From contig NZ_CP049780.1 of NCBI RefSeq assembly GCF_011193355.1, positions 2,718,069 through 2,782,068 of the forward strand: DNA of 64,000 bases. The letters are read 5' to 3'. The position numbers were made by a program, and so were the translations under genes. The DNA comes from Streptomyces sp. JB150 (lineage in GTDB: Bacteria; Actinomycetota; Actinomycetes; Streptomycetales; Streptomycetaceae). Position 1 is the first letter of the stretch. Every line of letters starts with the position of its first letter. The notes below the pieces were generated by a model. The model was not told the DNA's origin. It ran no database searches and saw only the letters and a list, made by a program, of their open reading frames with translations. Below are positions 1-64,000 of the stretch, in pieces.

Positions 1-845
1 AGGGCACGGAGGTCGGCAGCCTGTACGACCCGATGCTGTCCAAGGTGATCGCGTACGGCCCGGACCGCGCCACCGCCCTGCGCAGGCTGCGCGCGGCCCT
101 CGCCGGGACGGTCACGCTGGGCGTGCAGACCAACGCCGGTTTCCTGCGCCGCCTGCTCGCCCATCCCGCGGTCGTCGGGGGCGACCTGGACACCGGACTG
201 GTGGAGCGGGTCGTGGACGACCTGGTCTCCACGGAGGTGCCGGAGGAGGTGTACGAGGCGGCGGCCGCCGTCCGGCTGGACGCGCTCAGGCCGCGCCAGG
301 AGGGCGGCTGGACGGACCCGTTCTCGGTGCCGAGCGGCTGGCGCCTGGGCGGCGAGCACCGGCCCGTCGCCTTCCCCCTGCGGGTGCCGGGAACCGACCC
401 CGTCACCCACGCCTGCCGGGGCGCGCACACCGTCACCGAGGACCGGGTGCACGTCACCCTCGACGGCATCCGCCACACCTTCCACCGCGCGGGCGACTGG
501 CTGGGCCGTGAGGGCGACGCCTGGCAGGTCCGCGACCACGACCCGGTGGCCGCGTCCCTGGACCGGGCCGCCCACGCCGGCGCCGACTCCCTCACCGCGC
601 CCATGCCCGGCACGGTCACGGTGGTGAAGGTCGCGGTGGGCGACGAGGTGACCGCCGGTCAGAGCCTGCTCGTCGTGGAGGCGATGAAGATGGAGCACGT
701 CATCTCCGCCCCGCACGCGGGCACGGTCGCCGAGCTGGACGTCACGCCCGGCACCACGGTCGCCATGGACCAGGTGCTGGCGGTCATCACCCCGCACGAG
801 GACGCCTCCGCGTCCGCGGGCGCGTCGAAGGAGGCGGCGCGATGA
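1..845 (+). CDS. Acetyl/propionyl-CoA carboxylase alpha subunit, C-terminal part
   Basis: This is the 3' part of a gene that begins before the window; reading is open from base 3. The biotin subunit of an acyl-CoA carboxylase carries a biotin carboxylase domain and a biotin carrier domain. The first visible residues, YDPMLSKVIAYG, are the end of the carboxylase ATP-grasp/C-terminal region. The last 80 or so residues form the carrier domain, with the biotinylation motif VEAMKMEH (lysine modified) near bases 678-700. The stop overlaps the HMG-CoA lyase start as ATGA. With lyase and acyl-CoA dehydrogenase downstream, methylcrotonyl-CoA carboxylase in leucine breakdown is the most likely substrate role, but acetyl- or propionyl-CoA cannot be excluded. 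The first methionine in view (base 33) is internal and is not the start. Confidence 0.9.
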   Translation, partial: GTEVGSLYDPMLSKVIAYGPDRATALRRLRAALAGTVTLGVQTNAGFLRRLLAHPAVVGGDLDTGLVERVVDDLVSTEVPEEVYEAAAAVRLDALRPRQEGGWTDPFSVPSGWRLGGEHRPVAFPLRVPGTDPVTHACRGAHTVTEDRVHVTLDGIRHTFHRAGDWLGREGDAWQVRDHDPVAASLDRAAHAGADSLTAPMPGTVTVVKVAVGDEVTAGQSLLVVEAMKMEHVISAPHAGTVAELDVTPGTTVAMDQVLAVITPHEDASASAGASKEAAR

Positions 846-1783
846 CACCCGGCGCACTGCCCATGACCGTCCCCGCCGACGGCCTGCCCGCCCGCGTGCG
901 CATCCACGAGGTCGGCGCCCGTGACGGTCTGCAGAACGAGCGGGCGACGGTGCCCGTGGAGGTCAAGGCGGAGTTCATCCGCCGCCTCGCCGACGCGGGC
1001 CTGACGACCATCGAGGCGACCAGCTTCGTGCACCCCAAGTGGGTGCCCCAACTGGCTGACGCGGAGGAGCTGTTCCCGCGGGTCAGGGACCTTCCCGCAG
1101 ACCTGCCGGTGCTCGTCCCCAACGAGCGCGGCCTGGACCGGGCCCTGGCGCTGGGCGCCCGCCGGATCGCCGTGTTCGCGAGCGCCACCGAGTCCTTCGC
1201 GAAGGCCAACCTCAACCGCACGGTCGACGAGGCGCTCGCCATGTTCGAGCCGGTGGTCGGCCGGGCGAAGGCGGAGGGCGGGCACGTCCGCGGCTATCTG
1301 TCGATGTGCTTCGGCGACCCCTGGGAGGGCCCGGTGCCCGTCCCGCAGGTGGTCCGCGTCTGCCAGGCGCTGCTGGACATGGGGTGCGACGAGCTGAGCC
1401 TCGGCGACACCATCGGCGTGGCCACGCCCGGCCATGTCACGGCACTGCTCAGCGCGCTCACCGCCGGGGGCGTCCCCGTGGACGCGCTGGGCGTGCACTT
1501 CCACGACACCTACGGCCAGGCGCTCGCGAACACCCTCGCGGCGCTCCAGCACGGGGTGACGACCGTCGACGCCTCCGCGGGCGGCCTGGGCGGCTGCCCG
1601 TACGCGAAGTCCGCCACCGGCAACCTCGCCACCGAGGACCTGGTGTGGATGCTGCGGGGCCTCGGCATCGACACCGGTGTCGACCTCGGCCGGCTCACCG
1701 CCACGAGCGTGTGGCTCGCCGGTCACCTGGGCCGGCCCAGCCCGTCCCGCACCGTCCGAGCCCTCTCCCACAAGGAGCAGTGA
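842..1783 (+). CDS. hmgL: Hydroxymethylglutaryl-CoA lyase
   Basis: 313 residues, the usual length for the family. The enzyme splits 3-hydroxy-3-methylglutaryl-CoA into acetyl-CoA and acetoacetate at the end of leucine catabolism. The N-terminal motif EVGARDGLQNE carries the catalytic Arg-Asp pair of the DRE-TIM metallolyase barrel. HFHDTYG supplies the metal-binding histidines and GGLGGCPYA contains the active-site cysteine loop. The ATG at 842 overlaps the upstream carboxylase stop, so translation is probably coupled. Acyl-CoA dehydrogenase follows after 6 bases, forming a three-gene catabolic operon. The symbol follows Streptomyces usage (mvaB elsewhere). Confidence 0.93.
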   Translation: MTPGALPMTVPADGLPARVRIHEVGARDGLQNERATVPVEVKAEFIRRLADAGLTTIEATSFVHPKWVPQLADAEELFPRVRDLPADLPVLVPNERGLDRALALGARRIAVFASATESFAKANLNRTVDEALAMFEPVVGRAKAEGGHVRGYLSMCFGDPWEGPVPVPQVVRVCQALLDMGCDELSLGDTIGVATPGHVTALLSALTAGGVPVDALGVHFHDTYGQALANTLAALQHGVTTVDASAGGLGGCPYAKSATGNLATEDLVWMLRGLGIDTGVDLGRLTATSVWLAGHLGRPSPSRTVRALSHKEQ

Positions 1784-1789
1784 ACAACG

Positions 1790-2950
1790 ATGGACCACCG
1801 TCTTTCCCCCGAGCTGGAGGAACTCCGCCGCACCGTGGAGGAGTTCGCGCACGACGTGGTGGCCCCGAAGATCGGCGACTACTACGAGCGGCACGAGTTC
1901 CCGTACGAGATCGTCCGCGAGATGGGCCGGATGGGCCTGTTCGGGCTGCCGTTCCCGGAGGAGTACGGTGGCATGGGCGGCGACTATCTCGCGCTGGGCA
2001 TCGCGCTGGAGGAGCTGGCGCGGGTGGACTCCTCGGTCGCCATCACCCTGGAGGCGGGCGTCTCGCTGGGCGCGATGCCGATCCATCTGTTCGGCACCGA
2101 GGAGCAGAAGCGGCAGTGGCTGCCGCGGCTGTGCTCCGGCGAGATCCTGGGCGCGTTCGGGCTGACCGAGCCGGACGGCGGCAGCGACGCCGGGGCGACC
2201 CGGACGACCGCCCGCAGGGACCCGGCGACCGGCGAGTGGGTGATCAACGGCACCAAGTGCTTCATCACCAACTCGGGCACGGACATCACGGGTCTGGTCA
2301 CGGTGACGGCAGTGACCGGCCGCAAGCCGGACGGCAAGCCGCAGATCTCCGCGATCATCGTGCCCTCCGGCACCCCTGGCTTCACGGTCGCCGCCCCGTA
2401 CTCCAAGGTCGGCTGGAACGCCTCCGACACCCGCGAACTGTCCTTCGCCAACGTGCGGGTGCCCGCGGAGAACCTGCTGGGCGAGGAGGGCCGCGGGTAC
2501 GCGCAGTTCCTGCGCATCCTGGACGAGGGCCGGATCGCCATCGCGGCGCTGGCCACGGGTCTGGCGCAGGGGTGTGTGGACGAGTCGGTCAGGTACGCGA
2601 AGGAACGTCACGCCTTCGGCCGTCCGATCGGGGCGAACCAGGCGATCCAGTTCAAGATCGCCGATATGGAGATGAAGGCGCACACGGCGCGGCTCGCCTG
2701 GCGTGACGCGGCGTCCCGGCTGGTGGCCGGGGAGCCCTTCAAGAAGGAGGCGGCGCTGGCCAAGCTGTACTCGTCGACCGTCGCCGTCGACAACGCCCGT
2801 GACGCCACGCAGATCCACGGCGGCTACGGCTTCATGAACGAGTACCCGGTGGCCCGCATGTGGCGGGACTCGAAGATCCTGGAGATCGGCGAGGGCACGA
2901 GCGAGGTGCAGCGCATGCTGATCGCCCGGGAGCTGGGCCTGGTCAGCTGA
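1790..2950 (+). CDS. acdH: Acyl-CoA dehydrogenase, branched-chain type
   Basis: 386 residues. This FAD flavoprotein introduces a C2-C3 double bond in acyl-CoA thioesters; isovaleryl- or other branched-chain acyl-CoA is inferred from the neighbours. All three domains are present: N-terminal helices, the middle FAD-contacting sheet (GAFGLTEPDGGSDAG and WVINGTKCFITNSG) and the C-terminal helical domain. The C-terminal IHGGYGFMNEYPV and EIGEGTSEVQ signatures are present; the catalytic base is in this region. It is the last gene of the operon with the carboxylase subunit and HMG-CoA lyase. I recall an S. coelicolor homologue named acdH; the symbol is given on that basis. Confidence 0.9.
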   Translation: MDHRLSPELEELRRTVEEFAHDVVAPKIGDYYERHEFPYEIVREMGRMGLFGLPFPEEYGGMGGDYLALGIALEELARVDSSVAITLEAGVSLGAMPIHLFGTEEQKRQWLPRLCSGEILGAFGLTEPDGGSDAGATRTTARRDPATGEWVINGTKCFITNSGTDITGLVTVTAVTGRKPDGKPQISAIIVPSGTPGFTVAAPYSKVGWNASDTRELSFANVRVPAENLLGEEGRGYAQFLRILDEGRIAIAALATGLAQGCVDESVRYAKERHAFGRPIGANQAIQFKIADMEMKAHTARLAWRDAASRLVAGEPFKKEAALAKLYSSTVAVDNARDATQIHGGYGFMNEYPVARMWRDSKILEIGEGTSEVQRMLIARELGLVS

Positions 2951-3102
2951 CATCCGGCCCGGGAGCGGAGCCCGCGGCGGTCTCCGTGGCCCCCGCCGGT
3001 TCGACGCGCGATCCGGCGGGGGCGCTCCTAGGCTGGTGGGGTACGGCCCGACGGGCCTGCGAGCAGGGCTACGGCGACACCCTCATGCGCTGGGAGCAGC
3101 CC

Positions 3103-4338
3103 ATGACGTTCACGTCGAGACGACTTCGCAGGGCGGCCGTGGCCGCGGCGGCCGTTCTCCTGGTGCCGGTGACCGCGGCGACCGCGGCCCCCTCGGCCGG
3201 TGCCGTTCCCGCCGCCGTCACCCAGCCGGAACCCTCCCCGGGCGACGACTTCCGGGAGATCACCCCGCAGGTCCGGCAGCGGCTGGACACGGCGATCCAG
3301 CGGGTCATGCGCGAGGCGGACGTCCCGGGTGTCACGGTCGGGCTGTGGACGCCGGACAAGGGGCAGTACGAGCGCTCCTTCGGGGTGGCCGACAAGAGCA
3401 CCGGCCGGCGGATGGCGCCGGAGCTGTTCTGGCGGATCGGCAGCGAGACGAAGACGTTCACCGTCACGGCCGTGCTGCAACTGGTCGACCAAGGCAGGAT
3501 CAGCCTGGACGACCCGATCAGCGAGTACGTCGACGGCGTGCCGAACGGTGACGAGATCTCCCTGCGCCAACTGGCCGGCATGCGCAGCGGGCTGTTCAAC
3601 TACTCCGAGGACCCGGACTTCTTCAAGGCGCTGACGTCCGATCCGGACCGCGTCTTCACCCCGCGGCAGCTGCTGGACTACGCGTTCAAGCACCCCCCGA
3701 TGTTCGAGCCGGGCGAGAAGTTCTTCTACTGCAACACCAATCTGATCCTGCTGGGCCTGGTCGTCGAGAAGGCCGGCGGCCAGCCCCTGCACGACTTCGT
3801 CCAGGAGAACGTCCTGGAGCCGGCCGGAATGACGGACACCGTGTTCCCGACGAACGCGGACCTCCCCGCACCGCACGCGCAGGGCTACACGAACCAGACC
3901 GCCTCCGGGAAGATCGAGGAATCCACGGACTGGAACCCGTCGTGGGCCTGGGCGGCCGGGGCGATGATCTCGAACCGGGACGATCTGCGCATCTGGGCGC
4001 GCACGGTGGCCACCGGCACCTTCCCCGACGGCTCCACGATGGTGGAACCGGCCACCCAGCGCGAGCGCCTGCGGACACCCTCGACCGGCATCCGGGGCGC
4101 CGGGTACGGTCTCGGCATCTTCGACGTCCAGGGCTGGATCGGCCACAACGGCTCGCTGCCCGGCTACGAGTCGCTGACCATCTATCTGCCGTCCGCGGAG
4201 GCGACCCTCGTCGTGCTCCTGAACACCGACGTCCTCGTCGGCAAGACGGAGCCGAGCACCCTGTTCGGCGACGCCATCACGCGGATCGTCAGCCCGGACC
4301 ACGTCTACAACCTGCCGGTCCCGCCGATGCCCAAGTGA
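3103..4338 (+). CDS. Secreted serine hydrolase, beta-lactamase/D-Ala-D-Ala carboxypeptidase family
   Basis: 411 residues from the ATG at 3103, chosen because GGGAG lies 6 bases upstream and a signal peptide begins at once (MTFTSRRLRR, then an alanine/valine-rich core ending near AAPSAGA). The frame is open further upstream, with another ATG at 3085. The penicillin-binding fold motifs are visible: SETK with nucleophile Ser114 and Lys117, Tyr209-Cys-Asn211 as YxN, and HNG at 348-350 in place of KTG, as in class C-like esterases and carboxypeptidases. It is secreted and probably acts on peptidoglycan peptides or esters. It lies alone between the acdH operon and desE. The exact substrate cannot be read from sequence. 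Confidence 0.85.
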   Translation: MTFTSRRLRRAAVAAAAVLLVPVTAATAAPSAGAVPAAVTQPEPSPGDDFREITPQVRQRLDTAIQRVMREADVPGVTVGLWTPDKGQYERSFGVADKSTGRRMAPELFWRIGSETKTFTVTAVLQLVDQGRISLDDPISEYVDGVPNGDEISLRQLAGMRSGLFNYSEDPDFFKALTSDPDRVFTPRQLLDYAFKHPPMFEPGEKFFYCNTNLILLGLVVEKAGGQPLHDFVQENVLEPAGMTDTVFPTNADLPAPHAQGYTNQTASGKIEESTDWNPSWAWAAGAMISNRDDLRIWARTVATGTFPDGSTMVEPATQRERLRTPSTGIRGAGYGLGIFDVQGWIGHNGSLPGYESLTIYLPSAEATLVVLLNTDVLVGKTEPSTLFGDAITRIVSPDHVYNLPVPPMPK

Positions 4339-4462
4339 TCCTGATCATCTTCCGGAACGGCGTTTCGGCCAACTGCCCACAGGGGTAGGCGCGTTGTGAG
4401 CGGCGCGCGGACCGCCCCGCTCACGCTCTCGAGCCAAGGGCTCCCCACCTCTGGACAAGATC

Positions 4463-4481
4463 TGAGGTTAGGCTAACCTAC
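4463..4481. promoter_or_regulatory. Iron box (DmdR1/IdeR-type operator) upstream of desE
   Basis: The palindrome AGGTTAGGCTAACCT at 4465-4479 has two perfect 7-base arms around one central base. It matches the actinobacterial iron-repressor (DtxR/IdeR/DmdR) consensus built on TTAGGTTAGGCTAACCTAA. It lies about 50 bases before the desE start, so desE is expected to be repressed when iron is plentiful. Confidence 0.88.
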
Positions 4482-4530
4482 CTTCGAATTGTCCGGCGGC
4501 CCTCCGCCCTGTTCGAAAGCAGCCAGACTC

Positions 4531-5577
4531 ATGTCCAACGCCCGTGCCACCCACCTCACCCGCCGCGGGATCCTCGCCGCCGGCGGTGCCCTCGGCCTCG
4601 GTGCCGTCCTCGCCGCCTGCGGTGACGAAGACAAGAAAAGCGGTGGCTCGGACTCGGCCGGTGCCGCCAGGCCCTCCGGTCCCTGGACGTTCAAGGACGA
4701 CCGCGACAAGACCGTGAAGCTCGACAAGGTTCCCACGAACATCGTCGCCTTCACCGGTGTCGCCGCCGCGCTGCACGACTACGGCATCCAGGTCAAGGGT
4801 GTTTTCGGCCCGACCAAGACCCAGGACGGCAAGCCGGACGTCCAGGCCGGCGACATGGACATCAGCAAGGTCGAGATCCTCGGCAACGTCTGGGGCCAGT
4901 TCAACGTCGAGAAGTACGCGGCGCTCGCCCCCGAGGTCCTCATCACCACGATGTTCGACGACGCGGGCACCCTCTGGTACGTCCCCGAGGAGTCCAAGGA
5001 CAAGATCGCCAAGCTGGCCCCGAGCGTCGCCGTCTCCGTCTACGACCGTCAGCTGACCCAGCCGCTGGAGCGGATGTGGGCGCTGGCCGAGTCGCTGGGC
5101 GCGGACCTGAAGGCCGACAAGGTCGTCAAGGCCAAGCAGGAGTTCGAGGCGGCGGCGGAGCGGCTGCGCAAGGCCGCCAAGGCCCGCCCCGAGATCAAGG
5201 TGATGGCCGGGTCCGCGAGCGCCGAGCTGTTCTACGTCTCCGGCACCAACCTCTCCATCGACCTGGAGTACTTCAAGGCGCTCGGCGTGAACTTCATCGA
5301 GCCGTCGGAGAAGTCCAAGGCTCAGGGCGGCGGCTGGTTCGAGAGCCTGAGCTGGGAGAACGTCGACAAGTACGACGCGGACATCATCATGATGGACGAC
5401 CGCGCCCAGGCGATCCAGCCGTCGGCGATCACCGAGGCGACCTGGAAGAAGCTGCCCGCCGTGAAGGCCGGTCAGGTCATCGCCCGGTCGCCGGAGCCGA
5501 TCCTGTCGTACGGCAAGTGCACGCCGCTTCTCACCAGCCTCGCCGAGGCGATCGAGAACGCGAAGAAGGTCAGCTGA
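4531..5577 (+). CDS. desE: Ferric-siderophore ABC transporter binding lipoprotein (ferrioxamine receptor)
   Basis: 348 residues from the ATG at 4531; a longer frame from TTG 4489 would put 14 residues before the signal peptide and is less likely. The N-terminus has TRRGILAAGG, compatible with Tat export, followed by a lipobox LAAC with lipidated Cys30 and a Gly/Ser linker. The rest is the two-lobed periplasmic-binding-protein fold of siderophore receptors (FecB/FepB type). DesE of S. coelicolor binds ferrioxamine B and related hydroxamates; the position next to desABCD and behind an iron box supports the same job. No permease or ATPase gene lies beside it, so the transporter partner must be elsewhere. 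Confidence 0.92.
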   Translation: MSNARATHLTRRGILAAGGALGLGAVLAACGDEDKKSGGSDSAGAARPSGPWTFKDDRDKTVKLDKVPTNIVAFTGVAAALHDYGIQVKGVFGPTKTQDGKPDVQAGDMDISKVEILGNVWGQFNVEKYAALAPEVLITTMFDDAGTLWYVPEESKDKIAKLAPSVAVSVYDRQLTQPLERMWALAESLGADLKADKVVKAKQEFEAAAERLRKAAKARPEIKVMAGSASAELFYVSGTNLSIDLEYFKALGVNFIEPSEKSKAQGGGWFESLSWENVDKYDADIIMMDDRAQAIQPSAITEATWKKLPAVKAGQVIARSPEPILSYGKCTPLLTSLAEAIENAKKVS

Positions 5578-5609
5578 AGTTCGCCCAGTCGAGGGGTGGG
5601 CTGATGTTT

Positions 5610-5672
5610 CGCGGGCGACTGCGGGCCGGTTCCGGCTGGTCGCGCAGTTCCCCGCGCCCCTGGAGGTGGGGC
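5610..5672. repeat. Interspersed Streptomyces intergenic repeat, copy 1
   Basis: The core CGCGCAGTTCCCCGCGCCCC (5641-5660) recurs almost unchanged at 59432-59456 and in inverted, more diverged form at 16592-16651. All copies sit just outside the 3' ends of genes. Such GC-rich elements are common between Streptomyces genes. This copy lies between desE and desF, which may separate their transcription. Confidence 0.6.
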
Positions 5673-5706
5673 AGCTCATCCCCTGATGAAAACATCGGGA
5701 GACTCC

Positions 5707-6564
5707 ATGTCCACCGCCGTCGCCGCGCCGTTCCGTTTCTTCTCCCTTCACGTCGTGCGGACGGAGCGGCTCGGGCCGTCTCTGGTCCGGGTCTCCTTCG
5801 CGGGCGACGACCTCGCCGGCTTCCACTCCGACGGGTGCGACCAGTCGCTGTCGCTGTTCCTGCCCCATCCGGGACAGGAGGCGCCGGTCGTGCCCGTCGA
5901 GCTGGGCGAGGACTGGTGGAAGGGGTGGATGGCGCTGCCCGGCGACGTGCGGGCGGTGATGCGCTCGTACACCCTGCGGTCGCTGCGCCGCGATCCCGAC
6001 GAGATCGACATCGACTTCGTGCTGCACGGGGTCGAGCCGGACTCCGCCACCCCCGCCGGACCCGCCTCGCGGTGGGCCGCCCAAGCCTCCCCGGGTGACC
6101 GGGTGCTGGTGCTGGGCCCGGCGGTCGCGGACAACCGGGCGATCCGGTTCCGGCCGCCGGAGGACACCGACCTGGTGGTGCTCTGGGGCGACGAGACCGC
6201 GCTCCCGGCGATCGCCGCGATCCTGGAGTCGCTGCCGGCCGGACAGCGGGCCCGGGTGTGGCTGGAGGCGCACTACCCCGGCAACGTCCTGGACCTGGCG
6301 AGCGAGGCGGACGCCGAGGTGACGTGGCTGATCCGGGAGCACGACCACGCCACCGAGTCCCCCCTGGCCCTCAGCGCCCTGCGCGACGCCCAACTGCCGC
6401 CCGCCGAGCACCCGTACGTCTGGATCGCGGGCGAGTCGGGCTCGGTCAAGGCGCTGCGCCGGCACTTCGTCGGGGAGCGCGGGATCGACCGGCGCCGGGT
6501 GACGTTCGTGGGCTACTGGCGACATGGGCTCACCGAGGAACAGTTGCGCGAGCAGGGCGAGTAA
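5707..6564 (+). CDS. desF: Siderophore-interacting protein (FAD-binding ferric-siderophore reductase, ViuB/SIP type)
   Basis: 285 residues from the ATG at 5707, preceded by CGGGAG; an in-frame ATG at 5686 lies upstream of that site. Members are cytoplasmic FAD enzymes using NAD(P)H to reduce the iron in imported ferric siderophores and release it. MRSYTLRSLRRD is the conserved R-x-Y-T flavin-binding motif at the end of the N-terminal barrel, and the C-terminal half (LVVLWGDETALPAIAAIL) is the NAD(P)H-binding part. It follows desE and precedes desA, so uptake, iron release and synthesis genes sit together. It ends 140 bases before desA, which has its own iron box. The name desF follows published desEFABCD usage. 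Confidence 0.85.
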   Translation: MSTAVAAPFRFFSLHVVRTERLGPSLVRVSFAGDDLAGFHSDGCDQSLSLFLPHPGQEAPVVPVELGEDWWKGWMALPGDVRAVMRSYTLRSLRRDPDEIDIDFVLHGVEPDSATPAGPASRWAAQASPGDRVLVLGPAVADNRAIRFRPPEDTDLVVLWGDETALPAIAAILESLPAGQRARVWLEAHYPGNVLDLASEADAEVTWLIREHDHATESPLALSALRDAQLPPAEHPYVWIAGESGSVKALRRHFVGERGIDRRRVTFVGYWRHGLTEEQLREQGE

Positions 6565-6610
6565 GTCCCCGCTGGGTGACGGGGGTTACCGGGGCCCCTT
6601 GACCCACTCA

Positions 6611-6633
6611 ACTTAGGTTAGGCTAGCCTAAGT
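6611..6633. promoter_or_regulatory. Iron box upstream of desABCD
   Basis: The near-palindrome TTAGGTTAGGCTAGCCTAA (6613-6631), extended by ACT/AGT flanks to 23 bases, deviates from symmetry at only one pair of positions plus the centre. It fits the DmdR1/IdeR consensus and lies about 75 bases upstream of the desA start, where iron-bound repressor would cover the promoter. Confidence 0.9.
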
Positions 6634-6704
6634 AAGCCGGAGCCCCGGCCCGCCCCGGCCGCTCTTTCCGTCCGCTCGGCCAGTCCCCACCGGAGGACCT
6701 CCCC

Positions 6705-8147
6705 ATGCGCTCGCACCTGCTCAATGACACGACCGCGGAGCAGTACCGCCGCTCCGTGACCGAAGGAGTCGAGCGGGTGGCCGCCAAACTCGCCACCACC
6801 CAGCGCCCGTTCACCGGCGTCACGGTCGACGACCTGACCCCCGTCATCGAGCGGATCGACCTGGACCGGCCGCTGCACGACACCACGGCGGTCCTCGACG
6901 AACTGGAGGACGTCTACCTCCGGGACGCGATCTACTTCCACCACCCCCGCTACCTCGCCCACCTCAACTGCCCCGTCGTCATCCCGGCCGTGCTGGGCGA
7001 GGCCATCCTCTCCGCCGTCAACTCCTCCCTGGACACCTGGGACCAGTCGGCCGGCGGCACCTTGATCGAGCGCAAGCTCGTCGACTGGACCGCCGCCCGC
7101 ATCGGGCTCGGCGAGAACGCCGACGGCGTCTTCACCTCCGGCGGCAGCCAGTCCAACCTCCAGGCGCTGCTGCTCGCCCGCGAGGAGGCCAAGACCGGCG
7201 ACCTCGGGAAACTGCGCATCTTCGCCTCCGAGGTCAGCCACTTCAGCGTGAAGAAGTCGGCGAGACTGCTCGGCCTCGGCCAGGACGCCGTCGTGTCGAT
7301 CCCCGTCGACCACGAGAAGCGCCTGCAGACCGTCGCGCTCGCCCACGAGCTGGAGCGCTGTGCGAAGGACGGCCTGGTCCCCATGGCCGTCGTCGCCACC
7401 GCCGGCACCACCGACTTCGGGTCCATCGACCCGCTCCCCGAGATCGCCGAGCTGTGCGAGCAGTACGGCACCTGGATGCACGTCGACGCCGCCTACGGCT
7501 GCGGACTGCTCACCTCGCTGAAGCGCCGCGACCTGCTGACGGGCATCGAGCGGGCCGACTCGGTCACCGTCGACTACCACAAGTCCTTCTTCCAGCCGGT
7601 GAGTTCCTCCGCCCTGCTGGTCCGCGACGCGGCCACGCTGCGGCACGCCACCTACCACGCGGAGTACCTGAACCCGCGCCGGATGGTGCAGGAACGTATC
7701 CCCAACCAGGTGGACAAGTCCCTCCAGACCACCCGCCGCTTCGACGCCCTCAAGCTGTGGGTCACCCTGCGGGTGATGGGCGCCGACGGCATCGGACAGC
7801 TCTTCGACGAGGTCTGCGACCTCGCGCAGGAGGGCTGGAAGCTGCTGGCCGCCGACCCGCGCTACGACGTCGTCGTCGAGCCCCGCCTGTCCACCCTGGT
7901 CTTCCGCTACATCCCGGCCACCGTCACCGACCCCGCCGAGATCGACCGCGCCAACCTCTACGCGCGCAAGGCCCTGTTCGCCTCGGGCGAGGCCATCGTC
8001 GCGGGCACCAAGGTGAACGGCCGCCACTACCTGAAGTTCACCCTGCTCAACCCTGAGACGAAGGCGTCCGACATCGCCGCCGTCCTCGACCTGATCGCCG
8101 GCCACGCCGAGCAGTACCTGGGAGACTCCCTTGACCGCGCTTCCTGA
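6705..8147 (+). CDS. desA: Lysine decarboxylase (desferrioxamine biosynthesis)
   Basis: 480 residues; GGAGG lies 11 bases before the ATG. It is a PLP-dependent group II decarboxylase converting L-lysine to cadaverine, the first step of desferrioxamine synthesis. The cofactor lysine is in [10 protein letters not shown] (about bases 7570-7600); HVDAAYGCG carries the aspartate that pairs with the PLP pyridine nitrogen. It is the first gene of desABCD; desB begins inside its last codons. Iron control is expected through the box at 6611-6633. Confidence 0.95.
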
Positions 8148-9414
8148 ATCCACCACCAAGACCTACGACTTCGTGGGGATCGGACTCGGGCCCTTCAACC
8201 TCGGCCTCGCCTGCCTCACCGAGCCGATCGACGCACTCGACGGCGTCTTCCTGGAGTCGAAGCCCGACTTCGAGTGGCACGCCGGCATGTTCCTCGACGG
8301 CGCCCACCTCCAGACCCCGTTCATGTCGGACCTGGTCACCCTGGCCGACCCGACCTCGCCGTACTCCTTCCTGAACTACCTGAAGGAGAAGGGCCGGCTG
8401 TACTCGTTCTACATCCGCGAGAACTTCTACCCGCTGCGCGTCGAGTACGACGACTACTGCCGCTGGGCCGCCGGCAAGCTGAGCAGCGTCCGCTTCAACA
8501 CAACCGTCACCGAGGTGACGTACGACGAGGGCGACGAGCTGTACGGGGTGACGACGGCCGCCGGTGAGACGTACCGCGCCCGCCACCTGGTCCTCGGCAC
8601 CGGCACCCCGCCCTACATCCCGGAGTCCTGCCGGGGCCTGGGCGGCGACTTCATCCACAACTCGCGCTACGCCCAGCACCGGGCCGAGCTGGTGAAGAAG
8701 GAGTCGATCACGCTCGTCGGCTCCGGCCAGTCCGCCGCCGAGATCTACTACGACCTGCTCTCCGAGATCGACGTCCACGGCTACCGGCTGAACTGGGTCA
8801 CCCGCTCCCCGCGGTTCTTCCCGCTGGAGTACACCAAGCTCACCCTGGAGATGACCTCCCCGGAGTACATCGACTACTTCCGGGCGCTGCCCGAGGCGAC
8901 CCGCTACCGCCTCACCCAGCAGCAGAAGGGCCTGTTCAAGGGCATCGACGGCGACCTGATCAACGAGATCTTCGACCTGCTCTACCAGAAGAACCTCGGC
9001 GGCCCCGTCCCCACCCGCCTGCTGACCAACTCGGCGCTGACCAGCGCGTCGTACGACAACGGCACGTACACGCTGGGCTTCCGCCAGGAGGAGCAGGAGA
9101 AGGACTTCGAGCTGACCTCGGACGGCCTGATCCTCGCCACCGGCTACCGCTACGTCGAGCCCGAGTTCCTGAGGCCGATCCGCGACCGCCTGGTCTACGA
9201 CGCCCAGGGCAGCTTCGACGTCGGCCGCAACTACGCCATCGACGTCACCGGCAGAGGCGTCTTCCTGCAGAACGCCGGCGTCCACACCCACAGCATCACC
9301 AGCCCCGACCTGGGCATGGGCGCCTACCGCAACAGCTACATCATCCGGGAGCTGCTCGGCAGCGAGTACTACCCGGTAGAGAAGACCATCGCGTTCCAGG
9401 AGTTCGCCGTATGA
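8131..9414 (+). CDS. desB: Cadaverine N-monooxygenase
   Basis: 427 residues from TTG 8131, chosen because GGGAGA lies just upstream; the frame overlaps the desA 3' end by 17 bases. It is a flavin-dependent N-hydroxylating monooxygenase of the lysine/ornithine hydroxylase family that makes N-hydroxycadaverine. [12 protein letters not shown] is the FAD-binding motif, GSGQSAAE the NADPH-binding motif and ATGYRY the C-terminal family signature. Its product is acylated by DesC, encoded next with an ATGA overlap. Confidence 0.95.
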
Positions 9415-9956
9415 GCACGACCTTCACGTTCCGCCCCCTCGACCCGCTGAAGGACGCCGAGCTGCTGCACGCCTGGGTCACGCACCCCAAGGCCGCGTTC
9501 TGGATGATGCAGGACGCGAAACTGGAGGACATCGAGCGCGCGTACATGGAGATAGCCGCCGACGAGCACCACCACGCCCTGCTCGGCCTGAAGGACGGCG
9601 AACCCGCCTTCCTGATGGAGAAGTACGACCCCGCGCACCGCGAGCTGGTCGGCCTGTACGAGGCGCGGCCCGGCGATGTCGGCATGCACTTCCTGACCCC
9701 GCCGACCGACAAGCCGGTGCACGGCTTCACCCGGTCCGTCATCACCGCCGTCATGACGCACCTCTTCGAGGACCCGGCCACGCAGCGGGTCGTCGTGGAG
9801 CCGGACGTGCGCAACAAGGCCGTGCACGCCCTGAACGAGGCCGTCGGTTTCGTCCCGGAGCGCGAGATCCAGAAGCCGGAGAAGAAGGCGCTGCTCAGCT
9901 TCTGCACCCGCGAGCAGTTCCACGCCGCCATCGCCGCCGCGGAGGTGTCCGCGTGA
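9411..9956 (+). CDS. desC: Hydroxycadaverine acyltransferase
   Basis: 181 residues, GNAT-fold acyltransferase of the IucB/siderophore type. DesC transfers acetyl or succinyl groups from CoA to N-hydroxycadaverine, giving the hydroxamate monomers of desferrioxamines. The C-terminal stretch with [18 protein letters not shown] is the acyl-CoA-binding part of the fold. The start overlaps the desB stop as ATGA and the stop overlaps the desD start as GTGA, so the four des genes are translationally coupled. Confidence 0.93.
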
Positions 9957-11722
9957 GCCTCGCCGACGCCGTCGCCCACCTCTCCCCCGAGCGCTGGGAG
10001 CAGGCCAACCGCCTGCTCATCCGCAAGGCCCTCGCCGAGTTCGCCCACGAGCGGCTGATCACCCCCGAGCGGGACGGGGAGGAGTACGTCGTCCGCAGCG
10101 ACGACGGCCTGACCTCCTACCGCTTTTGTGCCGTGCGCCGCGCCCTCGACCACTGGCAGGTGGACGCCGCCTCCATCGCCCGCCACCGCGACGGGGCCGA
10201 ACTGCCGCTCGCCGCGCTGGACTTCTTCGTCGAGCTGAAGGGCGCCCTCGGCCTGAGCGACGAGATCCTGCCGGTCTACCTGGAGGAGATCTCCTCCACC
10301 CTCTCGGGCACCTGCTACAAGCTCACCAAGGAGCAGATCCCGTCGGCGGAGCTGGCGGGCGCCGGCTTCCAGGCGATCGAGACGGGGATGACCGAGGGCC
10401 ACCCCTGCTTCGTCGCCAACAACGGCCGCCTCGGCTTCGGCATCCACGAGTACCTGTCGTACGCCCCGGAGACCGCGAGCCCCGTGCGCCTGGTGTGGCT
10501 GGCCGCGCACCGCTCGCGCGCCGCCTTCACGGCCGGCGTCGGCATCGACTACGAGGACTTCTTCCGCCAGGAGCTGGGCGCGGAGACCGTCGAGCGCTTC
10601 CACGGCGTCCTGCGCGACAAGGGCCTGGACCCGGCCGACTACCTGCTCATCCCGGTCCACCCCTGGCAGTGGTGGAACAAGCTGACCGTCACCTTCGCCG
10701 CCGAGGTCGCCCGGCAGCACCTGGTGTGCCTGGGCGAGGGCGACGACGAGTACCTGGCCCAGCAGTCCATCCGGACCTTCTTCAACACCAGCCACCCCGA
10801 GAAGCACTATGTGAAGACGGCGCTGTCCGTCATCAACATGGGCTTCATGCGCGGCCTGTCCGCCGCCTACATGGAGGCCACCCCGGCGATCAACGACTGG
10901 CTGGCCCAGCTGATCGAGGGCGACCCGGTGCTGAAGTCCACGGGCCTGACGATCATCCGCGAGCGGGCGGCCGTCGGCTACCGGCACCTGGAGTACGAGA
11001 AGGCCACCGACCGCTACTCGCCGTACCGCAAGATGCTCGCCGCGCTGTGGCGGGAGAGCCCGGTGTCCTCGCTGCGGGACGGCGAGTCCCTGGCGACGAT
11101 GGCCTCCCTGCTGCACGTCGACCACGCGGGCGCCTCCTTCGCGGGCGCGCTGATCGCCCGCTCGGGCCTGGCCCCGACCGAGTGGCTGCGCCGCTACCTG
11201 CGGGCCTACTACACCCCGCTGCTGCACAGCTTCTACGCCTACGACCTGGTGTTCATGCCGCACGGCGAGAACGTGATCCTGGTGCTGAGGGACGGCGTGG
11301 TGGAGCGGGCGATCTACAAGGACATCGCCGAGGAGATCTGCGTCATGGACCCGGACGCGGTGCTGCCGCCGGAGGTCCAGCGGATCCGCGCCGAGGTCCC
11401 CGAGGACAAGAAGCTGCTGTCCATCTTCACGGACGTCTTCGACTGCTTCTTCCGCTTCCTCGCCGCGAACCTCGCCACCGAGGGGATCCTGGCGGAGGAC
11501 GACTTCTGGCGCACGGTCGCCGAGGTCACCCGCGAGTACCAGGAGGCGACGCCCGAACTCGCCGACAAGTTCGCGCAGTACGACATGTTCGCCCCCGAGT
11601 TCGCGCTGTCCTGCCTGAACCGGCTCCAGCTGCGCAACAACCGGCAGATGGTCGACCTCGCGGACCCGTCCGGCGCGCTCCAGCTCGTCGGCACGCTGAA
11701 GAACCCGATCGCCGGGTTCTGA
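9953..11722 (+). CDS. desD: NRPS-independent siderophore synthetase (IucA/IucC family)
   Basis: 589 residues, GTG start with GGAGG upstream. DesD is the ATP-dependent ligase that joins and macrocyclises hydroxamic acid monomers to desferrioxamine E or B. Family features include SGTCYKLTK near residue 120, the basic HPWQWWNK segment and KTALSVINMGFMRG, which line the ATP and acyl-adenylate site, and the C-terminal FhuF-like domain with HGENVILVL. It ends the operon; a strong inverted repeat follows at 11742-11776. Confidence 0.95.
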   Translation: MSLADAVAHLSPERWEQANRLLIRKALAEFAHERLITPERDGEEYVVRSDDGLTSYRFCAVRRALDHWQVDAASIARHRDGAELPLAALDFFVELKGALGLSDEILPVYLEEISSTLSGTCYKLTKEQIPSAELAGAGFQAIETGMTEGHPCFVANNGRLGFGIHEYLSYAPETASPVRLVWLAAHRSRAAFTAGVGIDYEDFFRQELGAETVERFHGVLRDKGLDPADYLLIPVHPWQWWNKLTVTFAAEVARQHLVCLGEGDDEYLAQQSIRTFFNTSHPEKHYVKTALSVINMGFMRGLSAAYMEATPAINDWLAQLIEGDPVLKSTGLTIIRERAAVGYRHLEYEKATDRYSPYRKMLAALWRESPVSSLRDGESLATMASLLHVDHAGASFAGALIARSGLAPTEWLRRYLRAYYTPLLHSFYAYDLVFMPHGENVILVLRDGVVERAIYKDIAEEICVMDPDAVLPPEVQRIRAEVPEDKKLLSIFTDVFDCFFRFLAANLATEGILAEDDFWRTVAEVTREYQEATPELADKFAQYDMFAPEFALSCLNRLQLRNNRQMVDLADPSGALQLVGTLKNPIAGF

Positions 11723-11741
11723 CCGGTCCCCCAAGTCAAGG

Positions 11742-11776
11742 CGGGCGCCCCGGAGTACGGTCCTCCGGGGCGCCCG
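11742..11776. terminator. Terminator between convergent desD and GH20 gene
   Basis: A 13-base perfect stem (CGGGCGCCCCGGA pairing with TCCGGGGCGCCCG) around a 9-base loop lies in the 75-base gap between two converging genes. It has no T-tract, as is usual in Streptomyces, and may serve both directions. Confidence 0.7.
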
Positions 11777-11797
11777 TCCGCGGTGTCCGCCCCGTAG

Positions 11798-13402
11798 CTA
11801 TGCCGCGGGCCAGTCGACCTGCGGAGACCTGTGGTAGCCGATGCCGAGCGCGTCCCAGCGCGGCGCCTGCGCCGCGAGCCGTGTCCGGTAGTCCTCCCAG
11901 TCGTGGGTGGCGGCCGGCGACCAGCCCAGCTCGGCGACGCCGGGCAGCCGGGGGAAGGCCATGTGGTCGATGTGTGCGGAGTTCTCGATCGTCTCCGTCC
12001 ACAGCGGCGCCTCGACACCCCGGACGGCGTCCTGCGGCACGCCCGGCAGGTAGCTGCCCGGGTCCCAGTCGTAGGACCGCTTCACCTCGACGTATCCGGC
12101 CCAGGACAGGCCGAGCGGGGTGGTGCGGTCGTACTTCATGTCCAGGTAGACCCGGTCGGCGGGCGACAGGATGATCCCGGTGCCGCTCCGCGCCGCCTTC
12201 GCCACCTCGGCCTTCTCCTCGTCGCTGGTGCGGTCCAGGCCCCAGTACTGGGCGAGCGCGCCCCGGGCCGGACTCGCGCCGGTCAGCTGGTGCCAGCCGA
12301 CGACGGTCTTGCCGTACCGCGCGACGACCGGCTGCACCCGCTCCATGAAGCGCGCGTAGTCGGCGTGGCTGGTGGAATGCGCCTCGTCACCGCCGATGTG
12401 CAGGTACCGGCCGGGGGTGAGGGCGGCCAGCTCCCGGATCACGTCGTCCACGAAGTCGTACGTCACCTCCTTGGGCACGCACAGCGAGCTGAAGCCCACG
12501 GCGGTGCCGGTGTAGAGCGGGGGCGCAACGCCGTCGCAGTTCAGCTCGGCGTACGAGGCGAGGGCCGCGTGGGTGTGGCCGGGCATGTCGATCTCCGGTA
12601 CGACCTCCAGATGGCGGGCGGCGGCGTAGCGCACGATCTCCCGGTACTGCTCCTTGGTGTAGTGGCCGCCGGGTCCGCCGCCGACCTCGGTGGAGCCGCC
12701 GTACTCGGCGAGGCGCGGCCAGGAGTCGACGGCGATGCGCCAGCCCTGGTCGTCGCTGAGGTGCAGGTGCAGCTTGTTGAACTTGTACAGCGCCAGCCGG
12801 TCGACGTACCGCTTGACTTCGTCGACGGTGAAGAAGTGGCGGGCTACGTCGAGCATGGCGCCGCGCCAGGGGTAGCGCGGGGTGTCGCGGATGGTGCCGC
12901 CCGCGACCGGCCAGGGGCCGGGCTGGACGGTGTCCTCCTCGACGGCGGCGGGCAGCAGCTGGCGCAGGGTCTGCACGCCGTGGAAGAGCCCGGCGGGCCG
13001 GGCGGCGGTGAGGGTGATGCCGGCGGGTCCGCTGTCGAGGCGGTATCCCTCGGCGCCGTAGGGGCCGTCGTGGGCGAGGCGCAGCCGGATGCCGCCGGCG
13101 CCGTGGCGGGTGACGGGCAGCGGGTAGCCGGTGGCGGGCCGCAGCAGGTCCGCGAGGTACTCGCCGGCCGCGCGGGCCGCAGGGGAGTCGCCGACACGGA
13201 TGCCGGTGGTGCCGGTGATGCGGTACGGGGGTCCGGCCTCGGTGACCGAGGCGGGGGCCGGGATCACCTGGGCGAGCGGCCTGGGCTCGACCGGTGCGGG
13301 CGCCGGGGCCGCGCCGGAGGTGAAGAGGCCGGTCGCCGCGACCAGGAGCAGGGAACCGAGAAGGTGCAGGGAACCGGGAAGGTGCAGTCTGTGCCGTCTC
13401 AC
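11798..13402 (-). CDS. Secreted beta-N-acetylhexosaminidase (GH20)
   Basis: 534 residues from GTG 13402; AAGGGAG sits 6 bases before it and the next residues (VRRHRLHLPG, hydrophobic core, ASGAAPAPA-like end) form a signal peptide. The N-terminal GH20b domain is followed by the catalytic barrel. HIGGDEAH contains the Asp339-Glu340 pair of substrate-assisted GH20 catalysis, and the C-terminal aromatic GVEAPLWTET segment lines the subsite. The enzyme removes terminal GlcNAc (or GalNAc), for example from chitobiose, outside the cell. A DasR-like site lies just upstream. It diverges from the DUF4429 gene with 94 bases between start codons. Confidence 0.92.
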   Translation of the reverse strand: MRRHRLHLPGSLHLLGSLLLVAATGLFTSGAAPAPAPVEPRPLAQVIPAPASVTEAGPPYRITGTTGIRVGDSPAARAAGEYLADLLRPATGYPLPVTRHGAGGIRLRLAHDGPYGAEGYRLDSGPAGITLTAARPAGLFHGVQTLRQLLPAAVEEDTVQPGPWPVAGGTIRDTPRYPWRGAMLDVARHFFTVDEVKRYVDRLALYKFNKLHLHLSDDQGWRIAVDSWPRLAEYGGSTEVGGGPGGHYTKEQYREIVRYAAARHLEVVPEIDMPGHTHAALASYAELNCDGVAPPLYTGTAVGFSSLCVPKEVTYDFVDDVIRELAALTPGRYLHIGGDEAHSTSHADYARFMERVQPVVARYGKTVVGWHQLTGASPARGALAQYWGLDRTSDEEKAEVAKAARSGTGIILSPADRVYLDMKYDRTTPLGLSWAGYVEVKRSYDWDPGSYLPGVPQDAVRGVEAPLWTETIENSAHIDHMAFPRLPGVAELGWSPAATHDWEDYRTRLAAQAPRWDALGIGYHRSPQVDWPAA

Positions 13403-13421
13403 ACGCGCTCCCTTCGTCGGA

Positions 13422-13437
13422 ATGGGTATAGACCACT
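13422..13437. promoter_or_regulatory. DasR-like operator (dre) upstream of the GH20 gene
   Basis: ATGGGTATAGACCACT matches 12 of 16 bases of the DasR-responsive element ACTGGTCTAGACCAGT, including the GGT.TAGACCA core. It lies 20-35 bases upstream of the GH20 start. DasR represses chitin/GlcNAc genes in Streptomyces, which suits a hexosaminidase. Binding is inferred from sequence only. Confidence 0.55.
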
Positions 13438-13496
13438 CTCCCGCAGGCCCGTCTCCGGCAGAACCCTCCGGGCGGAACCGGTGAAACAATCCCCCC

Positions 13497-14390
13497 ATGG
13501 CGGAAATCCTTCAGAAGGACGGGACTTGGGTCTTCGACGGCGACGCCCTGCGGCTGACTCCCGGGCGGGACAAGAACGTCGGCCTGCTGCGCCGGACCCT
13601 CGGTGAACTCGTCGTCCCGCTCCGCGCCCTGGCGGGCATCTCCTTCGAGCAGGGCCGGAAGTCGGGACGGCTGCGGCTGCGGCTGCGCGACGGCGCCGAC
13701 CCCCTGCTGCAGGCGACGGGCGGCCGTCTGGCCGAGCCTCACGACCCCTATCAGCTGGTCGTCGAGCCGGACCGGTACGGCGTGGCCGAGTACTTCGCCG
13801 AGGAGGTGCGCAACGCCCTGCTGCTGGACCAGGTGCCGGCCGGCCCGGTCACCGGGTATCTGCTGCCGGGCCCGGCCGTGCCGCTGTCCGCCGCCGCCGG
13901 GGACGGCACGGCGAGCTTCGACGGCGAGCGGGTCCGGCTGGAGTGGAACTGGAAGACGGAGGACGCGAAGGCCGCCGCCGGCACCCGGGTGCTGCCGGTC
14001 GAGGACATCCTGGCCGTGGAGTGGCAGCCGGCGGCCGGGCTGGAGAACGGCTACCTGCGCTTCACCGTGCGCAACGCCCCCACCAAGCAGCCGCCCAAGT
14101 ACGACCCGAACGCGGTCGAGCTGTGGGGCTTCAAGAAGGACCCGCTGATGGCCCTGGTCGCGGCGGCCGTCCAGGCCCGCCTGCCGCACCCGTCGGCGCC
14201 CGCCGCCCTGTCCGCGCCCGAGTCCGCCGACGTCGCCGCGCTCCCCGGCCCGCGGCCCGTCCCGGCCGAGGACGACCACGACGCCCTGCTGCGCCGCCTG
14301 CGCGAACTGGGCGAGCTGCACCGCTCCGGGGTGCTCACGGACGACGAGTTCACGATGGCCAAGCAGGCGGTGCTCAAGCGCATGCAGTGA
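13497..14390 (+). CDS. DUF4429 protein with C-terminal SHOCT domain
   Basis: 297 residues. Two repeated beta-rich DUF4429 modules can be seen, roughly residues 1-115 and 120-225. Each begins with a GDG.../FDG(D/E) phrase and contains a basic, PH-domain-like strand pattern. After a Pro/Ala linker, residues about 262-297 (ALLRRLRELGELHRSGVLTD and on) form a short SHOCT helix pair, an oligomerisation motif. The function of this actinobacterial family is not known. No Shine-Dalgarno sequence is visible before the ATG, so the mRNA may be leaderless. The next small gene follows after about 95 bases. Confidence 0.85.
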   Translation: MAEILQKDGTWVFDGDALRLTPGRDKNVGLLRRTLGELVVPLRALAGISFEQGRKSGRLRLRLRDGADPLLQATGGRLAEPHDPYQLVVEPDRYGVAEYFAEEVRNALLLDQVPAGPVTGYLLPGPAVPLSAAAGDGTASFDGERVRLEWNWKTEDAKAAAGTRVLPVEDILAVEWQPAAGLENGYLRFTVRNAPTKQPPKYDPNAVELWGFKKDPLMALVAAAVQARLPHPSAPAALSAPESADVAALPGPRPVPAEDDHDALLRRLRELGELHRSGVLTDDEFTMAKQAVLKRMQ

Positions 14391-14486
14391 GCCGCACCAC
14401 AGGCGCCACCGCACCCACCCCTGAGCCCTGCCCGGAATCGGGCAGGATTCTTGCAAAACCCCTCCCCTTACTCCAGGATCTACCGG

Positions 14487-14744
14487 GTGCACGACGAACT
14501 GGTTGATCATCTGACGCGGTCCACGCCCCTCAGCCGGGGCGAGGCGCTGCGCGTGGTCCAGGACGTGCTCGCCTTCTTCGACGAGACGACCGAGGAGTAC
14601 GTCCGTCGCCGCCACCGCGAGCTCCAGGCCCAGGGCCTGGTCAACGCGACGATCTTCGAGCGGATCGGGGCGGACCTCAAATACCGCGCGGTAGCCCCGC
14701 CGGAGCTGACGCTCAGGCAGCTGCGGCGGATCGTCTACGGCTAG
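14487..14744 (+). CDS. Conserved small protein of unknown function
   Basis: 85 residues from GTG 14487 (CAGGA 8 bases upstream); an in-frame TTG at 14451 would give 97. The protein is charged and helical, with VVQDVLAFFDETTEEYVRRR and a C-terminal LRQLRRIVYG, and lacks signal or membrane segments. It ends 22 bases before glmS and is probably cotranscribed with it. I recognise it only as a conserved streptomycete protein; no function can be assigned. Confidence 0.7.
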   Translation: MHDELVDHLTRSTPLSRGEALRVVQDVLAFFDETTEEYVRRRHRELQAQGLVNATIFERIGADLKYRAVAPPELTLRQLRRIVYG

Positions 14745-14766
14745 AAACGGCTAGGAATACCCATAT

Positions 14767-16584
14767 ATGTGCGGAATCGTCGGATACATCGGCAAGCGGG
14801 ACGTGGCACCCCTGCTCCTCGAAGGCCTCCAGCGCCTGGAGTACCGGGGCTATGACTCGGCCGGCATCGTCGTGACCTCCCCCAAGGCCGCCGGCCTGAA
14901 GATGGTCAAGGCCAAGGGCCGCGTACGCGACCTGGAGGCCAAGGTCCCGGCCCGCTTCAAGGGCACCACGGGCATCGCCCACACCCGCTGGGCCACCCAC
15001 GGCGCCCCCTCCGACGTGAACGCCCACCCGCACCTGGACGCCGGGGGCAAGGTCGCCGTCGTCCACAACGGCATCATCGACAACGCCTCCGACCTGCGCC
15101 GCAAGCTGGAGGCGGACGGCGTCGAGTTCCTCTCCGAGACCGACACCGAGGTCCTCGTCCACCTGATCGCCCGCTCGCAGGCCGAGAAGCTGGAGGACAA
15201 GGTCCGCGAGACCCTGCGCCTCATCGAGGGCACCTACGGCATCGCCGTCCTGCACGCCGACTTCCCGGACCGCATCGTCGTCGCCCGCAACGGCTCGCCG
15301 GTCGTCCTCGGCATCGGCGAGAAGGAGATGTTCGTCGCCTCGGACATCGCCGCCCTGGTCACCCACACGCGGCAGATAGTGACCCTGGACGACGGCGAGA
15401 TGGCCACGCTGAAGGCCGACGACTTCCGTACGTACACCACGGAGGGCACCCGGACCACGGCCGAGCCGACCACCGTGGAGTGGGAGGCCGCCTCCTACGA
15501 CATGGGCGGCCACGACACCTACATGCACAAGGAGATCCACGAGCAGGCCGAGGCCGTGGACCGCGTGCTGCGCGGCCGGATCGACGACCGCTTCTCCACC
15601 GTGCACCTCGGCGGCCTCAACCTGGACGCCCGCGAGGCCCGCCGGATCCGCCGGGTGAAGATCCTCGGCTGCGGCACCTCGTACCACGCGGGCATGATCG
15701 GCGCCCAGATGATCGAGGAGCTGGCCCGCATCCCCGCGGACGCCGAGCCGGCCTCCGAGTTCCGCTACCGCAACGCGGTCGTCGACCCGGACACCCTGTA
15801 CATCGCCGTCTCCCAGTCCGGTGAGACGTACGACGTCCTCGCCGCCGTCCAGGAGCTGAAGCGCAAGGGCGCCCGGGTGCTGGGCATCGTGAACGTGGTG
15901 GGCTCCGCCATCGCCCGCGAGGCCGACGGCGGCATCTACGTGCACGCGGGCCCCGAGGTCTGCGTGGTCTCCACCAAGTGCTTCACCAACACCTGCGTCG
16001 CCTTCGCCCTGCTCGCCCTGCACCTCGGCCGCACCCGCGACCTCTCCGTGCGCGACGGCAAGCGGATCATCGAGGGCCTGCGCAAGCTGCCCGGCCAGAT
16101 CGCCGAGATCATGCAGCAGGAGGCGGAGATCGAGAAGCTGGCCAAGGCCTACGCCGACGCCCGCTCGATGCTCTTCATCGGCCGCGTCCGGGGCTACCCG
16201 GTCGCCCGCGAGGCCTCCCTGAAGCTCAAGGAGGTCTCCTACATCCACGCCGAGGCCTACCCGGCCTCCGAGCTGAAGCACGGCCCGCTGGCCCTGATCG
16301 AGCCGGCCCTCCCCACGGTCGCGATCGTCCCCGACGACGACCTGCTGGAGAAGAACCGCGCCGCCATGGAGGAGATCAAGGCACGCAGCGGCAAGATCCT
16401 CGCGGTCGCCCACCAGGAGCAGGAGAAGGCCGACCAGACCATCATCGTCCCCAAGAACGAGGACGAACTCGACCCGATCCTCATGGGCATCCCCCTCCAA
16501 CTCCTCGCCTACCACACGGCCTTGTCCCTGGGCCGCGACATCGACAAGCCGAGGAACCTGGCCAAGTCGGTGACGGTGGAGTAG
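14767..16584 (+). CDS. glmS: Glutamine-fructose-6-phosphate aminotransferase (isomerizing)
   Basis: 605 residues, full length. It makes glucosamine-6-phosphate from fructose-6-phosphate and glutamine, the entry to UDP-GlcNAc and peptidoglycan. Met is followed at once by CGIVGYIG, so Cys becomes the N-terminal nucleophile after Met removal. The Ntn glutaminase domain covers about residues 1-225. Two SIS sugar-isomerase domains follow (GCGTSYHAG, SQSGETYDVL, VSTKCFTNT, LKHGPLALIE) and the C-terminus LAKSVTVE is the family tail that closes over the sugar site. Streptomycetes often carry a second glmS; this copy lies beside aminosugar-related genes. Confidence 0.95.
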   Translation: MCGIVGYIGKRDVAPLLLEGLQRLEYRGYDSAGIVVTSPKAAGLKMVKAKGRVRDLEAKVPARFKGTTGIAHTRWATHGAPSDVNAHPHLDAGGKVAVVHNGIIDNASDLRRKLEADGVEFLSETDTEVLVHLIARSQAEKLEDKVRETLRLIEGTYGIAVLHADFPDRIVVARNGSPVVLGIGEKEMFVASDIAALVTHTRQIVTLDDGEMATLKADDFRTYTTEGTRTTAEPTTVEWEAASYDMGGHDTYMHKEIHEQAEAVDRVLRGRIDDRFSTVHLGGLNLDAREARRIRRVKILGCGTSYHAGMIGAQMIEELARIPADAEPASEFRYRNAVVDPDTLYIAVSQSGETYDVLAAVQELKRKGARVLGIVNVVGSAIAREADGGIYVHAGPEVCVVSTKCFTNTCVAFALLALHLGRTRDLSVRDGKRIIEGLRKLPGQIAEIMQQEAEIEKLAKAYADARSMLFIGRVRGYPVAREASLKLKEVSYIHAEAYPASELKHGPLALIEPALPTVAIVPDDDLLEKNRAAMEEIKARSGKILAVAHQEQEKADQTIIVPKNEDELDPILMGIPLQLLAYHTALSLGRDIDKPRNLAKSVTVE

Positions 16585-16591
16585 AGCGCCC

Positions 16592-16651
16592 TCCAGGGGC
16601 GCGGGGCTGTACCGATATGCGGCTCCGCCGCGCGGGCGCGACCAGCCCCCA
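16592..16651. repeat. Interspersed Streptomyces intergenic repeat, copy 2 (inverted)
   Basis: AGGGGCGCGGGG...CGCGACCAGCC just after glmS is the inverted, diverged form of the element at 5610-5672: the terminal parts match while the middle differs. It lies between the glmS stop and the strong terminator at 16679. Confidence 0.5.
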
Positions 16652-16678
16652 CCGCTCCGCAGCGGCCCACGCACGACA

Positions 16679-16716
16679 ACGGACCCCCCGTGTCGCCCCA
16701 GACACGGGGGGTCCGT
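16679..16716. terminator. Strong terminator downstream of glmS
   Basis: A perfect 16-base inverted repeat (ACGGACCCCCCGTGTC and its complement) encloses a 6-base loop, about 95 bases after the glmS stop. It probably ends the glmS transcript and may also stop leftward transcription from the universal stress gene side. Confidence 0.85.
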
Positions 16717-16769
16717 TCCCTGCGCGCCGGGGCACCGACACCCCGGCCGGCGCGGCCGGCCGGCAGCCG

Positions 16770-16865
16770 TCACACTCCGGCCCGCCGCACGCCGAGGCAG
16801 CCCCGTCGAAGAGCGAGTCGGCCGGCGAGGGTGGTGGTGCTCCCCGCGGAGACGTCGTCGCCCAC
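16770..16865 (-). CDS. Possible 31-residue small protein
   Basis: A short frame in the 430-base gap between glmS and the universal stress gene begins at GTG 16865, with GAAGGGAG ideally placed 6 bases upstream, and ends at TGA 16770. The first half of the codons have the strong G/C third-position bias of real genes (VGDDVSAGSTTTLAGRL), the second half less so. No homologue is known to me. Apart from this frame, the repeat and the terminator, I see nothing else in the gap. Confidence 0.3.
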   Translation of the reverse strand: MGDDVSAGSTTTLAGRLALRRGCLGVRRAGV

Positions 16866-17015
16866 GGCGGGCTCCCTTCGCGCATGTGCGGTGGTGCGGT
16901 GACCGGTATATGCCCTTCACAAGAGCACAAACACATCCACGAGTAAGCGAATTCTTCCGGCGCACCAAGGGAGTTGGGATTTCCCGTGCTCATCTCGCCC
17001 GGGACGAAGGGGGAG

Positions 17016-17543
17016 TTACGGGATCACGACGACGGGGCGCTTCGCCCGCTTGGCCAGCCGTCCGGCGACCGAGCCGAAGATCCGGCCGACGATGCCGTGC
17101 GTGGAGCCGACGACGATCGCGTCCGCCTCGTACTCCCGCCCGACTTCTTCCAGTTCGTGACAGATGTCGCCGCCGCGCTCGACCAGGATCCAGGGCACCT
17201 CGGCGAGATAGTCCGCGCAGGCCAGCTCCAGACCCAGCACCTCGGTGCGGTGGTCGGGGACATCGACGAAGACGGGCGGCTCGCAGCCCGCCCACACCGT
17301 GGTCGGCAGCCGGTTGGCCACATGGACGATGATCAGGCCGGACCGGGAACGCTGGGCCATGCCGATCGCGTACGCCAGGGCGCGCTCACTGGACGTGGAG
17401 CCGTCGAAGCCGACGACGACGCCGTGCTTGAAGGCGGGGTCGCACGCGTGGCGCGCCTCTTCCGCCGCCAGGGGCTCGGCCGCCGTGGGATCGGCGACGG
17501 GCCGCTTGCGGTCCGCGGGTTCGAAGAATTCGTGACCGGCCAT
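17016..17543 (-). CDS. Universal stress protein (UspA family)
   Basis: 175 residues. A single Usp domain follows about 35 N-terminal extra residues: GVVVGFDGSTSSERAL is strand 1 with the conserved Asp, and VVGSTHGIVGRIFGSVAGRL is the G-2x-G-9x-G(S/T) nucleotide-binding loop ending in RPVVVIP. It probably binds ATP in the cytoplasm. The gene stands alone. The Shine-Dalgarno match is weak. Such proteins commonly respond to hypoxia or stationary phase in actinobacteria, but no site here proves that. Confidence 0.88.
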   Translation of the reverse strand: MAGHEFFEPADRKRPVADPTAAEPLAAEEARHACDPAFKHGVVVGFDGSTSSERALAYAIGMAQRSRSGLIIVHVANRLPTTVWAGCEPPVFVDVPDHRTEVLGLELACADYLAEVPWILVERGGDICHELEEVGREYEADAIVVGSTHGIVGRIFGSVAGRLAKRAKRPVVVIP

Positions 17544-17872
17544 GGCTGTCTCGGCGTTGTGATCCTTTATGGGTGGGACGACACACTGGGCGACGGCAAT
17601 GTGCGGCGGAGCTGTGTCCGGGAATCATCTTCCCAACCCCATACCCCCAAGGGTACGGCGGCACGCCTCCTTAGCCCAGATCCCGCGCACCGTCCGTGGG
17701 CGGTTCACCGGAGCATGCACGAGGGTGCGCCCGTAACGCAATGGTTGCTGCCCCGTACAGGCGGTTTGCGCGAGATTCAGGCCACGGCCAGGTGACCGGC
17801 CGGCCAACCGGCCGTTGATCACCGTGAACCATCCCCGCGCACCGTCCGGGGAGCGGCAAGGGAGCACACCAC
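17544..17872. other. Intergenic region between divergent universal stress and small membrane genes
   Basis: These 329 bases separate divergently transcribed genes and must hold both promoters. A 15-base direct repeat CCCGCGCACCGTCCG occurs at about 17685 and 17838. A short GC hairpin (ACCGGCCGGCCAACCGGCCG) precedes the small membrane gene. I see no convincing -10/-35 pair or RNA gene. Confidence 0.5.
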
Positions 17873-18175
17873 ATGTCCTCACAGTCCGGGCCGGACAGCG
17901 TGACCGACGTCGTCCGCTGGGCGGTGTTCAGCTGTGCCCTCGTCCCGGTGGTGCTCCTCTGGTACGGCACGTCGCTCGCCGGCGCGGCGGGCACCGCGCT
18001 CGGTCTCGCCGCCGTCACCGCCGCCTGCCGGCTGCTGTTGCGCCACGCGGAGCGGCGCGCGGCCCGGCCACTCACGGAGGACCCCGCTCCGCACCGCGGC
18101 CGGCACCACCGGACGGGCGCCGGGGCGCACCGCGGCGGACGGCCCGGCGGGCGCGGAAATACACCGGGCGGCTGA
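17873..18175 (+). CDS. Small membrane protein of unknown function
   Basis: 100 residues with AAGGGAG 9 bases before the ATG. Two hydrophobic segments, about residues 14-31 (VVRWAVFSCALVPVVLLWYG) and 34-54, indicate an inner-membrane hairpin. The C-terminal 40 residues are Arg/Gly/His-rich and probably cytoplasmic. It lies upstream of adpA in the same direction but is separated by a long leader region. No known domain is recognised. Confidence 0.7.
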   Translation: MSSQSGPDSVTDVVRWAVFSCALVPVVLLWYGTSLAGAAGTALGLAAVTAACRLLLRHAERRAARPLTEDPAPHRGRHHRTGAGAHRGGRPGGRGNTPGG

Positions 18176-18559
18176 CCGGTTTCCGCGCACGCGCCCGTAT
18201 CTTTTCAGCCAACTTCTGGATGTCGTGCATCCCCCGTCCCGAGCACCCCCCACGCCCCGTTTGACCTGCACGGAAAGGGTCTCCGGTGCCGCGCGCACCC
18301 TACGCGCTTTGGCCACTGCGACGAGGCGCACTTCCCTGCACGGCCCGCGAGTGCAACGCTTCGTGATCGAATGCTTTACGCCAAGTTGCCAAGTCGACAA
18401 TGTGCCTGGTGCCGAACTGGCCACCCCGGCACGGCGTGACGCAGTAGATTCGATTTCGATCTTGACTGTCTTACGGCGGGGGACTCGTGCAGGACCGAGG
18501 GGAAACGTGCAGGAGCGACACAACCGAGGAGCCGCGACCACCGAGGGGGGCTTAGCAGG
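18176..18559. promoter_or_regulatory. Long upstream region of adpA
   Basis: 384 bases without a convincing gene precede adpA. A TAGATT hexamer at 18445-18450 could be a -10 element about 110 bases before the start codon, implying a long 5' leader. adpA promoters in other streptomycetes are bound by gamma-butyrolactone receptors and by AdpA itself; I could not identify those sites with confidence here. Confidence 0.45.
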
Positions 18560-19843
18560 ATGAGCCACGACTCCACTGCCGCGCCGGACGCCGCGGCCCG
18601 GAAGCTCTCCGGGCGACGCCGCAAGGAGATCGTCGCGGTGCTGCTGTTCAGCGGCGGCCCCATCTTCGAGAGTTCCATACCGCTGTCGGTGTTCGGGATC
18701 GACCGCCAGGACGCCGGCGTGCCGCGCTACCGCCTGCTGGTCTGCGCCGGCGAGGAAGGTCCGCTGCGGACCACGGGGGGACTGGAACTCACCGCACCGC
18801 ATGGCCTGGAGGCGATATCGCGGGCGGGCACGGTCGTCGTGCCGGCCTGGCGGTCGATCACCTCGCCGCCGCCGGAGGAAGCGCTCGACGCACTGCGCCG
18901 GGCGCACGAGGAAGGCGCCCGCATCGTCGGGCTGTGCACCGGCGCCTTCGTCCTCGCCGCGGCAGGCCTGCTGGACGGCCGTCCCGCGACCACACACTGG
19001 ATGTACGCGCCGACGCTGGCCAAGCGCTATCCGTCGGTGCACGTGGATCCGCGCGAACTCTTCGTCGACGACGGAGACGTCCTGACGTCGGCGGGCACCG
19101 CGGCCGGCATCGATCTGTGTCTGCACATCGTGCGGACCGACCACGGCAACGAGGCGGCCGGGGCCCTGGCCCGCCGTCTGGTGGTGCCGCCGCGCCGGAG
19201 CGGAGGCCAGGAACGCTACCTGGACCGCTCTTTACCGGAGGAGATCGGCGCCGACCCGCTCGCCGAGGTCGTCGCCTGGGCGCTGGAACACCTCCACGAG
19301 CAGTTCGACGTGGAGACGCTGGCGGCCCGCGCGTACATGAGCCGGCGCACCTTCGACCGCCGGTTCCGGTCGCTGACGGGGAGCGCCCCGCTCCAGTGGC
19401 TGATCACCCAGCGGGTGCTCCAGGCGCAACGCCTGCTGGAGACGTCGGACTACTCGGTGGACGAGGTGGCGGGCCGCTGCGGCTTCCGCTCCCCCGTCGC
19501 GCTGCGCGGCCACTTCCGCCGTCAGCTCGGCTCGTCCCCGGCGGCGTACCGCGCCGCGTACCGGGCGCGCCGGCCGCAGGGCGAGAAGCAGACGGACCCG
19601 GAGACCACGCCGGCGCAGAACTCGTCCGGTCTGGGCATGGGCGCCGGTCAGCAGGGTCCGGGCGGCGCCGGCCAGTCCGGGCACGCCGCCGCCCACCACC
19701 ACCAGGACCACCCGGTCCCGCTCCAGGCGCGCCGCACGGCGGCCGCGAGCGCGGTGGGCTCCTCCGCGTCGATGCCGGCGGACCACCGCGACGCGTATGT
19801 GCCGTCCCGCGTCGGCCTGCCGGGCCAGCGCAGCGGAACGTGA
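18560..19843 (+). CDS. adpA: AdpA (BldH), central AraC-family developmental regulator
   Basis: 427 residues. AdpA switches on aerial growth and secondary metabolism genes. Residues about 15-195 form the DJ-1/PfpI-like dimerisation domain (IVGLCTGAFVLAAAGLLDG) and about 240-340 the AraC/XylS DNA-binding domain with two helix-turn-helices (MSRRTFDRRF and VDEVAGRCGFRS). The linker contains a TTA leucine codon at 19232-19234 (residue 225), so translation should need the bldA tRNA, as in other Streptomyces. The C-terminal tail after residue 345 is about 80 residues, Gln/His/Gly-rich (AAHHHQDHP), longer than the roughly 400-residue proteins of S. griseus and S. coelicolor. A terminator follows. Confidence 0.96.
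   Translation: MSHDSTAAPDAAARKLSGRRRKEIVAVLLFSGGPIFESSIPLSVFGIDRQDAGVPRYRLLVCAGEEGPLRTTGGLELTAPHGLEAISRAGTVVVPAWRSITSPPPEEALDALRRAHEEGARIVGLCTGAFVLAAAGLLDGRPATTHWMYAPTLAKRYPSVHVDPRELFVDDGDVLTSAGTAAGIDLCLHIVRTDHGNEAAGALARRLVVPPRRSGGQERYLDRSLPEEIGADPLAEVVAWALEHLHEQFDVETLAARAYMSRRTFDRRFRSLTGSAPLQWLITQRVLQAQRLLETSDYSVDEVAGRCGFRSPVALRGHFRRQLGSSPAAYRAAYRARRPQGEKQTDPETTPAQNSSGLGMGAGQQGPGGAGQSGHAAAHHHQDHPVPLQARRTAAASAVGSSASMPADHRDAYVPSRVGLPGQRSGT
19232..19234 (+). promoter_or_regulatory. TTA codon (bldA-dependent translation control) in adpA
   Basis: The in-frame leucine codon TTA lies between the PfpI-like and AraC domains. TTA is rare in Streptomyces and is read only by the bldA tRNA, so it makes AdpA synthesis growth-phase dependent. 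Its place in the interdomain linker matches AdpA orthologues. Confidence 0.9.
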
Positions 19844-19861
19844 CCGTGTGACCGCACCGCG

Positions 19862-19887
19862 GGGCCACGAGGTACTCCTCGTGGCCC
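19862..19887. terminator. Terminator after adpA
   Basis: GGGCCACGAGG and CCTCGTGGCCC form an 11-base perfect stem around the tetraloop TACT, 18 bases after the adpA stop and followed by TTC. It separates adpA from ornA. Confidence 0.8.
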
Positions 19888-19960
19888 TTCGGCGTCTCAG
19901 GGTCGCTGCCGCGCCCGAGGCGGGGGATCCGGCGCCGGCGGTCGGCCGTAATGTGGACGC

Positions 19961-20569
19961 ATGAACGATCGCATGGTGTGGATCGACTGCGAGATGACCG
20001 GCCTCTCGCTGTCCGACGACGCGCTCATCGAGGTGGCCGCCCTCGTCACCGACTCGGAGCTGAACGTGCTCGGCGAGGGTGTGGACATCGTCATCCGTCC
20101 GCCGGAGCGGGCGCTGGAGACGATGCCGGAGGTGGTGCGGGAGATGCACACCGCGTCCGGGCTGCTCGCGGAGCTCCCGAACGGTACGACGCTGGCGGAC
20201 GCCGAGGAGCAGGTCCTCGCGTACATCCGCGAGCACGTCAAGGAACCGGGCAAGGCCCCGCTGTGCGGCAACTCGGTCGGCACGGACCGCGGCTTCCTCC
20301 TGCGGGACATGCCGACCCTGGAGGACTACCTCCACTACCGGATCGTCGACGTCTCGTCGATCAAGGAGCTGGCGCGCCGCTGGTACCCCCGGGCCTACTT
20401 CAACAGTCCGGAGAAGAACGGCAACCACCGCGCCCTCGCCGACATCCGCGAGTCCATCGCCGAGCTGCGCTACTACCGCGAGGCGATCTTCGTCCCCCAG
20501 CCCGGACCCGACTCGGACACCGCGAAGACGATCGCCGCCAAGCACGTCCTCCCTGCTCAGCAGGGCTGA
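19961..20569 (+). CDS. ornA: Oligoribonuclease
   Basis: 202 residues, the normal size. This DEDDh-family 3'-5' exonuclease degrades short RNAs, including pGpG from c-di-GMP turnover, to mononucleotides. Exo I is WIDCEMTGL (Asp, Glu), Exo II lies in [11 protein letters not shown], and Exo III is the [11 protein letters not shown] segment with the catalytic His and Asp. The adpA-ornA order is conserved in Streptomyces, and loss of ornA is reported to impair growth and development. No clear Shine-Dalgarno sequence precedes the ATG. Confidence 0.95.
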
Positions 20570-20626
20570 CGAGGCCCGTGGGAGGGGCGCCGCGGAATGT
20601 GTGCGCGAGCACCCCTTCGGACCCTG

Positions 20627-20632
20627 TACACT
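20627..20632 (+). promoter_or_regulatory. Probable -10 element of tRNA-His
   Basis: TACACT lies 46 bases before the mature tRNA 5' end. It is preceded by GAGCACCCC, a sequence found at a similar distance before the -10-like hexamers of both plus-strand tRNA-Lys genes (51056 and about 54770), suggesting a shared tRNA promoter type. Confidence 0.5.
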
Positions 20633-20677
20633 TTTTCTCGGCCGGTCGGGGAAACGACAACGTCAACCGCCGGTCAT

Positions 20678-20751
20678 GGTGGGTGTAGCTCAGCTGGTAG
20701 AGCACCTGGTTGTGGTCCAGGATGCCGCGGGTTCGAGTCCCGTCACTCACC
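20678..20751 (+). tRNA. tRNA-His (anticodon GTG)
   Basis: The cloverleaf is complete: acceptor stem GTGGGTG/CACTCAC, D arm with AGCTCAGCTGGTAGAGC, anticodon stem CCTGG/CCAGG with GTG at 20712-20714, and a T arm containing GGTTCGAGTCC. The extra G at 20678 pairing with C at 20751 is the G-1:C73 pair unique to tRNA-His. CCA is not encoded. A long hairpin terminator follows. Confidence 0.97.
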
Positions 20752-20757
20752 CTGAAC

Positions 20758-20797
20758 GATCAGCCGGTGACCTTCGGAAGAAGGTCACCGGCTGATC
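20758..20797. terminator. Terminator after tRNA-His
   Basis: A perfect 17-base stem (GATCAGCCGGTGACCTT and its complement) with the loop CGGAAG begins 7 bases after the tRNA. Confidence 0.88.
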
Positions 20798-20940
20798 GCG
20801 TTTCCGGCCCCTGGGCGCCGGACTCACTGCAGCGCCTCGATCGCTCGAACGTCATCAGCGACCACCACACCGCGTCACCCGCGTAGTCGGTGACGCGTCC
20901 CCAGCGGGCTACCCGGACTGTCAGTGGCCGCTGACAGGAT

Positions 20941-21377
20941 GGCGATCACGAGTGGGATCATCTCCTACAACACCGCCGACAAGGCCGACGTCCTCTCCTT
21001 TCTCGGCGCCGCAGGGAACCTCACCGCCGAGCAGGAGCGTGTGCTGGGCATGATGCGGGAGCGGGCGTGCAGGAGTCAGGAGGATCTTGACCGTCAGGGG
21101 GTCGACTGGGGGCTGTCCATACCCGGCGCGCTGGAGGACCATCTCGTGGCAGGGCGGGCCGACTCGGACGCCTCCTACGCGGCCTGTTCCCGCTCGCCAA
21201 GGCCAAGCCGGCCGCCGGCGCCTGTCGCGCGGTGCTCGACCGGGTGGAGCGGAGCTTCCGGTACGACCTGCGGGAGCTGATCGAGAAGTTGGAGTTCGAG
21301 CACTCCGAGTGGGAGTACGCGACGGCGAAGATCGATGGGTACACCCGGACACGATCTTCTTTTCCCTCACGGGCTGA
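20941..21377 (+). pseudogene. Broken, internally deleted gene of unknown function
   Basis: Two adjoining frames look like parts of one protein. Frame one, from about 20941, has MAITSGIISYNTADKADVLS and continues to about 21180. Then a different frame carries GLFPLAKAKPAAGACRAVLD through VEKLEFEHSEWEYA-like helical sequence to about 21345. Both show normal Streptomyces codon bias, so a deletion or frameshift near 21180 joined the ends; another shift near 21350 disrupts the tail. The intact parent is a conserved actinomycete protein type that I cannot name. It lies directly downstream of tRNA-His, a common site for insertions and rearrangements, and ends against the cebR 3' end. Confidence 0.6.
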
Positions 21378-21397
21378 TCCGGACGCGAGGGCCGCTG

Positions 21398-22453
21398 TCA
21401 GGAAGAAGCCCGCTCCACCAGTTCCGTCGCCAGCACCACCTGTCGCCGCTCCAGCCCCCGGGACACCGCCGGCCTGCGGTCCGCGATCTCGTCGAGGAGG
21501 AGGCCGATCATGCGGCGGCCCATCTCCTGGATGGGCTGGCGGACGCTGGTGAGGGGCGGGTCCATGTGGCGGGCGATGGCGGAGTCGTCGTAGCCGACGA
21601 GGGCGACGTCGTCGGGGATGTGGCGGCCGGCCTCGCGCAGGGCGTGGCGGGCGCCCGCCGCGGTGACGTCGGAGGCCGCGAAGACGGCGTCCAGGTCGGG
21701 GTGGCGGGAGAGGAGCTCGGCCATCGCGCGCCGGCCGCCTTCCTCCGTGAAGTCGCCGGGTTCGATCAGGCTCTCGTCCACCTCGTGGCCGGCGTCGGTG
21801 AGGGCGTCGCGGTAGCCGTCGACGCGGCGCTGGGCGCCGTAGACGTCGAGGCGGCCGGTGATGTGGGCGATGCGGGCGCGGCCGCGGGACAGCAGGTGCT
21901 CGACGGCGGAGCGGGCGCCGCCGTAGTTGTCTGAGTCGACCGAGGTCAGGGTCTCCGCCGCGGAGCGGGGGCCGCTGATCACCGCGGGGATCTCCAGCTG
22001 CGCCAGGAGGTCGGGCAGCGGGTCGTCGGCGTGGACCGAGACGAGGAGGACGCCGTCGACGCGGTGGGCGGCGAGGTACTGGGCGAGCCGGCGGCGCTCG
22101 CGGTCGCTGCCCGCGAAGATCAGCAGCAGCTGCATCTCGGTGTCGGAGAGTTCCGCGCCGACACCGCGCAGCATGTCCGAGAAGTACGGTTCCGCGAAGA
22201 AGCGGGTCTCCGGCTCGGGGACGACGAGCGCGATGGCGTCGGTGCGGTTGGCGGCGAGGGCGCGGGCGGCCGTGTTGGGGACGTAGCCGAGTTCGGCGAC
22301 CGCCGCCTCCACCGCCGCGCGGGTCGCGTCGCTGACCCGGGGAGAGCCGTTGATGACCCGGGAGACCGTGCCGCGGCCGACTCCGGCGCGTGCCGCGACC
22401 TCCTCCAGGGTCGGCCGCCCGCCGCTGCGACCGCGCGCTCCGTGGCTTGCCAT
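21398..22453 (-). CDS. cebR: LacI-family repressor CebR (cellobiose/cello-oligosaccharide regulator)
   Basis: 351 residues from ATG 22453, chosen because GAGGGAGG lies 9 bases upstream; a longer frame begins at 22633 without support. The N-terminal LacI helix-turn-helix is TLEEVAARAGVGRGTVSRVING with the hinge helix NTAARALA. The rest is the periplasmic-binding-type sensor domain ending TSVRQPIQEMGRRM. It is divergent from cebEFG-bglC. The operator TGGGAGCGCTCCCA known for CebR occurs before cebE and, in near-identical form, over the bglC start. In other streptomycetes cellobiose and cellotriose release CebR; the same is inferred here. Confidence 0.9.
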   Translation of the reverse strand: MASHGARGRSGGRPTLEEVAARAGVGRGTVSRVINGSPRVSDATRAAVEAAVAELGYVPNTAARALAANRTDAIALVVPEPETRFFAEPYFSDMLRGVGAELSDTEMQLLLIFAGSDRERRRLAQYLAAHRVDGVLLVSVHADDPLPDLLAQLEIPAVISGPRSAAETLTSVDSDNYGGARSAVEHLLSRGRARIAHITGRLDVYGAQRRVDGYRDALTDAGHEVDESLIEPGDFTEEGGRRAMAELLSRHPDLDAVFAASDVTAAGARHALREAGRHIPDDVALVGYDDSAIARHMDPPLTSVRQPIQEMGRRMIGLLLDEIADRRPAVSRGLERRQVVLATELVERASS

Positions 22454-22816
22454 GGGCTTCGCCCTCCCTCGTACACCCGTTGGCCTGGAATGTAACAGTG
22501 GTTCGGGCTTCTGGCCCCGGGGGGAGCGCGGGCGACCCGACCGACGGATTCCAGTTAACAGGCCGATAACTGAACGCATCTCTCCGCGTCCGGTCCCTTG
22601 ACACCCCCGCTCGTAGCCACGAACCTTCAACACATCACCGATGGGAGCGCTCCCACACTACCTGGCACATACACATCCCGCACGTTCCCCGCCCGAGCCG
22701 CAGCGTCATACAGCAATCAGGCAAGACCCACGTACCATCGCGCAACACTCTGCACCACGGGACAACCAAGCAATTCTGGCCGGGGGGTCGGCACGTCAGG
22801 GCAACAGGAGGACCCA
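22454..22816. promoter_or_regulatory. Divergent cebR-cebE regulatory region
   Basis: These 363 bases hold both promoters. TTGACA at 22598-22603 is a good -35 reading towards cebE, though the -10 partner near 22621 is weak. The CebR operator at 22642-22655 lies about 40 bases downstream of that hexamer, where bound repressor would block initiation or elongation. The cebE leader after the operator is about 160 bases and has no obvious RNA structure. Confidence 0.6.
22642..22655. promoter_or_regulatory. CebR operator upstream of cebE
   Basis: TGGGAGCGCTCCCA is a perfect 14-base palindrome identical to the CebR-binding sequence described for Streptomyces cellobiose regulons. It sits between divergent cebR and cebE. 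Confidence 0.92.
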
Positions 22817-24133
22817 ATGCGAGCATCTACCCGAATCCGCCGCAAGGCGGTCGTCCTCGCGGCCGTCGCGTCGCTGGGCACCGGGCTGCTGGCCGGCTGT
22901 GCCGACGACGGCAAGAACGAGTCCCCGTCCGGCGACGGGGACGCCGCCGGCAAGACCACCATCACCCTGGGACTCTTCGGCACGTTCGGCTTCAAGGAGG
23001 CCGGGCTCTACGACGAGTACATGAAGCTCAACCCCGACGTCGTCATCAAGGAGAACGTCGTCGAGCGCAACGAGAACTACTACCCCGCGCTCATCAACCA
23101 CCTGACCACCAACAGCGGTCTGATGGACATCCAGGGCGTCGAGGTCGGCAACATCGCCGAGATCGTCTCCACCCAGTCCGACAAGCTGCTCGACCTGTCG
23201 AAGTACGGCAAGAAGAGCGACTACCTGGAGTGGAAGTGGCAGCAGGCCACCACCCCGGACGGCCAGACGGTGGGTCTCGGCACCGACGTCGGCCCGATGG
23301 CCGTCTGTTACCGCAAGGACCTCTTCGAGCAGGCCGGCCTGCCCACCGACCGCGAGGAGGTCGCCAAGCTGTGGGCGGGCGACTGGAAGAAGTTCGTCGA
23401 CGTCGGCCGTGACTACCAGAAGAAGGCGCCCAAGGGCACCACCTTCATGGACTCCCCCGGCGGTCTGATCAACGCCATCCTCAGCAGCGAGACCGAGCGG
23501 TTCTACGACTCCTCCGGCAAGGTCGTCTACAAGCAGAACCCGGCCGTGAAGGCCGCCTTCGACCTGACCGCCGAGGCCGCCGAGGACGGTCTGGTCGGCA
23601 ACCAGACCCAGTTCCAGCCCGCCTGGGACACCACGATCGCCAACAGCAAGTTCGCCGCGATGTCCTGCCCGCCGTGGATGCTCGGCTACATCAAGGGCAA
23701 GTCGAAGCCCGAGGCGAAGGGCAAGTGGGACGTCGCCCAGGCGCCCAAGTCCGGCAACTGGGGCGGCTCCTTCCTCGCCGTGCCGAAGTCCGGCAAGAAC
23801 GCCGAGGAGGCCGCCAAGCTGGCCGCCTGGCTGACCGCCCCCGAGCAGCAGGCCAAGCTGTTCAAGGTGCAGGGCAGCTTCCCGAGCACCCCGGCCGCGT
23901 ACACCATGCCGGAGGTCACCGGCGCCAAGAACGACATGACCGGTGACGCCCCGATCGGCGAGATCTTCGCCCAGGCCGCCAAGAACGCCCCGGTCCAAGT
24001 GATCGGCCCGAAGGACCAGATCATCCAGCAGGGCCTCACCGACAACGGCGTCATCCTGGTCGCCCAGGGCAAGTCGCCCGAGGAGGCCTGGGAGAACGCC
24101 GTGAAGACCATCGACAACAACCTGGACCAGTGA
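22817..24133 (+). CDS. cebE: Cellobiose/cellotriose ABC transporter substrate-binding lipoprotein
   Basis: 438 residues; AGGAGG lies 7 bases before the ATG. A signal peptide ends in the lipobox LLAGC (lipidated Cys28), followed by an acidic/serine linker and a family 1 extracellular solute-binding fold. The protein sits on the outer face of the membrane and delivers cello-oligosaccharides to CebFG. The ATPase is not encoded here; Streptomyces sugar importers usually share MsiK from elsewhere. The stop overlaps the cebF start as GTGA. Repression by CebR is expected from the operator at 22642. Confidence 0.92.
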   Translation: MRASTRIRRKAVVLAAVASLGTGLLAGCADDGKNESPSGDGDAAGKTTITLGLFGTFGFKEAGLYDEYMKLNPDVVIKENVVERNENYYPALINHLTTNSGLMDIQGVEVGNIAEIVSTQSDKLLDLSKYGKKSDYLEWKWQQATTPDGQTVGLGTDVGPMAVCYRKDLFEQAGLPTDREEVAKLWAGDWKKFVDVGRDYQKKAPKGTTFMDSPGGLINAILSSETERFYDSSGKVVYKQNPAVKAAFDLTAEAAEDGLVGNQTQFQPAWDTTIANSKFAAMSCPPWMLGYIKGKSKPEAKGKWDVAQAPKSGNWGGSFLAVPKSGKNAEEAAKLAAWLTAPEQQAKLFKVQGSFPSTPAAYTMPEVTGAKNDMTGDAPIGEIFAQAAKNAPVQVIGPKDQIIQQGLTDNGVILVAQGKSPEEAWENAVKTIDNNLDQ

Positions 24134-25158
24134 CCCGTATGACCACTGGGCACGACACAGCCGCCGCGGCCCCCTCCAAGGAGGGGGGCGCGGCCCCGGG
24201 CCGCCCGCCCGGCGATCCCGCCGCCGCCGACAAGGAGCGGCGCCGACGGGCCCGGCTGTCCCGCCGCTGGCAGCGGGACGTGCGCTGGAGCCCGTACGCG
24301 TTCGTCTCGCCGTTCTTCCTGCTGTTCGTGGCGTTCGGCCTGTTCCCGCTGATCTACACGGGCTGGGCCTCGCTGCACAAGGTGGAACTGACCGCGCCCA
24401 CCGACATGGACTGGGTGGGCCTGCGCAACTACACCCGGATCTTCGACGACGAGTTCTTCTGGAACGCGGCGCAGAACACCCTGACGATCGGGATCATCTC
24501 GACCGTCCCGCAGCTGCTGATGGCGATGGGCCTGGCCCACATCCTCAACTACAAGCTGCGCGCCTCGACCTTCTACCGCGTCGCGATGCTCGCGCCGTAC
24601 GCGACCTCGATCGCCGCCGCCTCGCTGGTCTTCGTGCTGCTCTTCGGCCGCGACTACGGCATGATCAACTGGGCGCTGGGCCTGGTCGGCGTCGACAACA
24701 TCGACTGGCAGAACGAGACCTGGGCCTCCCAGGTCGCCGTGTCGACGATCGTGATCTGGCGCTGGACGGGCTACAACGCGCTGATCTATCTCGCGGCGAT
24801 GCAGGCGATCCCGCAGGACCTGTACGAGTCGGCGGCACTGGACGGCGCCAACCGCTGGCAGCAGTTCTTCCACGTCACGCTGCCCTCGCTGCGGCCGACG
24901 ATCCTGTTCACCTGTGTCGTCTCCACGATCGGCGCCTCGCAGCTGTTCGGCGAGCCGCTGCTGTTCGACGCGAACAAGGGCGCCTCGGGCGGATCCCAGC
25001 ACCAGTTCCAGACGCTCGGCCTGTACCTGTACGAGCAGGGCTGGGTGAACCAGCACCTGGGCCGGGCCTCCGCCATCGCCTGGACGATGTTCCTGATCCT
25101 CATCCTGATCGGGATCGTCAACTACGTCATCTCGCGCCGGCTGCGCGCCAGTAGTTAG
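24130..25158 (+). CDS. cebF: Cello-oligosaccharide ABC transporter permease CebF
   Basis: 342 residues from the GTG overlapping the cebE stop; an ATG at 24139 is an alternative. After a charged cytoplasmic tail of about 50 residues come six membrane segments. The MalF-type EAA loop is ESAALDGANRWQQFFHVTLP (near residue 235), which docks onto the ATPase. It forms the import channel with CebG. Confidence 0.92.
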   Translation: MTRMTTGHDTAAAAPSKEGGAAPGRPPGDPAAADKERRRRARLSRRWQRDVRWSPYAFVSPFFLLFVAFGLFPLIYTGWASLHKVELTAPTDMDWVGLRNYTRIFDDEFFWNAAQNTLTIGIISTVPQLLMAMGLAHILNYKLRASTFYRVAMLAPYATSIAAASLVFVLLFGRDYGMINWALGLVGVDNIDWQNETWASQVAVSTIVIWRWTGYNALIYLAAMQAIPQDLYESAALDGANRWQQFFHVTLPSLRPTILFTCVVSTIGASQLFGEPLLFDANKGASGGSQHQFQTLGLYLYEQGWVNQHLGRASAIAWTMFLILILIGIVNYVISRRLRASS

Positions 25159-25169
25159 GAGAACCGGCC

Positions 25170-26081
25170 GTGACGACGACGACCTTGACTCCCCCGGATC
25201 CGGACCGGACCGACCAGGCGCCCGCACGCTCGCGCCGGCCCCGGTCCGCGCGGGCGGGCGGGCAGCTGCACGCCGGCCCGGTCGCCTACGTGGTCCTCGC
25301 CCTGTTCACCATCGGCTCGCTGTTCCCGCTGGTGTGGACGGCGATCGCCGCCTCGCGTGACAACAACCGGCTGGCCCAGACGCCGCCGCCGTTCTGGTTC
25401 GGCGCCAACCTGTTCGACAACCTCGAACTGGCCTGGACCGACGCCAACCTGGGCGAGGCGTTCCTCAACACCACCATCGTGGCGGGCATCTCGGCGGCCA
25501 CCATCGTCTTCCTGTCGACGATCGCCGGGTTCGCCTTCGCCAAGCTGCGGTTCAAGGGCCGCAACGCGATGATGCTGATCGTGATCGGCACGATGATGGT
25601 GCCGCCGCAGCTCAGCGTGATCCCGCTGTACATGATGGTCGCCAAGCTGGACTGGACCGACCAGCTCCAGGCGGTGATCTTCCCGTCGCTCGTCAGCGCG
25701 TTCGGTGTGTTCTTCATGCGGCAGTACCTGATCCAGGCGCTGCCGGACGAGATCATCGAGGCCGCCCGGATGGACGGCGCGAGCAGCTGGCGCGTGGTGT
25801 GGCACGTGGTGTTCCCGGCGGCGCGGCCCGCGATGGCCGTGCTGGGCATGCTGATGTTCGTGCAGACCTGGAACGACTTCCTGTGGCCGTTCCTGGTGCT
25901 GACCCAGACCGGCAACCCCACGGTGCAGGTCGCCGTGGCGGGCCTGGGCCGCGGCTACACCCCCGACCAGTCCCTGATCATGGCGGGTGCGCTGCTCGGC
26001 ACGCTGCCCCTGCTGCTGGTCTTCGCGATCTTCGGCAAGCAGATCGTGGGCGGCATCATGCAGGGCGCGGTCAAGGGCTGA
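25170..26081 (+). CDS. cebG: Cello-oligosaccharide ABC transporter permease CebG
   Basis: 303 residues from GTG 25170 with TAGGAG 9 bases upstream. It is a MalG-type permease: about 35 cytoplasmic residues, six membrane segments and the EAA loop [20 protein letters not shown] near residue 195. It is the third gene of cebEFG and starts 11 bases after cebF. The gap to bglC (139 bases) contains only a weak GC hairpin, so bglC can be reached by read-through. Confidence 0.92.
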
Positions 26082-26111
26082 CGCGGCATCCGCGCGCGTG
26101 CGCATCTCCTC

Positions 26112-26141
26112 GGGGGCCGGGTCACCGCCGCCTCGGCCCCC
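26112..26141. terminator. Weak hairpin between cebG and bglC
   Basis: GGGGGCCG (26112-26119) pairs with CGGCCCCC (26134-26141) around a 14-base loop. With no T-tract it is at best a partial terminator, which could lower bglC transcription relative to cebEFG. Confidence 0.35.
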
Positions 26142-26207
26142 TGTCCTCCCCCGCCGCTTCGCCACCCCCCTTTCCTTCCTGTCCTCCATCGGTCTCCACG
26201 ACCCCAA

Positions 26208-26221
26208 TGGGAGCGCTTCCA
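26208..26221. promoter_or_regulatory. CebR operator overlapping the bglC start
   Basis: TGGGAGCGCTTCCA differs from the perfect CebR palindrome at one base. It covers the Shine-Dalgarno-like GGGAG and the A of the bglC ATG, so bound CebR would sit over the translation start DNA and probably acts as a roadblock to read-through from cebG. Confidence 0.88.
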
Positions 26222-27681
26222 TGCCTGAGCCCGTGAATCCGGTGACCCCGGCGACCCCGGCCACCCCCGACTCCTTCCCCCCGGCCTTCCTCTGGGGCGC
26301 GGCCACCTCCGCGTACCAGATCGAGGGCGCGGTCCGCGAGGGCGGCCGGACGCCGTCGATCTGGGACACCTTCAGCCATACGCCGGGCAAGACGGCCGGC
26401 GGGGATCACGGTGACATCGCCGTCGACCACTACCACCGCTTCCGCGAGGACGTGGCCCTGATGGCGGAGCTGGGCCTGACCGCCTACCGGTTCTCCATCT
26501 CGTGGTCCCGGGTACAGCCCACCGGCCGCGGCCCGGCCGTCCAGGTGGGCCTGGACTTCTACCGCCGCCTGGTCGACGAGCTGCTCGCGCACGGCATCAA
26601 GCCGGCCGTCACCCTCTACCACTGGGACCTGCCGCAGGAGCTGGAGGACGCGGGCGGCTGGCCCGAGCGCGACACGGCGTACCGCTTCGCGGAGTACGCG
26701 CAGATCGTCGGCGAGGCGCTGGGCGACCGCGTGGAGCAGTGGATCACCCTGAACGAGCCCTGGTGCAGCGCCTTCCTGGGCTACGGCTCCGGCGTGCACG
26801 CGCCGGGCCGTACCGAGCCGGCGGCGACCCTGCGCGCCGCGCACCACCTCAACCTGGCGCACGGCCTGGGCGCGAAGGCGCTGCGGTCGGTGATACCGGC
26901 CCGCAACACGGTCGCGATCTCGCTCAACTCGTCGGTGGTCCGCGCGGTGTCGCAGGACCCGGCGGACCTGGCGGCCCGGCAGAAGATCGACGACCTGGCC
27001 AACGGCATCTTCCACGGCCCGATCCTGCACGGCGCCTACCCGCGGGGCCTGTTCGAGGCGACGTCCTCGCTCACCGACTGGTCGTTCGTGCAGGACGGCG
27101 ATCTGGCGCTCATCAACCAGCCGCTGGACGCGCTGGGCCTCAACTACTACACGCCGACCCTGGTGTCGGCGGCGGACCCGTCGGCGGGCGGCCCGCGGGC
27201 CGACGGGCACGGGGCGAGCGAGCACTCGCCGTGGCCGGCCGCGGAGGACGTGGCGTTCCACCAGACGCCGGGCGAGCGCACGGAGATGGGCTGGACGATC
27301 GACCCGACCGGCCTGCACGAGCTGATCATGCGCTACACCCGGGAGGCCCCGGGCCTGCCGCTGTACGTCACCGAGAACGGGGCGGCCTACGACGACAAGC
27401 CCGACGCCGAGGGCCGCGTCCACGACCCGGAGCGGATCGCCTATCTGCGCGGCCACCTCGCGGCCGTGCGCCGGGCGATCACGGACGGCGCGGACGTGCG
27501 CGGGTACTACCTGTGGTCCCTGATGGACAACTTCGAGTGGGCGTACGGCTACGGCAAGCGGTTCGGCGCGGTGTACGTGGACTACGCGACGCTGGAGCGG
27601 ACGCCGAAGTCGAGCGCGCTGTGGTACGGGCAGGTGGCGCGGTCCGGGGCGCTGCCGCCTGAGGTGGAGGAAGTGGCCTGA
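26221..27681 (+). CDS. bglC: Beta-glucosidase (GH1), intracellular cellobiase
   Basis: 486 residues from ATG 26221. It hydrolyses imported cellobiose and cellotriose to glucose in the cytoplasm, which also removes the CebR inducer. GH1 motifs: [15 protein letters not shown] at the N-terminus, acid/base Glu179 in TLNEPW and nucleophile Glu385 in [22 protein letters not shown] near the end. There is no signal peptide. A CebR operator overlaps the start. A strong bidirectional terminator lies 130 bases beyond the stop. Confidence 0.95.
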
Positions 27682-27809
27682 CGGCGGCTGTCCGACACCG
27701 GCTGCGTGACGGCCGGGCGCCTGACCTCGGCCGCCCGGCCCTGGCCGCCTGACCTCGGCGCCTGGCCTCGGCCGCCCGGCCTGGGCCGCCCGGCCCTGGG
27801 GAAAGGGGA

Positions 27810-27844
27810 GCGGGGCGCGACACTGTGGGGGTGTCGCGCCCCGC
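27810..27844. terminator. Bidirectional terminator between bglC and GH18 gene
   Basis: GCGGGGCGCGACAC pairs perfectly with GTGTCGCGCCCCGC (14 bases) around TGTGGGG, with GCTTTT immediately after in the rightward direction. It lies between convergent genes. Confidence 0.9.
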
Positions 27845-27861
27845 GCTTTTCCTGCGGGGGG

Positions 27862-29334
27862 TCACTTGTAGGCGGCGAAGGCCTTCGTGAAGGCGTACTT
27901 CTCCTGGAGGACGGAGCTGCACGTGGCGTCGGCGTGGTTCTGCGCCCCGCCGGGGCACTGCTTGTCGCGGGTGCCGGACCACATGGACAGCCAGCCGAGG
28001 CCCTTGGCCTTGGCGAAGTTCACCAGCTGGGTTGCGTCGTCGACCGTGAAGACCTCGGTGGTCACATCGTTGACACCGATCATCGGGGTGACGGCGACCG
28101 TCTTCCAGGCGGCGCTGTCGGAGAGTCCGAGGACGCTCTTGAGCTGGGCCTGGGTGGCGGTGGCGGCCTGCTCGGCGTAGGTGCCCATGTCGCCGCTGTA
28201 GGCCGGGCCGTAGTCCATGGCCATGATGTTGACCGTGCTGATCCGCACGCCGTTCCGCTTTGCGTCGGCGAGGAGGCTGACGCCGTCCTGGGTGAGGCCT
28301 TCGGGCATGACCGGGAGGGTGAAGGAGACGTCCAGGCCGGGGTGGCGCTGCTGGAGCGCGGCGATGGCCTGGGCGCGGCGGGTGTTGGCCGCGGCGTTCG
28401 GCAGCGCGCCGCCCTCGACGTCGAAGTCGACCTTGGTGAGCCGGTAGGCGTCGACCACCTTGCCGTAGGCCGCGGCCAGCGCGTCCGCGGAGGAGCAGGC
28501 GGTGGCCAGTTCGCTGCCGGCCGCGCCGCCGAAGGAGACCCGGACGTCGCCGCCCTTGGCGCGCAGGGCGCCGATCTGCCCGGCGACCGCGTCGCTCGCC
28601 AGGTCGGTTACGCCGCCCCACTTGGGGGTGCAGCCGCCGCCGTCGGTGACGAAGGCGAGGTTGTAGTCCTTCACTCCGGTGGCCTCGACGGCGGCGGCCA
28701 GGTCGAAGGCCGGGTACAGGGAGGTGTCGACGTACGGGGCGAAGGCCGCGCCGGAGGGGGTGCCGGTGCTCTGCGTGGGCGCGGGGGCGGTGGGGGCCGG
28801 GGCGGTGGGGGTCGGCTTCGCCGTCTGGGAGGGGGCCGTGGTGGGGGTCGGGGACTGGGTGGGGGCCGGCGTGCGGGTGGGGCGACCGGTCGGCTCGGGG
28901 GTGGCGCCGTCGTCGGTGGAACAGGTGGCGCCGTCGACACGGCAGCCGGTGGGGTCGCCGGTGCCGTTGACGACGAAGCCCACGGTGACGGTCTCGCCGG
29001 GTGCCAGGCCGTCCTTGTCCCAGGCGGGCGGGGCGACCGTGACGTGCTGTCCGCTCACCGTGGACTCGCCGTTCCACAGGGAGCCGAGGCGGGATCCGGC
29101 GGGCAGGTCGAACTCGAGCTTCCAGTCGGTCTTGGCGCGGTCGGTGCCGCTGGTGACGACGTACTGCCCGGTGTAGCCGGTGGACCAGTCGCTGGTCCGC
29201 GTGTACGCGGCGCCGACGCCGGCCGCCTGGGCGGTGCCGGTGAACAGGAGCGCGCCGCCGCCCGCCACGGCCGCCGCGACGACACCGCCGATGGCCTTGT
29301 TCCTGCCGCTGATCCTGCGCCGGTGCGTGCTCAT
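27862..29334 (-). CDS. Secreted GH18 glycosidase (chitinase-like) with N-terminal CBM2-like module
   Basis: 490 residues from ATG 29334; GTG 29349 is an alternative. A signal peptide with RRRISGRNK precedes a hydrophobic run ending at AQA. Residues about 42-138 resemble a type 2 carbohydrate-binding module (Trp residues, Cys131-Cys138). A Pro/Thr linker covers about 145-192 and the GH18 barrel follows. The catalytic DxxDxE is compressed as VDFDVEGG with Asp303, Asp305 and Glu307, and the MDYGP segment lines the active site. GH18 enzymes cleave chitin or other GlcNAc glycans; no DasR-like site was seen upstream, so true chitinase activity is inferred. Confidence 0.88.
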   Translation of the reverse strand: MSTHRRRISGRNKAIGGVVAAAVAGGGALLFTGTAQAAGVGAAYTRTSDWSTGYTGQYVVTSGTDRAKTDWKLEFDLPAGSRLGSLWNGESTVSGQHVTVAPPAWDKDGLAPGETVTVGFVVNGTGDPTGCRVDGATCSTDDGATPEPTGRPTRTPAPTQSPTPTTAPSQTAKPTPTAPAPTAPAPTQSTGTPSGAAFAPYVDTSLYPAFDLAAAVEATGVKDYNLAFVTDGGGCTPKWGGVTDLASDAVAGQIGALRAKGGDVRVSFGGAAGSELATACSSADALAAAYGKVVDAYRLTKVDFDVEGGALPNAAANTRRAQAIAALQQRHPGLDVSFTLPVMPEGLTQDGVSLLADAKRNGVRISTVNIMAMDYGPAYSGDMGTYAEQAATATQAQLKSVLGLSDSAAWKTVAVTPMIGVNDVTTEVFTVDDATQLVNFAKAKGLGWLSMWSGTRDKQCPGGAQNHADATCSSVLQEKYAFTKAFAAYK

Positions 29335-29439
29335 CGTGTGGTGCCTCACTGCTCGGGTTCGGGGTGCGGCAGCACGCTAGCGATCCGGAATCGGGCAAAA
29401 CTCCTCATCCAGGCCGGAGTACGGGATCTTAGGGTGCGC

Positions 29440-30843
29440 TTAAGGAAGGGATCGGGACCGGTTAAAGGTCGCGGCCGTGACGCGCGGTCGGCGTCTTCGC
29501 ACCGCCCCGCGGTGGCCTTTGCGCACCGGCTCCCGGCCGTCCAGCTGGATCCAGACGCGCACCTCGGTGCCGCCGAGCACCGAGCGGCCGATGCGGACGT
29601 CGCCGCCGGTGGACTCCGCGAGCCGGCGCACGATGTCCAGCCCGAGGCCGGTCGAGCCGTCGCTGCCGGAGCCCCGGCCGCGCGCCATCGCCGCCTCGGG
29701 GTCGGCTATGCCGGGGCCCGCGTCCGAGACCAGCACGATCACCGCGTCGTCACCGTTGTGGACGTCGACCGCGAACGCGGTGCCCTCGGGGGTGTGCCGG
29801 AAGACGTTGCCGAGCAGCGCGTCGAGGGCGGCGGCGAGGTCGGCGCGGGCCACGGGGATGCGCACCGGCCGGTCGACCCCGGCCAGGCGCACCGTACGGC
29901 CCTCGTCCTCGGCGAGCGCCGACCAGAACGCCATCCGCTCGCGGACCACCTCGGCCGCGTCGCAGCCGGCGCCCGGACCGGGTGCGGCGGTCTGCGGTCT
30001 GGCCTCGCGGGCGGTGCGGATGATGGTGTCGACCTCGCGCTCCAGCTGGGCGACGGCGGCCCGGGTCTGCTCGGCGGCCGGGCCGTCGCCGAGCGAGGCG
30101 GCGTTGAGCCGCAGCACGGTCAGCGGGGTGCGCAGCCGGTGGGAGAGGTCGGCGGCCAGCTCCCGCTCGTTGGCGAGGAGCTGCACGACCTGGTCGGCCA
30201 TGGAGTTGAACGCGACGGCCGCCAGCCGCAGTTCGGTCGGGCCGTCCTCCGGCACGCGGGCGCCCAGCCTGCCCTCGCCCAGCTCGCGCGCCCCCTCGAC
30301 CAGGCGCTGCGCGGGCCGCACCATGCGCACGCCGAGCCGGTCGGCGACCGCGACCGAGCCGACGATCAGGGCCAGGCCGACCCCGGCGAGCACCGCCCAG
30401 GCGGTGCCGACGCCCTTGCTGACGGCGGTGTCCGGGATGTACACCTCGACGACGGCGAACCGGCCCGAGCTGAGCGCGACCGGCTGGAGCAGCGCGGAAC
30501 CGCCGGGCACCTCGGCGGTGGAGGCACGGCCCAGCTTCCGGGTGGCGGCGATGTCCGCGTCGGCGGCCCGCTGCCGGCCGATCTCGACGGGGCCGGTGCC
30601 GTCCGCCGCCGGGATGTGCACGGCCATCCCGGCGGCGGAGCCGGCGGCGGCCACGACGCGTTCCAGCTGGGCGCGGTCGGTGGTGATGGACAGGGCGGGG
30701 GCGATCTCGGCGGCGTCCCGCTCGGCGTCGGAGAAGGCGCGGTCGCGGGCCATCTCCTTGATGACGAGCCCGAGCGGCACGGCGAAGGCCACGACGACCA
30801 TGGCGGTGACCGCGAGCGCGACCTTCACCAGGGCCCACCTCAT
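29440..30843 (-). CDS. Two-component sensor histidine kinase
   Basis: 467 residues. Two membrane segments (about 7-27 and 147-168) enclose an extracellular sensor domain of about 115 residues; a HAMP domain follows (RMVRPAQRLVEGARELGEG). The H-box is ADLSHRLRTPLTVL with phosphorylated His235. The ATP-binding domain has LGNVFRHTPEG (N-box), SDAGPGIAD (G1) and GSTGLGLDIVRRL (G2). The ATG overlaps the response regulator stop by four bases (ATGA), so they are an operon with the regulator first. The signal is unknown. Confidence 0.93.
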   Translation of the reverse strand: MRWALVKVALAVTAMVVVAFAVPLGLVIKEMARDRAFSDAERDAAEIAPALSITTDRAQLERVVAAAGSAAGMAVHIPAADGTGPVEIGRQRAADADIAATRKLGRASTAEVPGGSALLQPVALSSGRFAVVEVYIPDTAVSKGVGTAWAVLAGVGLALIVGSVAVADRLGVRMVRPAQRLVEGARELGEGRLGARVPEDGPTELRLAAVAFNSMADQVVQLLANERELAADLSHRLRTPLTVLRLNAASLGDGPAAEQTRAAVAQLEREVDTIIRTAREARPQTAAPGPGAGCDAAEVVRERMAFWSALAEDEGRTVRLAGVDRPVRIPVARADLAAALDALLGNVFRHTPEGTAFAVDVHNGDDAVIVLVSDAGPGIADPEAAMARGRGSGSDGSTGLGLDIVRRLAESTGGDVRIGRSVLGGTEVRVWIQLDGREPVRKGHRGAVRRRRPRVTAATFNRSRSLP

Positions 30844-31574
30844 CGCGCGGGCTCCCCTGCCGGGGGCGGCGCCGACGAGGGCCGCGCCGCCGGGGGCTCC
30901 AGTTTCACGCCGACTCCGCGCAGGGTGTGCAGATAGCGCGGGCGGGCCGCCGTCTCGCCCAGCTTGCGGCGCAGCCAGGACAGATGGACGTCGATGGTCT
31001 GGTCGTCGCCGTAGGACTGCTGCCAGACCTCCGCGAGCAGTTGCCGGCGGGGGACGACCACGCCGGGGCGGGCGGCGAGGAAGGCGAGCAGGTCGAACTC
31101 ACGGCGGGTCAGGTCCAGGCGTACGCCGTTCAGTTCGGCCTGGCGGCGCAGTGGGTCGACGGTGAGCCCGCCCACCCGCAGCGCCGGGGAGGCCGGGGCC
31201 TGGTCCGTGCCCGCGCGGGAGCGGCGCAGCACGGCGGCCATCCGCGCGGACAGGTGCTCCACGGAGAACGGCTTGGTCAGGTAGTCGTCGGCGCCCGCGT
31301 TCAGCAGGCGGACGATCTCCGTCTCGTCGTCCCGGGCGGTGGCGATGATGACGGGGACGTCGGTGATGCCGCGCAGCATCTTCAGGGCCTCGGACCCGTC
31401 CAGATCGGGCAGTCCGAGGTCGAGGACGACCACGTCGAAACGGTGATGGGCGACCTCGCGCAGCGCCTCCAGCGCGGTGCCGACACTGCGCACGGTGTGG
31501 GCCGCGTCGGTCAGATGCCGGATGAGCGCGGAGCGTACGAACTGGTCGTCCTCGACCACGAGCACACTTGCCAT
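30840..31574 (-). CDS. OmpR/PhoB-type response regulator
   Basis: 244 residues from ATG 31574, where the receiver domain begins directly (MASVLVVEDD). Phosphate acceptor Asp52 lies in VVLDLGLPD, the switch Thr in IATARDD and the conserved Lys in LTKPFS. A linker of about 20 residues leads to a winged-helix DNA-binding domain (LTRREFDLLAFLA to LRRKLGETAARPRYLHTLRG). No Shine-Dalgarno sequence is visible, so the transcript may start near the ATG. It partners the kinase encoded next. Confidence 0.93.
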   Translation of the reverse strand: MASVLVVEDDQFVRSALIRHLTDAAHTVRSVGTALEALREVAHHRFDVVVLDLGLPDLDGSEALKMLRGITDVPVIIATARDDETEIVRLLNAGADDYLTKPFSVEHLSARMAAVLRRSRAGTDQAPASPALRVGGLTVDPLRRQAELNGVRLDLTRREFDLLAFLAARPGVVVPRRQLLAEVWQQSYGDDQTIDVHLSWLRRKLGETAARPRYLHTLRGVGVKLEPPAARPSSAPPPAGEPAR

Positions 31575-31753
31575 GCGCCGCACCGTACGCCATGCGGGCG
31601 ACACGGGTCCGGGCCCTGTGGACAACCGGCGGGTTGTGGACAACCCCCGTGCCGGCGACGGCGGTGACTGTGACGGCTGGGACCGCAGTGGCCGGACGGG
31701 AGTGGGGGCAGCGGGCGGACAGGAGTGGCGTGCGTGGGGCAGTATGGCCCGCG

Positions 31754-32278
31754 ATGCTCAGAGGAGTCGTACACGTACTGGCCTGGTCGCTCGCCACCGG
31801 CGCGGCGACCACCCTGTCGTGGTGGGGCGTTCACACCGTGATGGCGGGAACTGCCTACGATCCGCCGCGCGCCCTTCCGGTCGTCTCGGCCGAGCCCACC
31901 GCCGTGCCGGACGAGCCGCCGCCCACCTCGGCGAGCACCCGCCGCCCGCAGCCGCCGACGAGCGCCCCCGCCGCCACGCGCCGCCCGGACCCGGCACCGT
32001 CCCGGACCCCGGCCGCCCGGCCGAGCGCGTCCCCGCCGGCCTCCGCGACCGCGTCCGGCCGGGTGCGCAGCTACACCACCGAGGGCGGCCGGGCCGTGTT
32101 CGACCTGGGCGAGAGCTCCGCGACGCTGGTGTCGGCGACACCGGGGGCGGGCTGGTCGATGCAGGTGTGGAAGACGCAGACGTGGATCCGGGTGGAGTTC
32201 AGTTCGGGCGCCGAGCGGGTGTCGGTCTTCTGCACCTGGCACGACGGCCCGCCGCGCGTGGAGATCGGCACGTACTGA
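31754..32278 (+). CDS. Membrane-anchored or secreted protein of unknown function
   Basis: 174 residues from ATG 31754; an in-frame GTG at 31730 is possible. An N-terminal hydrophobic segment (MLRGVVHVLAWSLATGA to about residue 28) is an anchor or signal. A Pro/Ser/Thr/Arg-rich linker (about 45-100) leads to a compact C-terminal domain of about 70 residues, beta-rich with tryptophans and one cysteine (VFCTWHDGPPRVEIGTY). It diverges from the response regulator gene. No known domain is recognised; an exported surface protein is the best description. Confidence 0.75.
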   Translation: MLRGVVHVLAWSLATGAATTLSWWGVHTVMAGTAYDPPRALPVVSAEPTAVPDEPPPTSASTRRPQPPTSAPAATRRPDPAPSRTPAARPSASPPASATASGRVRSYTTEGGRAVFDLGESSATLVSATPGAGWSMQVWKTQTWIRVEFSSGAERVSVFCTWHDGPPRVEIGTY

Positions 32279-32385
32279 GGCGGCCGCGAGCGCGTGGAAC
32301 GCGTGGCGCGCTCGGAGTGCATGGCGCGCGTGGCGCGGCGTGGCGCGCGTGGCGCGCACTGTGGCGGCGGGAGCGGACGGCGGAG

Positions 32386-33255
32386 TCAGCGGAAGACGGA
32401 CTCCGGGGGCGCGGGTGAGGCGACCGCCGCCGCGTCCGTGACGGGGGAGGCGCCGCCGGTGAAGTCGGTGAGCGCCCTGCCGTGTTCGACCCGGCCCGGG
32501 TGCGGGTCGGAGGCGGCCCGGCGGGTCAGCTCGGCGACCGGCAGGGGCAGGTCGGAGGCGACGAGTACGGCGTTGCCGAACCGCTTGCCGCGCAGCACGG
32601 CCGGGTCGGCGACCAGCGCCAGCTCGGCGAACCGGGCCGCGGCGGTGGCGATCTGGCCGCGCAGGTGGGCGAGGGGCGGGCCGTCGGCGAGGTTCGCGGC
32701 GTAGACACCGCCGGGCTTCAGCGCCCTGCGGACCTCGTCCAGGAACTCCGTCGAGGTGAGGTGGGCGGGGGTGCGGGCGCCGCTGAAGACATCGGCGATG
32801 ACCAGGTCGGCCCAGCCGTCCGCGACCTTGGCGAGCCCTTCCCGCGCGTCCGTCGAGCGCACCCGGATGCGCGCGTTCGGCGCCAGCGGCAGCTCTCTGC
32901 GGACCAGTTGGACGAGGGGCGCGTCCCGCTCGACGACCTGCTGGGTGGAGCGGGGGCGGGTGGCGGCGACGTAGCGCGCCAGGGTCAGGGCGCCGCCGCC
33001 GAGGTGGACGGCGGTCAGGGGCCGGCCGGGCGGGGCGGCGAGGTCGATGACATGGCCGAGCCGCCGCTGGTACTCGAACGACAGATACGCCGGATCGTCC
33101 AGGTCAACGTGCGACTGCGGCGCCCCGTCGATCAGCAGCGTCCAGGCCCGCGCCCGGTCCCGGTCGGGTATCAGCTGCGCCAGCCCACCGTCCACGGCCT
33201 CGACGACCCCCTCCGCGGCACCCCCCGCCCGCCGGGCCTTCCTGGACTTTCCCAT
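32386..33255 (-). CDS. Spermidine synthase-like SAM-binding protein
   Basis: 289 residues. The middle part is a Rossmann methyltransferase fold of the spermidine synthase type: LTAVHLGGGALTLARYVA is the SAM-binding motif I, VVERDAPLVQLVR the acidic loop and ADLVIADVFSGARTPAHLTS the substrate-binding strand. The N-terminal beta hairpin of true polyamine synthases is short here (LLIDGAPQSHVDLDDPAYLSFEYQRR). Many such actinobacterial proteins are of unknown activity, so aminopropyl transfer is uncertain. The C-terminus is disordered. Confidence 0.78.
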   Translation of the reverse strand: MGKSRKARRAGGAAEGVVEAVDGGLAQLIPDRDRARAWTLLIDGAPQSHVDLDDPAYLSFEYQRRLGHVIDLAAPPGRPLTAVHLGGGALTLARYVAATRPRSTQQVVERDAPLVQLVRRELPLAPNARIRVRSTDAREGLAKVADGWADLVIADVFSGARTPAHLTSTEFLDEVRRALKPGGVYAANLADGPPLAHLRGQIATAAARFAELALVADPAVLRGKRFGNAVLVASDLPLPVAELTRRAASDPHPGRVEHGRALTDFTGGASPVTDAAAVASPAPPESVFR

Positions 33256-33414
33256 CCAGCCATTATCAGGGCACCGGGCTGGAGCGGCGCAGCAGGCAGG
33301 GGAGGGCGACGAGTGCGGGCTCGGTGGGCCCCCGCCTGGCGACCGGTAGACCGCAGGGCCGGGAGGTCGACGGCCCGTAGGCCGGCCCGGCGGCCGACGG
33401 GCCCACCCCGGTCG

Positions 33415-33813
33415 TCAGCGGCAGCTGTCCGCCGCCGCGATGATCCGGGCCGCCTCCCCCAGCGCCCGGCGCAGGACGGCGGGGTCGGTGGCGGTGTCGG
33501 ACTCGCCGGGTGGGAGGAGCCAGCAGGTGCAGTCGCCGTCGGGGGTGCCGGGGGCGGCCGGTGCGGGGACGAGGCTGAGGCCGCGGCCGTCGGTCTCCGT
33601 ACAGGTGCTGCCGGGGACGTCCCAGGCCGCCGCGGTGCCGGGCGGCACCAGGAAGCCGAGGGTGTCGCCGTGGTCGTCGTGCAGGACGGGGCCGACGCCG
33701 TCCCCGTCGCCGCGCCGCAGGATGTCGACCGCCTCGAGGCCCTGCCGGGCCGGGACCGTCACCAGGTCCCAGGCGGCCTGCGCGTACGTGTCGGTGCTCT
33801 GGCTGGTCTCCAT
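33415..33813 (-). CDS. Conserved protein of unknown function
   Basis: 132 residues from ATG 33813, with GGAGG 7 bases upstream; the frame extends further 5' without a ribosome site. The sequence is soluble, with a TVPARQGLEAVDIL start, four cysteines (one in DCTCWLLPPG) and a helical ALGEAARIIAAADSC end. The WDLVTVPARQGLEAV start, aromatic/cysteine middle and helical tail recall small actinobacterial proteins sometimes linked to primase-polymerase N-terminal domains, but this is weak. It diverges from the TPR regulator. Confidence 0.65.
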   Translation of the reverse strand: METSQSTDTYAQAAWDLVTVPARQGLEAVDILRRGDGDGVGPVLHDDHGDTLGFLVPPGTAAAWDVPGSTCTETDGRGLSLVPAPAAPGTPDGDCTCWLLPPGESDTATDPAVLRRALGEAARIIAAADSCR

Positions 33814-34129
33814 CCCGGCCTCCACCACGGAACCCCTCCTTGCGCCGGCGGTTCGGGAGTCGGGCGGCTCCCGGTCCGTCGTGTCCAACGCGCGACGGCG
33901 TCAACGGCAACGGCGGAAGACCGCCGCAAAGGATGGCAGTTCATGGCAGATGACGGATGACATATCCGGTTTTGTAGCCAAACACAGCGTGCCGAACCGG
34001 CGACAGCAGGTACGTTCTTGCCCGCCGGAAATCAAGGGCCTGACACCGATAAAGCCAGCAACAGGGCAGTTTGGTCAACTCGGCCCGGATTCCGGCACGG
34101 TTCGACGGTTCGCACGAGAGGACCCGGCC
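33814..34129. other. Intergenic region before the TPR regulator
   Basis: 316 bases between divergent genes. CGGCGG-AAGA-CCGCCG at 33911-33926 is a small stable hairpin with a GNRA-like loop. The stretch 33950-34020 is unusually AT-rich for this genome and probably carries the regulator promoter, but no clear -35/-10 pair is visible. Confidence 0.4.
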
Positions 34130-35599
34130 ATGGCGTCGTCAACGGTGACCTCGTCTCAGCCCAGTCGGCCGCCGCGGCCGAACCTCGCCTTCCGGCAGCT
34201 GCGCGGGCGGCGATCGCCGGCCGAGTTCGCGGCGGCGGTACGCCGGGCCGCGCGGGAGATCGGCGAGCGGGTCAGCTGTGACGCGCGCTACATCGGCCGG
34301 GTGGAGGCGGGCGAGATCCGCTGTCCCAACTACGCGTACGAGCGGGTGTTCCTGCACATGTTCCCCGGCCGCACGCTCACCGACCTGGGGTTCGCACCCC
34401 GTTCGTCCGTCCGCGGACGCGGGGCGCGCGCCGCCGCGGACACCACCCCCGCGCACGACCGGATCCGGCCGCACACCACCGGTGAGACGGGTGCGGGGTT
34501 TGAACCGTATGACCCGCCGTACCCGCAGTATCCGTACGACCTGTCCGACCCGTACGGCCCGCACACCGACTACGAGGAGAGCGACGTGCTGCGTCGCGCA
34601 TTCATGACCGGCGGTGGCGCCACCGTGGCCGCCGCCTCGCTCGCCCCCATCGGGCTCGCCCTCGACGCGAGGGCCGCGCAGCGCCCCGTCCGCCGCGTCG
34701 GGGCGAGCGAGGCGAGCGCCCTGGAGGACGCCGTCCGCCGGATCCGGCTGCTCGACGACCGGCACGGCGCCGACGGCCTCTACCGGCGCGCGGCGGCCCC
34801 GCTGCGCGCCGCGTACGCGCTCCTGGACGCCGGTACGACCCGGCAGGCGACCGCCGACCGGCTGCACTCCGGCGCCGGTGAGCTCGCCATCTCGGTGGGC
34901 TGGCTGGCGCACGACTCCGGCCGGTTCGACGACGCGCGGTCGCACTACGCGGAGGCGCTGGCCACCGCGCGGATGACCGGTGACGACGCGCTGGAGGCGC
35001 ACGCCTTCTGCAACACGGCCTTCCTCGCGCGGGACGCCGGGCGCCCCCGGGAGGCGGTGCGCGCCGCGCAGGCCGCTCAGCGCATCGCGCGCCCCCTGGG
35101 CTCGTCCCGGCTGATGTCGCTGCTCGCGCTGCGCGAGGCGGGCGGCTGGGCGGGGCTCGCCGACCGCGCGGGCTGCGAACAGGCCCTCACGCGCGCGCAG
35201 GCCCTCTTCGCGCGGGGCCCCGCGGACGCCGACCCGGAGTGGATGAGCTTCTACGGCGAGGCCGAGCTGGAGGGGCTCGAAGCGCAGTGCTGGTCGGCCC
35301 TGGGCGACTGGCAGCGTGCCGCGCGCCACGCGGGGCGGGCGGCGCGGCTCCAGGACCCGCACTTCACCCGGAACATCGCGCTGTACACCGCGGAACTGGC
35401 GGACGACCTCGCCCGCGGCGGCCACCCGGACGAGGCGGCCGCCGCGGGGATGCGGGTGCTGGACCTGCTGGACCAGGTGCAGTCGTCACGGGTGCAGACG
35501 ATGCTGGCGGGCACAGCGCGGGTGCTGCTGCCGCACCGGCGGGCGGCCGGGGTGTCGGAGTTCCTGGACCGGCACGCGGGGCCGGCGCGTACGGCGTGA
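34130..35599 (+). CDS. XRE/TPR-type regulatory protein
   Basis: 489 residues; GAGAGG lies 8 bases before the ATG. Residues about 20-80 resemble a helix-turn-helix (FAAAVRRAAREIGERVSCDA, YIGRVEAGEIRCPNYAYERV). A Tyr/Pro-rich linker (FEPYDPPYPQYPYDLSDPYG) and a hydrophobic AFMTGGGATVAAASLAP patch follow. From about residue 200 to the end are repeated helical hairpins of the TPR type (ARSHYAEALATARMTGDDAL). The layout resembles Streptomyces NsdA-like regulators of development and antibiotic production. Ligand and targets are unknown. Confidence 0.8.
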   Translation: MASSTVTSSQPSRPPRPNLAFRQLRGRRSPAEFAAAVRRAAREIGERVSCDARYIGRVEAGEIRCPNYAYERVFLHMFPGRTLTDLGFAPRSSVRGRGARAAADTTPAHDRIRPHTTGETGAGFEPYDPPYPQYPYDLSDPYGPHTDYEESDVLRRAFMTGGGATVAAASLAPIGLALDARAAQRPVRRVGASEASALEDAVRRIRLLDDRHGADGLYRRAAAPLRAAYALLDAGTTRQATADRLHSGAGELAISVGWLAHDSGRFDDARSHYAEALATARMTGDDALEAHAFCNTAFLARDAGRPREAVRAAQAAQRIARPLGSSRLMSLLALREAGGWAGLADRAGCEQALTRAQALFARGPADADPEWMSFYGEAELEGLEAQCWSALGDWQRAARHAGRAARLQDPHFTRNIALYTAELADDLARGGHPDEAAAAGMRVLDLLDQVQSSRVQTMLAGTARVLLPHRRAAGVSEFLDRHAGPARTA

Positions 35600-35721
35600 G
35601 CCGGCCGCAGCCGGGACAGTGACCGCGCGCGGTGACGGGACGGTGACCGCGCGGGGAGGACCGGGGCGCGTGGTTGCCTGATGAGGGAAGCAGCCGCCGC
35701 CGCGCCACGCTCGGCGACGGC

Positions 35722-36318
35722 TCAGCCCGCCAGGTGCCCCACGTCGTTCCAGCTTTCGACCGCCGGTTCGCCGTAGGCCCAGCCCAGGACCGACAGGGAC
35801 GTCGGGTTGAGGCGGATGCGGGAGGCGAAGGAGATCGGCAGGCCCAGCCAGCGGGCGCCGATGGTGCGCAGGATGTGACCGTGGGCGAAGACGAGGACGT
35901 CGCGGTCGGCCTCGCGGGCCCAGGCGACGACCTCGTCCGCGCGGGCGCTCACCTCGGCCAGGGTCTCGCCGTCGGGGACGCCGTCGCGCCAGATGAGCCA
36001 GCCGGGACGTATCGCGTGGATCTCGGCCGGGGTCATGCCCTCGTACGCGCCGTAGTGGAACTCCATCAGCGTGTCCCAGGTCTGCGCGCGGTCCCCGAAC
36101 CCGGCGAGTTCGCAGGTCTCGCGCGCGCGGGAGAGCGGGCTGGTGCGCACCTCGGCACCGGGCAGGCCGTCGAACGGCGCCCGGTGCAGCCGCTCGCCCA
36201 GCAGCTTCGCGCCGCGCCGGCCCTCGTCGAGCAAGGGGACGTCGGTCCTGCCGGTGTGCTTTCCGGACAGCGACCACTCGGTCTGTCCGTGCCGGGCCAA
36301 CAGGATGCGCGGTGCCAT
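35722..36318 (-). CDS. Histidine phosphatase (phosphoglycerate mutase-like)
   Basis: 198 residues from ATG 36318 with GGAAAGG upstream. The catalytic [11 protein letters not shown] motif is at residues 6-16, the second conserved histidine in [19 protein letters not shown]. The [15 protein letters not shown] segment supplies the phosphate-pocket arginine. This is a cofactor-independent dPGM/CobC/GpmB-type phosphatase, cytoplasmic. Its length suits a phosphatase of small sugar phosphates or nucleotides rather than the glycolytic mutase; the substrate is not readable. Confidence 0.88.
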
Positions 36319-36473
36319 GAATGACCTTTCCGGGGAAACCAGAGGCGGAACACGTCCATCATCGCGCACGCTGTGTGGGGGCAACCCCGGGGGCGATCTC
36401 TGCGTCTTTGAAGGCCGGAGCGCCCTTGAGAGGCGCTATCTCGACACATGAGACGAAGGGGGAGGGCGATCGG

Positions 36474-37484
36474 ATGCCGCAGTCCGAGTCACCAGGCATC
36501 GAGGCATCCGTACGGACCCGGCTGCGCTGGTGGACCGAGCTGCCCCTGATCGTCCTCGTCTACGCCTGCTACTCCGCGGGCCGGCTCCTCGCGCGCGGTG
36601 ACGTCGCCACCGCCGTCGACCACGGCCTGGCCATCCTGCGGATCGAGAAGGCCCTGCACCTCAACTTCGAGCACCCGCTGAACCGCCTGTTCACGCGGGA
36701 GGCCTGGATAGGCATACCGGCGGACTTCTGGTACGCCTCGCTGCACTACCTGGTCACCCCGGCGCTCCTGATCTGGATCTTCCGCTCACGCACCGTGCAC
36801 TACCGCGCGGCCCGCACCTGGCTGATGACCTCGACCTTCATCGGCCTGATCGGCTTCACCCTGCTGCCCACCTGCCCGCCCCGCCTGCTGTCGGCGGGAC
36901 ACGGCTTCGTGGACACCATGGCCCACTACAGCGCGTACGGCTGGTGGGGCGGCGAGGCGAGCGCGCCGCGCGGGCTGGGCGGCATGACCAACCAGTACGC
37001 GGCGATGCCGAGCCTGCACGTCGGCTGGTCGCTGTGGTGCGGCGTCATGCTGTGGCGGTACGGCGGGACGCGGCTGGCGAAGACCGCCGCCGTGGTGTAC
37101 CCGCTGGTGACGACGATCGTGGTGATGGGCACCGCGAACCACTACTTCCTCGACGCGGTCGCGGGCGCCGCCGTGATGGGCGCCGGGCTGCTGCTCGCCC
37201 CGTACGTGATGCGCTGCGCGGACCGGGTCAAGGCTCGCCTGACGACCCGTGCCGCCCTCGTCCCCGCGGCCGCCGCACCCGTCGGCACGCCGCCCGTCGG
37301 CGCACCGGCCACGGCGGTCCCGGCGGTCCCGGTGGCCACCGCGTCCTCGATTGTCAGTGACGAATGCCAGACTTCGGCGGGTGAGCGAATTCCACGGCAG
37401 CGCGAGTCACGGTTCGGACCGGAAGCCGGGCCGAGTGCCGCACCCTCGGAGGCAGGGGGCGGCGCTCCGGCACCGGCTCGCTGA
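36474..37484 (+). CDS. PAP2-family membrane phosphatase/phosphotransferase
   Basis: 336 residues, with GGGGGAGGG before the ATG. About six membrane segments carry the acid-phosphatase motifs: TCPPRL as the degenerate first motif, AMPSLHVGWS (PSxH) and NHYFLDAVAG (H...D). This arrangement is that of the inositol-phosphorylceramide synthase/phosphatidylinositol-phosphate group (AUR1-like) seen in actinobacteria, acting on lipid phosphates. The C-terminal 90 residues are a disordered Ala/Pro tail. The 3' end overlaps the next gene by about 100 bases in another frame. Confidence 0.82.
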   Translation: MPQSESPGIEASVRTRLRWWTELPLIVLVYACYSAGRLLARGDVATAVDHGLAILRIEKALHLNFEHPLNRLFTREAWIGIPADFWYASLHYLVTPALLIWIFRSRTVHYRAARTWLMTSTFIGLIGFTLLPTCPPRLLSAGHGFVDTMAHYSAYGWWGGEASAPRGLGGMTNQYAAMPSLHVGWSLWCGVMLWRYGGTRLAKTAAVVYPLVTTIVVMGTANHYFLDAVAGAAVMGAGLLLAPYVMRCADRVKARLTTRAALVPAAAAPVGTPPVGAPATAVPAVPVATASSIVSDECQTSAGERIPRQRESRFGPEAGPSAAPSEAGGGAPAPAR

Positions 37485-38589
37485 GCTGCGCGGTCCCGAC
37501 GTACCGGCCAAGGCGCTCGACGCGCGTGCCCTCGCGGCGCTCGCCGCGAACCCCGGCTGCGCGCGGCGCGCCGTCCTCGACGGGGCCGGGGTGGACAAGA
37601 CGAGACTGGCGGACGCGCTGGGCTCGCCGTCCGCCTTCGGGCAGTCGCAGTTCGCCCTGACCCGCGGCAACGCGTTCGAGGCGCGGGTGAAGGCGGACGG
37701 CGGCGCGGAGCTGGTGCGGCTGGCGCACCGGAAGCTGGATCCGGGCGCCGAGCCGCCGGAGCGGGCGGCGGTGCCGGACCTGTCCGCGTCCGGCCCCGAG
37801 GGCCGGGCGGCGCGGACGGCGCTGGCGCTGCGGGAGGCCGTCGAGGCGGGCGGCTGGACGCTGCTGGACCATCCGATGCTCGCCCTCGACGTCGCCGGGT
37901 CCCCCGCGTTCCTGGAGCCGGACGCGGTGGTCGTGCACCCGGACGGCAGCTGGACGGTCGTGGAGATCAAGTCGTTCCCGATGCTGGACGGCTCCGCGGA
38001 CCCGGCGAAGGTGGGCGCCGCGGCCCGGCAGGCGGCGGTGTACGTGCTGGCGCTGGAGGACGTCGCGGCCCGCCTGGACCCCGCCCCGCGCGTGCGGCAC
38101 CGGATCCTGCTGGTGTGCCCCAAGGACTTCTCCAACCTGCCCGCCGCGTCCGCGGTGGACGTGCGCAAGCAGCGCGCGGTGACCCGCCGCCAGCTGGCGC
38201 GGCTCACCCGGATCGAGGACATCGTCGACGCGCTCCCCGAGGGCACCTGCTTCTCCCCCGAGCTGCCGGCCGCCGAGCTGACCGCCGCCGTCGAGGCGGT
38301 GCCGGCGACGTACGCGCCGGAGTGCCTGTCCGCGTGCGAGCTGGCCTTCCACTGCCGGGAGCGGTCCCGCGCGGCCGGCGCGGTGACCTCGCTGGGCCGC
38401 GCGGTCCGCGCCGAGCTGGGCGGACTGACCACCGTCGGCGCGGTCCTGTCGGCGGCCCGCGGCGAGACCGGCGACCCGGCCGACCCGGCGGTCGCCGCCC
38501 TGCGCCGCGCGGCCCGCCTCCGCGCGGAGGCTCTGGCCACCGCGGACGCCGCGGGTGCCGCCACCGCGGAGGTCGCCCCGTGTCCCTGA
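37381..38589 (+). CDS. RecB/Cas4-like PD-(D/E)XK nuclease with predicted Fe-S cluster
   Basis: 402 residues from GTG 37381; this start overlaps the PAP2 gene by 104 bases, and GTG 37435 is a shorter alternative. Nuclease motifs in order: GNAFEARV (Glu100), EPDAVVV (Asp181), VVEIKSF (Glu195-x-Lys197) and QAAVYVLAL (Gln217-x3-Tyr221), the RecB-family QhxxY motif. Cys60, then Cys315-x3-Cys319-x5-Cys325, closely match the four-cysteine Fe-S staple of Cas4 and AddB nucleases. It probably cuts DNA single strands. Its stop overlaps the next gene by 10 bases and an SF1 helicase is third, so the three products probably act together. Confidence 0.82.
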   Translation: MSEFHGSASHGSDRKPGRVPHPRRQGAALRHRLAELRGPDVPAKALDARALAALAANPGCARRAVLDGAGVDKTRLADALGSPSAFGQSQFALTRGNAFEARVKADGGAELVRLAHRKLDPGAEPPERAAVPDLSASGPEGRAARTALALREAVEAGGWTLLDHPMLALDVAGSPAFLEPDAVVVHPDGSWTVVEIKSFPMLDGSADPAKVGAAARQAAVYVLALEDVAARLDPAPRVRHRILLVCPKDFSNLPAASAVDVRKQRAVTRRQLARLTRIEDIVDALPEGTCFSPELPAAELTAAVEAVPATYAPECLSACELAFHCRERSRAAGAVTSLGRAVRAELGGLTTVGAVLSAARGETGDPADPAVAALRRAARLRAEALATADAAGAATAEVAPCP

Positions 38590-40175
38590 TCGCCACCCTC
38601 GCCCGGCTCGAGGCCGTCGACACCGGCCGGGCCCAGCCCGCCGCCACCGTGCGCCACCGCCACCTGTCCGAGCGGCCGCTGGTCCTCGTGCCGCTGACCA
38701 CCGCCGGTGAGGCGGGGGCCCCGCTCGGCGCGCTGGTCGGCACCGACCGGGACGCGCCCCGCCTGCTCGTCGTCCCGCAGCCGCGCGACCGGGACCTGCG
38801 GTTCGCGTTCCTCGCCGACCTGGCGGACGTCGTCCTGCCGTACATCGACGGGTACGCGGACGCCGTCGAGGCCGCCGAGCGCACCGAGACCGACCCGGAG
38901 ACCGGCAAGCGCGTCAAGGTCGAGGTCGACCTGTGCGCGGACGCGCCGCAGCTGATCGTGCCGAGCCGCGCGGGCATCGACTTCGTACGGCTGCTGGGGC
39001 GGTCCATGCGCTTTCGGCGTACGGCCGAGCAGGACCCGCAAACGCCGCATCCGGCGCCCCCGCGGGTGCCGCTGCTGGGCCGCTGGCTGACGCACTACGC
39101 GGAGCGGTCCCGGGTGCCGGGCTCGTCGCTGCTGCTGGCCGTGACCGACGTGCTGGCCCGGCACTGGGCGACCGGTCAGTCCGGCCTGGAGGACCAGCAC
39201 CTGGGCGCGCTGCTCGCCTGGATCGACCCGCCGGAGGGCGTGCGCGGCGACGAGGCGGCGCTGCGCGCGGAGCTGGCCCGGGACGAGCGGGGCCAGCTGC
39301 GCTGCCCGCCGGCCGGCCCGGCCACCGACCCGGCGTTCGACAACAGGCTGCTCGCCCCGGCGATCGAGCGCTACGACCGTGCGCGCGGTGCCCTCGCCGC
39401 CGCCGAGGACGGTCCGGAGGCCGACGCGCGGCTCGCTGCCGTCACTGCCGCCGAGCGGGAGATCCGCGCCCTGGTGGAGAGTGTCACCCGTCCCACCTGG
39501 GACGCGGTGTGGCGGGGCCTGGACCTGCTGCGGGCGCTGCCCGAGGGCGGGCACGTCGAGGAGCGCTGGACGCGCGACCGGTGGTCCTTCACCGGGCACC
39601 GCGACCGCGTGCTGTCCGGCGAGCCGCCGCAGCCGCGCCACGACGACGCGGTGACCGCGGCGAACAAGCTCGCCACGCGGGAGCGGGAGCAGGCCCGGCT
39701 GGAGGCGCAGGAGGCTTTGGACGATCCGCTGGTGATGGCGGGGCGGCGGCTGGCCGGCGAGGCGTTCGCGGGCGAGGTCGTCGACGTGGAGATGGCATAC
39801 AGCGAGGGCAAGCGTCCGAGCCCGCGCCCGCTGGTCACCGTCCGCACGGAGGACCGGCCGCACCTCGGGGAGCGGGCGAAGGTGTACCGCTCGCTGGGCG
39901 GCAGGCCGCAGTCCGCCGAGTTCGTGGCCGCCGAGGAGGACGGCGCCCTGGTCGTCCTGCGCGTCCTCGACAAGATGGGCCGCGGCAAGGAGCCGGAGCC
40001 GGGTTCGGTGCCGGAGAAGGGCGACCGCCTGTGCTGGACGCTGTTCGAGCACGAGCAGCGCGGCGGGGCCAAGCTGCCCGACCCGGAGGACACCCCGTGG
40101 ACGCACGGCGGACCCCCCGGCGAGGAGCCCGCCCCCGAACCCGCCGACCCCGTGACCGAGGAGGACCTCCTGTGA
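38580..40175 (+). CDS. Protein of unknown function in the nuclease-helicase operon
   Basis: 531 residues from GTG 38580, inside the last codons of the nuclease gene. It has no signal peptide or membrane segment. The N-terminal third is beta-rich (LVVPQPRDRDLRFAFLADLA) with conserved-looking acidic positions. The middle is helical (AVTDVLARHWATGQSGLEDQ). The C-terminal part (FAGEVVDVEMAYSEGKRPSP to RTEDRPHL) suggests a beta-barrel nucleic-acid-binding domain. It ends GTGA-overlapping the helicase start. I recognise no named family. Tight coupling between nuclease and helicase implies a scaffold or DNA-binding partner, which is inference. Confidence 0.75.
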   Translation: MSLIATLARLEAVDTGRAQPAATVRHRHLSERPLVLVPLTTAGEAGAPLGALVGTDRDAPRLLVVPQPRDRDLRFAFLADLADVVLPYIDGYADAVEAAERTETDPETGKRVKVEVDLCADAPQLIVPSRAGIDFVRLLGRSMRFRRTAEQDPQTPHPAPPRVPLLGRWLTHYAERSRVPGSSLLLAVTDVLARHWATGQSGLEDQHLGALLAWIDPPEGVRGDEAALRAELARDERGQLRCPPAGPATDPAFDNRLLAPAIERYDRARGALAAAEDGPEADARLAAVTAAEREIRALVESVTRPTWDAVWRGLDLLRALPEGGHVEERWTRDRWSFTGHRDRVLSGEPPQPRHDDAVTAANKLATREREQARLEAQEALDDPLVMAGRRLAGEAFAGEVVDVEMAYSEGKRPSPRPLVTVRTEDRPHLGERAKVYRSLGGRPQSAEFVAAEEDGALVVLRVLDKMGRGKEPEPGSVPEKGDRLCWTLFEHEQRGGAKLPDPEDTPWTHGGPPGEEPAPEPADPVTEEDLL

Positions 40176-41590
40176 CCGCCGAGGCCGCCGCCACCGCCCC
40201 CGGTACACCGTCCGACCCCCGCGCCGCCACGACCTCCCCCACTCCCGGCTCCCCTCTCGCCTCCCCCGTCGACCCGGCGACCGCCGCCGCGCGGGCCACC
40301 GACGCGATCCTCCGTGACACCCTGCACGGCCCGGACCGCGGTGTCGTCGTGGACTCCCCGCCGGGCGCCGGCAAGTCCACCCTCGTGGTGCGGGCGGCGC
40401 TGGAGCTGGCCGAGGCGGGCCGGCCGCTGATGGTGGTGGCGCAGACCAACGCGCAGGTCGACGACCTGGTGCTGCGGCTCGCCGAGAAGAACCCCGAGCT
40501 GCCGGTGGGCCGTCTGCACAGCAGCGACGCCGACCCGTACGACAAGGCGCTCGACGAGCTGCCGCAGGTCCGTACGTCGGCGAAGGCCGCCGACCTCACC
40601 GGTCTGCCCGTGGTCCTCTCCACCGCCGCGAAGTGGGCCCACGTCAAGGCCGACGAGCCGTGGCGGCACGCGATCGTCGACGAGGCGTACCAGATGCGCT
40701 CGGACGCGCTGCTCGCCGTCGCCGGGCTGTTCGAGCGGGCGCTGTTCGTGGGCGACCCGGGCCAGCTCGACCCGTTCGCGATCGTCGGCAGCGAGCAGTG
40801 GGCGGGGCTGTCGTACGACCCGTCGGCGTCCGCGGTCACCACGCTGCTCGCGCACAACCCGGGGCTGCCGCAGCACCGGCTGCCGGTGTCCTGGCGGCTG
40901 CCCGCCTCCGCGGCGCCGCTGGTCTCGGACGCCTTCTACCCGTACACGCCGTTCCGCAGCGGCACCGGCCACGGCGACCGCCGGCTGGCCTTCGCGGTGC
41001 CGTCGGACGGCTCGGGCCCGGACCGGGTGATCGACGAGGCCGCCGCGTCGGGCTGGGGCCTGCTGGAGCTGCCCGCGCGGCACACCCCGCGCACCGACCC
41101 GGAGGCGGTGCGGGCGGTGGCGGTGGTGGTGCGCCGGCTGCTGGACCGCGGCGGTGCGGCCACCTCCGAGCGTTCTCCCGGTCCGGCTCCGCTGACCGCC
41201 GACCGGATCGCCGTGGGCACCGCCCACCGCGACCAGGCGGCGGCCGTCCGCGCGGCCCTCGCCGAGCTGGGTGTGCGCGATGTCACCGTGGACACCGCGA
41301 ACCGGCTCCAGGGGCGGGAGTACGACGTGACGGTCGTCCTGCACCCGCTCTCCGGCCGCCCCGACGCGACCGCCTTCCACCTGGAGACGGGCCGGCTGTG
41401 CGTGCTCGCCTCCCGGCACCGGCACGCGTGCATCGTGGTGTGCCGCGCGGGCGTGGGCGAGCTGCTGGACGACTATCCGTCGACGGAGCCGGTGCAGCTG
41501 GGGACACTGGTGAAGTTCCCGGACGGCTGGGAGGCGAACCACGCGGTCCTGGCGCACCTGGCGGAGCACCGGGTGAGCTGGCGGCCGTAG
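40172..41590 (+). CDS. Superfamily 1 DNA/RNA helicase
   Basis: 472 residues from GTG 40172, preceded by GAGGAGG. After a 35-residue disordered head, Walker A is DSPPGAGKST (Lys68), motif Ia VVAQTNAQVDDLV, Walker B IVDEAYQM (Asp170-Glu171), motif III GDPGQLDPF, motif V DTANRLQGREYDVTVV and motif VI ASRHRHACIVV. The order fits Upf1/Dna2-like SF1 helicases. The protein is small, with few accessory insertions. It is the last gene of the three-gene operon. Translocation coupled to the RecB-like nuclease is the natural model, as in AddAB. Confidence 0.85.
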   Translation: MTAEAAATAPGTPSDPRAATTSPTPGSPLASPVDPATAAARATDAILRDTLHGPDRGVVVDSPPGAGKSTLVVRAALELAEAGRPLMVVAQTNAQVDDLVLRLAEKNPELPVGRLHSSDADPYDKALDELPQVRTSAKAADLTGLPVVLSTAAKWAHVKADEPWRHAIVDEAYQMRSDALLAVAGLFERALFVGDPGQLDPFAIVGSEQWAGLSYDPSASAVTTLLAHNPGLPQHRLPVSWRLPASAAPLVSDAFYPYTPFRSGTGHGDRRLAFAVPSDGSGPDRVIDEAAASGWGLLELPARHTPRTDPEAVRAVAVVVRRLLDRGGAATSERSPGPAPLTADRIAVGTAHRDQAAAVRAALAELGVRDVTVDTANRLQGREYDVTVVLHPLSGRPDATAFHLETGRLCVLASRHRHACIVVCRAGVGELLDDYPSTEPVQLGTLVKFPDGWEANHAVLAHLAEHRVSWRP

Positions 41591-41640
41591 GACCCGCCAC
41601 CGGGTGAGCCGGCGGCCCGCCACCGGGTGAGTGGGCGGCC
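41567..41640. repeat. Three tandem copies of a helicase-tail sequence
   Basis: CACCGGGTGAGCTGGCGGCC, the last codons of the helicase gene, recurs beyond the stop at 41598-41617 and 41621-41640 with one or two changes. The copies are 31 and 23 bases apart, indicating local duplication of the gene end. Each copy could form part of a small hairpin. Confidence 0.75.
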
Positions 41641-41750
41641 GCGGGGGGGCGCGCGGGGGGCGCCTCGGTCCACCAGGGAATGAACCCCCCGCCACCTCCC
41701 GTTGACGCCCATGACCCGACCGCATGGCGACGAGAGCAGGAGGCCCCACC

Positions 41751-42878
41751 GTGGCGGCAGACGACACCCGGGACGCCGAGACCCGCACCGGCGAAGGCGA
41801 CGGCATCCAAGGCACCGCCCACGGCTCCGCCCCCGTCCCCCTGTCCGTCCTGGACCTGGTCGCGGTCGGCGCCGGCCACACCTCCACGGACGCGCTGCGC
41901 ACCAGCGTCGCCCTGGCCCGGCTGGCGGAGTCCCGCGGCTTCCACCGCTACTGGGTCGCCGAGCACCACTCGATGCCGGGCGTCGCGTCGTCCTCGCCCG
42001 CGGTGATCCTCGCCCACCTCGCCGCCCACACCGGCCGCATCCGCCTGGGCTCGGGCGGGGTGATGCTGCCCAACCACGCGCCGCTGGTGATCGCGGAGCA
42101 GTTCGGCACCCTGGAGGCCATGGCGCCGGGCCGGATCGACCTCGGCCTCGGGCGCGCCCCCGGCACGGACGGGGCGACCGCGGCGGCGCTGCGCCGCACG
42201 GACCGGCCGGATGAGGCGGCGGACGAGTTCCCGCGGCTGCTGTCCGAGCTGACCCGGTTCCTGGACGACGACTTCCCCGACGGCCACCCGTACCGGCGCA
42301 TCCACGCCGTCCCGGGCCCCGTGCAGGGCACCTCCCCCGGCGGTGTGCAGTCCCCGCACCGCCCGCCCATCTGGCTGCTGGGCTCCTCCGGCTACAGCGC
42401 CCGGCTGGCGGGTCTGCTGGGCCTGCCGTTCGCGTTCGCCCACCACTTCTCGGCGCAGAACACCATCCCGGCGCTGGATCTGTACCGGGAGTCCTTCAAG
42501 CCGTCCGGGGTGCTGGCCGAGCCGTACGCGCTGATCGGTGTCTCGGCGCTGGCCGCGGACGAGGAGCGGGTGGCGCGGCGCGAGGTGCGGGCGGCCGTGC
42601 TGAGCATGGTGCGGCTGCGCACCGGGCGGCCCGGACTGGTGCCGAGCCCCCAGGAGGCGGAGGCGTACGAGTTCTCGCCGCTGGAGCGGGAGTTCGCGCA
42701 GCAGTGGAGCGCGAACGTCATCCACGGCACCGCGGACGAGGTCCGTACCGGCCTGGACGATCTGCAGAAGCGCACCGGCGCCGACGAGTTGATGATCACG
42801 GCGAGCACGCCGACCGGCGAGGTGCGCGTGCGCAGCTACGAACTCATCGCGGACGCCTACGGGTTTCCGGCGGCCTGA
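41751..42878 (+). CDS. LLM-class (luciferase-like) flavin-dependent oxidoreductase
   Basis: 375 residues from GTG 41751, chosen for AGGAGG 7 bases upstream; ATG 41724 is in frame but unsupported. After 25 disordered residues the TIM-barrel luciferase-like fold starts at PLSVLDLVAVGAGHTSTDAL. RYWVAEHHSMPGVASSSPAV and RIRLGSGGVMLPNHAPLVIA are signatures of this MsnO8/YhbW-like subgroup. Such enzymes use FMNH2 and oxygen; the substrate is unknown. It converges with cdgA, and their ends overlap by about 20 bases (42857-42878). Confidence 0.87.
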   Translation: MAADDTRDAETRTGEGDGIQGTAHGSAPVPLSVLDLVAVGAGHTSTDALRTSVALARLAESRGFHRYWVAEHHSMPGVASSSPAVILAHLAAHTGRIRLGSGGVMLPNHAPLVIAEQFGTLEAMAPGRIDLGLGRAPGTDGATAAALRRTDRPDEAADEFPRLLSELTRFLDDDFPDGHPYRRIHAVPGPVQGTSPGGVQSPHRPPIWLLGSSGYSARLAGLLGLPFAFAHHFSAQNTIPALDLYRESFKPSGVLAEPYALIGVSALAADEERVARREVRAAVLSMVRLRTGRPGLVPSPQEAEAYEFSPLEREFAQQWSANVIHGTADEVRTGLDDLQKRTGADELMITASTPTGEVRVRSYELIADAYGFPAA

Positions 42879-44752
42879 CCGGCCGGGCAGGCCAGCAGTT
42901 CGGAGATACGATCCGCCGCCACCGGCCGGGAGTAGAGCCAGCCCTGGCCGGTGTCGCAGCCGATCCGGCGCAGCCGCCCGGCCTGCGCGGAGGTCTCCAC
43001 GCACTCGGCGGTGACGGTCAGTCCGAGCCGGTGGGCGAGCTGGATCATCGCCTCGACGATGACCTCGTCCGCCGGACTGGCGTGCGCGCCGCTGTCCTCG
43101 TACTGGAAGCCGCGGACGAACGACCCGTCCAGCTTCAGCACGGACACCGGCAGCCGGCTGAGGTAGGCGAGGTTGGAGTAGCCGGTGCCGAAGTCGTCGA
43201 TGGCGATGCGCACGCCCATGTCGCTGAGGGCCTGCAGGGCGCGCAGCGGGCGGCCGGAAGAGCCCATCACGGCGGACTCGGTCAGCTCCAGCTGCAGCAG
43301 GTGCGGGGCGAGGCCGGTCTCGGCGAGGGTCTCCGCGACGTCCGCGACCAGGTCGGAGTCCCAGACCTGGCGTACGGCCACGTTGACGCTGACGAAGATG
43401 GGCGGCTCGTCGGGGTGTTCGAGCTGCCAGCGGCGGGCCTGGCGGCAGGCGGTGGCGAGGATCCAGCGGCCGAGCGGGACGATCGCGCCGTCTTCCTCCG
43501 CCAGTCCGATGAACCGATTCGGCGTCAGGGTGCCGAACTGCGGGTGGTTCCAGCGCACCAGTGCCTCGACCCCGCTGAGCCGTCCGTCGGCCATGCCCAC
43601 CAGGGGCTGGTACTCCAGGGTGAACTCGCCGCGGTCGATGGCCGGGCGGAGGGTGGAGGCGAGGGCCTGGCGGGTCATGCGGTGGGCGTTGCGCTCGGGG
43701 TCGAAGAGCGTCCAGCGGGCCTTGCCGTCGGCCTTCGCCCAGTACAGCGTGGTGTCGGCGGCCTGCATCAGCCCGGTGGCGGTGGTCCCGGCGGCCTGCC
43801 GTTCGACGACGCCGATGGAGGCGGAGACGCTGAGCCGCTGCCCGGAGAGGTCGAACGGGGCCTGGAGCGCGGTGAGGACGGACTCGGCGAGGTCGGCGAG
43901 CTGTTCGGTGCCGGTGGAGTCCTCGACGAGGAGGGCGAACTCGTCGCCGCCGAGCCGGGCGACCAGGGGCGCGGCGGAGCGGGTGTAGCCGGCTTCCTCG
44001 GCGCAGCGGGTGAGCCGTTCGGCGACGGCGGCCAGCAGCCGGTCGCCGACGCGGTGGCCGAGGGTGTCGTTGATGGCCTTGAAGCCGTCGAGGTCGAGGA
44101 AGCACAGGCCGATCCGGCCGGTGCCGCCGCGGGTGTAGGCCTCGGTGTCGAGGGCGGCGGAGAGCCGTTCGAAGAACAGGGTGCGGTTGGGCAGCCGGGT
44201 CACCGGGTCGTGCATCTGCAAGTGCCGGAGCTGTGCCTGGAGTTCGCGGCGGGCGCTGATGTCGGTGACGGAGAGCAGGACGCCGGGTGTGCCGTCGGCG
44301 AGCGGGGCGACGGTGATCTGCGCCCAGACGGCGTGTCCGTCGGGGTGTTTCAGCCGCCGGGTGCAGCGCAGTTTCGCCTGCCGGCCGCGCAGCACCTCGC
44401 GGTAGGCGTGCCAGGTGCGCGGGTCGGAGGAGAGGTCGAGCAGGTCGGCGGCGACGCGTCCGACGAGTCCGCCGGGCGGGCCGCCGAACAGGTCGGCGAG
44501 GGTGTCGTTGGCCGTGGCGATCCGCCCGTCGCGGTCGACGACCGCCATGGCGAGCGGTGCCGCGGTGAACGCGGACCGGTAGGAGGCGGCGTCGCCGCCC
44601 GCCGGGTCCGCGGCCGTATCCGGTTCCGGGTCCGGGTGTGGAGGCACGAAGGCGACAGCGTCCGTACCACCCGGCGCCTTTGCGTCACTCTCCGTGACTA
44701 CCGGCCGGATGAGGTCTGCCGCGGGCGTCGGCCCTTCGGAGGTTCCGCTCAC
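42857..44752 (-). CDS. cdgA: PAS-GGDEF-EAL c-di-GMP turnover protein CdgA
   Basis: 631 residues from GTG 44752 (GGGAG 6-7 bases upstream). Order: disordered acidic head to about 55, PAS domain about 58-170 (AVVDRDGRIATANDTLADLF), GGDEF domain about 185-345 with active-site ARLGGDEFALLVE, and EAL domain about 365-620. The EAL motif reads GVEALVRWNHP with DDFGTGYSNL, ECVE and QGWLYSRP conserved. Both catalytic signatures look intact, so synthesis and hydrolysis are possible. I recall the S. coelicolor orthologue as cdgA, a BldD target whose overexpression blocks aerial growth. Two BldD-like boxes occur near its start. Confidence 0.92.
   Translation of the reverse strand: MSGTSEGPTPAADLIRPVVTESDAKAPGGTDAVAFVPPHPDPEPDTAADPAGGDAASYRSAFTAAPLAMAVVDRDGRIATANDTLADLFGGPPGGLVGRVAADLLDLSSDPRTWHAYREVLRGRQAKLRCTRRLKHPDGHAVWAQITVAPLADGTPGVLLSVTDISARRELQAQLRHLQMHDPVTRLPNRTLFFERLSAALDTEAYTRGGTGRIGLCFLDLDGFKAINDTLGHRVGDRLLAAVAERLTRCAEEAGYTRSAAPLVARLGGDEFALLVEDSTGTEQLADLAESVLTALQAPFDLSGQRLSVSASIGVVERQAAGTTATGLMQAADTTLYWAKADGKARWTLFDPERNAHRMTRQALASTLRPAIDRGEFTLEYQPLVGMADGRLSGVEALVRWNHPQFGTLTPNRFIGLAEEDGAIVPLGRWILATACRQARRWQLEHPDEPPIFVSVNVAVRQVWDSDLVADVAETLAETGLAPHLLQLELTESAVMGSSGRPLRALQALSDMGVRIAIDDFGTGYSNLAYLSRLPVSVLKLDGSFVRGFQYEDSGAHASPADEVIVEAMIQLAHRLGLTVTAECVETSAQAGRLRRIGCDTGQGWLYSRPVAADRISELLACPAGQAAGNP
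44684..44698. promoter_or_regulatory. BldD-like box inside the cdgA 5' end
   Basis: GTCACTCTCCGTGAC is a 5-base inverted repeat around 5 bases. Read on the cdgA strand it fits the BldD consensus nTnACnC(A/T)GnGTnAn with one mismatch. It lies 54-68 bases after the start codon. Confidence 0.5.
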
Positions 44753-45064
44753 CGCTCGCTCCCGCAGTGCACTCGATCGTCGTCCGCGCAGGAAAGTGTG
44801 CCGATCATAGAGGGTGCCCTCCGGCCCTTCCAGCCACTGTCCGCCACTCAGGACATACCCACTTCGCGGGCGGATCGTTTCTGCTCACGCCTGGACGCCT
44901 TCTTCGCCCTCACGACCAGTGGTGACGCTCCGTGAGCACTTCGGGGGTGTCACCGATCGAACCGGTCGCCCACCTCACTCGTCCGGGTCAGACAAACAGG
45001 ACGCAGTACGACAATCTGCCACAGGCTGGATGCGGTGTCCCCCCGACCGCATCCGGAGGTTCCC
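44753..45064. other. Divergent cdgA-metalloprotease intergenic region
   Basis: 312 bases with the promoters of both genes. Besides the BldD-like box at 44922-44936, I see no clear promoter hexamers, RNA gene or strong hairpin. Confidence 0.45.
44922..44936. promoter_or_regulatory. BldD-like box upstream of cdgA
   Basis: GTGACGCTCCGTGAG fits the BldD consensus with one mismatch and lies about 170 bases upstream of the cdgA start, between the divergent genes. BldD bound to c-di-GMP represses sporulation genes and c-di-GMP enzymes in Streptomyces. Confidence 0.55.
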
Positions 45065-46330
45065 GTGCCGCGTCCGCTCCCGCGCGCCCGACTGCGCAGC
45101 ACCGCGGCCGTGTTCACCACCCTGACGGCTCTCACCGCCACCTCCCTGGTCACCGGGCCCTCGGTCGCCGGCCCCTTCTCGGCGGCGCCGTGCGCCCTGG
45201 AACGCACCGACGCGCACCACTCGGAGGGCCTGGACACCTGGAACGCCGCCTATCCCCGGCCGACCCGCGCGCTGGACGCGGTGATGATCTTCCTGTCCTT
45301 CCCGGACTCCGCACCGCTGACCACGCCCGCCGAACTGACGGCCGACCACTTCCCCGCCACCAGCCGCTATTTCGCGCAGGCGTCCTACGGCCGGTTCGCG
45401 CTGCGCCCGCATCCGCTGCGGCACTGGATCCGGATGCCGCGCCCCTCGACGGCGTACGCCATACAGCGCGACTGGACCGCCTCGCACCGCGCCGCCTACC
45501 TGCGCGACGCGCTCGCCTCGGCCGACGGCCAGGTCGACTTCTCGCGCTACGACGTCGTCTACTTCGTCGCCGATCCGCACGCGCCCGGTGTCGACTCGGA
45601 CGCCACGAAAGTGGTCAACCTGGAGGCCCCGCTGCGGGCGGACGGGGCGGACATCCGCCGGGTCGTCACGGTGTTCGAGAACCATCCGCCGGACCGGCTG
45701 GTCCTCGCCCACGAGACCGGCCATGTCTTCGACCTGCCGGACCTCTACCACCGTCCGACGGACGGCAAGGGCGACTGGGACACCCACGTCGGCGACTGGG
45801 ACCTGATGGGCAGCCAGTTCGGTCGCGCCCCCGACCTCTTCGGCTGGCACAAGTGGAAGCTGGGCTGGCTGGAGGAGCGGCAGGTGGTGTGCGTGCCGGG
45901 CGGCGAGCCGACCCGGCTGACCCTGGAGTCGCTGAGCGCCGGACCGGACGTGCCGGTGACGGGTGCCGCGGGGGCGCCGGTCTTCGGCTCCGGGCGGGGC
46001 ACCAAGCTGGCGGTGGTGCGCACCGGCCCCGACAGCGTGCTCGCCTTCGAGGCGCGGGGCGCGGTCGGCAACGACCGGTCCGCCTGCCGGCAGGGCGTCC
46101 TGGTCTACCGGGTGCGCAGCGGCGCCGAGTCCGGGGGCGGTCCGGTGCAGGTGATCGACGCCCACCCGAGGACGGAGGCCTGCTGGGAGAACTCGGTCTA
46201 CCCGGCGCTCGCCGACGCCCCCGTCGACGTCGGGGAGCGCTTCACCGTGCCCGGCGAGAACGTGCGCGTCGAGGTGGAGGGCCGGACGCCCTCGGGCGCC
46301 TGGACCGTAAAGATCTCGCCACTGCGGTGA
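45065..46330 (+). CDS. Secreted M6-like zinc metalloprotease
   Basis: 421 residues from GTG 45065, with GGAGG 5 bases upstream; GTG 45035 is an earlier in-frame alternative. A signal peptide (RARLRSTAAVFTTLTALTAT) precedes the mature enzyme. HETGH at 216-220 gives Glu217 as catalytic base with two zinc histidines; the downstream DLPDLYHRPTDG and GDWDLMGSQFGRAPDLFGWH segments match M6 (immune-inhibitor-A-like) proteases, the latter holding the third ligand region and a Met-turn-like turn. Several cysteines in the C-terminal beta domain suggest disulfides. A terminator follows. Confidence 0.85.
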   Translation: MPRPLPRARLRSTAAVFTTLTALTATSLVTGPSVAGPFSAAPCALERTDAHHSEGLDTWNAAYPRPTRALDAVMIFLSFPDSAPLTTPAELTADHFPATSRYFAQASYGRFALRPHPLRHWIRMPRPSTAYAIQRDWTASHRAAYLRDALASADGQVDFSRYDVVYFVADPHAPGVDSDATKVVNLEAPLRADGADIRRVVTVFENHPPDRLVLAHETGHVFDLPDLYHRPTDGKGDWDTHVGDWDLMGSQFGRAPDLFGWHKWKLGWLEERQVVCVPGGEPTRLTLESLSAGPDVPVTGAAGAPVFGSGRGTKLAVVRTGPDSVLAFEARGAVGNDRSACRQGVLVYRVRSGAESGGGPVQVIDAHPRTEACWENSVYPALADAPVDVGERFTVPGENVRVEVEGRTPSGAWTVKISPLR

Positions 46331-46363
46331 CGGGATGGCGGGCAGGACCCCGGACAAGCGAAA

Positions 46364-46389
46364 GGGCGTTCTCGCTATCGAGAACGCCC
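46364..46389. terminator. Shared terminator, metalloprotease gene and tRNA-Lys
   Basis: GGGCGTTCTCG and its complement form an 11-base stem around CTAT, placed between the converging metalloprotease and minus-strand tRNA-Lys genes. Confidence 0.8.
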
Positions 46390-46411
46390 AGGTCAGCGAC
46401 CTAATCGCTAG

Positions 46412-46485
46412 TGCGCCGCCAGGGACTCGAACCCCGGACCCGCTGATTAAGAGTCAGCTGCTCTAACCAACTGAGCTAGCGGCGC
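46412..46485 (-). tRNA. tRNA-Lys (anticodon CTT), copy 1
   Basis: The 74-base cloverleaf has acceptor stem GCGCCGC/GCGGCGC, D arm TAGCTCAGTTGGTTAGAGC, anticodon loop with CTT inside ACTCTTAAT, and a T arm with GGTTCGAGTCC; CCA is not encoded. It is identical to the copies at 51124 and 54811. Its 5' end overlaps the stop region of the upstream CDS by 10 bases. Confidence 0.97.
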
Positions 46486-47045
46486 CTGCTGACGTCGTAG
46501 ACCTTAGCATCCTGGTCGGCGGGAGGCGAAATCGATATCCGCACCGCCGCCCGGGCCGCCCGGACGGCCGCCCAGAGCAGCACCTCCGGGCCCGGCAGCC
46601 AGGGGTGGCGGGTGTCGGGGGCGACGATCCAGCGCGCCTCCGCGGTCACGCCCGCCGCCGGGGGGCCGACCGGCGGGGGGACGGTCACGGCGTCCCCGGT
46701 GCCGTGGCACAGCAGTGGCGGGATCTCGCCGGTGCGTCCGTGGCCGCTCCACTCCTCCCACTCCATCAGCGAGGGCAGCCGCTGGGCCGTGCCCGGCGCG
46801 GCGAACAGCAGGACGCGGCCCCGGAAGGCGGCCACCGGACCCGTGCCCGGCCCGTCCTCCCACAGCCGGTCGAGCATGCGGCGCCCGAAGACGGCGGGCG
46901 CGCTCACCACGTCGAAGGCGGTGCCGCAGGGCAGCACGGCCGGGGCGTCGGGCCGTTCCTCCCACAGGGCACGGGTGCTGCGCGGATACGTTCCTGCCGA
47001 GACGAGCCAGTCGACTCCGTCGGCGGTGACTGTGCTGCTGCTCAT
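46476..47045 (-). CDS. Conserved protein, possible primase-polymerase N-terminal-like fold
   Basis: 189 residues from ATG 47045; only a weak GGGTG precedes it. The sequence (LPCGTAFDVVSAPAVFGRRM, RVLLFAAPGTAQRL, WIVAPDTRHPWLPGPEVLLW) resembles small actinobacterial proteins often labelled bifunctional DNA primase/polymerase N-terminal. The catalytic acidic pair of true prim-pols is not obvious, so activity is doubtful. The TAG stop lies inside the tRNA-Lys gene on the same strand, so mRNA and tRNA overlap by 10 bases, which implies tRNA processing cuts the mRNA end or that the two are cotranscribed. Confidence 0.65.
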   Translation of the reverse strand: MSSSTVTADGVDWLVSAGTYPRSTRALWEERPDAPAVLPCGTAFDVVSAPAVFGRRMLDRLWEDGPGTGPVAAFRGRVLLFAAPGTAQRLPSLMEWEEWSGHGRTGEIPPLLCHGTGDAVTVPPPVGPPAAGVTAEARWIVAPDTRHPWLPGPEVLLWAAVRAARAAVRISISPPADQDAKVYDVSRRR

Positions 47046-47137
47046 GTCACCCAGGTCTACCGGGCGTACACGTTCCGTTCCACAGAGTTGCCGGAAACCG
47101 GGACAGGAGACGGTAGGAGCGGGTATCTTGCCCGCCT

Positions 47138-47149
47138 GGCATATGCCAA
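47138..47149. promoter_or_regulatory. Perfect palindrome TGGCATATGCCA, possible operator
   Basis: The 12-base palindrome stands out by being AT-rich at its centre in a GC-rich gap, about 90 bases before the 189-residue gene. No regulator is suggested by the sequence alone. Confidence 0.35.
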
Positions 47150-47220
47150 GCAGATCACCGGGCGGGCACTCGCCCGAACGGGGCCGCTCTCCGGCTGACG
47201 AGCGGGCCGGGGCTTCGAAG

Positions 47221-47412
47221 GGGCGCTCGGGCCGGATGCTCGGGCCAGGAGTCCGAACCGGAATGCTCGGACCAGGCACCCGACCGGGACGCTGGGACCA
47301 GGGCGCTCGGGCCATGCACCCGACCGGGATGCCGAAACCAGGGCGCTCAGACCCGGCGCCCGGACCGGAATGCTCGGACCACGCGCCCGACCGGGATACC
47401 GAGCCCGGGTGC
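47221..47412. repeat. Degenerate tandem repeats of about 27-40 bases
   Basis: Imperfect units built from phrases such as ACCGGAATGCTCGGACCA and CACCCGACCGGGA recur at least six times up to the stop of the next minus-strand gene. They have mixed spacing and no open frame with normal codon use. Confidence 0.65.
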
Positions 47413-47775
47413 TCAGGCCGTGTCGGGCCCCGGCTCGTCCGCCCCCCGCAGCAGGTCGCGGCCGAACTCGACCATCTTCCTGGCGTAGTCCTCGGTCCAC
47501 TCCGCACGGTCGGCGATGTCCGCGGCGGTCAGCCGGTCGAACCGGCGCGGGTCGGCGAGCTGGGCCGCGGCCATCGCCTGGAACTCCATGGCCCGGTCCG
47601 CCGCCGCGCGGAACGCCTGGGTCAGCTCGGTCGCCCGCGTCAGCAGCTCCCGCGGGTCGTCGATGGACTCCAGATCGAAGAAGTGCTCCGGGTCGCCGGC
47701 CGCCTCGGCCGGCTCGAAGAGCAGGGGCGCGGGGCGTAGCCGCGGTTCGTGGCGACGCGGCGTGGGCTCCGCCAT
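47413..47775 (-). CDS. Conserved small helical protein of unknown function
   Basis: 120 residues from ATG 47775, with a near-ideal GAGGAGG 7 bases upstream. It is charged and helical (FFDLESIDDPRELLTRATEL, RAEWTEDYARKMVEFGRDLL), without membrane or signal segments. No family is recognised. It reads towards the repeat region. Confidence 0.7.
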   Translation of the reverse strand: MAEPTPRRHEPRLRPAPLLFEPAEAAGDPEHFFDLESIDDPRELLTRATELTQAFRAAADRAMEFQAMAAAQLADPRRFDRLTAADIADRAEWTEDYARKMVEFGRDLLRGADEPGPDTA

Positions 47776-47912
47776 GTCGTGTCCTCCTCTGACGGACGGA
47801 TCGGCTGGCCCGCCCCCCGACATCGCGGCCGGACCACTCCCATTCTCCCCCGCCCGCGCAAGGCGGCCGCAGGGGTTCGTGCGGGCGCACGCCCGCTCGG
47901 CGGGGGCGGGCC

Positions 47913-48641
47913 TCAGACCTGGACGATCGGCTCCCGGGTGAAGAGGGCGCCGAGGCCGGGGGCGTTCACCCGGCGGTCGGCCAGCCGCAGCGCCTCCCAG
48001 ACGGAGACCTGGTGGGCGGTGAGGACCGGCTTGCCCAGCTCCTTCTCCAGGGCGGTGAGGTGGGAGGCGGTGTGCAGGGCGGTGTCCGGCAGCAGGACCG
48101 CCTCGGCGTCCGCGTGGTCGGCCGCGCGGGCCAGCGCGAACAGCTCGGCCTCGCCCCAGCTGCCGGCCTCGGCGGCGGTGATCCCGGCGGCGTGCACGGC
48201 GACCGGCTCCAGTGCGGCCGCGCGCAGGAAGTCCGCGAAGAGTCCGGCGACGTCGTCCCGGTAGGTCGCGCCGATCGCGACGCGCCGCAGCGCCAGCTCG
48301 CGGCTCGCGTGCACGAACCCGAAGGAGGTCGAGGAGGCCGGCATCCCTGCGGCCACGGCGAGGCCGCGCACCTGCTCGTGGGCGCCCTCCCAGCCGTACG
48401 CGAAGCTGCCGCTGGTGCTGGCCCACACCACGGCCTCGGCGCCGGCGTGCCGCAGTTCCTGGACGCTCGCCGCCAGCCGCTCCGGGGAGCCCATCGCGCG
48501 CAGCCCGTCCTCGCGGCGGGCGTCCTCGCCGCTGTCCGTGTGGACCAGGTCCACCCGGATGTCACTGCCCAGCAGCTGCTCGATACGGGGATAGTCGTCC
48601 TCGGCCGAGTGGCCCGGGTAGAGGAATCCGAGTGCGGTCAT
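47913..48641 (-). CDS. Asp/Glu racemase-superfamily protein (maleate isomerase-like) without cysteines
   Basis: 242 residues from ATG 48641 with AGGAAGG upstream. The two-domain Asp/Glu/hydantoin racemase fold is visible from MTALGFLYPGHSAEDDYPRI, VVWASTSGSFAYG (first catalytic loop) and AVLLPDTALHT (second loop), as in maleate cis-trans isomerases and arylmalonate decarboxylases. In those enzymes one or both loops carry a catalytic cysteine; here the first has Ser/Thr, the second Asp-Thr, and the protein has no cysteine at all. The reaction must differ or be lost. It diverges from a D-2-hydroxyacid dehydrogenase across a repeat array. Confidence 0.78.
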   Translation of the reverse strand: MTALGFLYPGHSAEDDYPRIEQLLGSDIRVDLVHTDSGEDARREDGLRAMGSPERLAASVQELRHAGAEAVVWASTSGSFAYGWEGAHEQVRGLAVAAGMPASSTSFGFVHASRELALRRVAIGATYRDDVAGLFADFLRAAALEPVAVHAAGITAAEAGSWGEAELFALARAADHADAEAVLLPDTALHTASHLTALEKELGKPVLTAHQVSVWEALRLADRRVNAPGLGALFTREPIVQV

Positions 48642-49096
48642 GTCCAGCCTTCCTGCTGTTCTTCCGGCAGCACGGGGGTCGTTCCGGCGGAGCGGGGAGA
48701 CCGTGTGCGCGCCTCCTCGTCCGGCAGAGCCTGGTACGGCTCCACGGCTCGGGTACCCCGTCGGCGCGCCGCCGCCCACATCGTCACTTGGTTGGCCGAG
48801 ATCACCGGATTCCGCGGCCCGTCCCCGCGGGTGCGGGACGGGGGAGGGCACGGGCGCCGACAACGCGCCGTGCGGGAGGCCGTGTTGACGACGCCGGGCC
48901 CGGGTGCGAGCGTGGTGGATCCGCGCATGTCAGACGCGCCCCCGAGAGCCGCCGCAGGTCGGACGCCGCCCGTGAGGACCGGTGCGCGTCGGACGCCGCC
49001 GGCGGACAGCCGGCGTACGTCAGGTGCCGCCGGTGTGAACCGGCGTCCGCCGGACGCCGCCGGTGGGCGCCGGTCCGCTGGGAGAGACGGCTGCCG
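48642..49096. other. Divergent intergenic region with repeat array
   Basis: 455 bases between the racemase-like and dehydrogenase genes. The first 290 bases show no gene; the last part is the tandem array at 48929-49078. A plus-strand frame of 57 codons (ATG 48927) runs through the array but is low-complexity Arg/Pro/Ala and lacks a ribosome site. Confidence 0.5.
48929..49078. repeat. Five tandem 29-31 base degenerate repeats
   Basis: Units begin at 48929, 48958, 48988, 49019 and 49049, each starting GTC(G/A)GACGCCGCC or a variant and continuing into a GGT/GAACCGGCGT-like half. The spacing of about 30 bases equals three DNA turns, and the array ends 18 bases before the dehydrogenase start. 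It may be a multi-site operator or decayed coding repeat. Confidence 0.7.
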
Positions 49097-50047
49097 ATGA
49101 CCGACCCCACCCTGCTCGTCCTGCTGGGCGCCGATCCGCCGCCCCGGCTGGGCCGGCTCACCGGCCGGGCCCGGATCGTGCACACGGACGAGGCGGGGCT
49201 CGCGGCCCGGCTGCCGGAGGCCGACGCGCTGCTCGTGTGGGACTTCACCTCGCACGCCGTGCGCGAGGTGTGGCCGGGCGAGGGGCCCCGGCCGCGCTGG
49301 GTGCACACCGCGAGCGCGGGCGTCGACCATCTGATGTGCCCGGAGCTGACGGTGTCGGACACGGTGGTGACGAACGCGCGCGGGGTGTTCGAGCAGCCCA
49401 TCGCCGAGTACGTGGCCGCGCTCGTGCTGGCGATGGCGAAGGACCTGCCGGGCACGCTGGAGTCGCAGGGGCGCGGCGAGTGGCGGCACCGGGAGACGCT
49501 GCGGGTGGCGGGCACGCGCGCGGTGGTCGTGGGCTCGGGGCCGGTGGGCCGGACGGTGGCGCGGCTGCTGAAGGCGCTCGACATCCGTACGGCGATCGTC
49601 GGCCGCACCCCGCGCACCGGCGTGCACGGCCCGGACGACCTGGACCGGCTGCTCGCGCGCGCCGACTGGGTGATCGCGGCGGCCCCGCTCACCGACGACA
49701 CGCGTGGCATGTTCGACACCCGCCGCTTCGGGGTGTTCCAGCCGTCCGCCCGGTTCGTGAACGTCGGCCGGGGCGCCCTGGTGGACGAGGAGGCGCTGGC
49801 CGCGGCGCTCGCCAAGCGGTGGCTCGCGGGGGCCGCGCTGGACGTCTTCGCCACCGAACCGCTCGGCCCGGACAGCCCGTTGTGGCGGGTGCCGGGGCTG
49901 ATCGTGTCGCCGCACATGAGCGGGGACACGGTGGGCCGGCTGGACGAGCTGGGCGCGCAGTTCGTGGAGCTGTTCGAGCGCTGGGCGGCGGGCCGGCCGC
50001 TGTTCAACGTGGTCGACAAGCGGCGCGGGTACGTGCCGGGGCACTGA
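49097..50047 (+). CDS. D-2-hydroxyacid dehydrogenase
   Basis: 316 residues; GGGAGAG lies about 10 bases before the ATG. NAD(P)-dependent, cytoplasmic. The Rossmann motif is VVGSGPVGRTVARLL; the conserved Arg lies in NVGRGALVDEEAL, the Glu in LDVFATEPLG and the catalytic His in SPHMSGD. The N-terminal substrate domain has TASAGVDHLM. It belongs to the glyoxylate/hydroxypyruvate reductase-like group; the substrate is unknown. With the divergent racemase-like gene and the downstream IclR-type regulator it may form a small 2-hydroxy- or dicarboxylic acid pathway. Confidence 0.88.
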   Translation: MTDPTLLVLLGADPPPRLGRLTGRARIVHTDEAGLAARLPEADALLVWDFTSHAVREVWPGEGPRPRWVHTASAGVDHLMCPELTVSDTVVTNARGVFEQPIAEYVAALVLAMAKDLPGTLESQGRGEWRHRETLRVAGTRAVVVGSGPVGRTVARLLKALDIRTAIVGRTPRTGVHGPDDLDRLLARADWVIAAAPLTDDTRGMFDTRRFGVFQPSARFVNVGRGALVDEEALAAALAKRWLAGAALDVFATEPLGPDSPLWRVPGLIVSPHMSGDTVGRLDELGAQFVELFERWAAGRPLFNVVDKRRGYVPGH

Positions 50048-50244
50048 GCCGCGGCGACCGGCCGGACGAACCGGACGCCCGGCCCGGACGACCCTTGCCG
50101 CCGACATATGCCACCGACCCGACCCCCAGCCGGCAGGGGCGGATTCTCGTCAACAGCCGCTCACTACCGGCCTCTTGCCGGTTATCGTGGAGAGGATCCG
50201 AACAGCGGGTCACGGCACATTGACTGAGCGCACAGGGGGAAACC

Positions 50245-51003
50245 GTGGCGCTGAAGCACGAGCCGACCGCGCCGTACCACTCGGCTCAGGACGCCCTGCG
50301 CGTCCTGGAGACGGTGGCCCGGCACTCCACCGGTGTCACCGACACCGAGATCGCCCGTCACACCGGCCTCGGCACGGAGCGGCTGACCACCCTCCTGCGG
50401 ATGCTGCGTCGTGAGGGATACGTCGAGCAGGTGGCCGACGGGGCGTACGTCGCCGGCGCCGCCCTCGCCCGCCTGGGTTCCGCGCACGGCCGCGACCGGG
50501 CCCTGCGGGACCATCTCCAGCACACCCTGAACCGGCTGCGCGACTCGGTGGGCGCCGCCGTCTACATCAGCCGTTACGTCGACGGGGAGGTCCGGATCAC
50601 CCATTGCGCCGAGAGCCCGGCCACGCCCGCGGTCAACGAGTGGGTGGACTTCCGCTACTCCGCGCACGCCACCGCGGTCGGCAAGAGCCTGCTCGGCCAG
50701 CTCGACCACAACAGCCGCCGCGACCATCTGGCCCGGCACAAGATGGCCCGGCTCACCTCGCGCACGATCACCAGCGACAAGCTGCTGCTCTCCCGCCTGG
50801 AGGCGCAGCCGCCGACGGTGCCGGTGCTCGACCTCCAGGAGTACGCGGTGGGCACGGTCTGCGCGGCCGTCCCGATCACCGCCGGGTCCTCCGTGGGCTG
50901 CCTCGCGCTGTCCCTGCCGGTGGAGCACGCGCACCGGCTGCGCCAGGCGGCGGAGACGCTGAACCGGAACGCGGCGCCGGTCCTGCTGTCCCTGGCGATC
51001 TAG
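50245..51003 (+). CDS. IclR-family transcriptional regulator
   Basis: 252 residues from GTG 50245 with AGGGGGA upstream. An N-terminal winged helix (ALRVLETVARHSTGVTDTEI, TTLLRMLRREGYVEQ) is followed by the IclR effector domain (GAAVYISRYVDGEVRITHCA, YSAHATAVGKSLLGQLD, VGTVCAAVPITAGSSVGCLA). It probably binds a small carboxylate and may control the dehydrogenase and racemase-like genes; the repeat array between those is a candidate target. A tRNA-Lys gene follows. Confidence 0.87.
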   Translation: MALKHEPTAPYHSAQDALRVLETVARHSTGVTDTEIARHTGLGTERLTTLLRMLRREGYVEQVADGAYVAGAALARLGSAHGRDRALRDHLQHTLNRLRDSVGAAVYISRYVDGEVRITHCAESPATPAVNEWVDFRYSAHATAVGKSLLGQLDHNSRRDHLARHKMARLTSRTITSDKLLLSRLEAQPPTVPVLDLQEYAVGTVCAAVPITAGSSVGCLALSLPVEHAHRLRQAAETLNRNAAPVLLSLAI

Positions 51004-51075
51004 CGAGACACCCCGCAGCGGGTGCCGCGCTCTCGCCCTGGTCCCCGGTGGTCACGAGCACCCCCGGGGACCAGG

Positions 51076-51081
51076 TAGTAT
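51076..51081 (+). promoter_or_regulatory. Probable -10 element of tRNA-Lys copy 2
   Basis: TAGTAT lies 42 bases before the tRNA and is preceded by GAGCACCCCC at 51056-51065, as before tRNA-His and tRNA-Lys copy 3. Confidence 0.5.
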
Positions 51082-51123
51082 TTTCTTCGTCGCCGGCCGC
51101 GAAGAGCGGAAGGCGAGAGTCAT

Positions 51124-51197
51124 GCGCCGCTAGCTCAGTTGGTTAGAGCAGCTGACTCTTAATCAGCGGGTCCGGGGTTCGAGTCCCTGGCGGCGCA
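51124..51197 (+). tRNA. tRNA-Lys (anticodon CTT), copy 2
   Basis: Identical over all 74 bases to the tRNA genes at 46412-46485 and 54811-54884. CCA is not encoded. A terminator hairpin starts 6 bases later. Confidence 0.97.
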
Positions 51198-51203
51198 CAG
51201 CAG

Positions 51204-51234
51204 AGGGCCCCCTCGCGACAAGCGAGGGGGCCCT
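51204..51234. terminator. Terminator of tRNA-Lys copy 2 and of the LPMO gene
   Basis: AGGGCCCCCTCGC and its complement form a 13-base perfect stem around GACAA with a short T run after it. It also lies 12 bases past the stop of the convergent LPMO gene. Confidence 0.87.
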
Positions 51235-51246
51235 TTCCGTTGCCGT

Positions 51247-51852
51247 CTAGAACGTGACGTCCGAGCAGGCGTAGAACGCGTTGCCGGTGTCCGCGATCGT
51301 CCACACCGCGAGGATCACGTGCCGTCCGCTGAGCCCGGACGGCAGCGTGCCGCTGTGCGAGAGGGTCTGCGGCGGGCGCTGGCCGCCGTAGGGCACCGTC
51401 AGGAACGGCGTGAGGTTGAGGTCGGAGCGGGACAGGTTGTGGTTCTGGTTCCAGCCCGGCTTGGTGATGTAGTACTTGAAGTCGGTCGTGGCGTGCATCG
51501 CCGTGAACTGCCAGCGGAAGGTGTAGCTCTGCCCGCCGGTGACCTTGGTGGCCGGCCACGCGCCGCCCGACGGGGTCTTCGGGCTGTCGAGCTGGGCGAA
51601 GCGGGTGTTGTTGCCGGAGCAGAGCTGCCCGTCGGCGGGCCCGGACGCGGGGAAGCCCTTGGGGCCCTCGACGCTCTGCGGCTCCCACTGGATGGCGCCG
51701 CAGTTGGCCACCGTGCCGTTCTGGCACAGCTTCTGCCTGCTGATGGGGAGGTCGGTGTAGCCGTGTCCGGTGGCCGCGCCGGAGGAGAGCACGAGGGCTC
51801 CGGTCGTCGCCAGTCCGACCGCGACCGCGGACAACTTGGTCTTGGTGCGCAT
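51247..51852 (-). CDS. Secreted lytic polysaccharide monooxygenase (AA10/CBM33)
   Basis: 201 residues from ATG 51852 with GAGGAG 7 bases upstream. The signal peptide ends so that His30 (HGYTDLPISRQ) becomes the mature N-terminus, the first copper ligand of the histidine brace; His120 in TAMHATTDF is the second. Four cysteines suit two disulfides. AA10 enzymes oxidatively cleave chitin or cellulose; the single-domain form and GPKGFPASGPADGQ loop are typical of Streptomyces chitin-active proteins, though cellulose cannot be excluded. A DasR-like site upstream supports chitin/GlcNAc control. Confidence 0.92.
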   Translation of the reverse strand: MRTKTKLSAVAVGLATTGALVLSSGAATGHGYTDLPISRQKLCQNGTVANCGAIQWEPQSVEGPKGFPASGPADGQLCSGNNTRFAQLDSPKTPSGGAWPATKVTGGQSYTFRWQFTAMHATTDFKYYITKPGWNQNHNLSRSDLNLTPFLTVPYGGQRPPQTLSHSGTLPSGLSGRHVILAVWTIADTGNAFYACSDVTF

Positions 51853-51907
51853 GCTGCCGCTCCTCGGGGATGTGGGGGAGGTTCGGTGAGCCGTGCAGTG
51901 GTGCACG

Positions 51908-51923
51908 TAGGTCTAGACCAAGT
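51908..51923. promoter_or_regulatory. DasR-like operator (dre) upstream of the LPMO gene
   Basis: The perfect 10-base palindrome GGTCTAGACC (51910-51919) with flanks TA and AAGT matches the core of the DasR-responsive element ACTGGTCTAGACCAGT. It lies about 60 bases before the LPMO start. Confidence 0.75.
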
Positions 51924-52049
51924 CCCAGACTATTGCCGATAGTTGAACATGTCCATACCAATAGCGGAGTGAGGGGCGTCCCGGCACCCCCGTGCGCGAC
52001 GCGCGCCCGCGAGGTCACGCCCCCGCCTCACGCACGCCCCGCACCGCGG

Positions 52050-53168
52050 TCACCCGCCCGTCTCCCCCCGCCCCGCGCAGAACGCCACCGTCAGGTCCTT
52101 CACGAGCGCCTTCCGCTCGTAGTCGTCCAGCTCCACCAGGCCGCGCATGGTCAGCCGGGTCACCGTGTCCTCCACCGAGTCCACCACCGAGGACAGCACG
52201 CTCGCCCGGTGCCGGGCGTCCAGCGCGGCGATCTTGCGGCGGTGCATCGCGGCGGCGACCTCCGGGGCGTACTCGATCCGCACCGGCTGCACCGAGAACA
52301 CCTCCAGGCCCACCGGTGCCGTGTCCGCCGCCACCAGCCGGGTCAGCGTCTCCGCGGTGGCCGGCACCGAGCCGCCCCCGCCCGGCGTCTCCACCGGCAC
52401 CCGGGCCAGCGCCGCCTCCACGCACTCGCGCAGATAGCCCTCGTGGTCCTCCACCCCGAGCACGGCCCGCGCGGTGTCCCGCACCCGCCACACCACCAGC
52501 ACCACCACCCGCAGCGCCACCCCGCTGCCGTCCGAGGCGGGCATCGGCTCGCTGCGCCAGTGCCGCAGCCGCACGTCCACCCGGCGGCGCAGCAGCAGCG
52601 GGTTGACCCAGAGCAGGCCGGTGCGGCGGACGGTCCCCCGGTAGCGGCCGAACAGGTCCAGCACCCAGGCCCGCCCGGTCCGGCCCCGGGCCAGCCCGCC
52701 GAACCCGAACAGCCCGAGCGCCCCGGCCCCGGCGTACGCCGCCCACTGCGCGGGGCCCAGTCCGGCCGGCGCCGCGGCGGGCAGCCCGAGCGCGGCGACC
52801 GCGAGCGGCGGCAGCGTGCCCGCCCACCAGGAGGTGGCCAGCGCGCCGGCCGCCCCGGCCGTGCCGGCCAGCACGCCCACCGCACCGGGCAGCACCCGGG
52901 CGGGCCGCTCGGCCAGCTCCGGGTCGACCTCGGGCACCGGCCGGGTCCGCGCGGGGGCGGGGCGCCGCAGCCGCGGCTGTTCGCCGGTGCCCTGCCGGCG
53001 GCCGACCACGGCCGGCCTGAGCGGCACCGGCGCCGGGTCGGGGTCGTCCCGGAAGAGCAGGTGGACGGGGATCTCGGTGGTCGCCTCGTTCTGGATGAGG
53101 CGGCCCGGGCGGACTGTGCCGCCGTCGGTGCCGCCGGGGTCGGGCGTCTGTGCAGGGGTCGTACTCAT
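52050..53168 (-). CDS. SPFH/Band 7 domain membrane protein
   Basis: 372 residues from ATG 53168 with GGAGG 6 bases upstream. A Pro/Arg-rich cytoplasmic head precedes two hydrophobic segments at about 95-140. The SPFH domain follows (RGTVRRTGLLWVNPLLLRRR, ALRVVVLVVWRVRDTARAVL, VFSVQPVRIEYAPEVAAAMH, RRKIAALDARH). Such proteins form membrane microdomain rings and may scaffold proteases or stress responses; the role here is unknown. It is downstream of the cell-wall hydrolase-like gene in the same direction. Confidence 0.87.
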   Translation of the reverse strand: MSTTPAQTPDPGGTDGGTVRPGRLIQNEATTEIPVHLLFRDDPDPAPVPLRPAVVGRRQGTGEQPRLRRPAPARTRPVPEVDPELAERPARVLPGAVGVLAGTAGAAGALATSWWAGTLPPLAVAALGLPAAAPAGLGPAQWAAYAGAGALGLFGFGGLARGRTGRAWVLDLFGRYRGTVRRTGLLWVNPLLLRRRVDVRLRHWRSEPMPASDGSGVALRVVVLVVWRVRDTARAVLGVEDHEGYLRECVEAALARVPVETPGGGGSVPATAETLTRLVAADTAPVGLEVFSVQPVRIEYAPEVAAAMHRRKIAALDARHRASVLSSVVDSVEDTVTRLTMRGLVELDDYERKALVKDLTVAFCAGRGETGG

Positions 53169-53270
53169 GCGTGCCTCCAGCCTCCGCGCCAGATGCGTCA
53201 CAGATGGGCCGTACGGGTCGTCCGTACCGGGGTCGTGCGGGGTGGGCGTACGAGGTGGTCGTACGGGTGG

Positions 53271-54614
53271 TCAGGAGAAGAGCCGGCGCCACGTCTCCGG
53301 GCCGGGGTAGCCGTCCGCCGCGCCGCCGCGCCAGCCCTGGGCGCGCTGGAAGGCCTCGACGTTGCGCCGGTCCGCCTCGCCCCAGAGGGGTCCGGGCCCG
53401 GTGGTGTAGTACCGGCCGAACCCCTTCTTCACGAGCTGCCGGCCGAGCAGCGTGACGTACTCGTTGCGGGCGCCCGGCCGGAACATCGCCCGGCCGGGGA
53501 AGGCCGGGACCCGCCCCGCCTGGGCCCCTGACACGCCCGCCGTCCCCGCGGTGACGTCCCGGCCCCGGCCGCTGATCAGCAGGTCCCAGGTCTTCGGTCC
53601 GGGCAGCCCGTCCGCCGCCGCGCCCGTCCAGCCCTGGGCCAGCTGGAACGCCTGGGTCGCCCTGCGGTCGGCCTCGGTCCAGCGCGGGCCGGGCCCCGAG
53701 GCGTAGAAGCGCCCGGCGCCGCGCTGGACCAGCATCCGGCCGAGGAGGGTGACGTACGGGTTGTTCGCGCCGGGACCGAAGTAGGCCACACCGGGGAAGG
53801 GCGTGGCCACCGAGCCGCCCCCGCCTCCCCCGGCCCCTCCGCCACCGCCTCCCCCGGCCGCCCCGCCCGGCTGGGCACCCGGGGTGCCCGACGCCTTCAG
53901 CCCCTTGTAGCGGTAGGCGACATAGCGGTCGGAGTGCGTCCAGTAGGCGTAGGGGGTGGCCTGCCCGCGGGCGTGCGGGCGGGTCGACTCGTAGGCGATG
54001 TAGAAGGAACGGGTGTGGTCCGTCCAGCCGCCGAAGATCACCACGTGGGAGCCTCGCTCGGGGTCCGCCGGATTGTGGAAGAGGAGGATGTCGCCGGGCT
54101 GCAGCTCGTCCTTGCCGATGCGCACGCCGTACTGGTGCAGGGTGCCCGTCCACTCGTTGCCCGGCAGGCCCCAGGCCATGGAGACGAACCCGGAGCAGTC
54201 CTGCCGGTACCCGTCGGCCCAGTACCGGGTCATGCTGTACGGCACCCGCGCCGCGACCCAGGTCTTGGCCCGCCGGATGATCTCCGCCCGGGTGGTGGCG
54301 GGCGCCCTCGCCGGGAGGTTCGGGGTGGCCGGTTTGCCCGCCGGGCCGTGCAGGGGCGCCTTGCTCCCCTGCGGGGTCTCGGGCTCGTCACCTGCGGGAA
54401 CGCCGGGGTGCTGGGGGGCGTGCGAGGCGGCGAGGGCCGGTGCCGGCGTGGGGGCCGCGGCGAGAGCGGCCGCCGTCGCGGCGGTGACGGCCACGGCACG
54501 GGGGGTGAGGGAAAGGCCCCCCGGAGAGGGCGGCAGGGCGCGGCGCGCGGTGACGCAGCCGGGGCAGTCGCAGTCGCGCGGGGGATCGAGCTCTGCGAAA
54601 ACCGGAGTCTCCAT
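53271..54614 (-). CDS. Secreted NlpC/P60- or CHAP-like peptidoglycan hydrolase with two C-terminal binding repeats
   Basis: 447 residues from ATG 54614 with GAGGGG upstream. A cysteine-rich start (RDCDCPGCVTARRAL) precedes a hydrophobic segment at about 35-60. The domain at about 110-250 has QDCSGFVSMAWG (catalytic Cys) and GSHVVIFGGW (His), as in NlpC/P60 or CHAP amidases. A poly-glycine stretch of about 20 residues then leads to two repeats of about 75 residues (YFGPGANNPYVTLLGRMLV and FRPGARNEYVTLLGRQLV) that end in GPKTWDLL and GPETWRRL; these are peptidoglycan-binding-like modules. Probably cell-wall associated. Confidence 0.83.
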   Translation of the reverse strand: METPVFAELDPPRDCDCPGCVTARRALPPSPGGLSLTPRAVAVTAATAAALAAAPTPAPALAASHAPQHPGVPAGDEPETPQGSKAPLHGPAGKPATPNLPARAPATTRAEIIRRAKTWVAARVPYSMTRYWADGYRQDCSGFVSMAWGLPGNEWTGTLHQYGVRIGKDELQPGDILLFHNPADPERGSHVVIFGGWTDHTRSFYIAYESTRPHARGQATPYAYWTHSDRYVAYRYKGLKASGTPGAQPGGAAGGGGGGGAGGGGGGSVATPFPGVAYFGPGANNPYVTLLGRMLVQRGAGRFYASGPGPRWTEADRRATQAFQLAQGWTGAAADGLPGPKTWDLLISGRGRDVTAGTAGVSGAQAGRVPAFPGRAMFRPGARNEYVTLLGRQLVKKGFGRYYTTGPGPLWGEADRRNVEAFQRAQGWRGGAADGYPGPETWRRLFS

Positions 54615-54789
54615 GCGATTCCCCTCACACTCCTGGCGGGAATGTCCACACTTGTGCACGTTGATCAGTTTCACAACTGTCGCCGCGGCTCGCATGTTGA
54701 CGGTCCGAACGATGTACGGGCGGGCCGGACCCCGGACCGGCGACTGTCATGCACAGGACGGGCGGTCAGGAGCACCCCCGGACGTCCTG

Positions 54790-54795
54790 TAGAGT
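54790..54795 (+). promoter_or_regulatory. Probable -10 element of tRNA-Lys copy 3
   Basis: TAGAGT lies 15 bases before the tRNA 5' end, preceded by AGGAGCACCCCCGG, a match to the sequence before the other plus-strand tRNA genes in this window. Confidence 0.45.
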
Positions 54796-54810
54796 TATCG
54801 ACGTCAGCAG

Positions 54811-54884
54811 GCGCCGCTAGCTCAGTTGGTTAGAGCAGCTGACTCTTAATCAGCGGGTCCGGGGTTCGAGTCCCTGGCGGCGCA
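54811..54884 (+). tRNA. tRNA-Lys (anticodon CTT), copy 3
   Basis: Identical 74-base sequence to copies 1 and 2; CCA is not encoded. Confidence 0.97.
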
Positions 54885-54892
54885 CAGACGGA

Positions 54893-54925
54893 AAAAGGCC
54901 CCTCGCTTCAGGCGAGGGGCCTTTT
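54893..54925. terminator. Terminator after tRNA-Lys copy 3
   Basis: AAAAGGCCCCTCGC and GCGAGGGGCCTTTT form a 14-base perfect stem around TTCAG, ending in a T run. Confidence 0.9.
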
Positions 54926-55263
54926 CGTTGTCGTTCGCACGGACGATCGAAGGTGTGGTGCGGGGCGTGAACCAAAGACAGGGAAGAAGCACGCCGAGGC
55001 ATTGAACGAAACACCTTCGCCATCCGTACGCATTCGTGCACGACTGGCCACAAGCGCACCATCACATGCCATCATGCGCACCAATGAGCGCGTATAGCCG
55101 GTAAATACCGTGTATCGCGTCTTGCGATCATGCTGAACGCCGTAGAACCCTGGCTCTCAAGAGGCCGCGGATACGCGCCAATTGGGGGGCAGGGAAATCC
55201 GGTTGCCGGTTCTGGCGGGGAGAAGGGGGCCCCGGTTCATGAAGCGATGCCGAGGGGGGCATC

Positions 55264-55413
55264 ATGCAACCGGAAGCTCGCAGTTCCATGTCTATAGGGT
55301 GTGGACCATGTGGTGAACTGCGGCGCACCACTGACACGCCCGGGAAGGTCGAGGGGGACCGGAACGGGCGAAGGAACCGACTGACACGCGCTGACCCGCG
55401 TGTGGGGGGATGA
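55264..55413 (+). CDS. Possible 49-residue leader ORF upstream of cslA
   Basis: ATG 55264 follows GAGGGGGG by 4-5 bases. The frame runs 49 codons to a TGA whose last base is three bases before the cslA ATG, so ribosomes could pass directly to cslA. The peptide contains a CGPC motif (SIGCGPCGELRRTTD). Third-position GC is lower than in neighbouring genes, which argues against a conserved protein; a translated leader or chance frame are alternatives. Confidence 0.3.
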   Translation: MQPEARSSMSIGCGPCGELRRTTDTPGKVEGDRNGRRNRLTRADPRVGG

Positions 55414-55416
55414 CTC

Positions 55417-57423
55417 ATGACGTCGACGCCGACGGGCGCCCGGCAGAACTTCGACCCGTCCCAGACCACTCAGCTGAGGGTGCCGGGGCACCGGCTGGGC
55501 ACCACCGGGACTTTCCGGCGCATCAAGAAGACGCTGCCGAAGTACGACTACGAGCACTACAGCCGGCTCGCGGGTCCCCTCACCCAGCCCGACCCGAACA
55601 AGCCGTACACGGTGCAGTACCGCTCCCTGATCTCCCAGGAGCCGCACCGGATACGGGTGGCCCTGATGCTGATGGCCGCGCCGGTGCTCTCGGTGGTCCT
55701 GCTGGTCTGGCTGCTCCAGCCGGAGCACTGGACCGAGCGGGACTACCCGGCGTACGACTTCCTGCCCGCGCTCGACGTCGTCATGCTGGTCTCGATCGGT
55801 CTGATCGAGTTCTTCCGCTGCATGAACGTGGTGTCCAACGCGCACGCCACGCTGGTCGCCCGCGACCCGGTCCCGGTGGTCCCGGAGACCGGCACCAGAG
55901 TGGCCTTCCTCACCTCCTTCGTGCCCGGCAAGGAGCCGCTGGAGATGGTGACGAAGACCCTGGAGGCGGCCGTGCGGATCCGCCACCGGGGCGTGATGCA
56001 CGTCTGGCTGCTCGACGAGGGCGACGACCCGGAGGTCAAGGAGGTCTGCGCCCGGCTCGGCGTGCGCCACTTCTCCCGCAAGGGCGTCGCGAAGTGGAAC
56101 CAGGCCAAGGGACCGCACCGCGCCAAGACCAAGCACGGCAACTACAACGCCTGGCTCGACGCGCACGGCGACGACTACGACTACTTCGCCTCCGTCGACA
56201 CCGACCACGTGCCGCTGCCCAACTACCTGGAGCGGATGCTCGGCTTCTTCCGCGACCCGGACGTCGGCTTCGTCATCGGCCCGCAGGTGTACGGCAACTA
56301 CGACAACTTCGTCACCAAGGCCGCCGAGTCGCAGCAGTTCCTCTTCCACGCGCTGATCCAGCGGGCCGGCAACCGCTACGGCGGCCCCATGTTCGTCGGC
56401 ACCTCCAACGCGGTGCGCATCAAGGCGCTCAAGCAGATCGGCGGCCTGTACGACTCGATCACCGAGGACATGGCCACCGGCTTCGAGATGCACCGCCACA
56501 AGAACCCGGCCACCGGCCGCAAGTGGAAGTCGGTCTACACCCCGGACGTGCTCGCCGTCGGCGAGGGCCCGAGCGCCTGGACGGACTTCTTCACCCAGCA
56601 GATGCGCTGGTCGCGCGGCACGTACGAGACGATCCTCAAGCAGTACTGGAAGGGCTGGTACTCGCTGCCGCCGAGCAAGCTCTTCAACTACACGATGATG
56701 ATCATCTTCTACCCGATGTCCGCCCTGAACTGGATCCTGGCGGCGCTCAGCTGCGCCCTGTTCCTGGGCCTGGGCGCCTCGGGTGTGAACATCGACCCCA
56801 CCGTGTGGCTGATGCTCTACGGCAACGCGTCCGCGCTCCAGATCGGCCTGTACGTCTGGAACCGCCGCCACAACGTCTCGCCGCACGAGCCGGAGGGCTC
56901 CGGCGGTGTCGCCGGCATGGTGATGTCCGCGCTGTCCGCGCCGCTGTACGCCAAGGCGCTGATCGACTCCGTGCTGCGCCGCAAGAGCAAGTTCGTGGTG
57001 ACGCCCAAGGGCGACTCGGCCAGCCCGGACCGCTGGCTCGGCACCTTCCGGTACCACTGGTACTTCATCGTGATCTTCGGCGCCTCGATCGTCGCCGGGT
57101 TCGTCCTCGGCAACGCCCACCCGGCGATGGTCGTCTGGGCCCTGTTCGCGATGCTGATCACCGCCTTCCCCGTCTTCGTCTGGCGTCACGAACTGCGGCA
57201 GGCCAGGAAGAAGCCCGCGGCGAGGCATGCGCGGGCCGCCGCCGAGCCGCACCGGACGCAGCCGCTGCCCATCCCGCAGCAGCAGTCCGTCCCGCAGCAG
57301 CCCGCCGCGCCGCACGCCCCGCAGCCCCGGCCCACCTGGGCCGGCGCCGACGCGGGAAACGGCGGGGACAACGACCAGACCATGCAGATCGCCCTTGGTG
57401 GACTTGGGGGACGTAAGGAATGA
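55417..57423 (+). CDS. cslA: Cellulose synthase-like glycosyltransferase CslA
   Basis: 668 residues; GGGGGG lies about 10 bases before the ATG. It is a GT2 membrane glycosyltransferase making a beta-glucan at hyphal tips. Two membrane segments (about 85-105 and 117-138) precede the cytosolic catalytic domain: LLDEGDD, DTDHVP (DxD), SITEDMATG (TED base) and QQMRWSRG (QxxRW). About five more membrane segments follow. The tail (residues 610-668) is Gln/Pro-rich. The stop overlaps glxA as ATGA. In S. coelicolor and S. lividans CslA is needed for normal aerial growth and pellet formation and works with GlxA. Confidence 0.95.
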   Translation: MTSTPTGARQNFDPSQTTQLRVPGHRLGTTGTFRRIKKTLPKYDYEHYSRLAGPLTQPDPNKPYTVQYRSLISQEPHRIRVALMLMAAPVLSVVLLVWLLQPEHWTERDYPAYDFLPALDVVMLVSIGLIEFFRCMNVVSNAHATLVARDPVPVVPETGTRVAFLTSFVPGKEPLEMVTKTLEAAVRIRHRGVMHVWLLDEGDDPEVKEVCARLGVRHFSRKGVAKWNQAKGPHRAKTKHGNYNAWLDAHGDDYDYFASVDTDHVPLPNYLERMLGFFRDPDVGFVIGPQVYGNYDNFVTKAAESQQFLFHALIQRAGNRYGGPMFVGTSNAVRIKALKQIGGLYDSITEDMATGFEMHRHKNPATGRKWKSVYTPDVLAVGEGPSAWTDFFTQQMRWSRGTYETILKQYWKGWYSLPPSKLFNYTMMIIFYPMSALNWILAALSCALFLGLGASGVNIDPTVWLMLYGNASALQIGLYVWNRRHNVSPHEPEGSGGVAGMVMSALSAPLYAKALIDSVLRRKSKFVVTPKGDSASPDRWLGTFRYHWYFIVIFGASIVAGFVLGNAHPAMVVWALFAMLITAFPVFVWRHELRQARKKPAARHARAAAEPHRTQPLPIPQQQSVPQQPAAPHAPQPRPTWAGADAGNGGDNDQTMQIALGGLGGRKE

Positions 57424-59357
57424 AAGACCGTGCCGGCCGCCGCCGCGCCCGTCGATTCGCGATAGGCACGGCGGTGGTAGTCGCGCTGGCCGGGATGAAC
57501 GGACCGTGGCTCTACCGCTTCGGTACCGAGAAGTACCACCAGTACCAGATCAACCGACCCGAGTACAAAGCGGAGAACGGCCACTGGGAGATCGTCGAAT
57601 TTCCCGAGGAATACCGGCTGAACACCATTCACGCGGCGCTGCTGCGCACCGGCAAGGTGCTGCTCGTCGCGGGGTCGGGAAACAACCAGGACAACTTCGA
57701 CGCGAAGAAGTACGACACCCGGATCTGGGACCCGGTGAAGGGCACCATCAAGAAGGTGCCGACGCCCAACGACCTGTTCTGCACCGGGCACACACAGCTG
57801 GCGAACGGCAATCTGCTCATCGCCGGCGGCACGAAGCGGTACGAGAAGCTCAAGGGTGACGTCACCAAGGCCGGCGGCCTGATGATCGTCCACAACGAGA
57901 ACCCGGACAAGCCGATCACGCTGCCCGCCGGCACCAAGTTCACCGGCAAGGAGAACGGCAAGACGTTCGTCTCCCAGGACCCGGTGCTGGTGCCGCGCGC
58001 GAAGAAGGTCTTCGACCCGGCCACCGGCCGGTTCCTGCGCAACGACCCGGGCCTCGGACGCATCTACGTCGAGGCGCAGAAGAGCGGCGCGAAGTACGAG
58101 ACCGGTACCCAGGACAACTACCGCGTGCAGGGCCTGACCGGCGCCGACGCCCGCAACACCTACGGCATCGCGCAGAAACTCGCCCTGGACAAGAAGGACT
58201 TCCAAGGCATCCGGGACGCCTACGAGTTCGACGTGGTCGCCGAGAAGTACATCAAGGTCGACCCGATGAAGGAGGCCCGCTGGTACCCGACGCTCACCAC
58301 GCTGAGCGACGGGAAGATCCTCAGCGTCTCCGGGCTGGACGACATCGGCCAGCTGGTGCCGGGCAAGAACGAGATCTACGACCCGAAGACGAAGAAGTGG
58401 GCGTACACCGGCAAGGTCCGCCAGTTCCCGACGTATCCGGCGCTGTTCCTGATGCAGAACGGGAAGATCTTCTACTCGGGGTCCAACGCGGGCTACGGCC
58501 CGGACGACGTGGGGCGTGACCCGGGTGTCTGGGACGTGGACCGCAACACGTTCACGAAGATCCCCGGCATGAGCGACGCCGACCGGCTGGAGACCTCCGG
58601 GACGGTGCTGCTGCCGCCCGCACAGGACGAGAAGTACATGGTGATCGGCGGTGGCGGGGTCGGCGAGTCCAAGCTGTCCAGCGAGAAGACCCGGATCGTG
58701 GATCTGAAGGCGGACCGGCCGCGGTTCGTGGACGGGCCGTCGCTGGACAAGGGCACGCGCTACCCGCAGGCGTCGATCCTGCCGGACGACAGCGTGCTGG
58801 TGTCCGGCGGCTCGGAGGACTACCGGGGACGGGGCGACTCCAACATCCTCGAGGCGCGGCTCTACCACCCGGACGGCAACTCCTTCGAGCGGGTCGCCGA
58901 CCCCCTGGTCGGGCGGAACTACCACTCCGGGTCGATCCTGCTGCCGGACGGGTCCGTGATGTTCTTCGGCTCCGACTCGCTGTTCGCGGACAAGGCGAAC
59001 ACCAAGCCGGGGAAGTTCGAGCAGCGGATCGAGATCTACCGGCCGCCGTATCTGTTCCGCGGGTCGCGGCCCTCGCTGTCCGGGGGGCCGCAGACGATCG
59101 AGCGCGGGGAGTCGGGGACGTTCACCTCCTCGGACGCCTCGTCCATCAAGAAGGTGCGGCTGATCCGGCCGAGCGCGTCCACGCATGTGACGGACGTGGA
59201 CCAGCGGTCCATCGCGCTGCACTTCACGACGTCCGGGGACAAGGTGACCGTGACGGTGCCGGAGAACCGGAACCTGGTGCAGGCGGGGTGGTACATGCTG
59301 TTCGTCGACGACGAGCGGGGGACGCCGTCCGAGGCGCAGTGGGTTCGGGTGCCGTAG
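57420..59357 (+). CDS. glxA: Radical copper oxidase GlxA (galactose oxidase-like)
   Basis: 645 residues. A basic start and one hydrophobic segment (RRFAIGTAVVVALAG) anchor it outside the membrane. The Kelch propeller carries the mononuclear copper/Tyr-Cys radical site: Cys121 in FCTGHTQ and Tyr289 in ARWYPT with Trp288 alongside, and copper ligands expected in NYHSGSILLP and the C-terminal AGWYMLFV region. Numbering agrees with what I recall for S. lividans GlxA. It is thought to oxidise the glucan made by CslA during deposition. Translation is coupled to cslA by ATGA. Confidence 0.95.
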   Translation: MKDRAGRRRARRFAIGTAVVVALAGMNGPWLYRFGTEKYHQYQINRPEYKAENGHWEIVEFPEEYRLNTIHAALLRTGKVLLVAGSGNNQDNFDAKKYDTRIWDPVKGTIKKVPTPNDLFCTGHTQLANGNLLIAGGTKRYEKLKGDVTKAGGLMIVHNENPDKPITLPAGTKFTGKENGKTFVSQDPVLVPRAKKVFDPATGRFLRNDPGLGRIYVEAQKSGAKYETGTQDNYRVQGLTGADARNTYGIAQKLALDKKDFQGIRDAYEFDVVAEKYIKVDPMKEARWYPTLTTLSDGKILSVSGLDDIGQLVPGKNEIYDPKTKKWAYTGKVRQFPTYPALFLMQNGKIFYSGSNAGYGPDDVGRDPGVWDVDRNTFTKIPGMSDADRLETSGTVLLPPAQDEKYMVIGGGGVGESKLSSEKTRIVDLKADRPRFVDGPSLDKGTRYPQASILPDDSVLVSGGSEDYRGRGDSNILEARLYHPDGNSFERVADPLVGRNYHSGSILLPDGSVMFFGSDSLFADKANTKPGKFEQRIEIYRPPYLFRGSRPSLSGGPQTIERGESGTFTSSDASSIKKVRLIRPSASTHVTDVDQRSIALHFTTSGDKVTVTVPENRNLVQAGWYMLFVDDERGTPSEAQWVRVP

Positions 59358-59401
59358 CGCTCCCGCGGGGTCGTTGTCGGGTGCCGTAGCGCTCCCGCGG
59401 G
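59346..59401. repeat. Direct repeat duplicating the glxA end
   Basis: A 24-base sequence covering the last glxA codons and stop (CGGGTGCCGTAGCGCTCCCG and four more bases) is repeated exactly at 59378-59401, 32 bases later. It is a local duplication. Confidence 0.85.
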
Positions 59402-59425
59402 TTCGCTGTGGGGTGCGGGAGCGCT
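59388..59425. terminator. Hairpin between convergent glxA and GH6 genes
   Basis: AGCGCTCCCGC in the second repeat copy pairs with GCGGGAGCGCT 16 bases later, giving an 11-base stem between converging genes. Confidence 0.65.
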
Positions 59426-59431
59426 GTGGTA

Positions 59432-59456
59432 CTGCGCGCAGTTCCCCGCGCCCCTA
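59432..59456. repeat. Interspersed Streptomyces intergenic repeat, copy 3 (partial)
   Basis: CTGCGCGCAGTTCCCCGCGCCCCT shares the 20-base core of the element at 5610-5672. It abuts the stop codon of the GH6 gene. Confidence 0.6.
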
Positions 59457-60476
59457 ACTCCTCGATGCCCGGGCGAGCTTCAATGCGTACTCCGGCCACC
59501 ACTCGCCCGCCTTCGGGCCGCCCTTGCATTCGCCGTCCGACTCTCCGGGGCGTTTGATCCACAGGTAGGCGTCGACCAAGGGGTCGGCCGTCTTGGTGGT
59601 GGGGGTCTCGCCCAGGGCGCGGCCCGGGGGGTTGCACCAGCGCTCGTCCGGTTTGCCCTCGGTGTAGGGGCCGTTGCCGTTGCGGCTGGTGTCGATGACG
59701 AAGGGCTTGCCGCCGACCTTGGCGGACAGTTCCTTGCCGTAGGCGATGGAGTCCTGGGTCGTGTAGAAGTTCGAGACGTTGACGGAGAAGCCGTCGGCCT
59801 GGTCGATGCCGGCCCGCTTGAGGGGCTCGAAGATCTGGTCGGGGTGGCCCCAGCCGGCGTTGCCCGCGTCCAGGTAGACCTTGGTGTTCTTCAGGGACTT
59901 CAGGGTGGTGACGGCGCCCTTGAGCAGGTCGTAGCGCTCCTCGTGGTACTCGGGCGCCGTGCAGTTGTCGACCATGTGCAGGACGGCGTCCGGTTCCAGG
60001 ACGACCGTCGCGGGGCGGTCGCCGATGCCCCGGGCGACGCGGTCGACGAACGCGCGGTAGGCGTCGCCGTCGGCGGCGCCGCCGCCGGAGAACTGGCCGC
60101 AGTCGCGGTGCGGGATGTTGTAGAGGACGAGCAGCGCGGTGCGGTCGGCCCGGGCGGCGGCCTCGGTGAAGCCGCGCGCCTGCTCCTCGGGGTTCTCGGG
60201 GCTGATCCACTCACCGGTCGGCTGCTGGGCTATCTTGCGGATCTGCCCGGCCTCGGCCTTCTTGCCGGCCTTCTCGTAGGCGGCGACCTGCCGGGCCGCG
60301 TTGCCGTCCGGGTTGACCCAGAACGGGGTGATGCTCCTGGGCTGCTGGGTGATGCCCGCCGCCGCCCCGTGCGCGGATTCCTCCTCGTCGTCGGAGGAGC
60401 ATCCCGCGATCAGCAGTGCCGCCCCCAGCACCGCCGCGGTCGCCCGCACTCCGGCCGCCCCCCTGCTGCCGTACAT
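59454..60476 (-). CDS. cslZ: GH6 endoglucanase-like lipoprotein
   Basis: 340 residues; GAGGGGGAG lies before the ATG. The signal peptide ends in the lipobox IAGC (Cys26), so the enzyme is membrane-anchored outside. GH6 features: YNIPHRDCGQFSGGG with the conserved Asp and Cys, VVLEPDAVLH with the catalytic acid Asp, GWGHPDQIFEPLKRAG, and DTSRNGNGPYTEG near the product side. It cleaves beta-1,4-glucan with inversion. Convergent to cslA-glxA, it probably trims or releases the tip glucan. The name follows S. lividans/S. coelicolor usage as I recall it. Confidence 0.88.
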   Translation of the reverse strand: MYGSRGAAGVRATAAVLGAALLIAGCSSDDEEESAHGAAAGITQQPRSITPFWVNPDGNAARQVAAYEKAGKKAEAGQIRKIAQQPTGEWISPENPEEQARGFTEAAARADRTALLVLYNIPHRDCGQFSGGGAADGDAYRAFVDRVARGIGDRPATVVLEPDAVLHMVDNCTAPEYHEERYDLLKGAVTTLKSLKNTKVYLDAGNAGWGHPDQIFEPLKRAGIDQADGFSVNVSNFYTTQDSIAYGKELSAKVGGKPFVIDTSRNGNGPYTEGKPDERWCNPPGRALGETPTTKTADPLVDAYLWIKRPGESDGECKGGPKAGEWWPEYALKLARASRS

Positions 60477-60539
60477 CCCACTCCCCCTCGGGTGCAGCGC
60501 TGTTCCCGGCTCAATCCTGGCACAAGTCGCCGAGGCGGG

Positions 60540-61205
60540 TCAGAGGACCGTGCCGGTGAGGTAGGCGGAGACGATCACGTTGGCGGTGTAGCTGCGGCTC
60601 GCCTGGTCGAAGCTGCCGCCGCAGGTGATGAGCCGCAGTTCGGCGCGGCCGTCCTCGCGCGGCCCGTAGGCCTGCTGGGCGTCGAAGCGGTCGCGGGTGA
60701 CGACCTGGATGTCGTCGACGGTGAACTCGGCGACCGTTCCGTCGTCGCGGACGACCCGCACGGTGTGTCCGGCGCGCAGGGCGCTGAGCTTGTAGAAGAC
60801 GGCGGGCCGGGTCTCGGTGTCGACGTGGCCGACCATCACCGCGGTGCCGGCCGCGCCCGGTGCGGCGCCGGCCGCGTACCAGCCGACGACGCCCGGCTGG
60901 TCGTACGGCGGCGGGTCGACGGCGCCCTGGGCGTCGAGGCCGCGGGCGACCACCGGTGCCTGGATGCCGAGCCCGGGGATGTCGAGGCGCTGGGGCAGCG
61001 CCTCGCCGAGCGGGCTGCGGGCGGGTGGCAGCCGGACGTCCGGGGGACGCCCGACCGCCGCCATGTCACCGGTCTTCGGCCCGGATATGCCGTGCCCCAC
61101 GTCGGTCGCCTCGCGGCCCCACAGCCACAGCCCGAGCAGCAGTACCGCCCAGGCCACGCCGGCGATCAGCCGTCCGGTGCCCGTGGTGTGTTCCCGGTCG
61201 GACAT
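60540..61205 (-). CDS. Class F sortase
   Basis: 221 residues from ATG 61205. One N-terminal membrane segment (IAGVAWAVLLLGLWLWG) anchors it. The sortase barrel has His127 in VMVGHVDT, catalytic Cys195 in LRLITCGG and Arg204 shortly after, closer together than in class A. It starts 2 bases after the stop of a gene encoding an exported protein with a C-terminal membrane tail, its probable substrate or partner. Sortases join sorting-signal proteins to peptidoglycan or to one another. Confidence 0.9.
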   Translation of the reverse strand: MSDREHTTGTGRLIAGVAWAVLLLGLWLWGREATDVGHGISGPKTGDMAAVGRPPDVRLPPARSPLGEALPQRLDIPGLGIQAPVVARGLDAQGAVDPPPYDQPGVVGWYAAGAAPGAAGTAVMVGHVDTETRPAVFYKLSALRAGHTVRVVRDDGTVAEFTVDDIQVVTRDRFDAQQAYGPREDGRAELRLITCGGSFDQASRSYTANVIVSAYLTGTVL

Positions 61206-61207
61206 GG

Positions 61208-61924
61208 TCAGCCCGCCTTGCGGCCGCGGCGGGCGCGGCCGGTCATGACGGCCACGGCGGCGCCGGCCGCGAGGAGCAGTCCGGTGACCGTGTGGGCGGC
61301 CCCCGGTCCGGTGGAGCCGGTGTCGACGGCCGCCAGGTGCGCGGTGCCGCCGCCGCCCGCGCGGACCGGGGCGGTCGGCGAGGCGGGCGCGGTGGGCGTC
61401 AGCCGGTCCGGGGCGGCCGGCGACGCGGGGGCGACGGGCGCCGCCGGATCCAGGGCAGCCGACGACTCGGGCGCGGTGGACGCCGCCGGATCCGGGACGG
61501 CCGACGCGTCGGGCGCGACGGGCGCCGCCGGGTCCGCGGCAGCCGACGCGTCGGGTGCGGTGGACGCCGTCGGGTCCGCGGAGGCGGCGAGGCCGACGGT
61601 GAAGCGGGTCTTCAGCAACTTCTCGCCGCAGACGATCCTGACGTCGTAGGGGCCGGGGCGGACCGTGGAGCGGAGCTGGGTCTCCCCGGCGAGCGCGCCG
61701 TCGTCGGCGACCGTCAGCCGGGCGGCGGAGACGAACGCCTCCGAGGCGGCGGTGCCGGTCCGGCCGGGACACCCGGTGCCCCGCAGCGCGATCGCGCCGC
61801 CGGGCGCCGGGGAAGACGGACTGACCTGCACTCGGCCGCCGTCCGTCGCATGGGCCGGCGCCGGCGCGAGCGCGGCGGCGGCGGCCAGGACGCCGGTACT
61901 GAGAGTGAGTCGCAGAGAACTCAT
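61208..61924 (-). CDS. Exported Ala/Pro-rich repeat protein with C-terminal anchor, probable sortase partner
   Basis: 238 residues from ATG 61924 with GGAGG upstream. Signal peptide to about residue 27, then a compact domain of about 85 residues with a Cys pair (GTGCPGRTG, RIVCGEKLL). Three imperfect repeats of about 14 residues (PDASAAADPAAPVA) form a stalk. The C-terminus is TGSTGPG, a hydrophobic segment (VTGLLLAAGAAVAVMTG) and RARRGRKAG, the layout of a wall-sorting signal, though without a canonical LPxTG. The adjacent class F sortase is probably its enzyme. Class F recognition motifs are poorly known. Confidence 0.78.
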   Translation of the reverse strand: MSSLRLTLSTGVLAAAAALAPAPAHATDGGRVQVSPSSPAPGGAIALRGTGCPGRTGTAASEAFVSAARLTVADDGALAGETQLRSTVRPGPYDVRIVCGEKLLKTRFTVGLAASADPTASTAPDASAAADPAAPVAPDASAVPDPAASTAPESSAALDPAAPVAPASPAAPDRLTPTAPASPTAPVRAGGGGTAHLAAVDTGSTGPGAAHTVTGLLLAAGAAVAVMTGRARRGRKAG

Positions 61925-62049
61925 CGTGAACCTCCAGACACCTGGAGACTCCCCCGCGCCGCCCGGTCCCGCATCCTCAGCGGGGCCCTGGCTGGTCCGA
62001 ACGGGTGGCGTTCGCCCCCCGGGTGGTTGACCCCGGTGGCGGCGGCCCT

Positions 62050-62829
62050 CTAGACGAGGTCCACGAGGTCGGCGATCGAGTCCACGACGTGCGAGGGCCG
62101 GTACGGGAAGTTCTCGACCTGCTCGGGCCGGGTCAGGCCGGTGAGCACGAGGAACGTCTGCATCCCGGCCTCGATGCCGGCCAGGACGTCGGTGTCCATC
62201 CGGTCGCCGATCATCGCGCTGGTCTCGGAGTGGGCGCCGATCGCGTTCAGGCCGGTGCGCATCATCAGCGGGTTGGGCTTGCCCGCGAAGTACGGCTTGC
62301 GGCCGGTCGCCTTGGTGATCAGCGCGGCGACCGCGCCGGTGGCGGGCAGCGGGCCCTCGGTGGACGGGCCGGTCTCGTCGGGGTTGGTGCAGATGAACCG
62401 GGCGCCGCCGTTGATCAGGCGGACCGCCTTGGTCATGGCCTCGAAGGAGTAGGTGCGGGTCTCGCCGAGGACGACGTAGTCCGGCTCGTGGTCGGTGAGG
62501 ATGTAGCCGATGTCGTGCAGCGCGGTGGTCAGGCCCGCCTCGCCGATGACGTACGCCGAGCCGCCGGGGCGCTGGTCGTCGAGGAACTTGGCGGTGGCCA
62601 GGGCCGAGGTCCAGATGTTCTCGACCGGCACCTGAAGGCCCATGCGGTTCAGGCGGGCCTGCAGATCGCGCGGGGTGTAGATCGAGTTGTTGGTGAGGAC
62701 GAGGAAGGGCTTGCCGGACTCGCGCAGCTTCTTGATGAAGGCCTCGGCACCCGGAACGGGGACGCCCTCGTGGATCAGAACCCCGTCCATGTCGGTGAGC
62801 CACGACTCGATGGGCCTGCGGTCTGCCAT
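62050..62829 (-). CDS. HAD-superfamily IIA phosphatase (NagD-like)
   Basis: 259 residues from ATG 62829 with CAGGAG upstream. Motif I is LTDMDGVLIHEG, motif II VLTNNS, the cap domain covers about 75-180, and motifs III/IV are FAGKPNP and MIGDRMDTDVLAG. Cytoplasmic, magnesium-dependent phosphomonoesterase. The name NagD comes from E. coli, where it lies by GlcNAc genes; the natural substrate here is unknown, with sugar phosphates or nucleotides likely. Confidence 0.9.
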   Translation of the reverse strand: MADRRPIESWLTDMDGVLIHEGVPVPGAEAFIKKLRESGKPFLVLTNNSIYTPRDLQARLNRMGLQVPVENIWTSALATAKFLDDQRPGGSAYVIGEAGLTTALHDIGYILTDHEPDYVVLGETRTYSFEAMTKAVRLINGGARFICTNPDETGPSTEGPLPATGAVAALITKATGRKPYFAGKPNPLMMRTGLNAIGAHSETSAMIGDRMDTDVLAGIEAGMQTFLVLTGLTRPEQVENFPYRPSHVVDSIADLVDLV

Positions 62830-62905
62830 GTGCTGCAACTCCTGGCGTACGTGCGGATGTACTCGGGGGCGCCGGAACCACGGCGTACCGACGCCCCCAG
62901 CGTAG

Positions 62906-62971
62906 TCAGGAGGTGGTGATCCTGACCCCGCCGATCACCTGGTACCCGTGACCGGGCTCCTGGTGCCGCAC
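62906..62971 (-). pseudogene. Possible remnant of a gene 3' end
   Basis: The 22 codons before TGA 62906 (VRHQEPGHGYQVIGGVRITT, then S) have nearly perfect G/C third positions and protein-like composition, with GTG 62971 as a possible start but no ribosome site. The frame continues upstream without a start into the next gene's 3' end. It looks like the tail of a lost or truncated gene. Confidence 0.3.
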
Positions 62972-63018
62972 CGGCCGGCCGTTCGTCCGGCGGACGGCCG
63001 GGCCGTGCCTCGGGGCGC

Positions 63019-63852
63019 TCAGGCGCGGCGCACCCGGGCGCGGTACAGGGCCGTGCCGGCCAGGAGGAGCAGGGCGACCGCGAGGGCGCCGTGGGCGAGG
63101 AGGGCGGGGCCGGTGGCGGCCAGCTCGTCGGGGCGGCCGGGGAAGGGGGTGGTGTCCGGCAGCCCCGGGGAGGGCGAGGCGTCGGGTTCCGCCGCCGGGG
63201 ACGTCTTGGGGTCGCCCTCGGGGGCGGGGGTCTCGTCCGGAGCGGTACCGATGCCGAAGCGGTAGTCGTTCGACTGCCCGACCCAGTCCCCGTCGTCCTC
63301 CCGGCGCTGCACGACGGCCGCGGTCGCCGTGACCCGGTTCGGCCGGGCGTCCGGGGTGAACGCGAGGCGCACCTTGACCCTCACGGTGCCCTGCGGGCCG
63401 ACGGTGAACCCGGGGAACCCGTCGTCGAACGCGCCCACCAGCTCGTCCCGGTCGGTCGCCACGAAGCGGACGGGGTGCGGTTCGGCGCGGGTGCCGTCGT
63501 AGAACTCCAGGCGCGCCTGGGAGGGCTTGAGCGTGCGCTTCTCGTCCACGAGGACGACCACCGGGTGGATGCCCGCGCAGGGGCGGTCGGTGGTGTTGGT
63601 GAGGTCCACGTACCAGGTCGCGTATCCCCCGCCGGCCGCGTACGCGACGGGGCCGCCGTGAATGCGGGTGGTGAGGGGGAAGGCGCGGCTGTCGGGGGCG
63701 GCGCAGCTGGGGGCCAGGGTGACGACCGGGCTCGGCACCGGGGTGGCGGCGGCGTGGGCCGGGACGGGGGCGGAGAGGAGGGCGGCGGCTGCTGCGAGGC
63801 AGAGGGGGGCGGGGGTGCGGTGGTGCCGGCGCGGTCTCGGAAACAGTCGCAT
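63019..63852 (-). CDS. LAATG sorting-signal cell-wall protein
   Basis: 277 residues from ATG 63852; no ribosome site is visible. Signal peptide (RLFPRPRRHH, hydrophobic core, PAHA). A beta-rich extracellular domain of about 190 residues follows (YATWYVDLTNTTDRPCAGIH, RVKVRLAFTPDARPN), then a Pro/Glu/Asp linker. The C-terminus is a classic sorting signal: LAATG, a hydrophobic run (ALLAHGALAVALLLLAG) and RARVRRA. LAxTG is the class E sortase motif in Streptomyces; the sortase at 60540 is class F, so another may process it. Function unknown, surface display certain in outline. Confidence 0.83.
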   Translation of the reverse strand: MRLFPRPRRHHRTPAPLCLAAAAALLSAPVPAHAAATPVPSPVVTLAPSCAAPDSRAFPLTTRIHGGPVAYAAGGGYATWYVDLTNTTDRPCAGIHPVVVLVDEKRTLKPSQARLEFYDGTRAEPHPVRFVATDRDELVGAFDDGFPGFTVGPQGTVRVKVRLAFTPDARPNRVTATAAVVQRREDDGDWVGQSNDYRFGIGTAPDETPAPEGDPKTSPAAEPDASPSPGLPDTTPFPGRPDELAATGPALLAHGALAVALLLLAGTALYRARVRRA

Positions 63853-64000
63853 GAACACATGACCATGCCGGGTGGGGGCGGGGGTGGGCGGCAGACGCTC
63901 CGGGAGGGGCGGGAAGTGCGCTCGATCAGCGGAGGGGTGGGAGAAGCGGCGGGAGCGGGGTGGGGGTGGGGTCGAGGGGCGGTTCTACGCCGCTGCGAGC

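What the first reader, a model, noticed from the sequence alone, without database searches (positions are those of the whole stretch)
37381..41590. Three-gene operon: RecB/Cas4-like Fe-S nuclease, unknown protein, SF1 helicase
Overlapping starts and stops (10 bases, then GTGA) tie the three genes together. The first product has a full RecB nuclease motif set (Glu100, Asp181, Glu195-x-Lys197, Gln217-x3-Tyr221) plus Cys60 and Cys315/319/325, arranged like the Fe-S staple of Cas4 and AddB. The third has complete SF1 helicase motifs. This is the logic of AddAB/AdnAB end-processing machines or of nuclease-helicase defence systems, but with separate small subunits and a 531-residue partner of no recognised family. 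I know of no named system with this composition.
Basis: partly seen in the sequence, partly recalled or inferred. Interest (0 to 1): 0.75.

Follow-up and report, generated by a model that had tools for sequence, protein, structure and literature searches.

The report
Split three-part bacterial DNA2-like machine
Three overlapping genes found in Streptomyces and some other actinobacteria appear to encode, as separate parts, a DNA-cutting and unwinding machine resembling DNA2, an enzyme known as one chain, and divergent copies of the set sit beside defence genes against foreign DNA.

Summary
In detail: window 37381-41590 holds three overlapping genes, A-B-C. A is an iron-staple RecB/Cas4-type nuclease: its catalytic residues and three of four cysteines are invariant in 77 aligned sequences, and its model matches Cas4, EXO5, AdnA and Dna2. 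C is an SF1B motor core whose best solved match by profile is DNA2. B has no sequence family; its model shows an RNase H-like (polymerase-exonuclease) fold, then a barrel like that ahead of the motor in Dna2, Sen1 and Upf1. My reading: a DNA2-like helicase-nuclease (single-chain relatives Bad, TM0106) split into three subunits. For B this rests on fold and order only.

B is in 37 of 37 genomes of the window's genus searched (core). A divergent four-gene version, X-A-B-C, is in 32 of 392: 17 beside SbcCD (Mre11-Rad50), 11 beside pPIWI-RE, 4 beside neither; Wadjet genes follow in 8 of the 17. A is altered at two or three of four catalytic residues in 11 of 11 pPIWI-linked copies (one clade) and 0 of 17 SbcCD-linked ones; cysteines stay.

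Likely role: DNA-end or 5'-flap processing, recruited into defence elsewhere. Nothing was tested biochemically.

The parts
37381..38589 (+). Gene A: iron-staple RecB/Cas4-type PD-(D/E)XK nuclease subunit (402 aa; alternative GTG start at 37435)
37558..37560 (+). Codon of Cys60, first predicted Fe-S ligand (NPxC motif)
37459..38376 (+). Part of A (residues 27-332) that aligns with Cas4 7mi4; about the same part aligns with EXO5, AdnA and Dna2
38323..38355 (+). Codons 315-325 of A: Cys315, Cys319, Cys325 (C-x3-C-x5-C), predicted Fe-S ligands
38580..40175 (+). Gene B: 531-aa partner subunit, no sequence family
38670..39569 (+). B residues 31 to about 330: fold like the 3'-5' exonuclease domain of archaeal family-B DNA polymerases (RNase H-like); no acidic set conserved across all relatives, so probably inactive, but not proven
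39714..40049 (+). B residues 379-490: beta-barrel like the one ahead of the motor in Dna2, Senataxin, Sen1 and Upf1
40172..41590 (+). Gene C: SF1B helicase motor core (AAA_11/AAA_12), DNA2/SMUBP-2 related
40358..40381 (+). Walker A motif of C (PPGAGKST, residues 63-70)

Best explanation
A, B and C are three subunits of one DNA2-like helicase-nuclease. A is the Fe-S ('iron staple') nuclease, C the SF1B motor, and B the adaptor between them: an RNase H/DEDD-like domain that probably guides DNA rather than cuts it, then a barrel that docks on or feeds the motor as the Dna2/Upf1 barrel does. The overlapping genes suggest coupled translation. By analogy with DNA2 and Bad the complex loads on a free 5' end or flap, moves 5'-to-3' along ssDNA and cuts the strand it is on. 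In the Streptomyces core version this serves chromosomal end or flap processing beside AdnAB. In the X-A-B-C version of Streptomyces it works beside SbcCD (Mre11-Rad50), often with Wadjet, or beside pPIWI-RE, where A has lost catalytic residues and is probably kept as a structural Fe-S subunit while the neighbouring PD-(D/E)XK protein could cut. Shown here: gene order, conservation, domain folds by prediction, genomic partners, changed catalytic residues. Inferred: coupling, complex formation, inactivity, polarity, substrate, biological role.
Confidence: 0.6

Rival explanations
1. The system is primarily an immune module in all its forms: A-B-C degrades invading DNA, the Streptomyces core copy being a domesticated defence system.
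For: X-A-B-C copies lie beside SbcCD (some with Wadjet) or pPIWI-RE in 28 of 32 genomes; two more are on plasmids with Wadjet; L027 lies beside a UvrD-PDDEXK fusion; C cross-matches helicase parts of Mokosh and DpdJ models and, weakly, GajB.
Against: The core copy is in 37 of 37 genomes of the genus and 0 of 20 core loci have these partners in the stretch fetched; no relative of A in viral contigs or phage records; no PADLOC model matches A or B.
Confidence: 0.2
2. The complex acts on RNA:DNA hybrids (R-loops): C and the B barrel resemble Senataxin/Sen1/Upf1, and an RNase H-like fold plus a nuclease would clear R-loops.
For: B barrel scores as high to Senataxin and Sen1 as to Dna2; C also matches SMUBP-2 and Upf1; pPIWI-RE systems are proposed to act on R-loops through DinG (PMC3702460, passages).
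Against: The nuclease subunit resembles DNA-processing enzymes (Cas4, EXO5, AdnA, Dna2); DNA2 is the best profile match of C; no acidic set of B is invariant across all 14 diverse sequences, though some are in actinomycetes; partners act on DNA ends or entering DNA (recalled).
Confidence: 0.12
3. A-B-C are three independent proteins kept together by operon structure only; C is a stand-alone helicase and A a stand-alone nuclease.
For: B- and C-like genes occur without A on Rhodococcus and Mycolicibacterium plasmids beside MoxR and VWA genes; A has altered catalytic residues in the pPIWI-linked clade.
Against: Co-occurrence and order over a deep split; C retained when it left the operon; C has only about 60 residues ahead of Walker A and lacks the barrel, which B supplies; altered A is retained with its cysteines in all 13 such rows.
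Confidence: 0.08

Closest known systems
Bad, bacterial DNA2-like helicase-nuclease (Geobacillus stearothermophilus; PMC7430649: abstract, sections 14 and 22 and passages read)
   Same: Iron-staple RecB nuclease plus SF1B motor, with an extra central region of unknown structure; the authors also note a second class in Mycobacteria and Rhodococcus.
   Different: Bad is one monomeric chain, described as rare and sporadic; here three genes, core in Streptomyces. Bad's sequence was not compared with A, B or C here.
TM0106 family RecB-like nuclease (TIGR03491), fused nuclease - RNase_H_2 - SF1B proteins
   Same: Same N-to-C order of modules; motor homologous at hhalign E 2.4e-26; nuclease aligns weakly in plausible register.
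   Different: Single chain of about 1,130-1,250 aa; A and B match no NCBIfam model and B no RNase_H_2; B not alignable by sequence; found in 15 of 60 class genomes, none of the 4 of the window's genus among them.
Eukaryotic DNA2
   Same: Fe-S nuclease, barrel and SF1B motor in this order.
   Different: One chain; no RNase H-like domain between nuclease and barrel (recalled).
AddAB / AdnAB
   Same: RecB-type nuclease coupled to an SF1 motor; A resembles AdnA and AddAB nuclease domains.
   Different: Those are two large chains with UvrD-type motors (recalled); C is AAA_11/AAA_12. The window's genome has a separate adjacent PDDEXK_1 pair.
Cas4
   Different: No Cas4 family match for A; A is 402 aa and in the loci seen here comes with B and C.
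pPIWI-RE defence system (PMC3702460, passages)
   Same: Some X-A-B-C copies are encoded beside its DinG/Z, REase and PDDEXK genes, and in L156 the PIWI gene too.
   Different: The passages read describe a three-gene pPIWI-RE operon without X-A-B-C; the window has no match to the DinG/Z, REase or PDDEXK queries in 64 kb.

Membership tests
DNA2 / Bad helicase-nucleases | RecB-family nuclease motifs with four cysteines (iron staple) | tested here: met
   Residues conserved, fold; cluster itself not measured; spacing C-x3-C-x5-C.
DNA2 / Bad helicase-nucleases | SF1B (Upf1/DNA2-like) motor | tested here: met
   Pfam AAA_11/AAA_12 over cut-off; DNA2 first PDB profile match; polarity not tested.
DNA2 / Bad helicase-nucleases | Nuclease and motor on one chain | tested here: not met
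   Separate genes in the window and in 79 of 80 loci.
DNA2 / Bad helicase-nucleases | Beta-barrel ahead of the motor | tested here: inconclusive
DNA2 / Bad helicase-nucleases | 5'-to-3' ssDNA translocation, flap cleavage | not testable with these tools
   Needs biochemistry.
TM0106 (TIGR03491) | Match of the nuclease to the family model | tested here: not met
   A: 0 NCBIfam families up to E 1; no TIGR03491 match in G000.
TM0106 (TIGR03491) | RNase_H_2 domain between nuclease and motor | tested here: inconclusive
   No RNase_H_2 match in B, no hhalign match; RNase H-like fold by model.
AddAB / AdnAB | UvrD-type motor fused to the nuclease | tested here: not met
   C is AAA_11/AAA_12; UvrD-helicase only E 0.046, under its cut-off; A and C are separate genes.
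Cas4 | Sequence match to Cas4 family models | tested here: not met
   A: no Pfam family up to E 1; among 14 relatives PDDEXK_1 in 2, best E 0.013, and no Cas4 model.
Cas4 | Adjacent cas1/cas2 | not tested
   No search with Cas1/Cas2 models was made.
pPIWI-RE system | DinG/Z, REase and PDDEXK genes of the system adjacent | tested here: not met
   Window: no tblastn match to these three queries up to E 1e-5 in 64 kb (the PIWI protein itself was not a query); met in 11 of 32 X-A-B-C loci.
Described defence systems in PADLOC | Match to a model over the whole protein | tested here: not met
   A, B none; C only partial cross-matches to helicase parts.

The most novel reading that the evidence does not exclude
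A-B-C is a new class of bacterial DNA-end machine: a DNA2-like helicase-nuclease in three subunits that works as a bacterial counterpart of the Mre11-Rad50 plus Dna2 resection pair, housekeeping in Streptomyces, and, with a fourth protein X, an interchangeable processing core plugged into different immune systems (SbcCD/Wadjet or pPIWI-RE). In the pPIWI-RE form its own nuclease has been switched off and cutting handed to the partner.
Probability: 0.4. Interest if true: 0.87.

Novelty: new variant of a known kind. Interest (0 to 1): 0.72.

Why it matters
DNA2 was considered exclusively eukaryotic until Bad, which its authors call rare and sporadic in bacteria (PMC7430649, section 22). A split version in the core genome of Streptomyces would give a genetically tractable DNA2-like system in organisms with linear chromosomes, with separate subunits that can be removed and tested one by one. 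The natural experiment in which catalytic residues are altered where pPIWI-RE stands in place of SbcCD makes it possible to ask which part of such a machine needs to cut, and links Mre11-Rad50, Wadjet and pPIWI-RE through one shared DNA-handling core.

Tried and rejected
Led nowhere or weak: PDB sequence profiles of A matched two designed proteins (E 9e-11 and 3e-7, short stretches, taken as chance) and nothing else below E 0.08; of B nothing below E 1. Two weak B matches in the phylum sample (G232, G264; E 7-9e-4) held no A, B or C at E 1e-3 and were dropped. Viral contigs: 19 pattern matches, none a relative. Direct homology of B to the TM0106 middle region was tested twice and not found; that of the plasmid B-like protein once, not found. 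No promoter- or terminator-like site in 37100-41800; this says little for actinobacteria.

Considered and rejected: AddAB/AdnAB membership (motor type); A-B-C as a mobile element gene set in the window (core in its genus; no phage or viral relative of A); X as a missing fourth gene of the window (no match in the window, or in G000).

Not done: complex modelling; a structure for C or X; Foldseek of A against PDB (only VIA-align on Foldseek's candidates ran); fold search of B against viral models; the other 357 of 437 relatives; the second terminal copies in G507, G581 and G750; JetC and JetD of Wadjet type II (only JetA2 and JetB2 were queries); pPIWI-RE around the 80 named loci.
Full report
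Observation. The start of A is uncertain: GTG 37381 lies 104 bases inside the upstream PAP2 ORF and GTG 37435 is possible.

Distribution. A search of 61 genomes found B in 37 of 37 of this genus (own genome included; G001, 79% complete, only residues 1-179), in 7 of 15 others of the order and 0 of 9 others of the class. In 396 genomes drawn from the phylum, 14 hold a solid B and the same 14 hold A. Two more hold a remote A (G222, G309): G309 (L028) keeps A-B-C with 4-base overlaps, G222 (L027) keeps A and C with a B-like frame between them that aligns with L028's B at 35%. The protein search names L028's A as Acidimicrobiales bacterium mtb01; G222 is unnamed. A scan of the species genomes found 437 stretches encoding relatives of A, of which the best 80 by similarity to a Nocardia query were returned (Nocardia, Actinomadura, Dactylosporangium, one MAG named Actinomycetes bacterium); 79 have A-B-C in order and the 80th contig ends just after B. 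In G261 A-B lie together while C is about 36 kb away on the same contig. There was no relative of A in viral contigs or phage records.

Protein C. Pfam AAA_11 and AAA_12 over cut-off; a 13-sequence profile finds DNA2 first among PDB chains (E 5.1e-14), then SMUBP-2, a putative deoxyribonuclease (9kwf) and Upf1 relatives. It has only about 60 residues before Walker A, so the barrel and stalk that precede the motor in Dna2 and Upf1 are not in C.

Interpretation of the anatomy. Fused TM0106-type proteins of actinobacteria run nuclease (TIGR03491 match; PDDEXK_1 in 1 of 3 scanned), RNase_H_2 (for example 319-495 of the L143 protein), a linker region, SF1B motor. A-B-C has the same order, cut between nuclease and RNase H-like domain and between barrel and motor. 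Sequence supports homology strongly for C (hhalign E 2.4e-26), weakly for A (E 0.014), and not for B. So 'split DNA2/TM0106-like machine' is an inference from fold and order for two of the three parts. The nearest characterised relative is Bad (PMC7430649; abstract, sections 14 and 22 and passages read): Fe-S, monomeric, 5'-to-3' motor, ssDNA endonuclease, with a central domain of unknown structure and a methyltransferase neighbour in Geobacilli.

The four-gene version. A protein X (about 260-360 aa, no clear family) is encoded directly upstream of A in 78 of the 80 named loci (missing in L107, at a contig edge, and L123). X is absent from the window and its genome. In Streptomyces X is accessory: 32 of 392 genomes. 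I fetched one locus for each of the 32. By tblastn: SbcCD divergent beside X in 17 (in one, L043, only SbcD was found); the pPIWI-RE genes PDDEXK-REase-DinG/Z divergent beside X in 11; neither in 4 (L162, L165, L173, L174). Wadjet genes follow C in 8 of the 17 (type I in L149, L151, L152, L153; type II JetA2/JetB2 in L043, L045, L154, L155), and in both Streptomyces plasmids found; identities by PADLOC and Pfam for L042, L045 and L129. In L156 the PIWI protein itself follows. Three loci from another family of the order also have SbcCD (L039-L041). Of 20 core loci fetched as controls (one only 12.3 kb), 0 have X, SbcCD, Wadjet or pPIWI-RE matches. Against generality: in the 80 named loci, mostly Nocardia and Actinomadura, SbcCD and Wadjet type I queries matched in 0; pPIWI-RE and Wadjet type II were not sought there.

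State of the nuclease. At the catalytic positions, 17 of 17 SbcCD-linked and 20 of 20 control core copies are intact; 11 of 11 pPIWI-linked copies are altered: 8 have E100 to H, E195 to L and K197 to R; 3 have D181 to Q, K197 to R and Y221 to S but keep E100 and E195. Of the 4 without a partner, 2 are altered (L162, L165) and 2 intact. All 32 keep C60, C315, C319 and C325. Fisher's test gives 5e-8, but the tree puts all 13 altered rows in one clade (100/99), SbcCD-linked rows in one weakly supported clade (82/47) and core rows in one clade (100/100), so the rows are not independent. The tree had 75 rows; it left out L036, L177 and L180 (partial or second cuts) and took 9 of the 80 named loci in addition to those.

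Place in the replicon. In assemblies of 1-3 contigs, SbcCD-linked copies lie 4.7 kb (G547), 6.7 kb (G750, both ends), 24.1 kb (G507, both ends) and 24.3 kb (G581, both ends) from contig ends, and about 523 kb in G562; six pPIWI-linked copies (G009, G036, G629, G646, G703, G718) lie over 1 Mb from the contig ends. Equal distances at both ends suggest terminal inverted repeats. Accessory genes gather at Streptomyces ends anyway (recalled), so this is a lead only.

A further relative. Of 48 plasmid records matching C, I looked at five from Rhodococcus and Mycolicibacterium: in four a C relative (33-35% identity) follows a 392-404 aa protein, behind MoxR and VWA-like genes and without an annotated A; in the fifth that protein is in two ORFs beside an IS110 transposase. 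Profile comparison supports the 392-404 aa protein as a B relative (hhalign E 1.3e-5, probability 81%, 253 columns), although single-sequence phmmer found nothing. B-C may thus be the conserved motor unit.

Context in the window's genome. PDDEXK_1 finds an adjacent pair in long open frames near 5.03 Mb, consistent with AdnAB, plus one at 1.40 Mb; SbcD is at 0.96 Mb. Streptomyces use AdnAB as main helicase-nuclease (PMC5869714, passages), so A-B-C would be additional.

Literature. Searches listed no paper that describes the three-gene or four-gene set; the library lacks most subscription papers and I could not see supplementary files. PMC5704561 (passages) treats Cas4-like proteins fused or linked to UvrD and COG1205 helicases; the passages seen do not mention this set.

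Verdict. The finding is real and more interesting than stated. Best reading: a three-subunit DNA2-like helicase-nuclease, new variant of a known kind; confidence 0.6. No activity has been shown.

Noticed in passing
L127:7587-10146, L128:7577-10113, L130:4497-7137, L131:4585-7143 (plasmids): B-like and C-like genes without an annotated A, behind a MoxR/AAA ATPase, a VWA-like protein (DUF2201 in L127) and a 63-67-aa ORF, on Rhodococcus and Mycolicibacterium plasmids: a possible second system using the B-C motor unit.
   Followed up: partly
L150, L153, L170, L172 (G547, G750, G507, G581): SbcCD-X-A-B-C islands lie 5-24 kb from chromosome contig ends, in three genomes at equal distance from both ends (suggesting terminal inverted repeats).
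   Followed up: partly
L156:837-18424: pPIWI, DinG/Z, REase, PDDEXK, then divergent X, catalytically altered A, B, C and a 1069-aa protein with a weak type III restriction match: a possible extended pPIWI-RE system.
   Followed up: partly
L162:2514-12944: Altered-A copy beside a Snf2/HKD helicase-like protein (PADLOC C3a139, E 1.2e-107) and a 561-aa protein without a PADLOC match instead of pPIWI-RE.
   Followed up: no
L027:2109-10154: Remote A-B-C set beside a 937-aa UvrD-PDDEXK fusion and a tyrosine-recombinase-like ORF (the latter judged by eye).
   Followed up: no
window 46411-54885: Three tRNA-Lys(CTT) genes within 8.5 kb, the first beside a Prim-Pol-domain ORF (46479-47507): possible integration site.
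   Followed up: no
L133:170-2251: SbcCD genes on plasmid p1 of Streptomyces sp. WAC00288 are annotated as short ORFs near the record's end, while X-A-B-C and Wadjet genes are annotated at full length.
   Followed up: no
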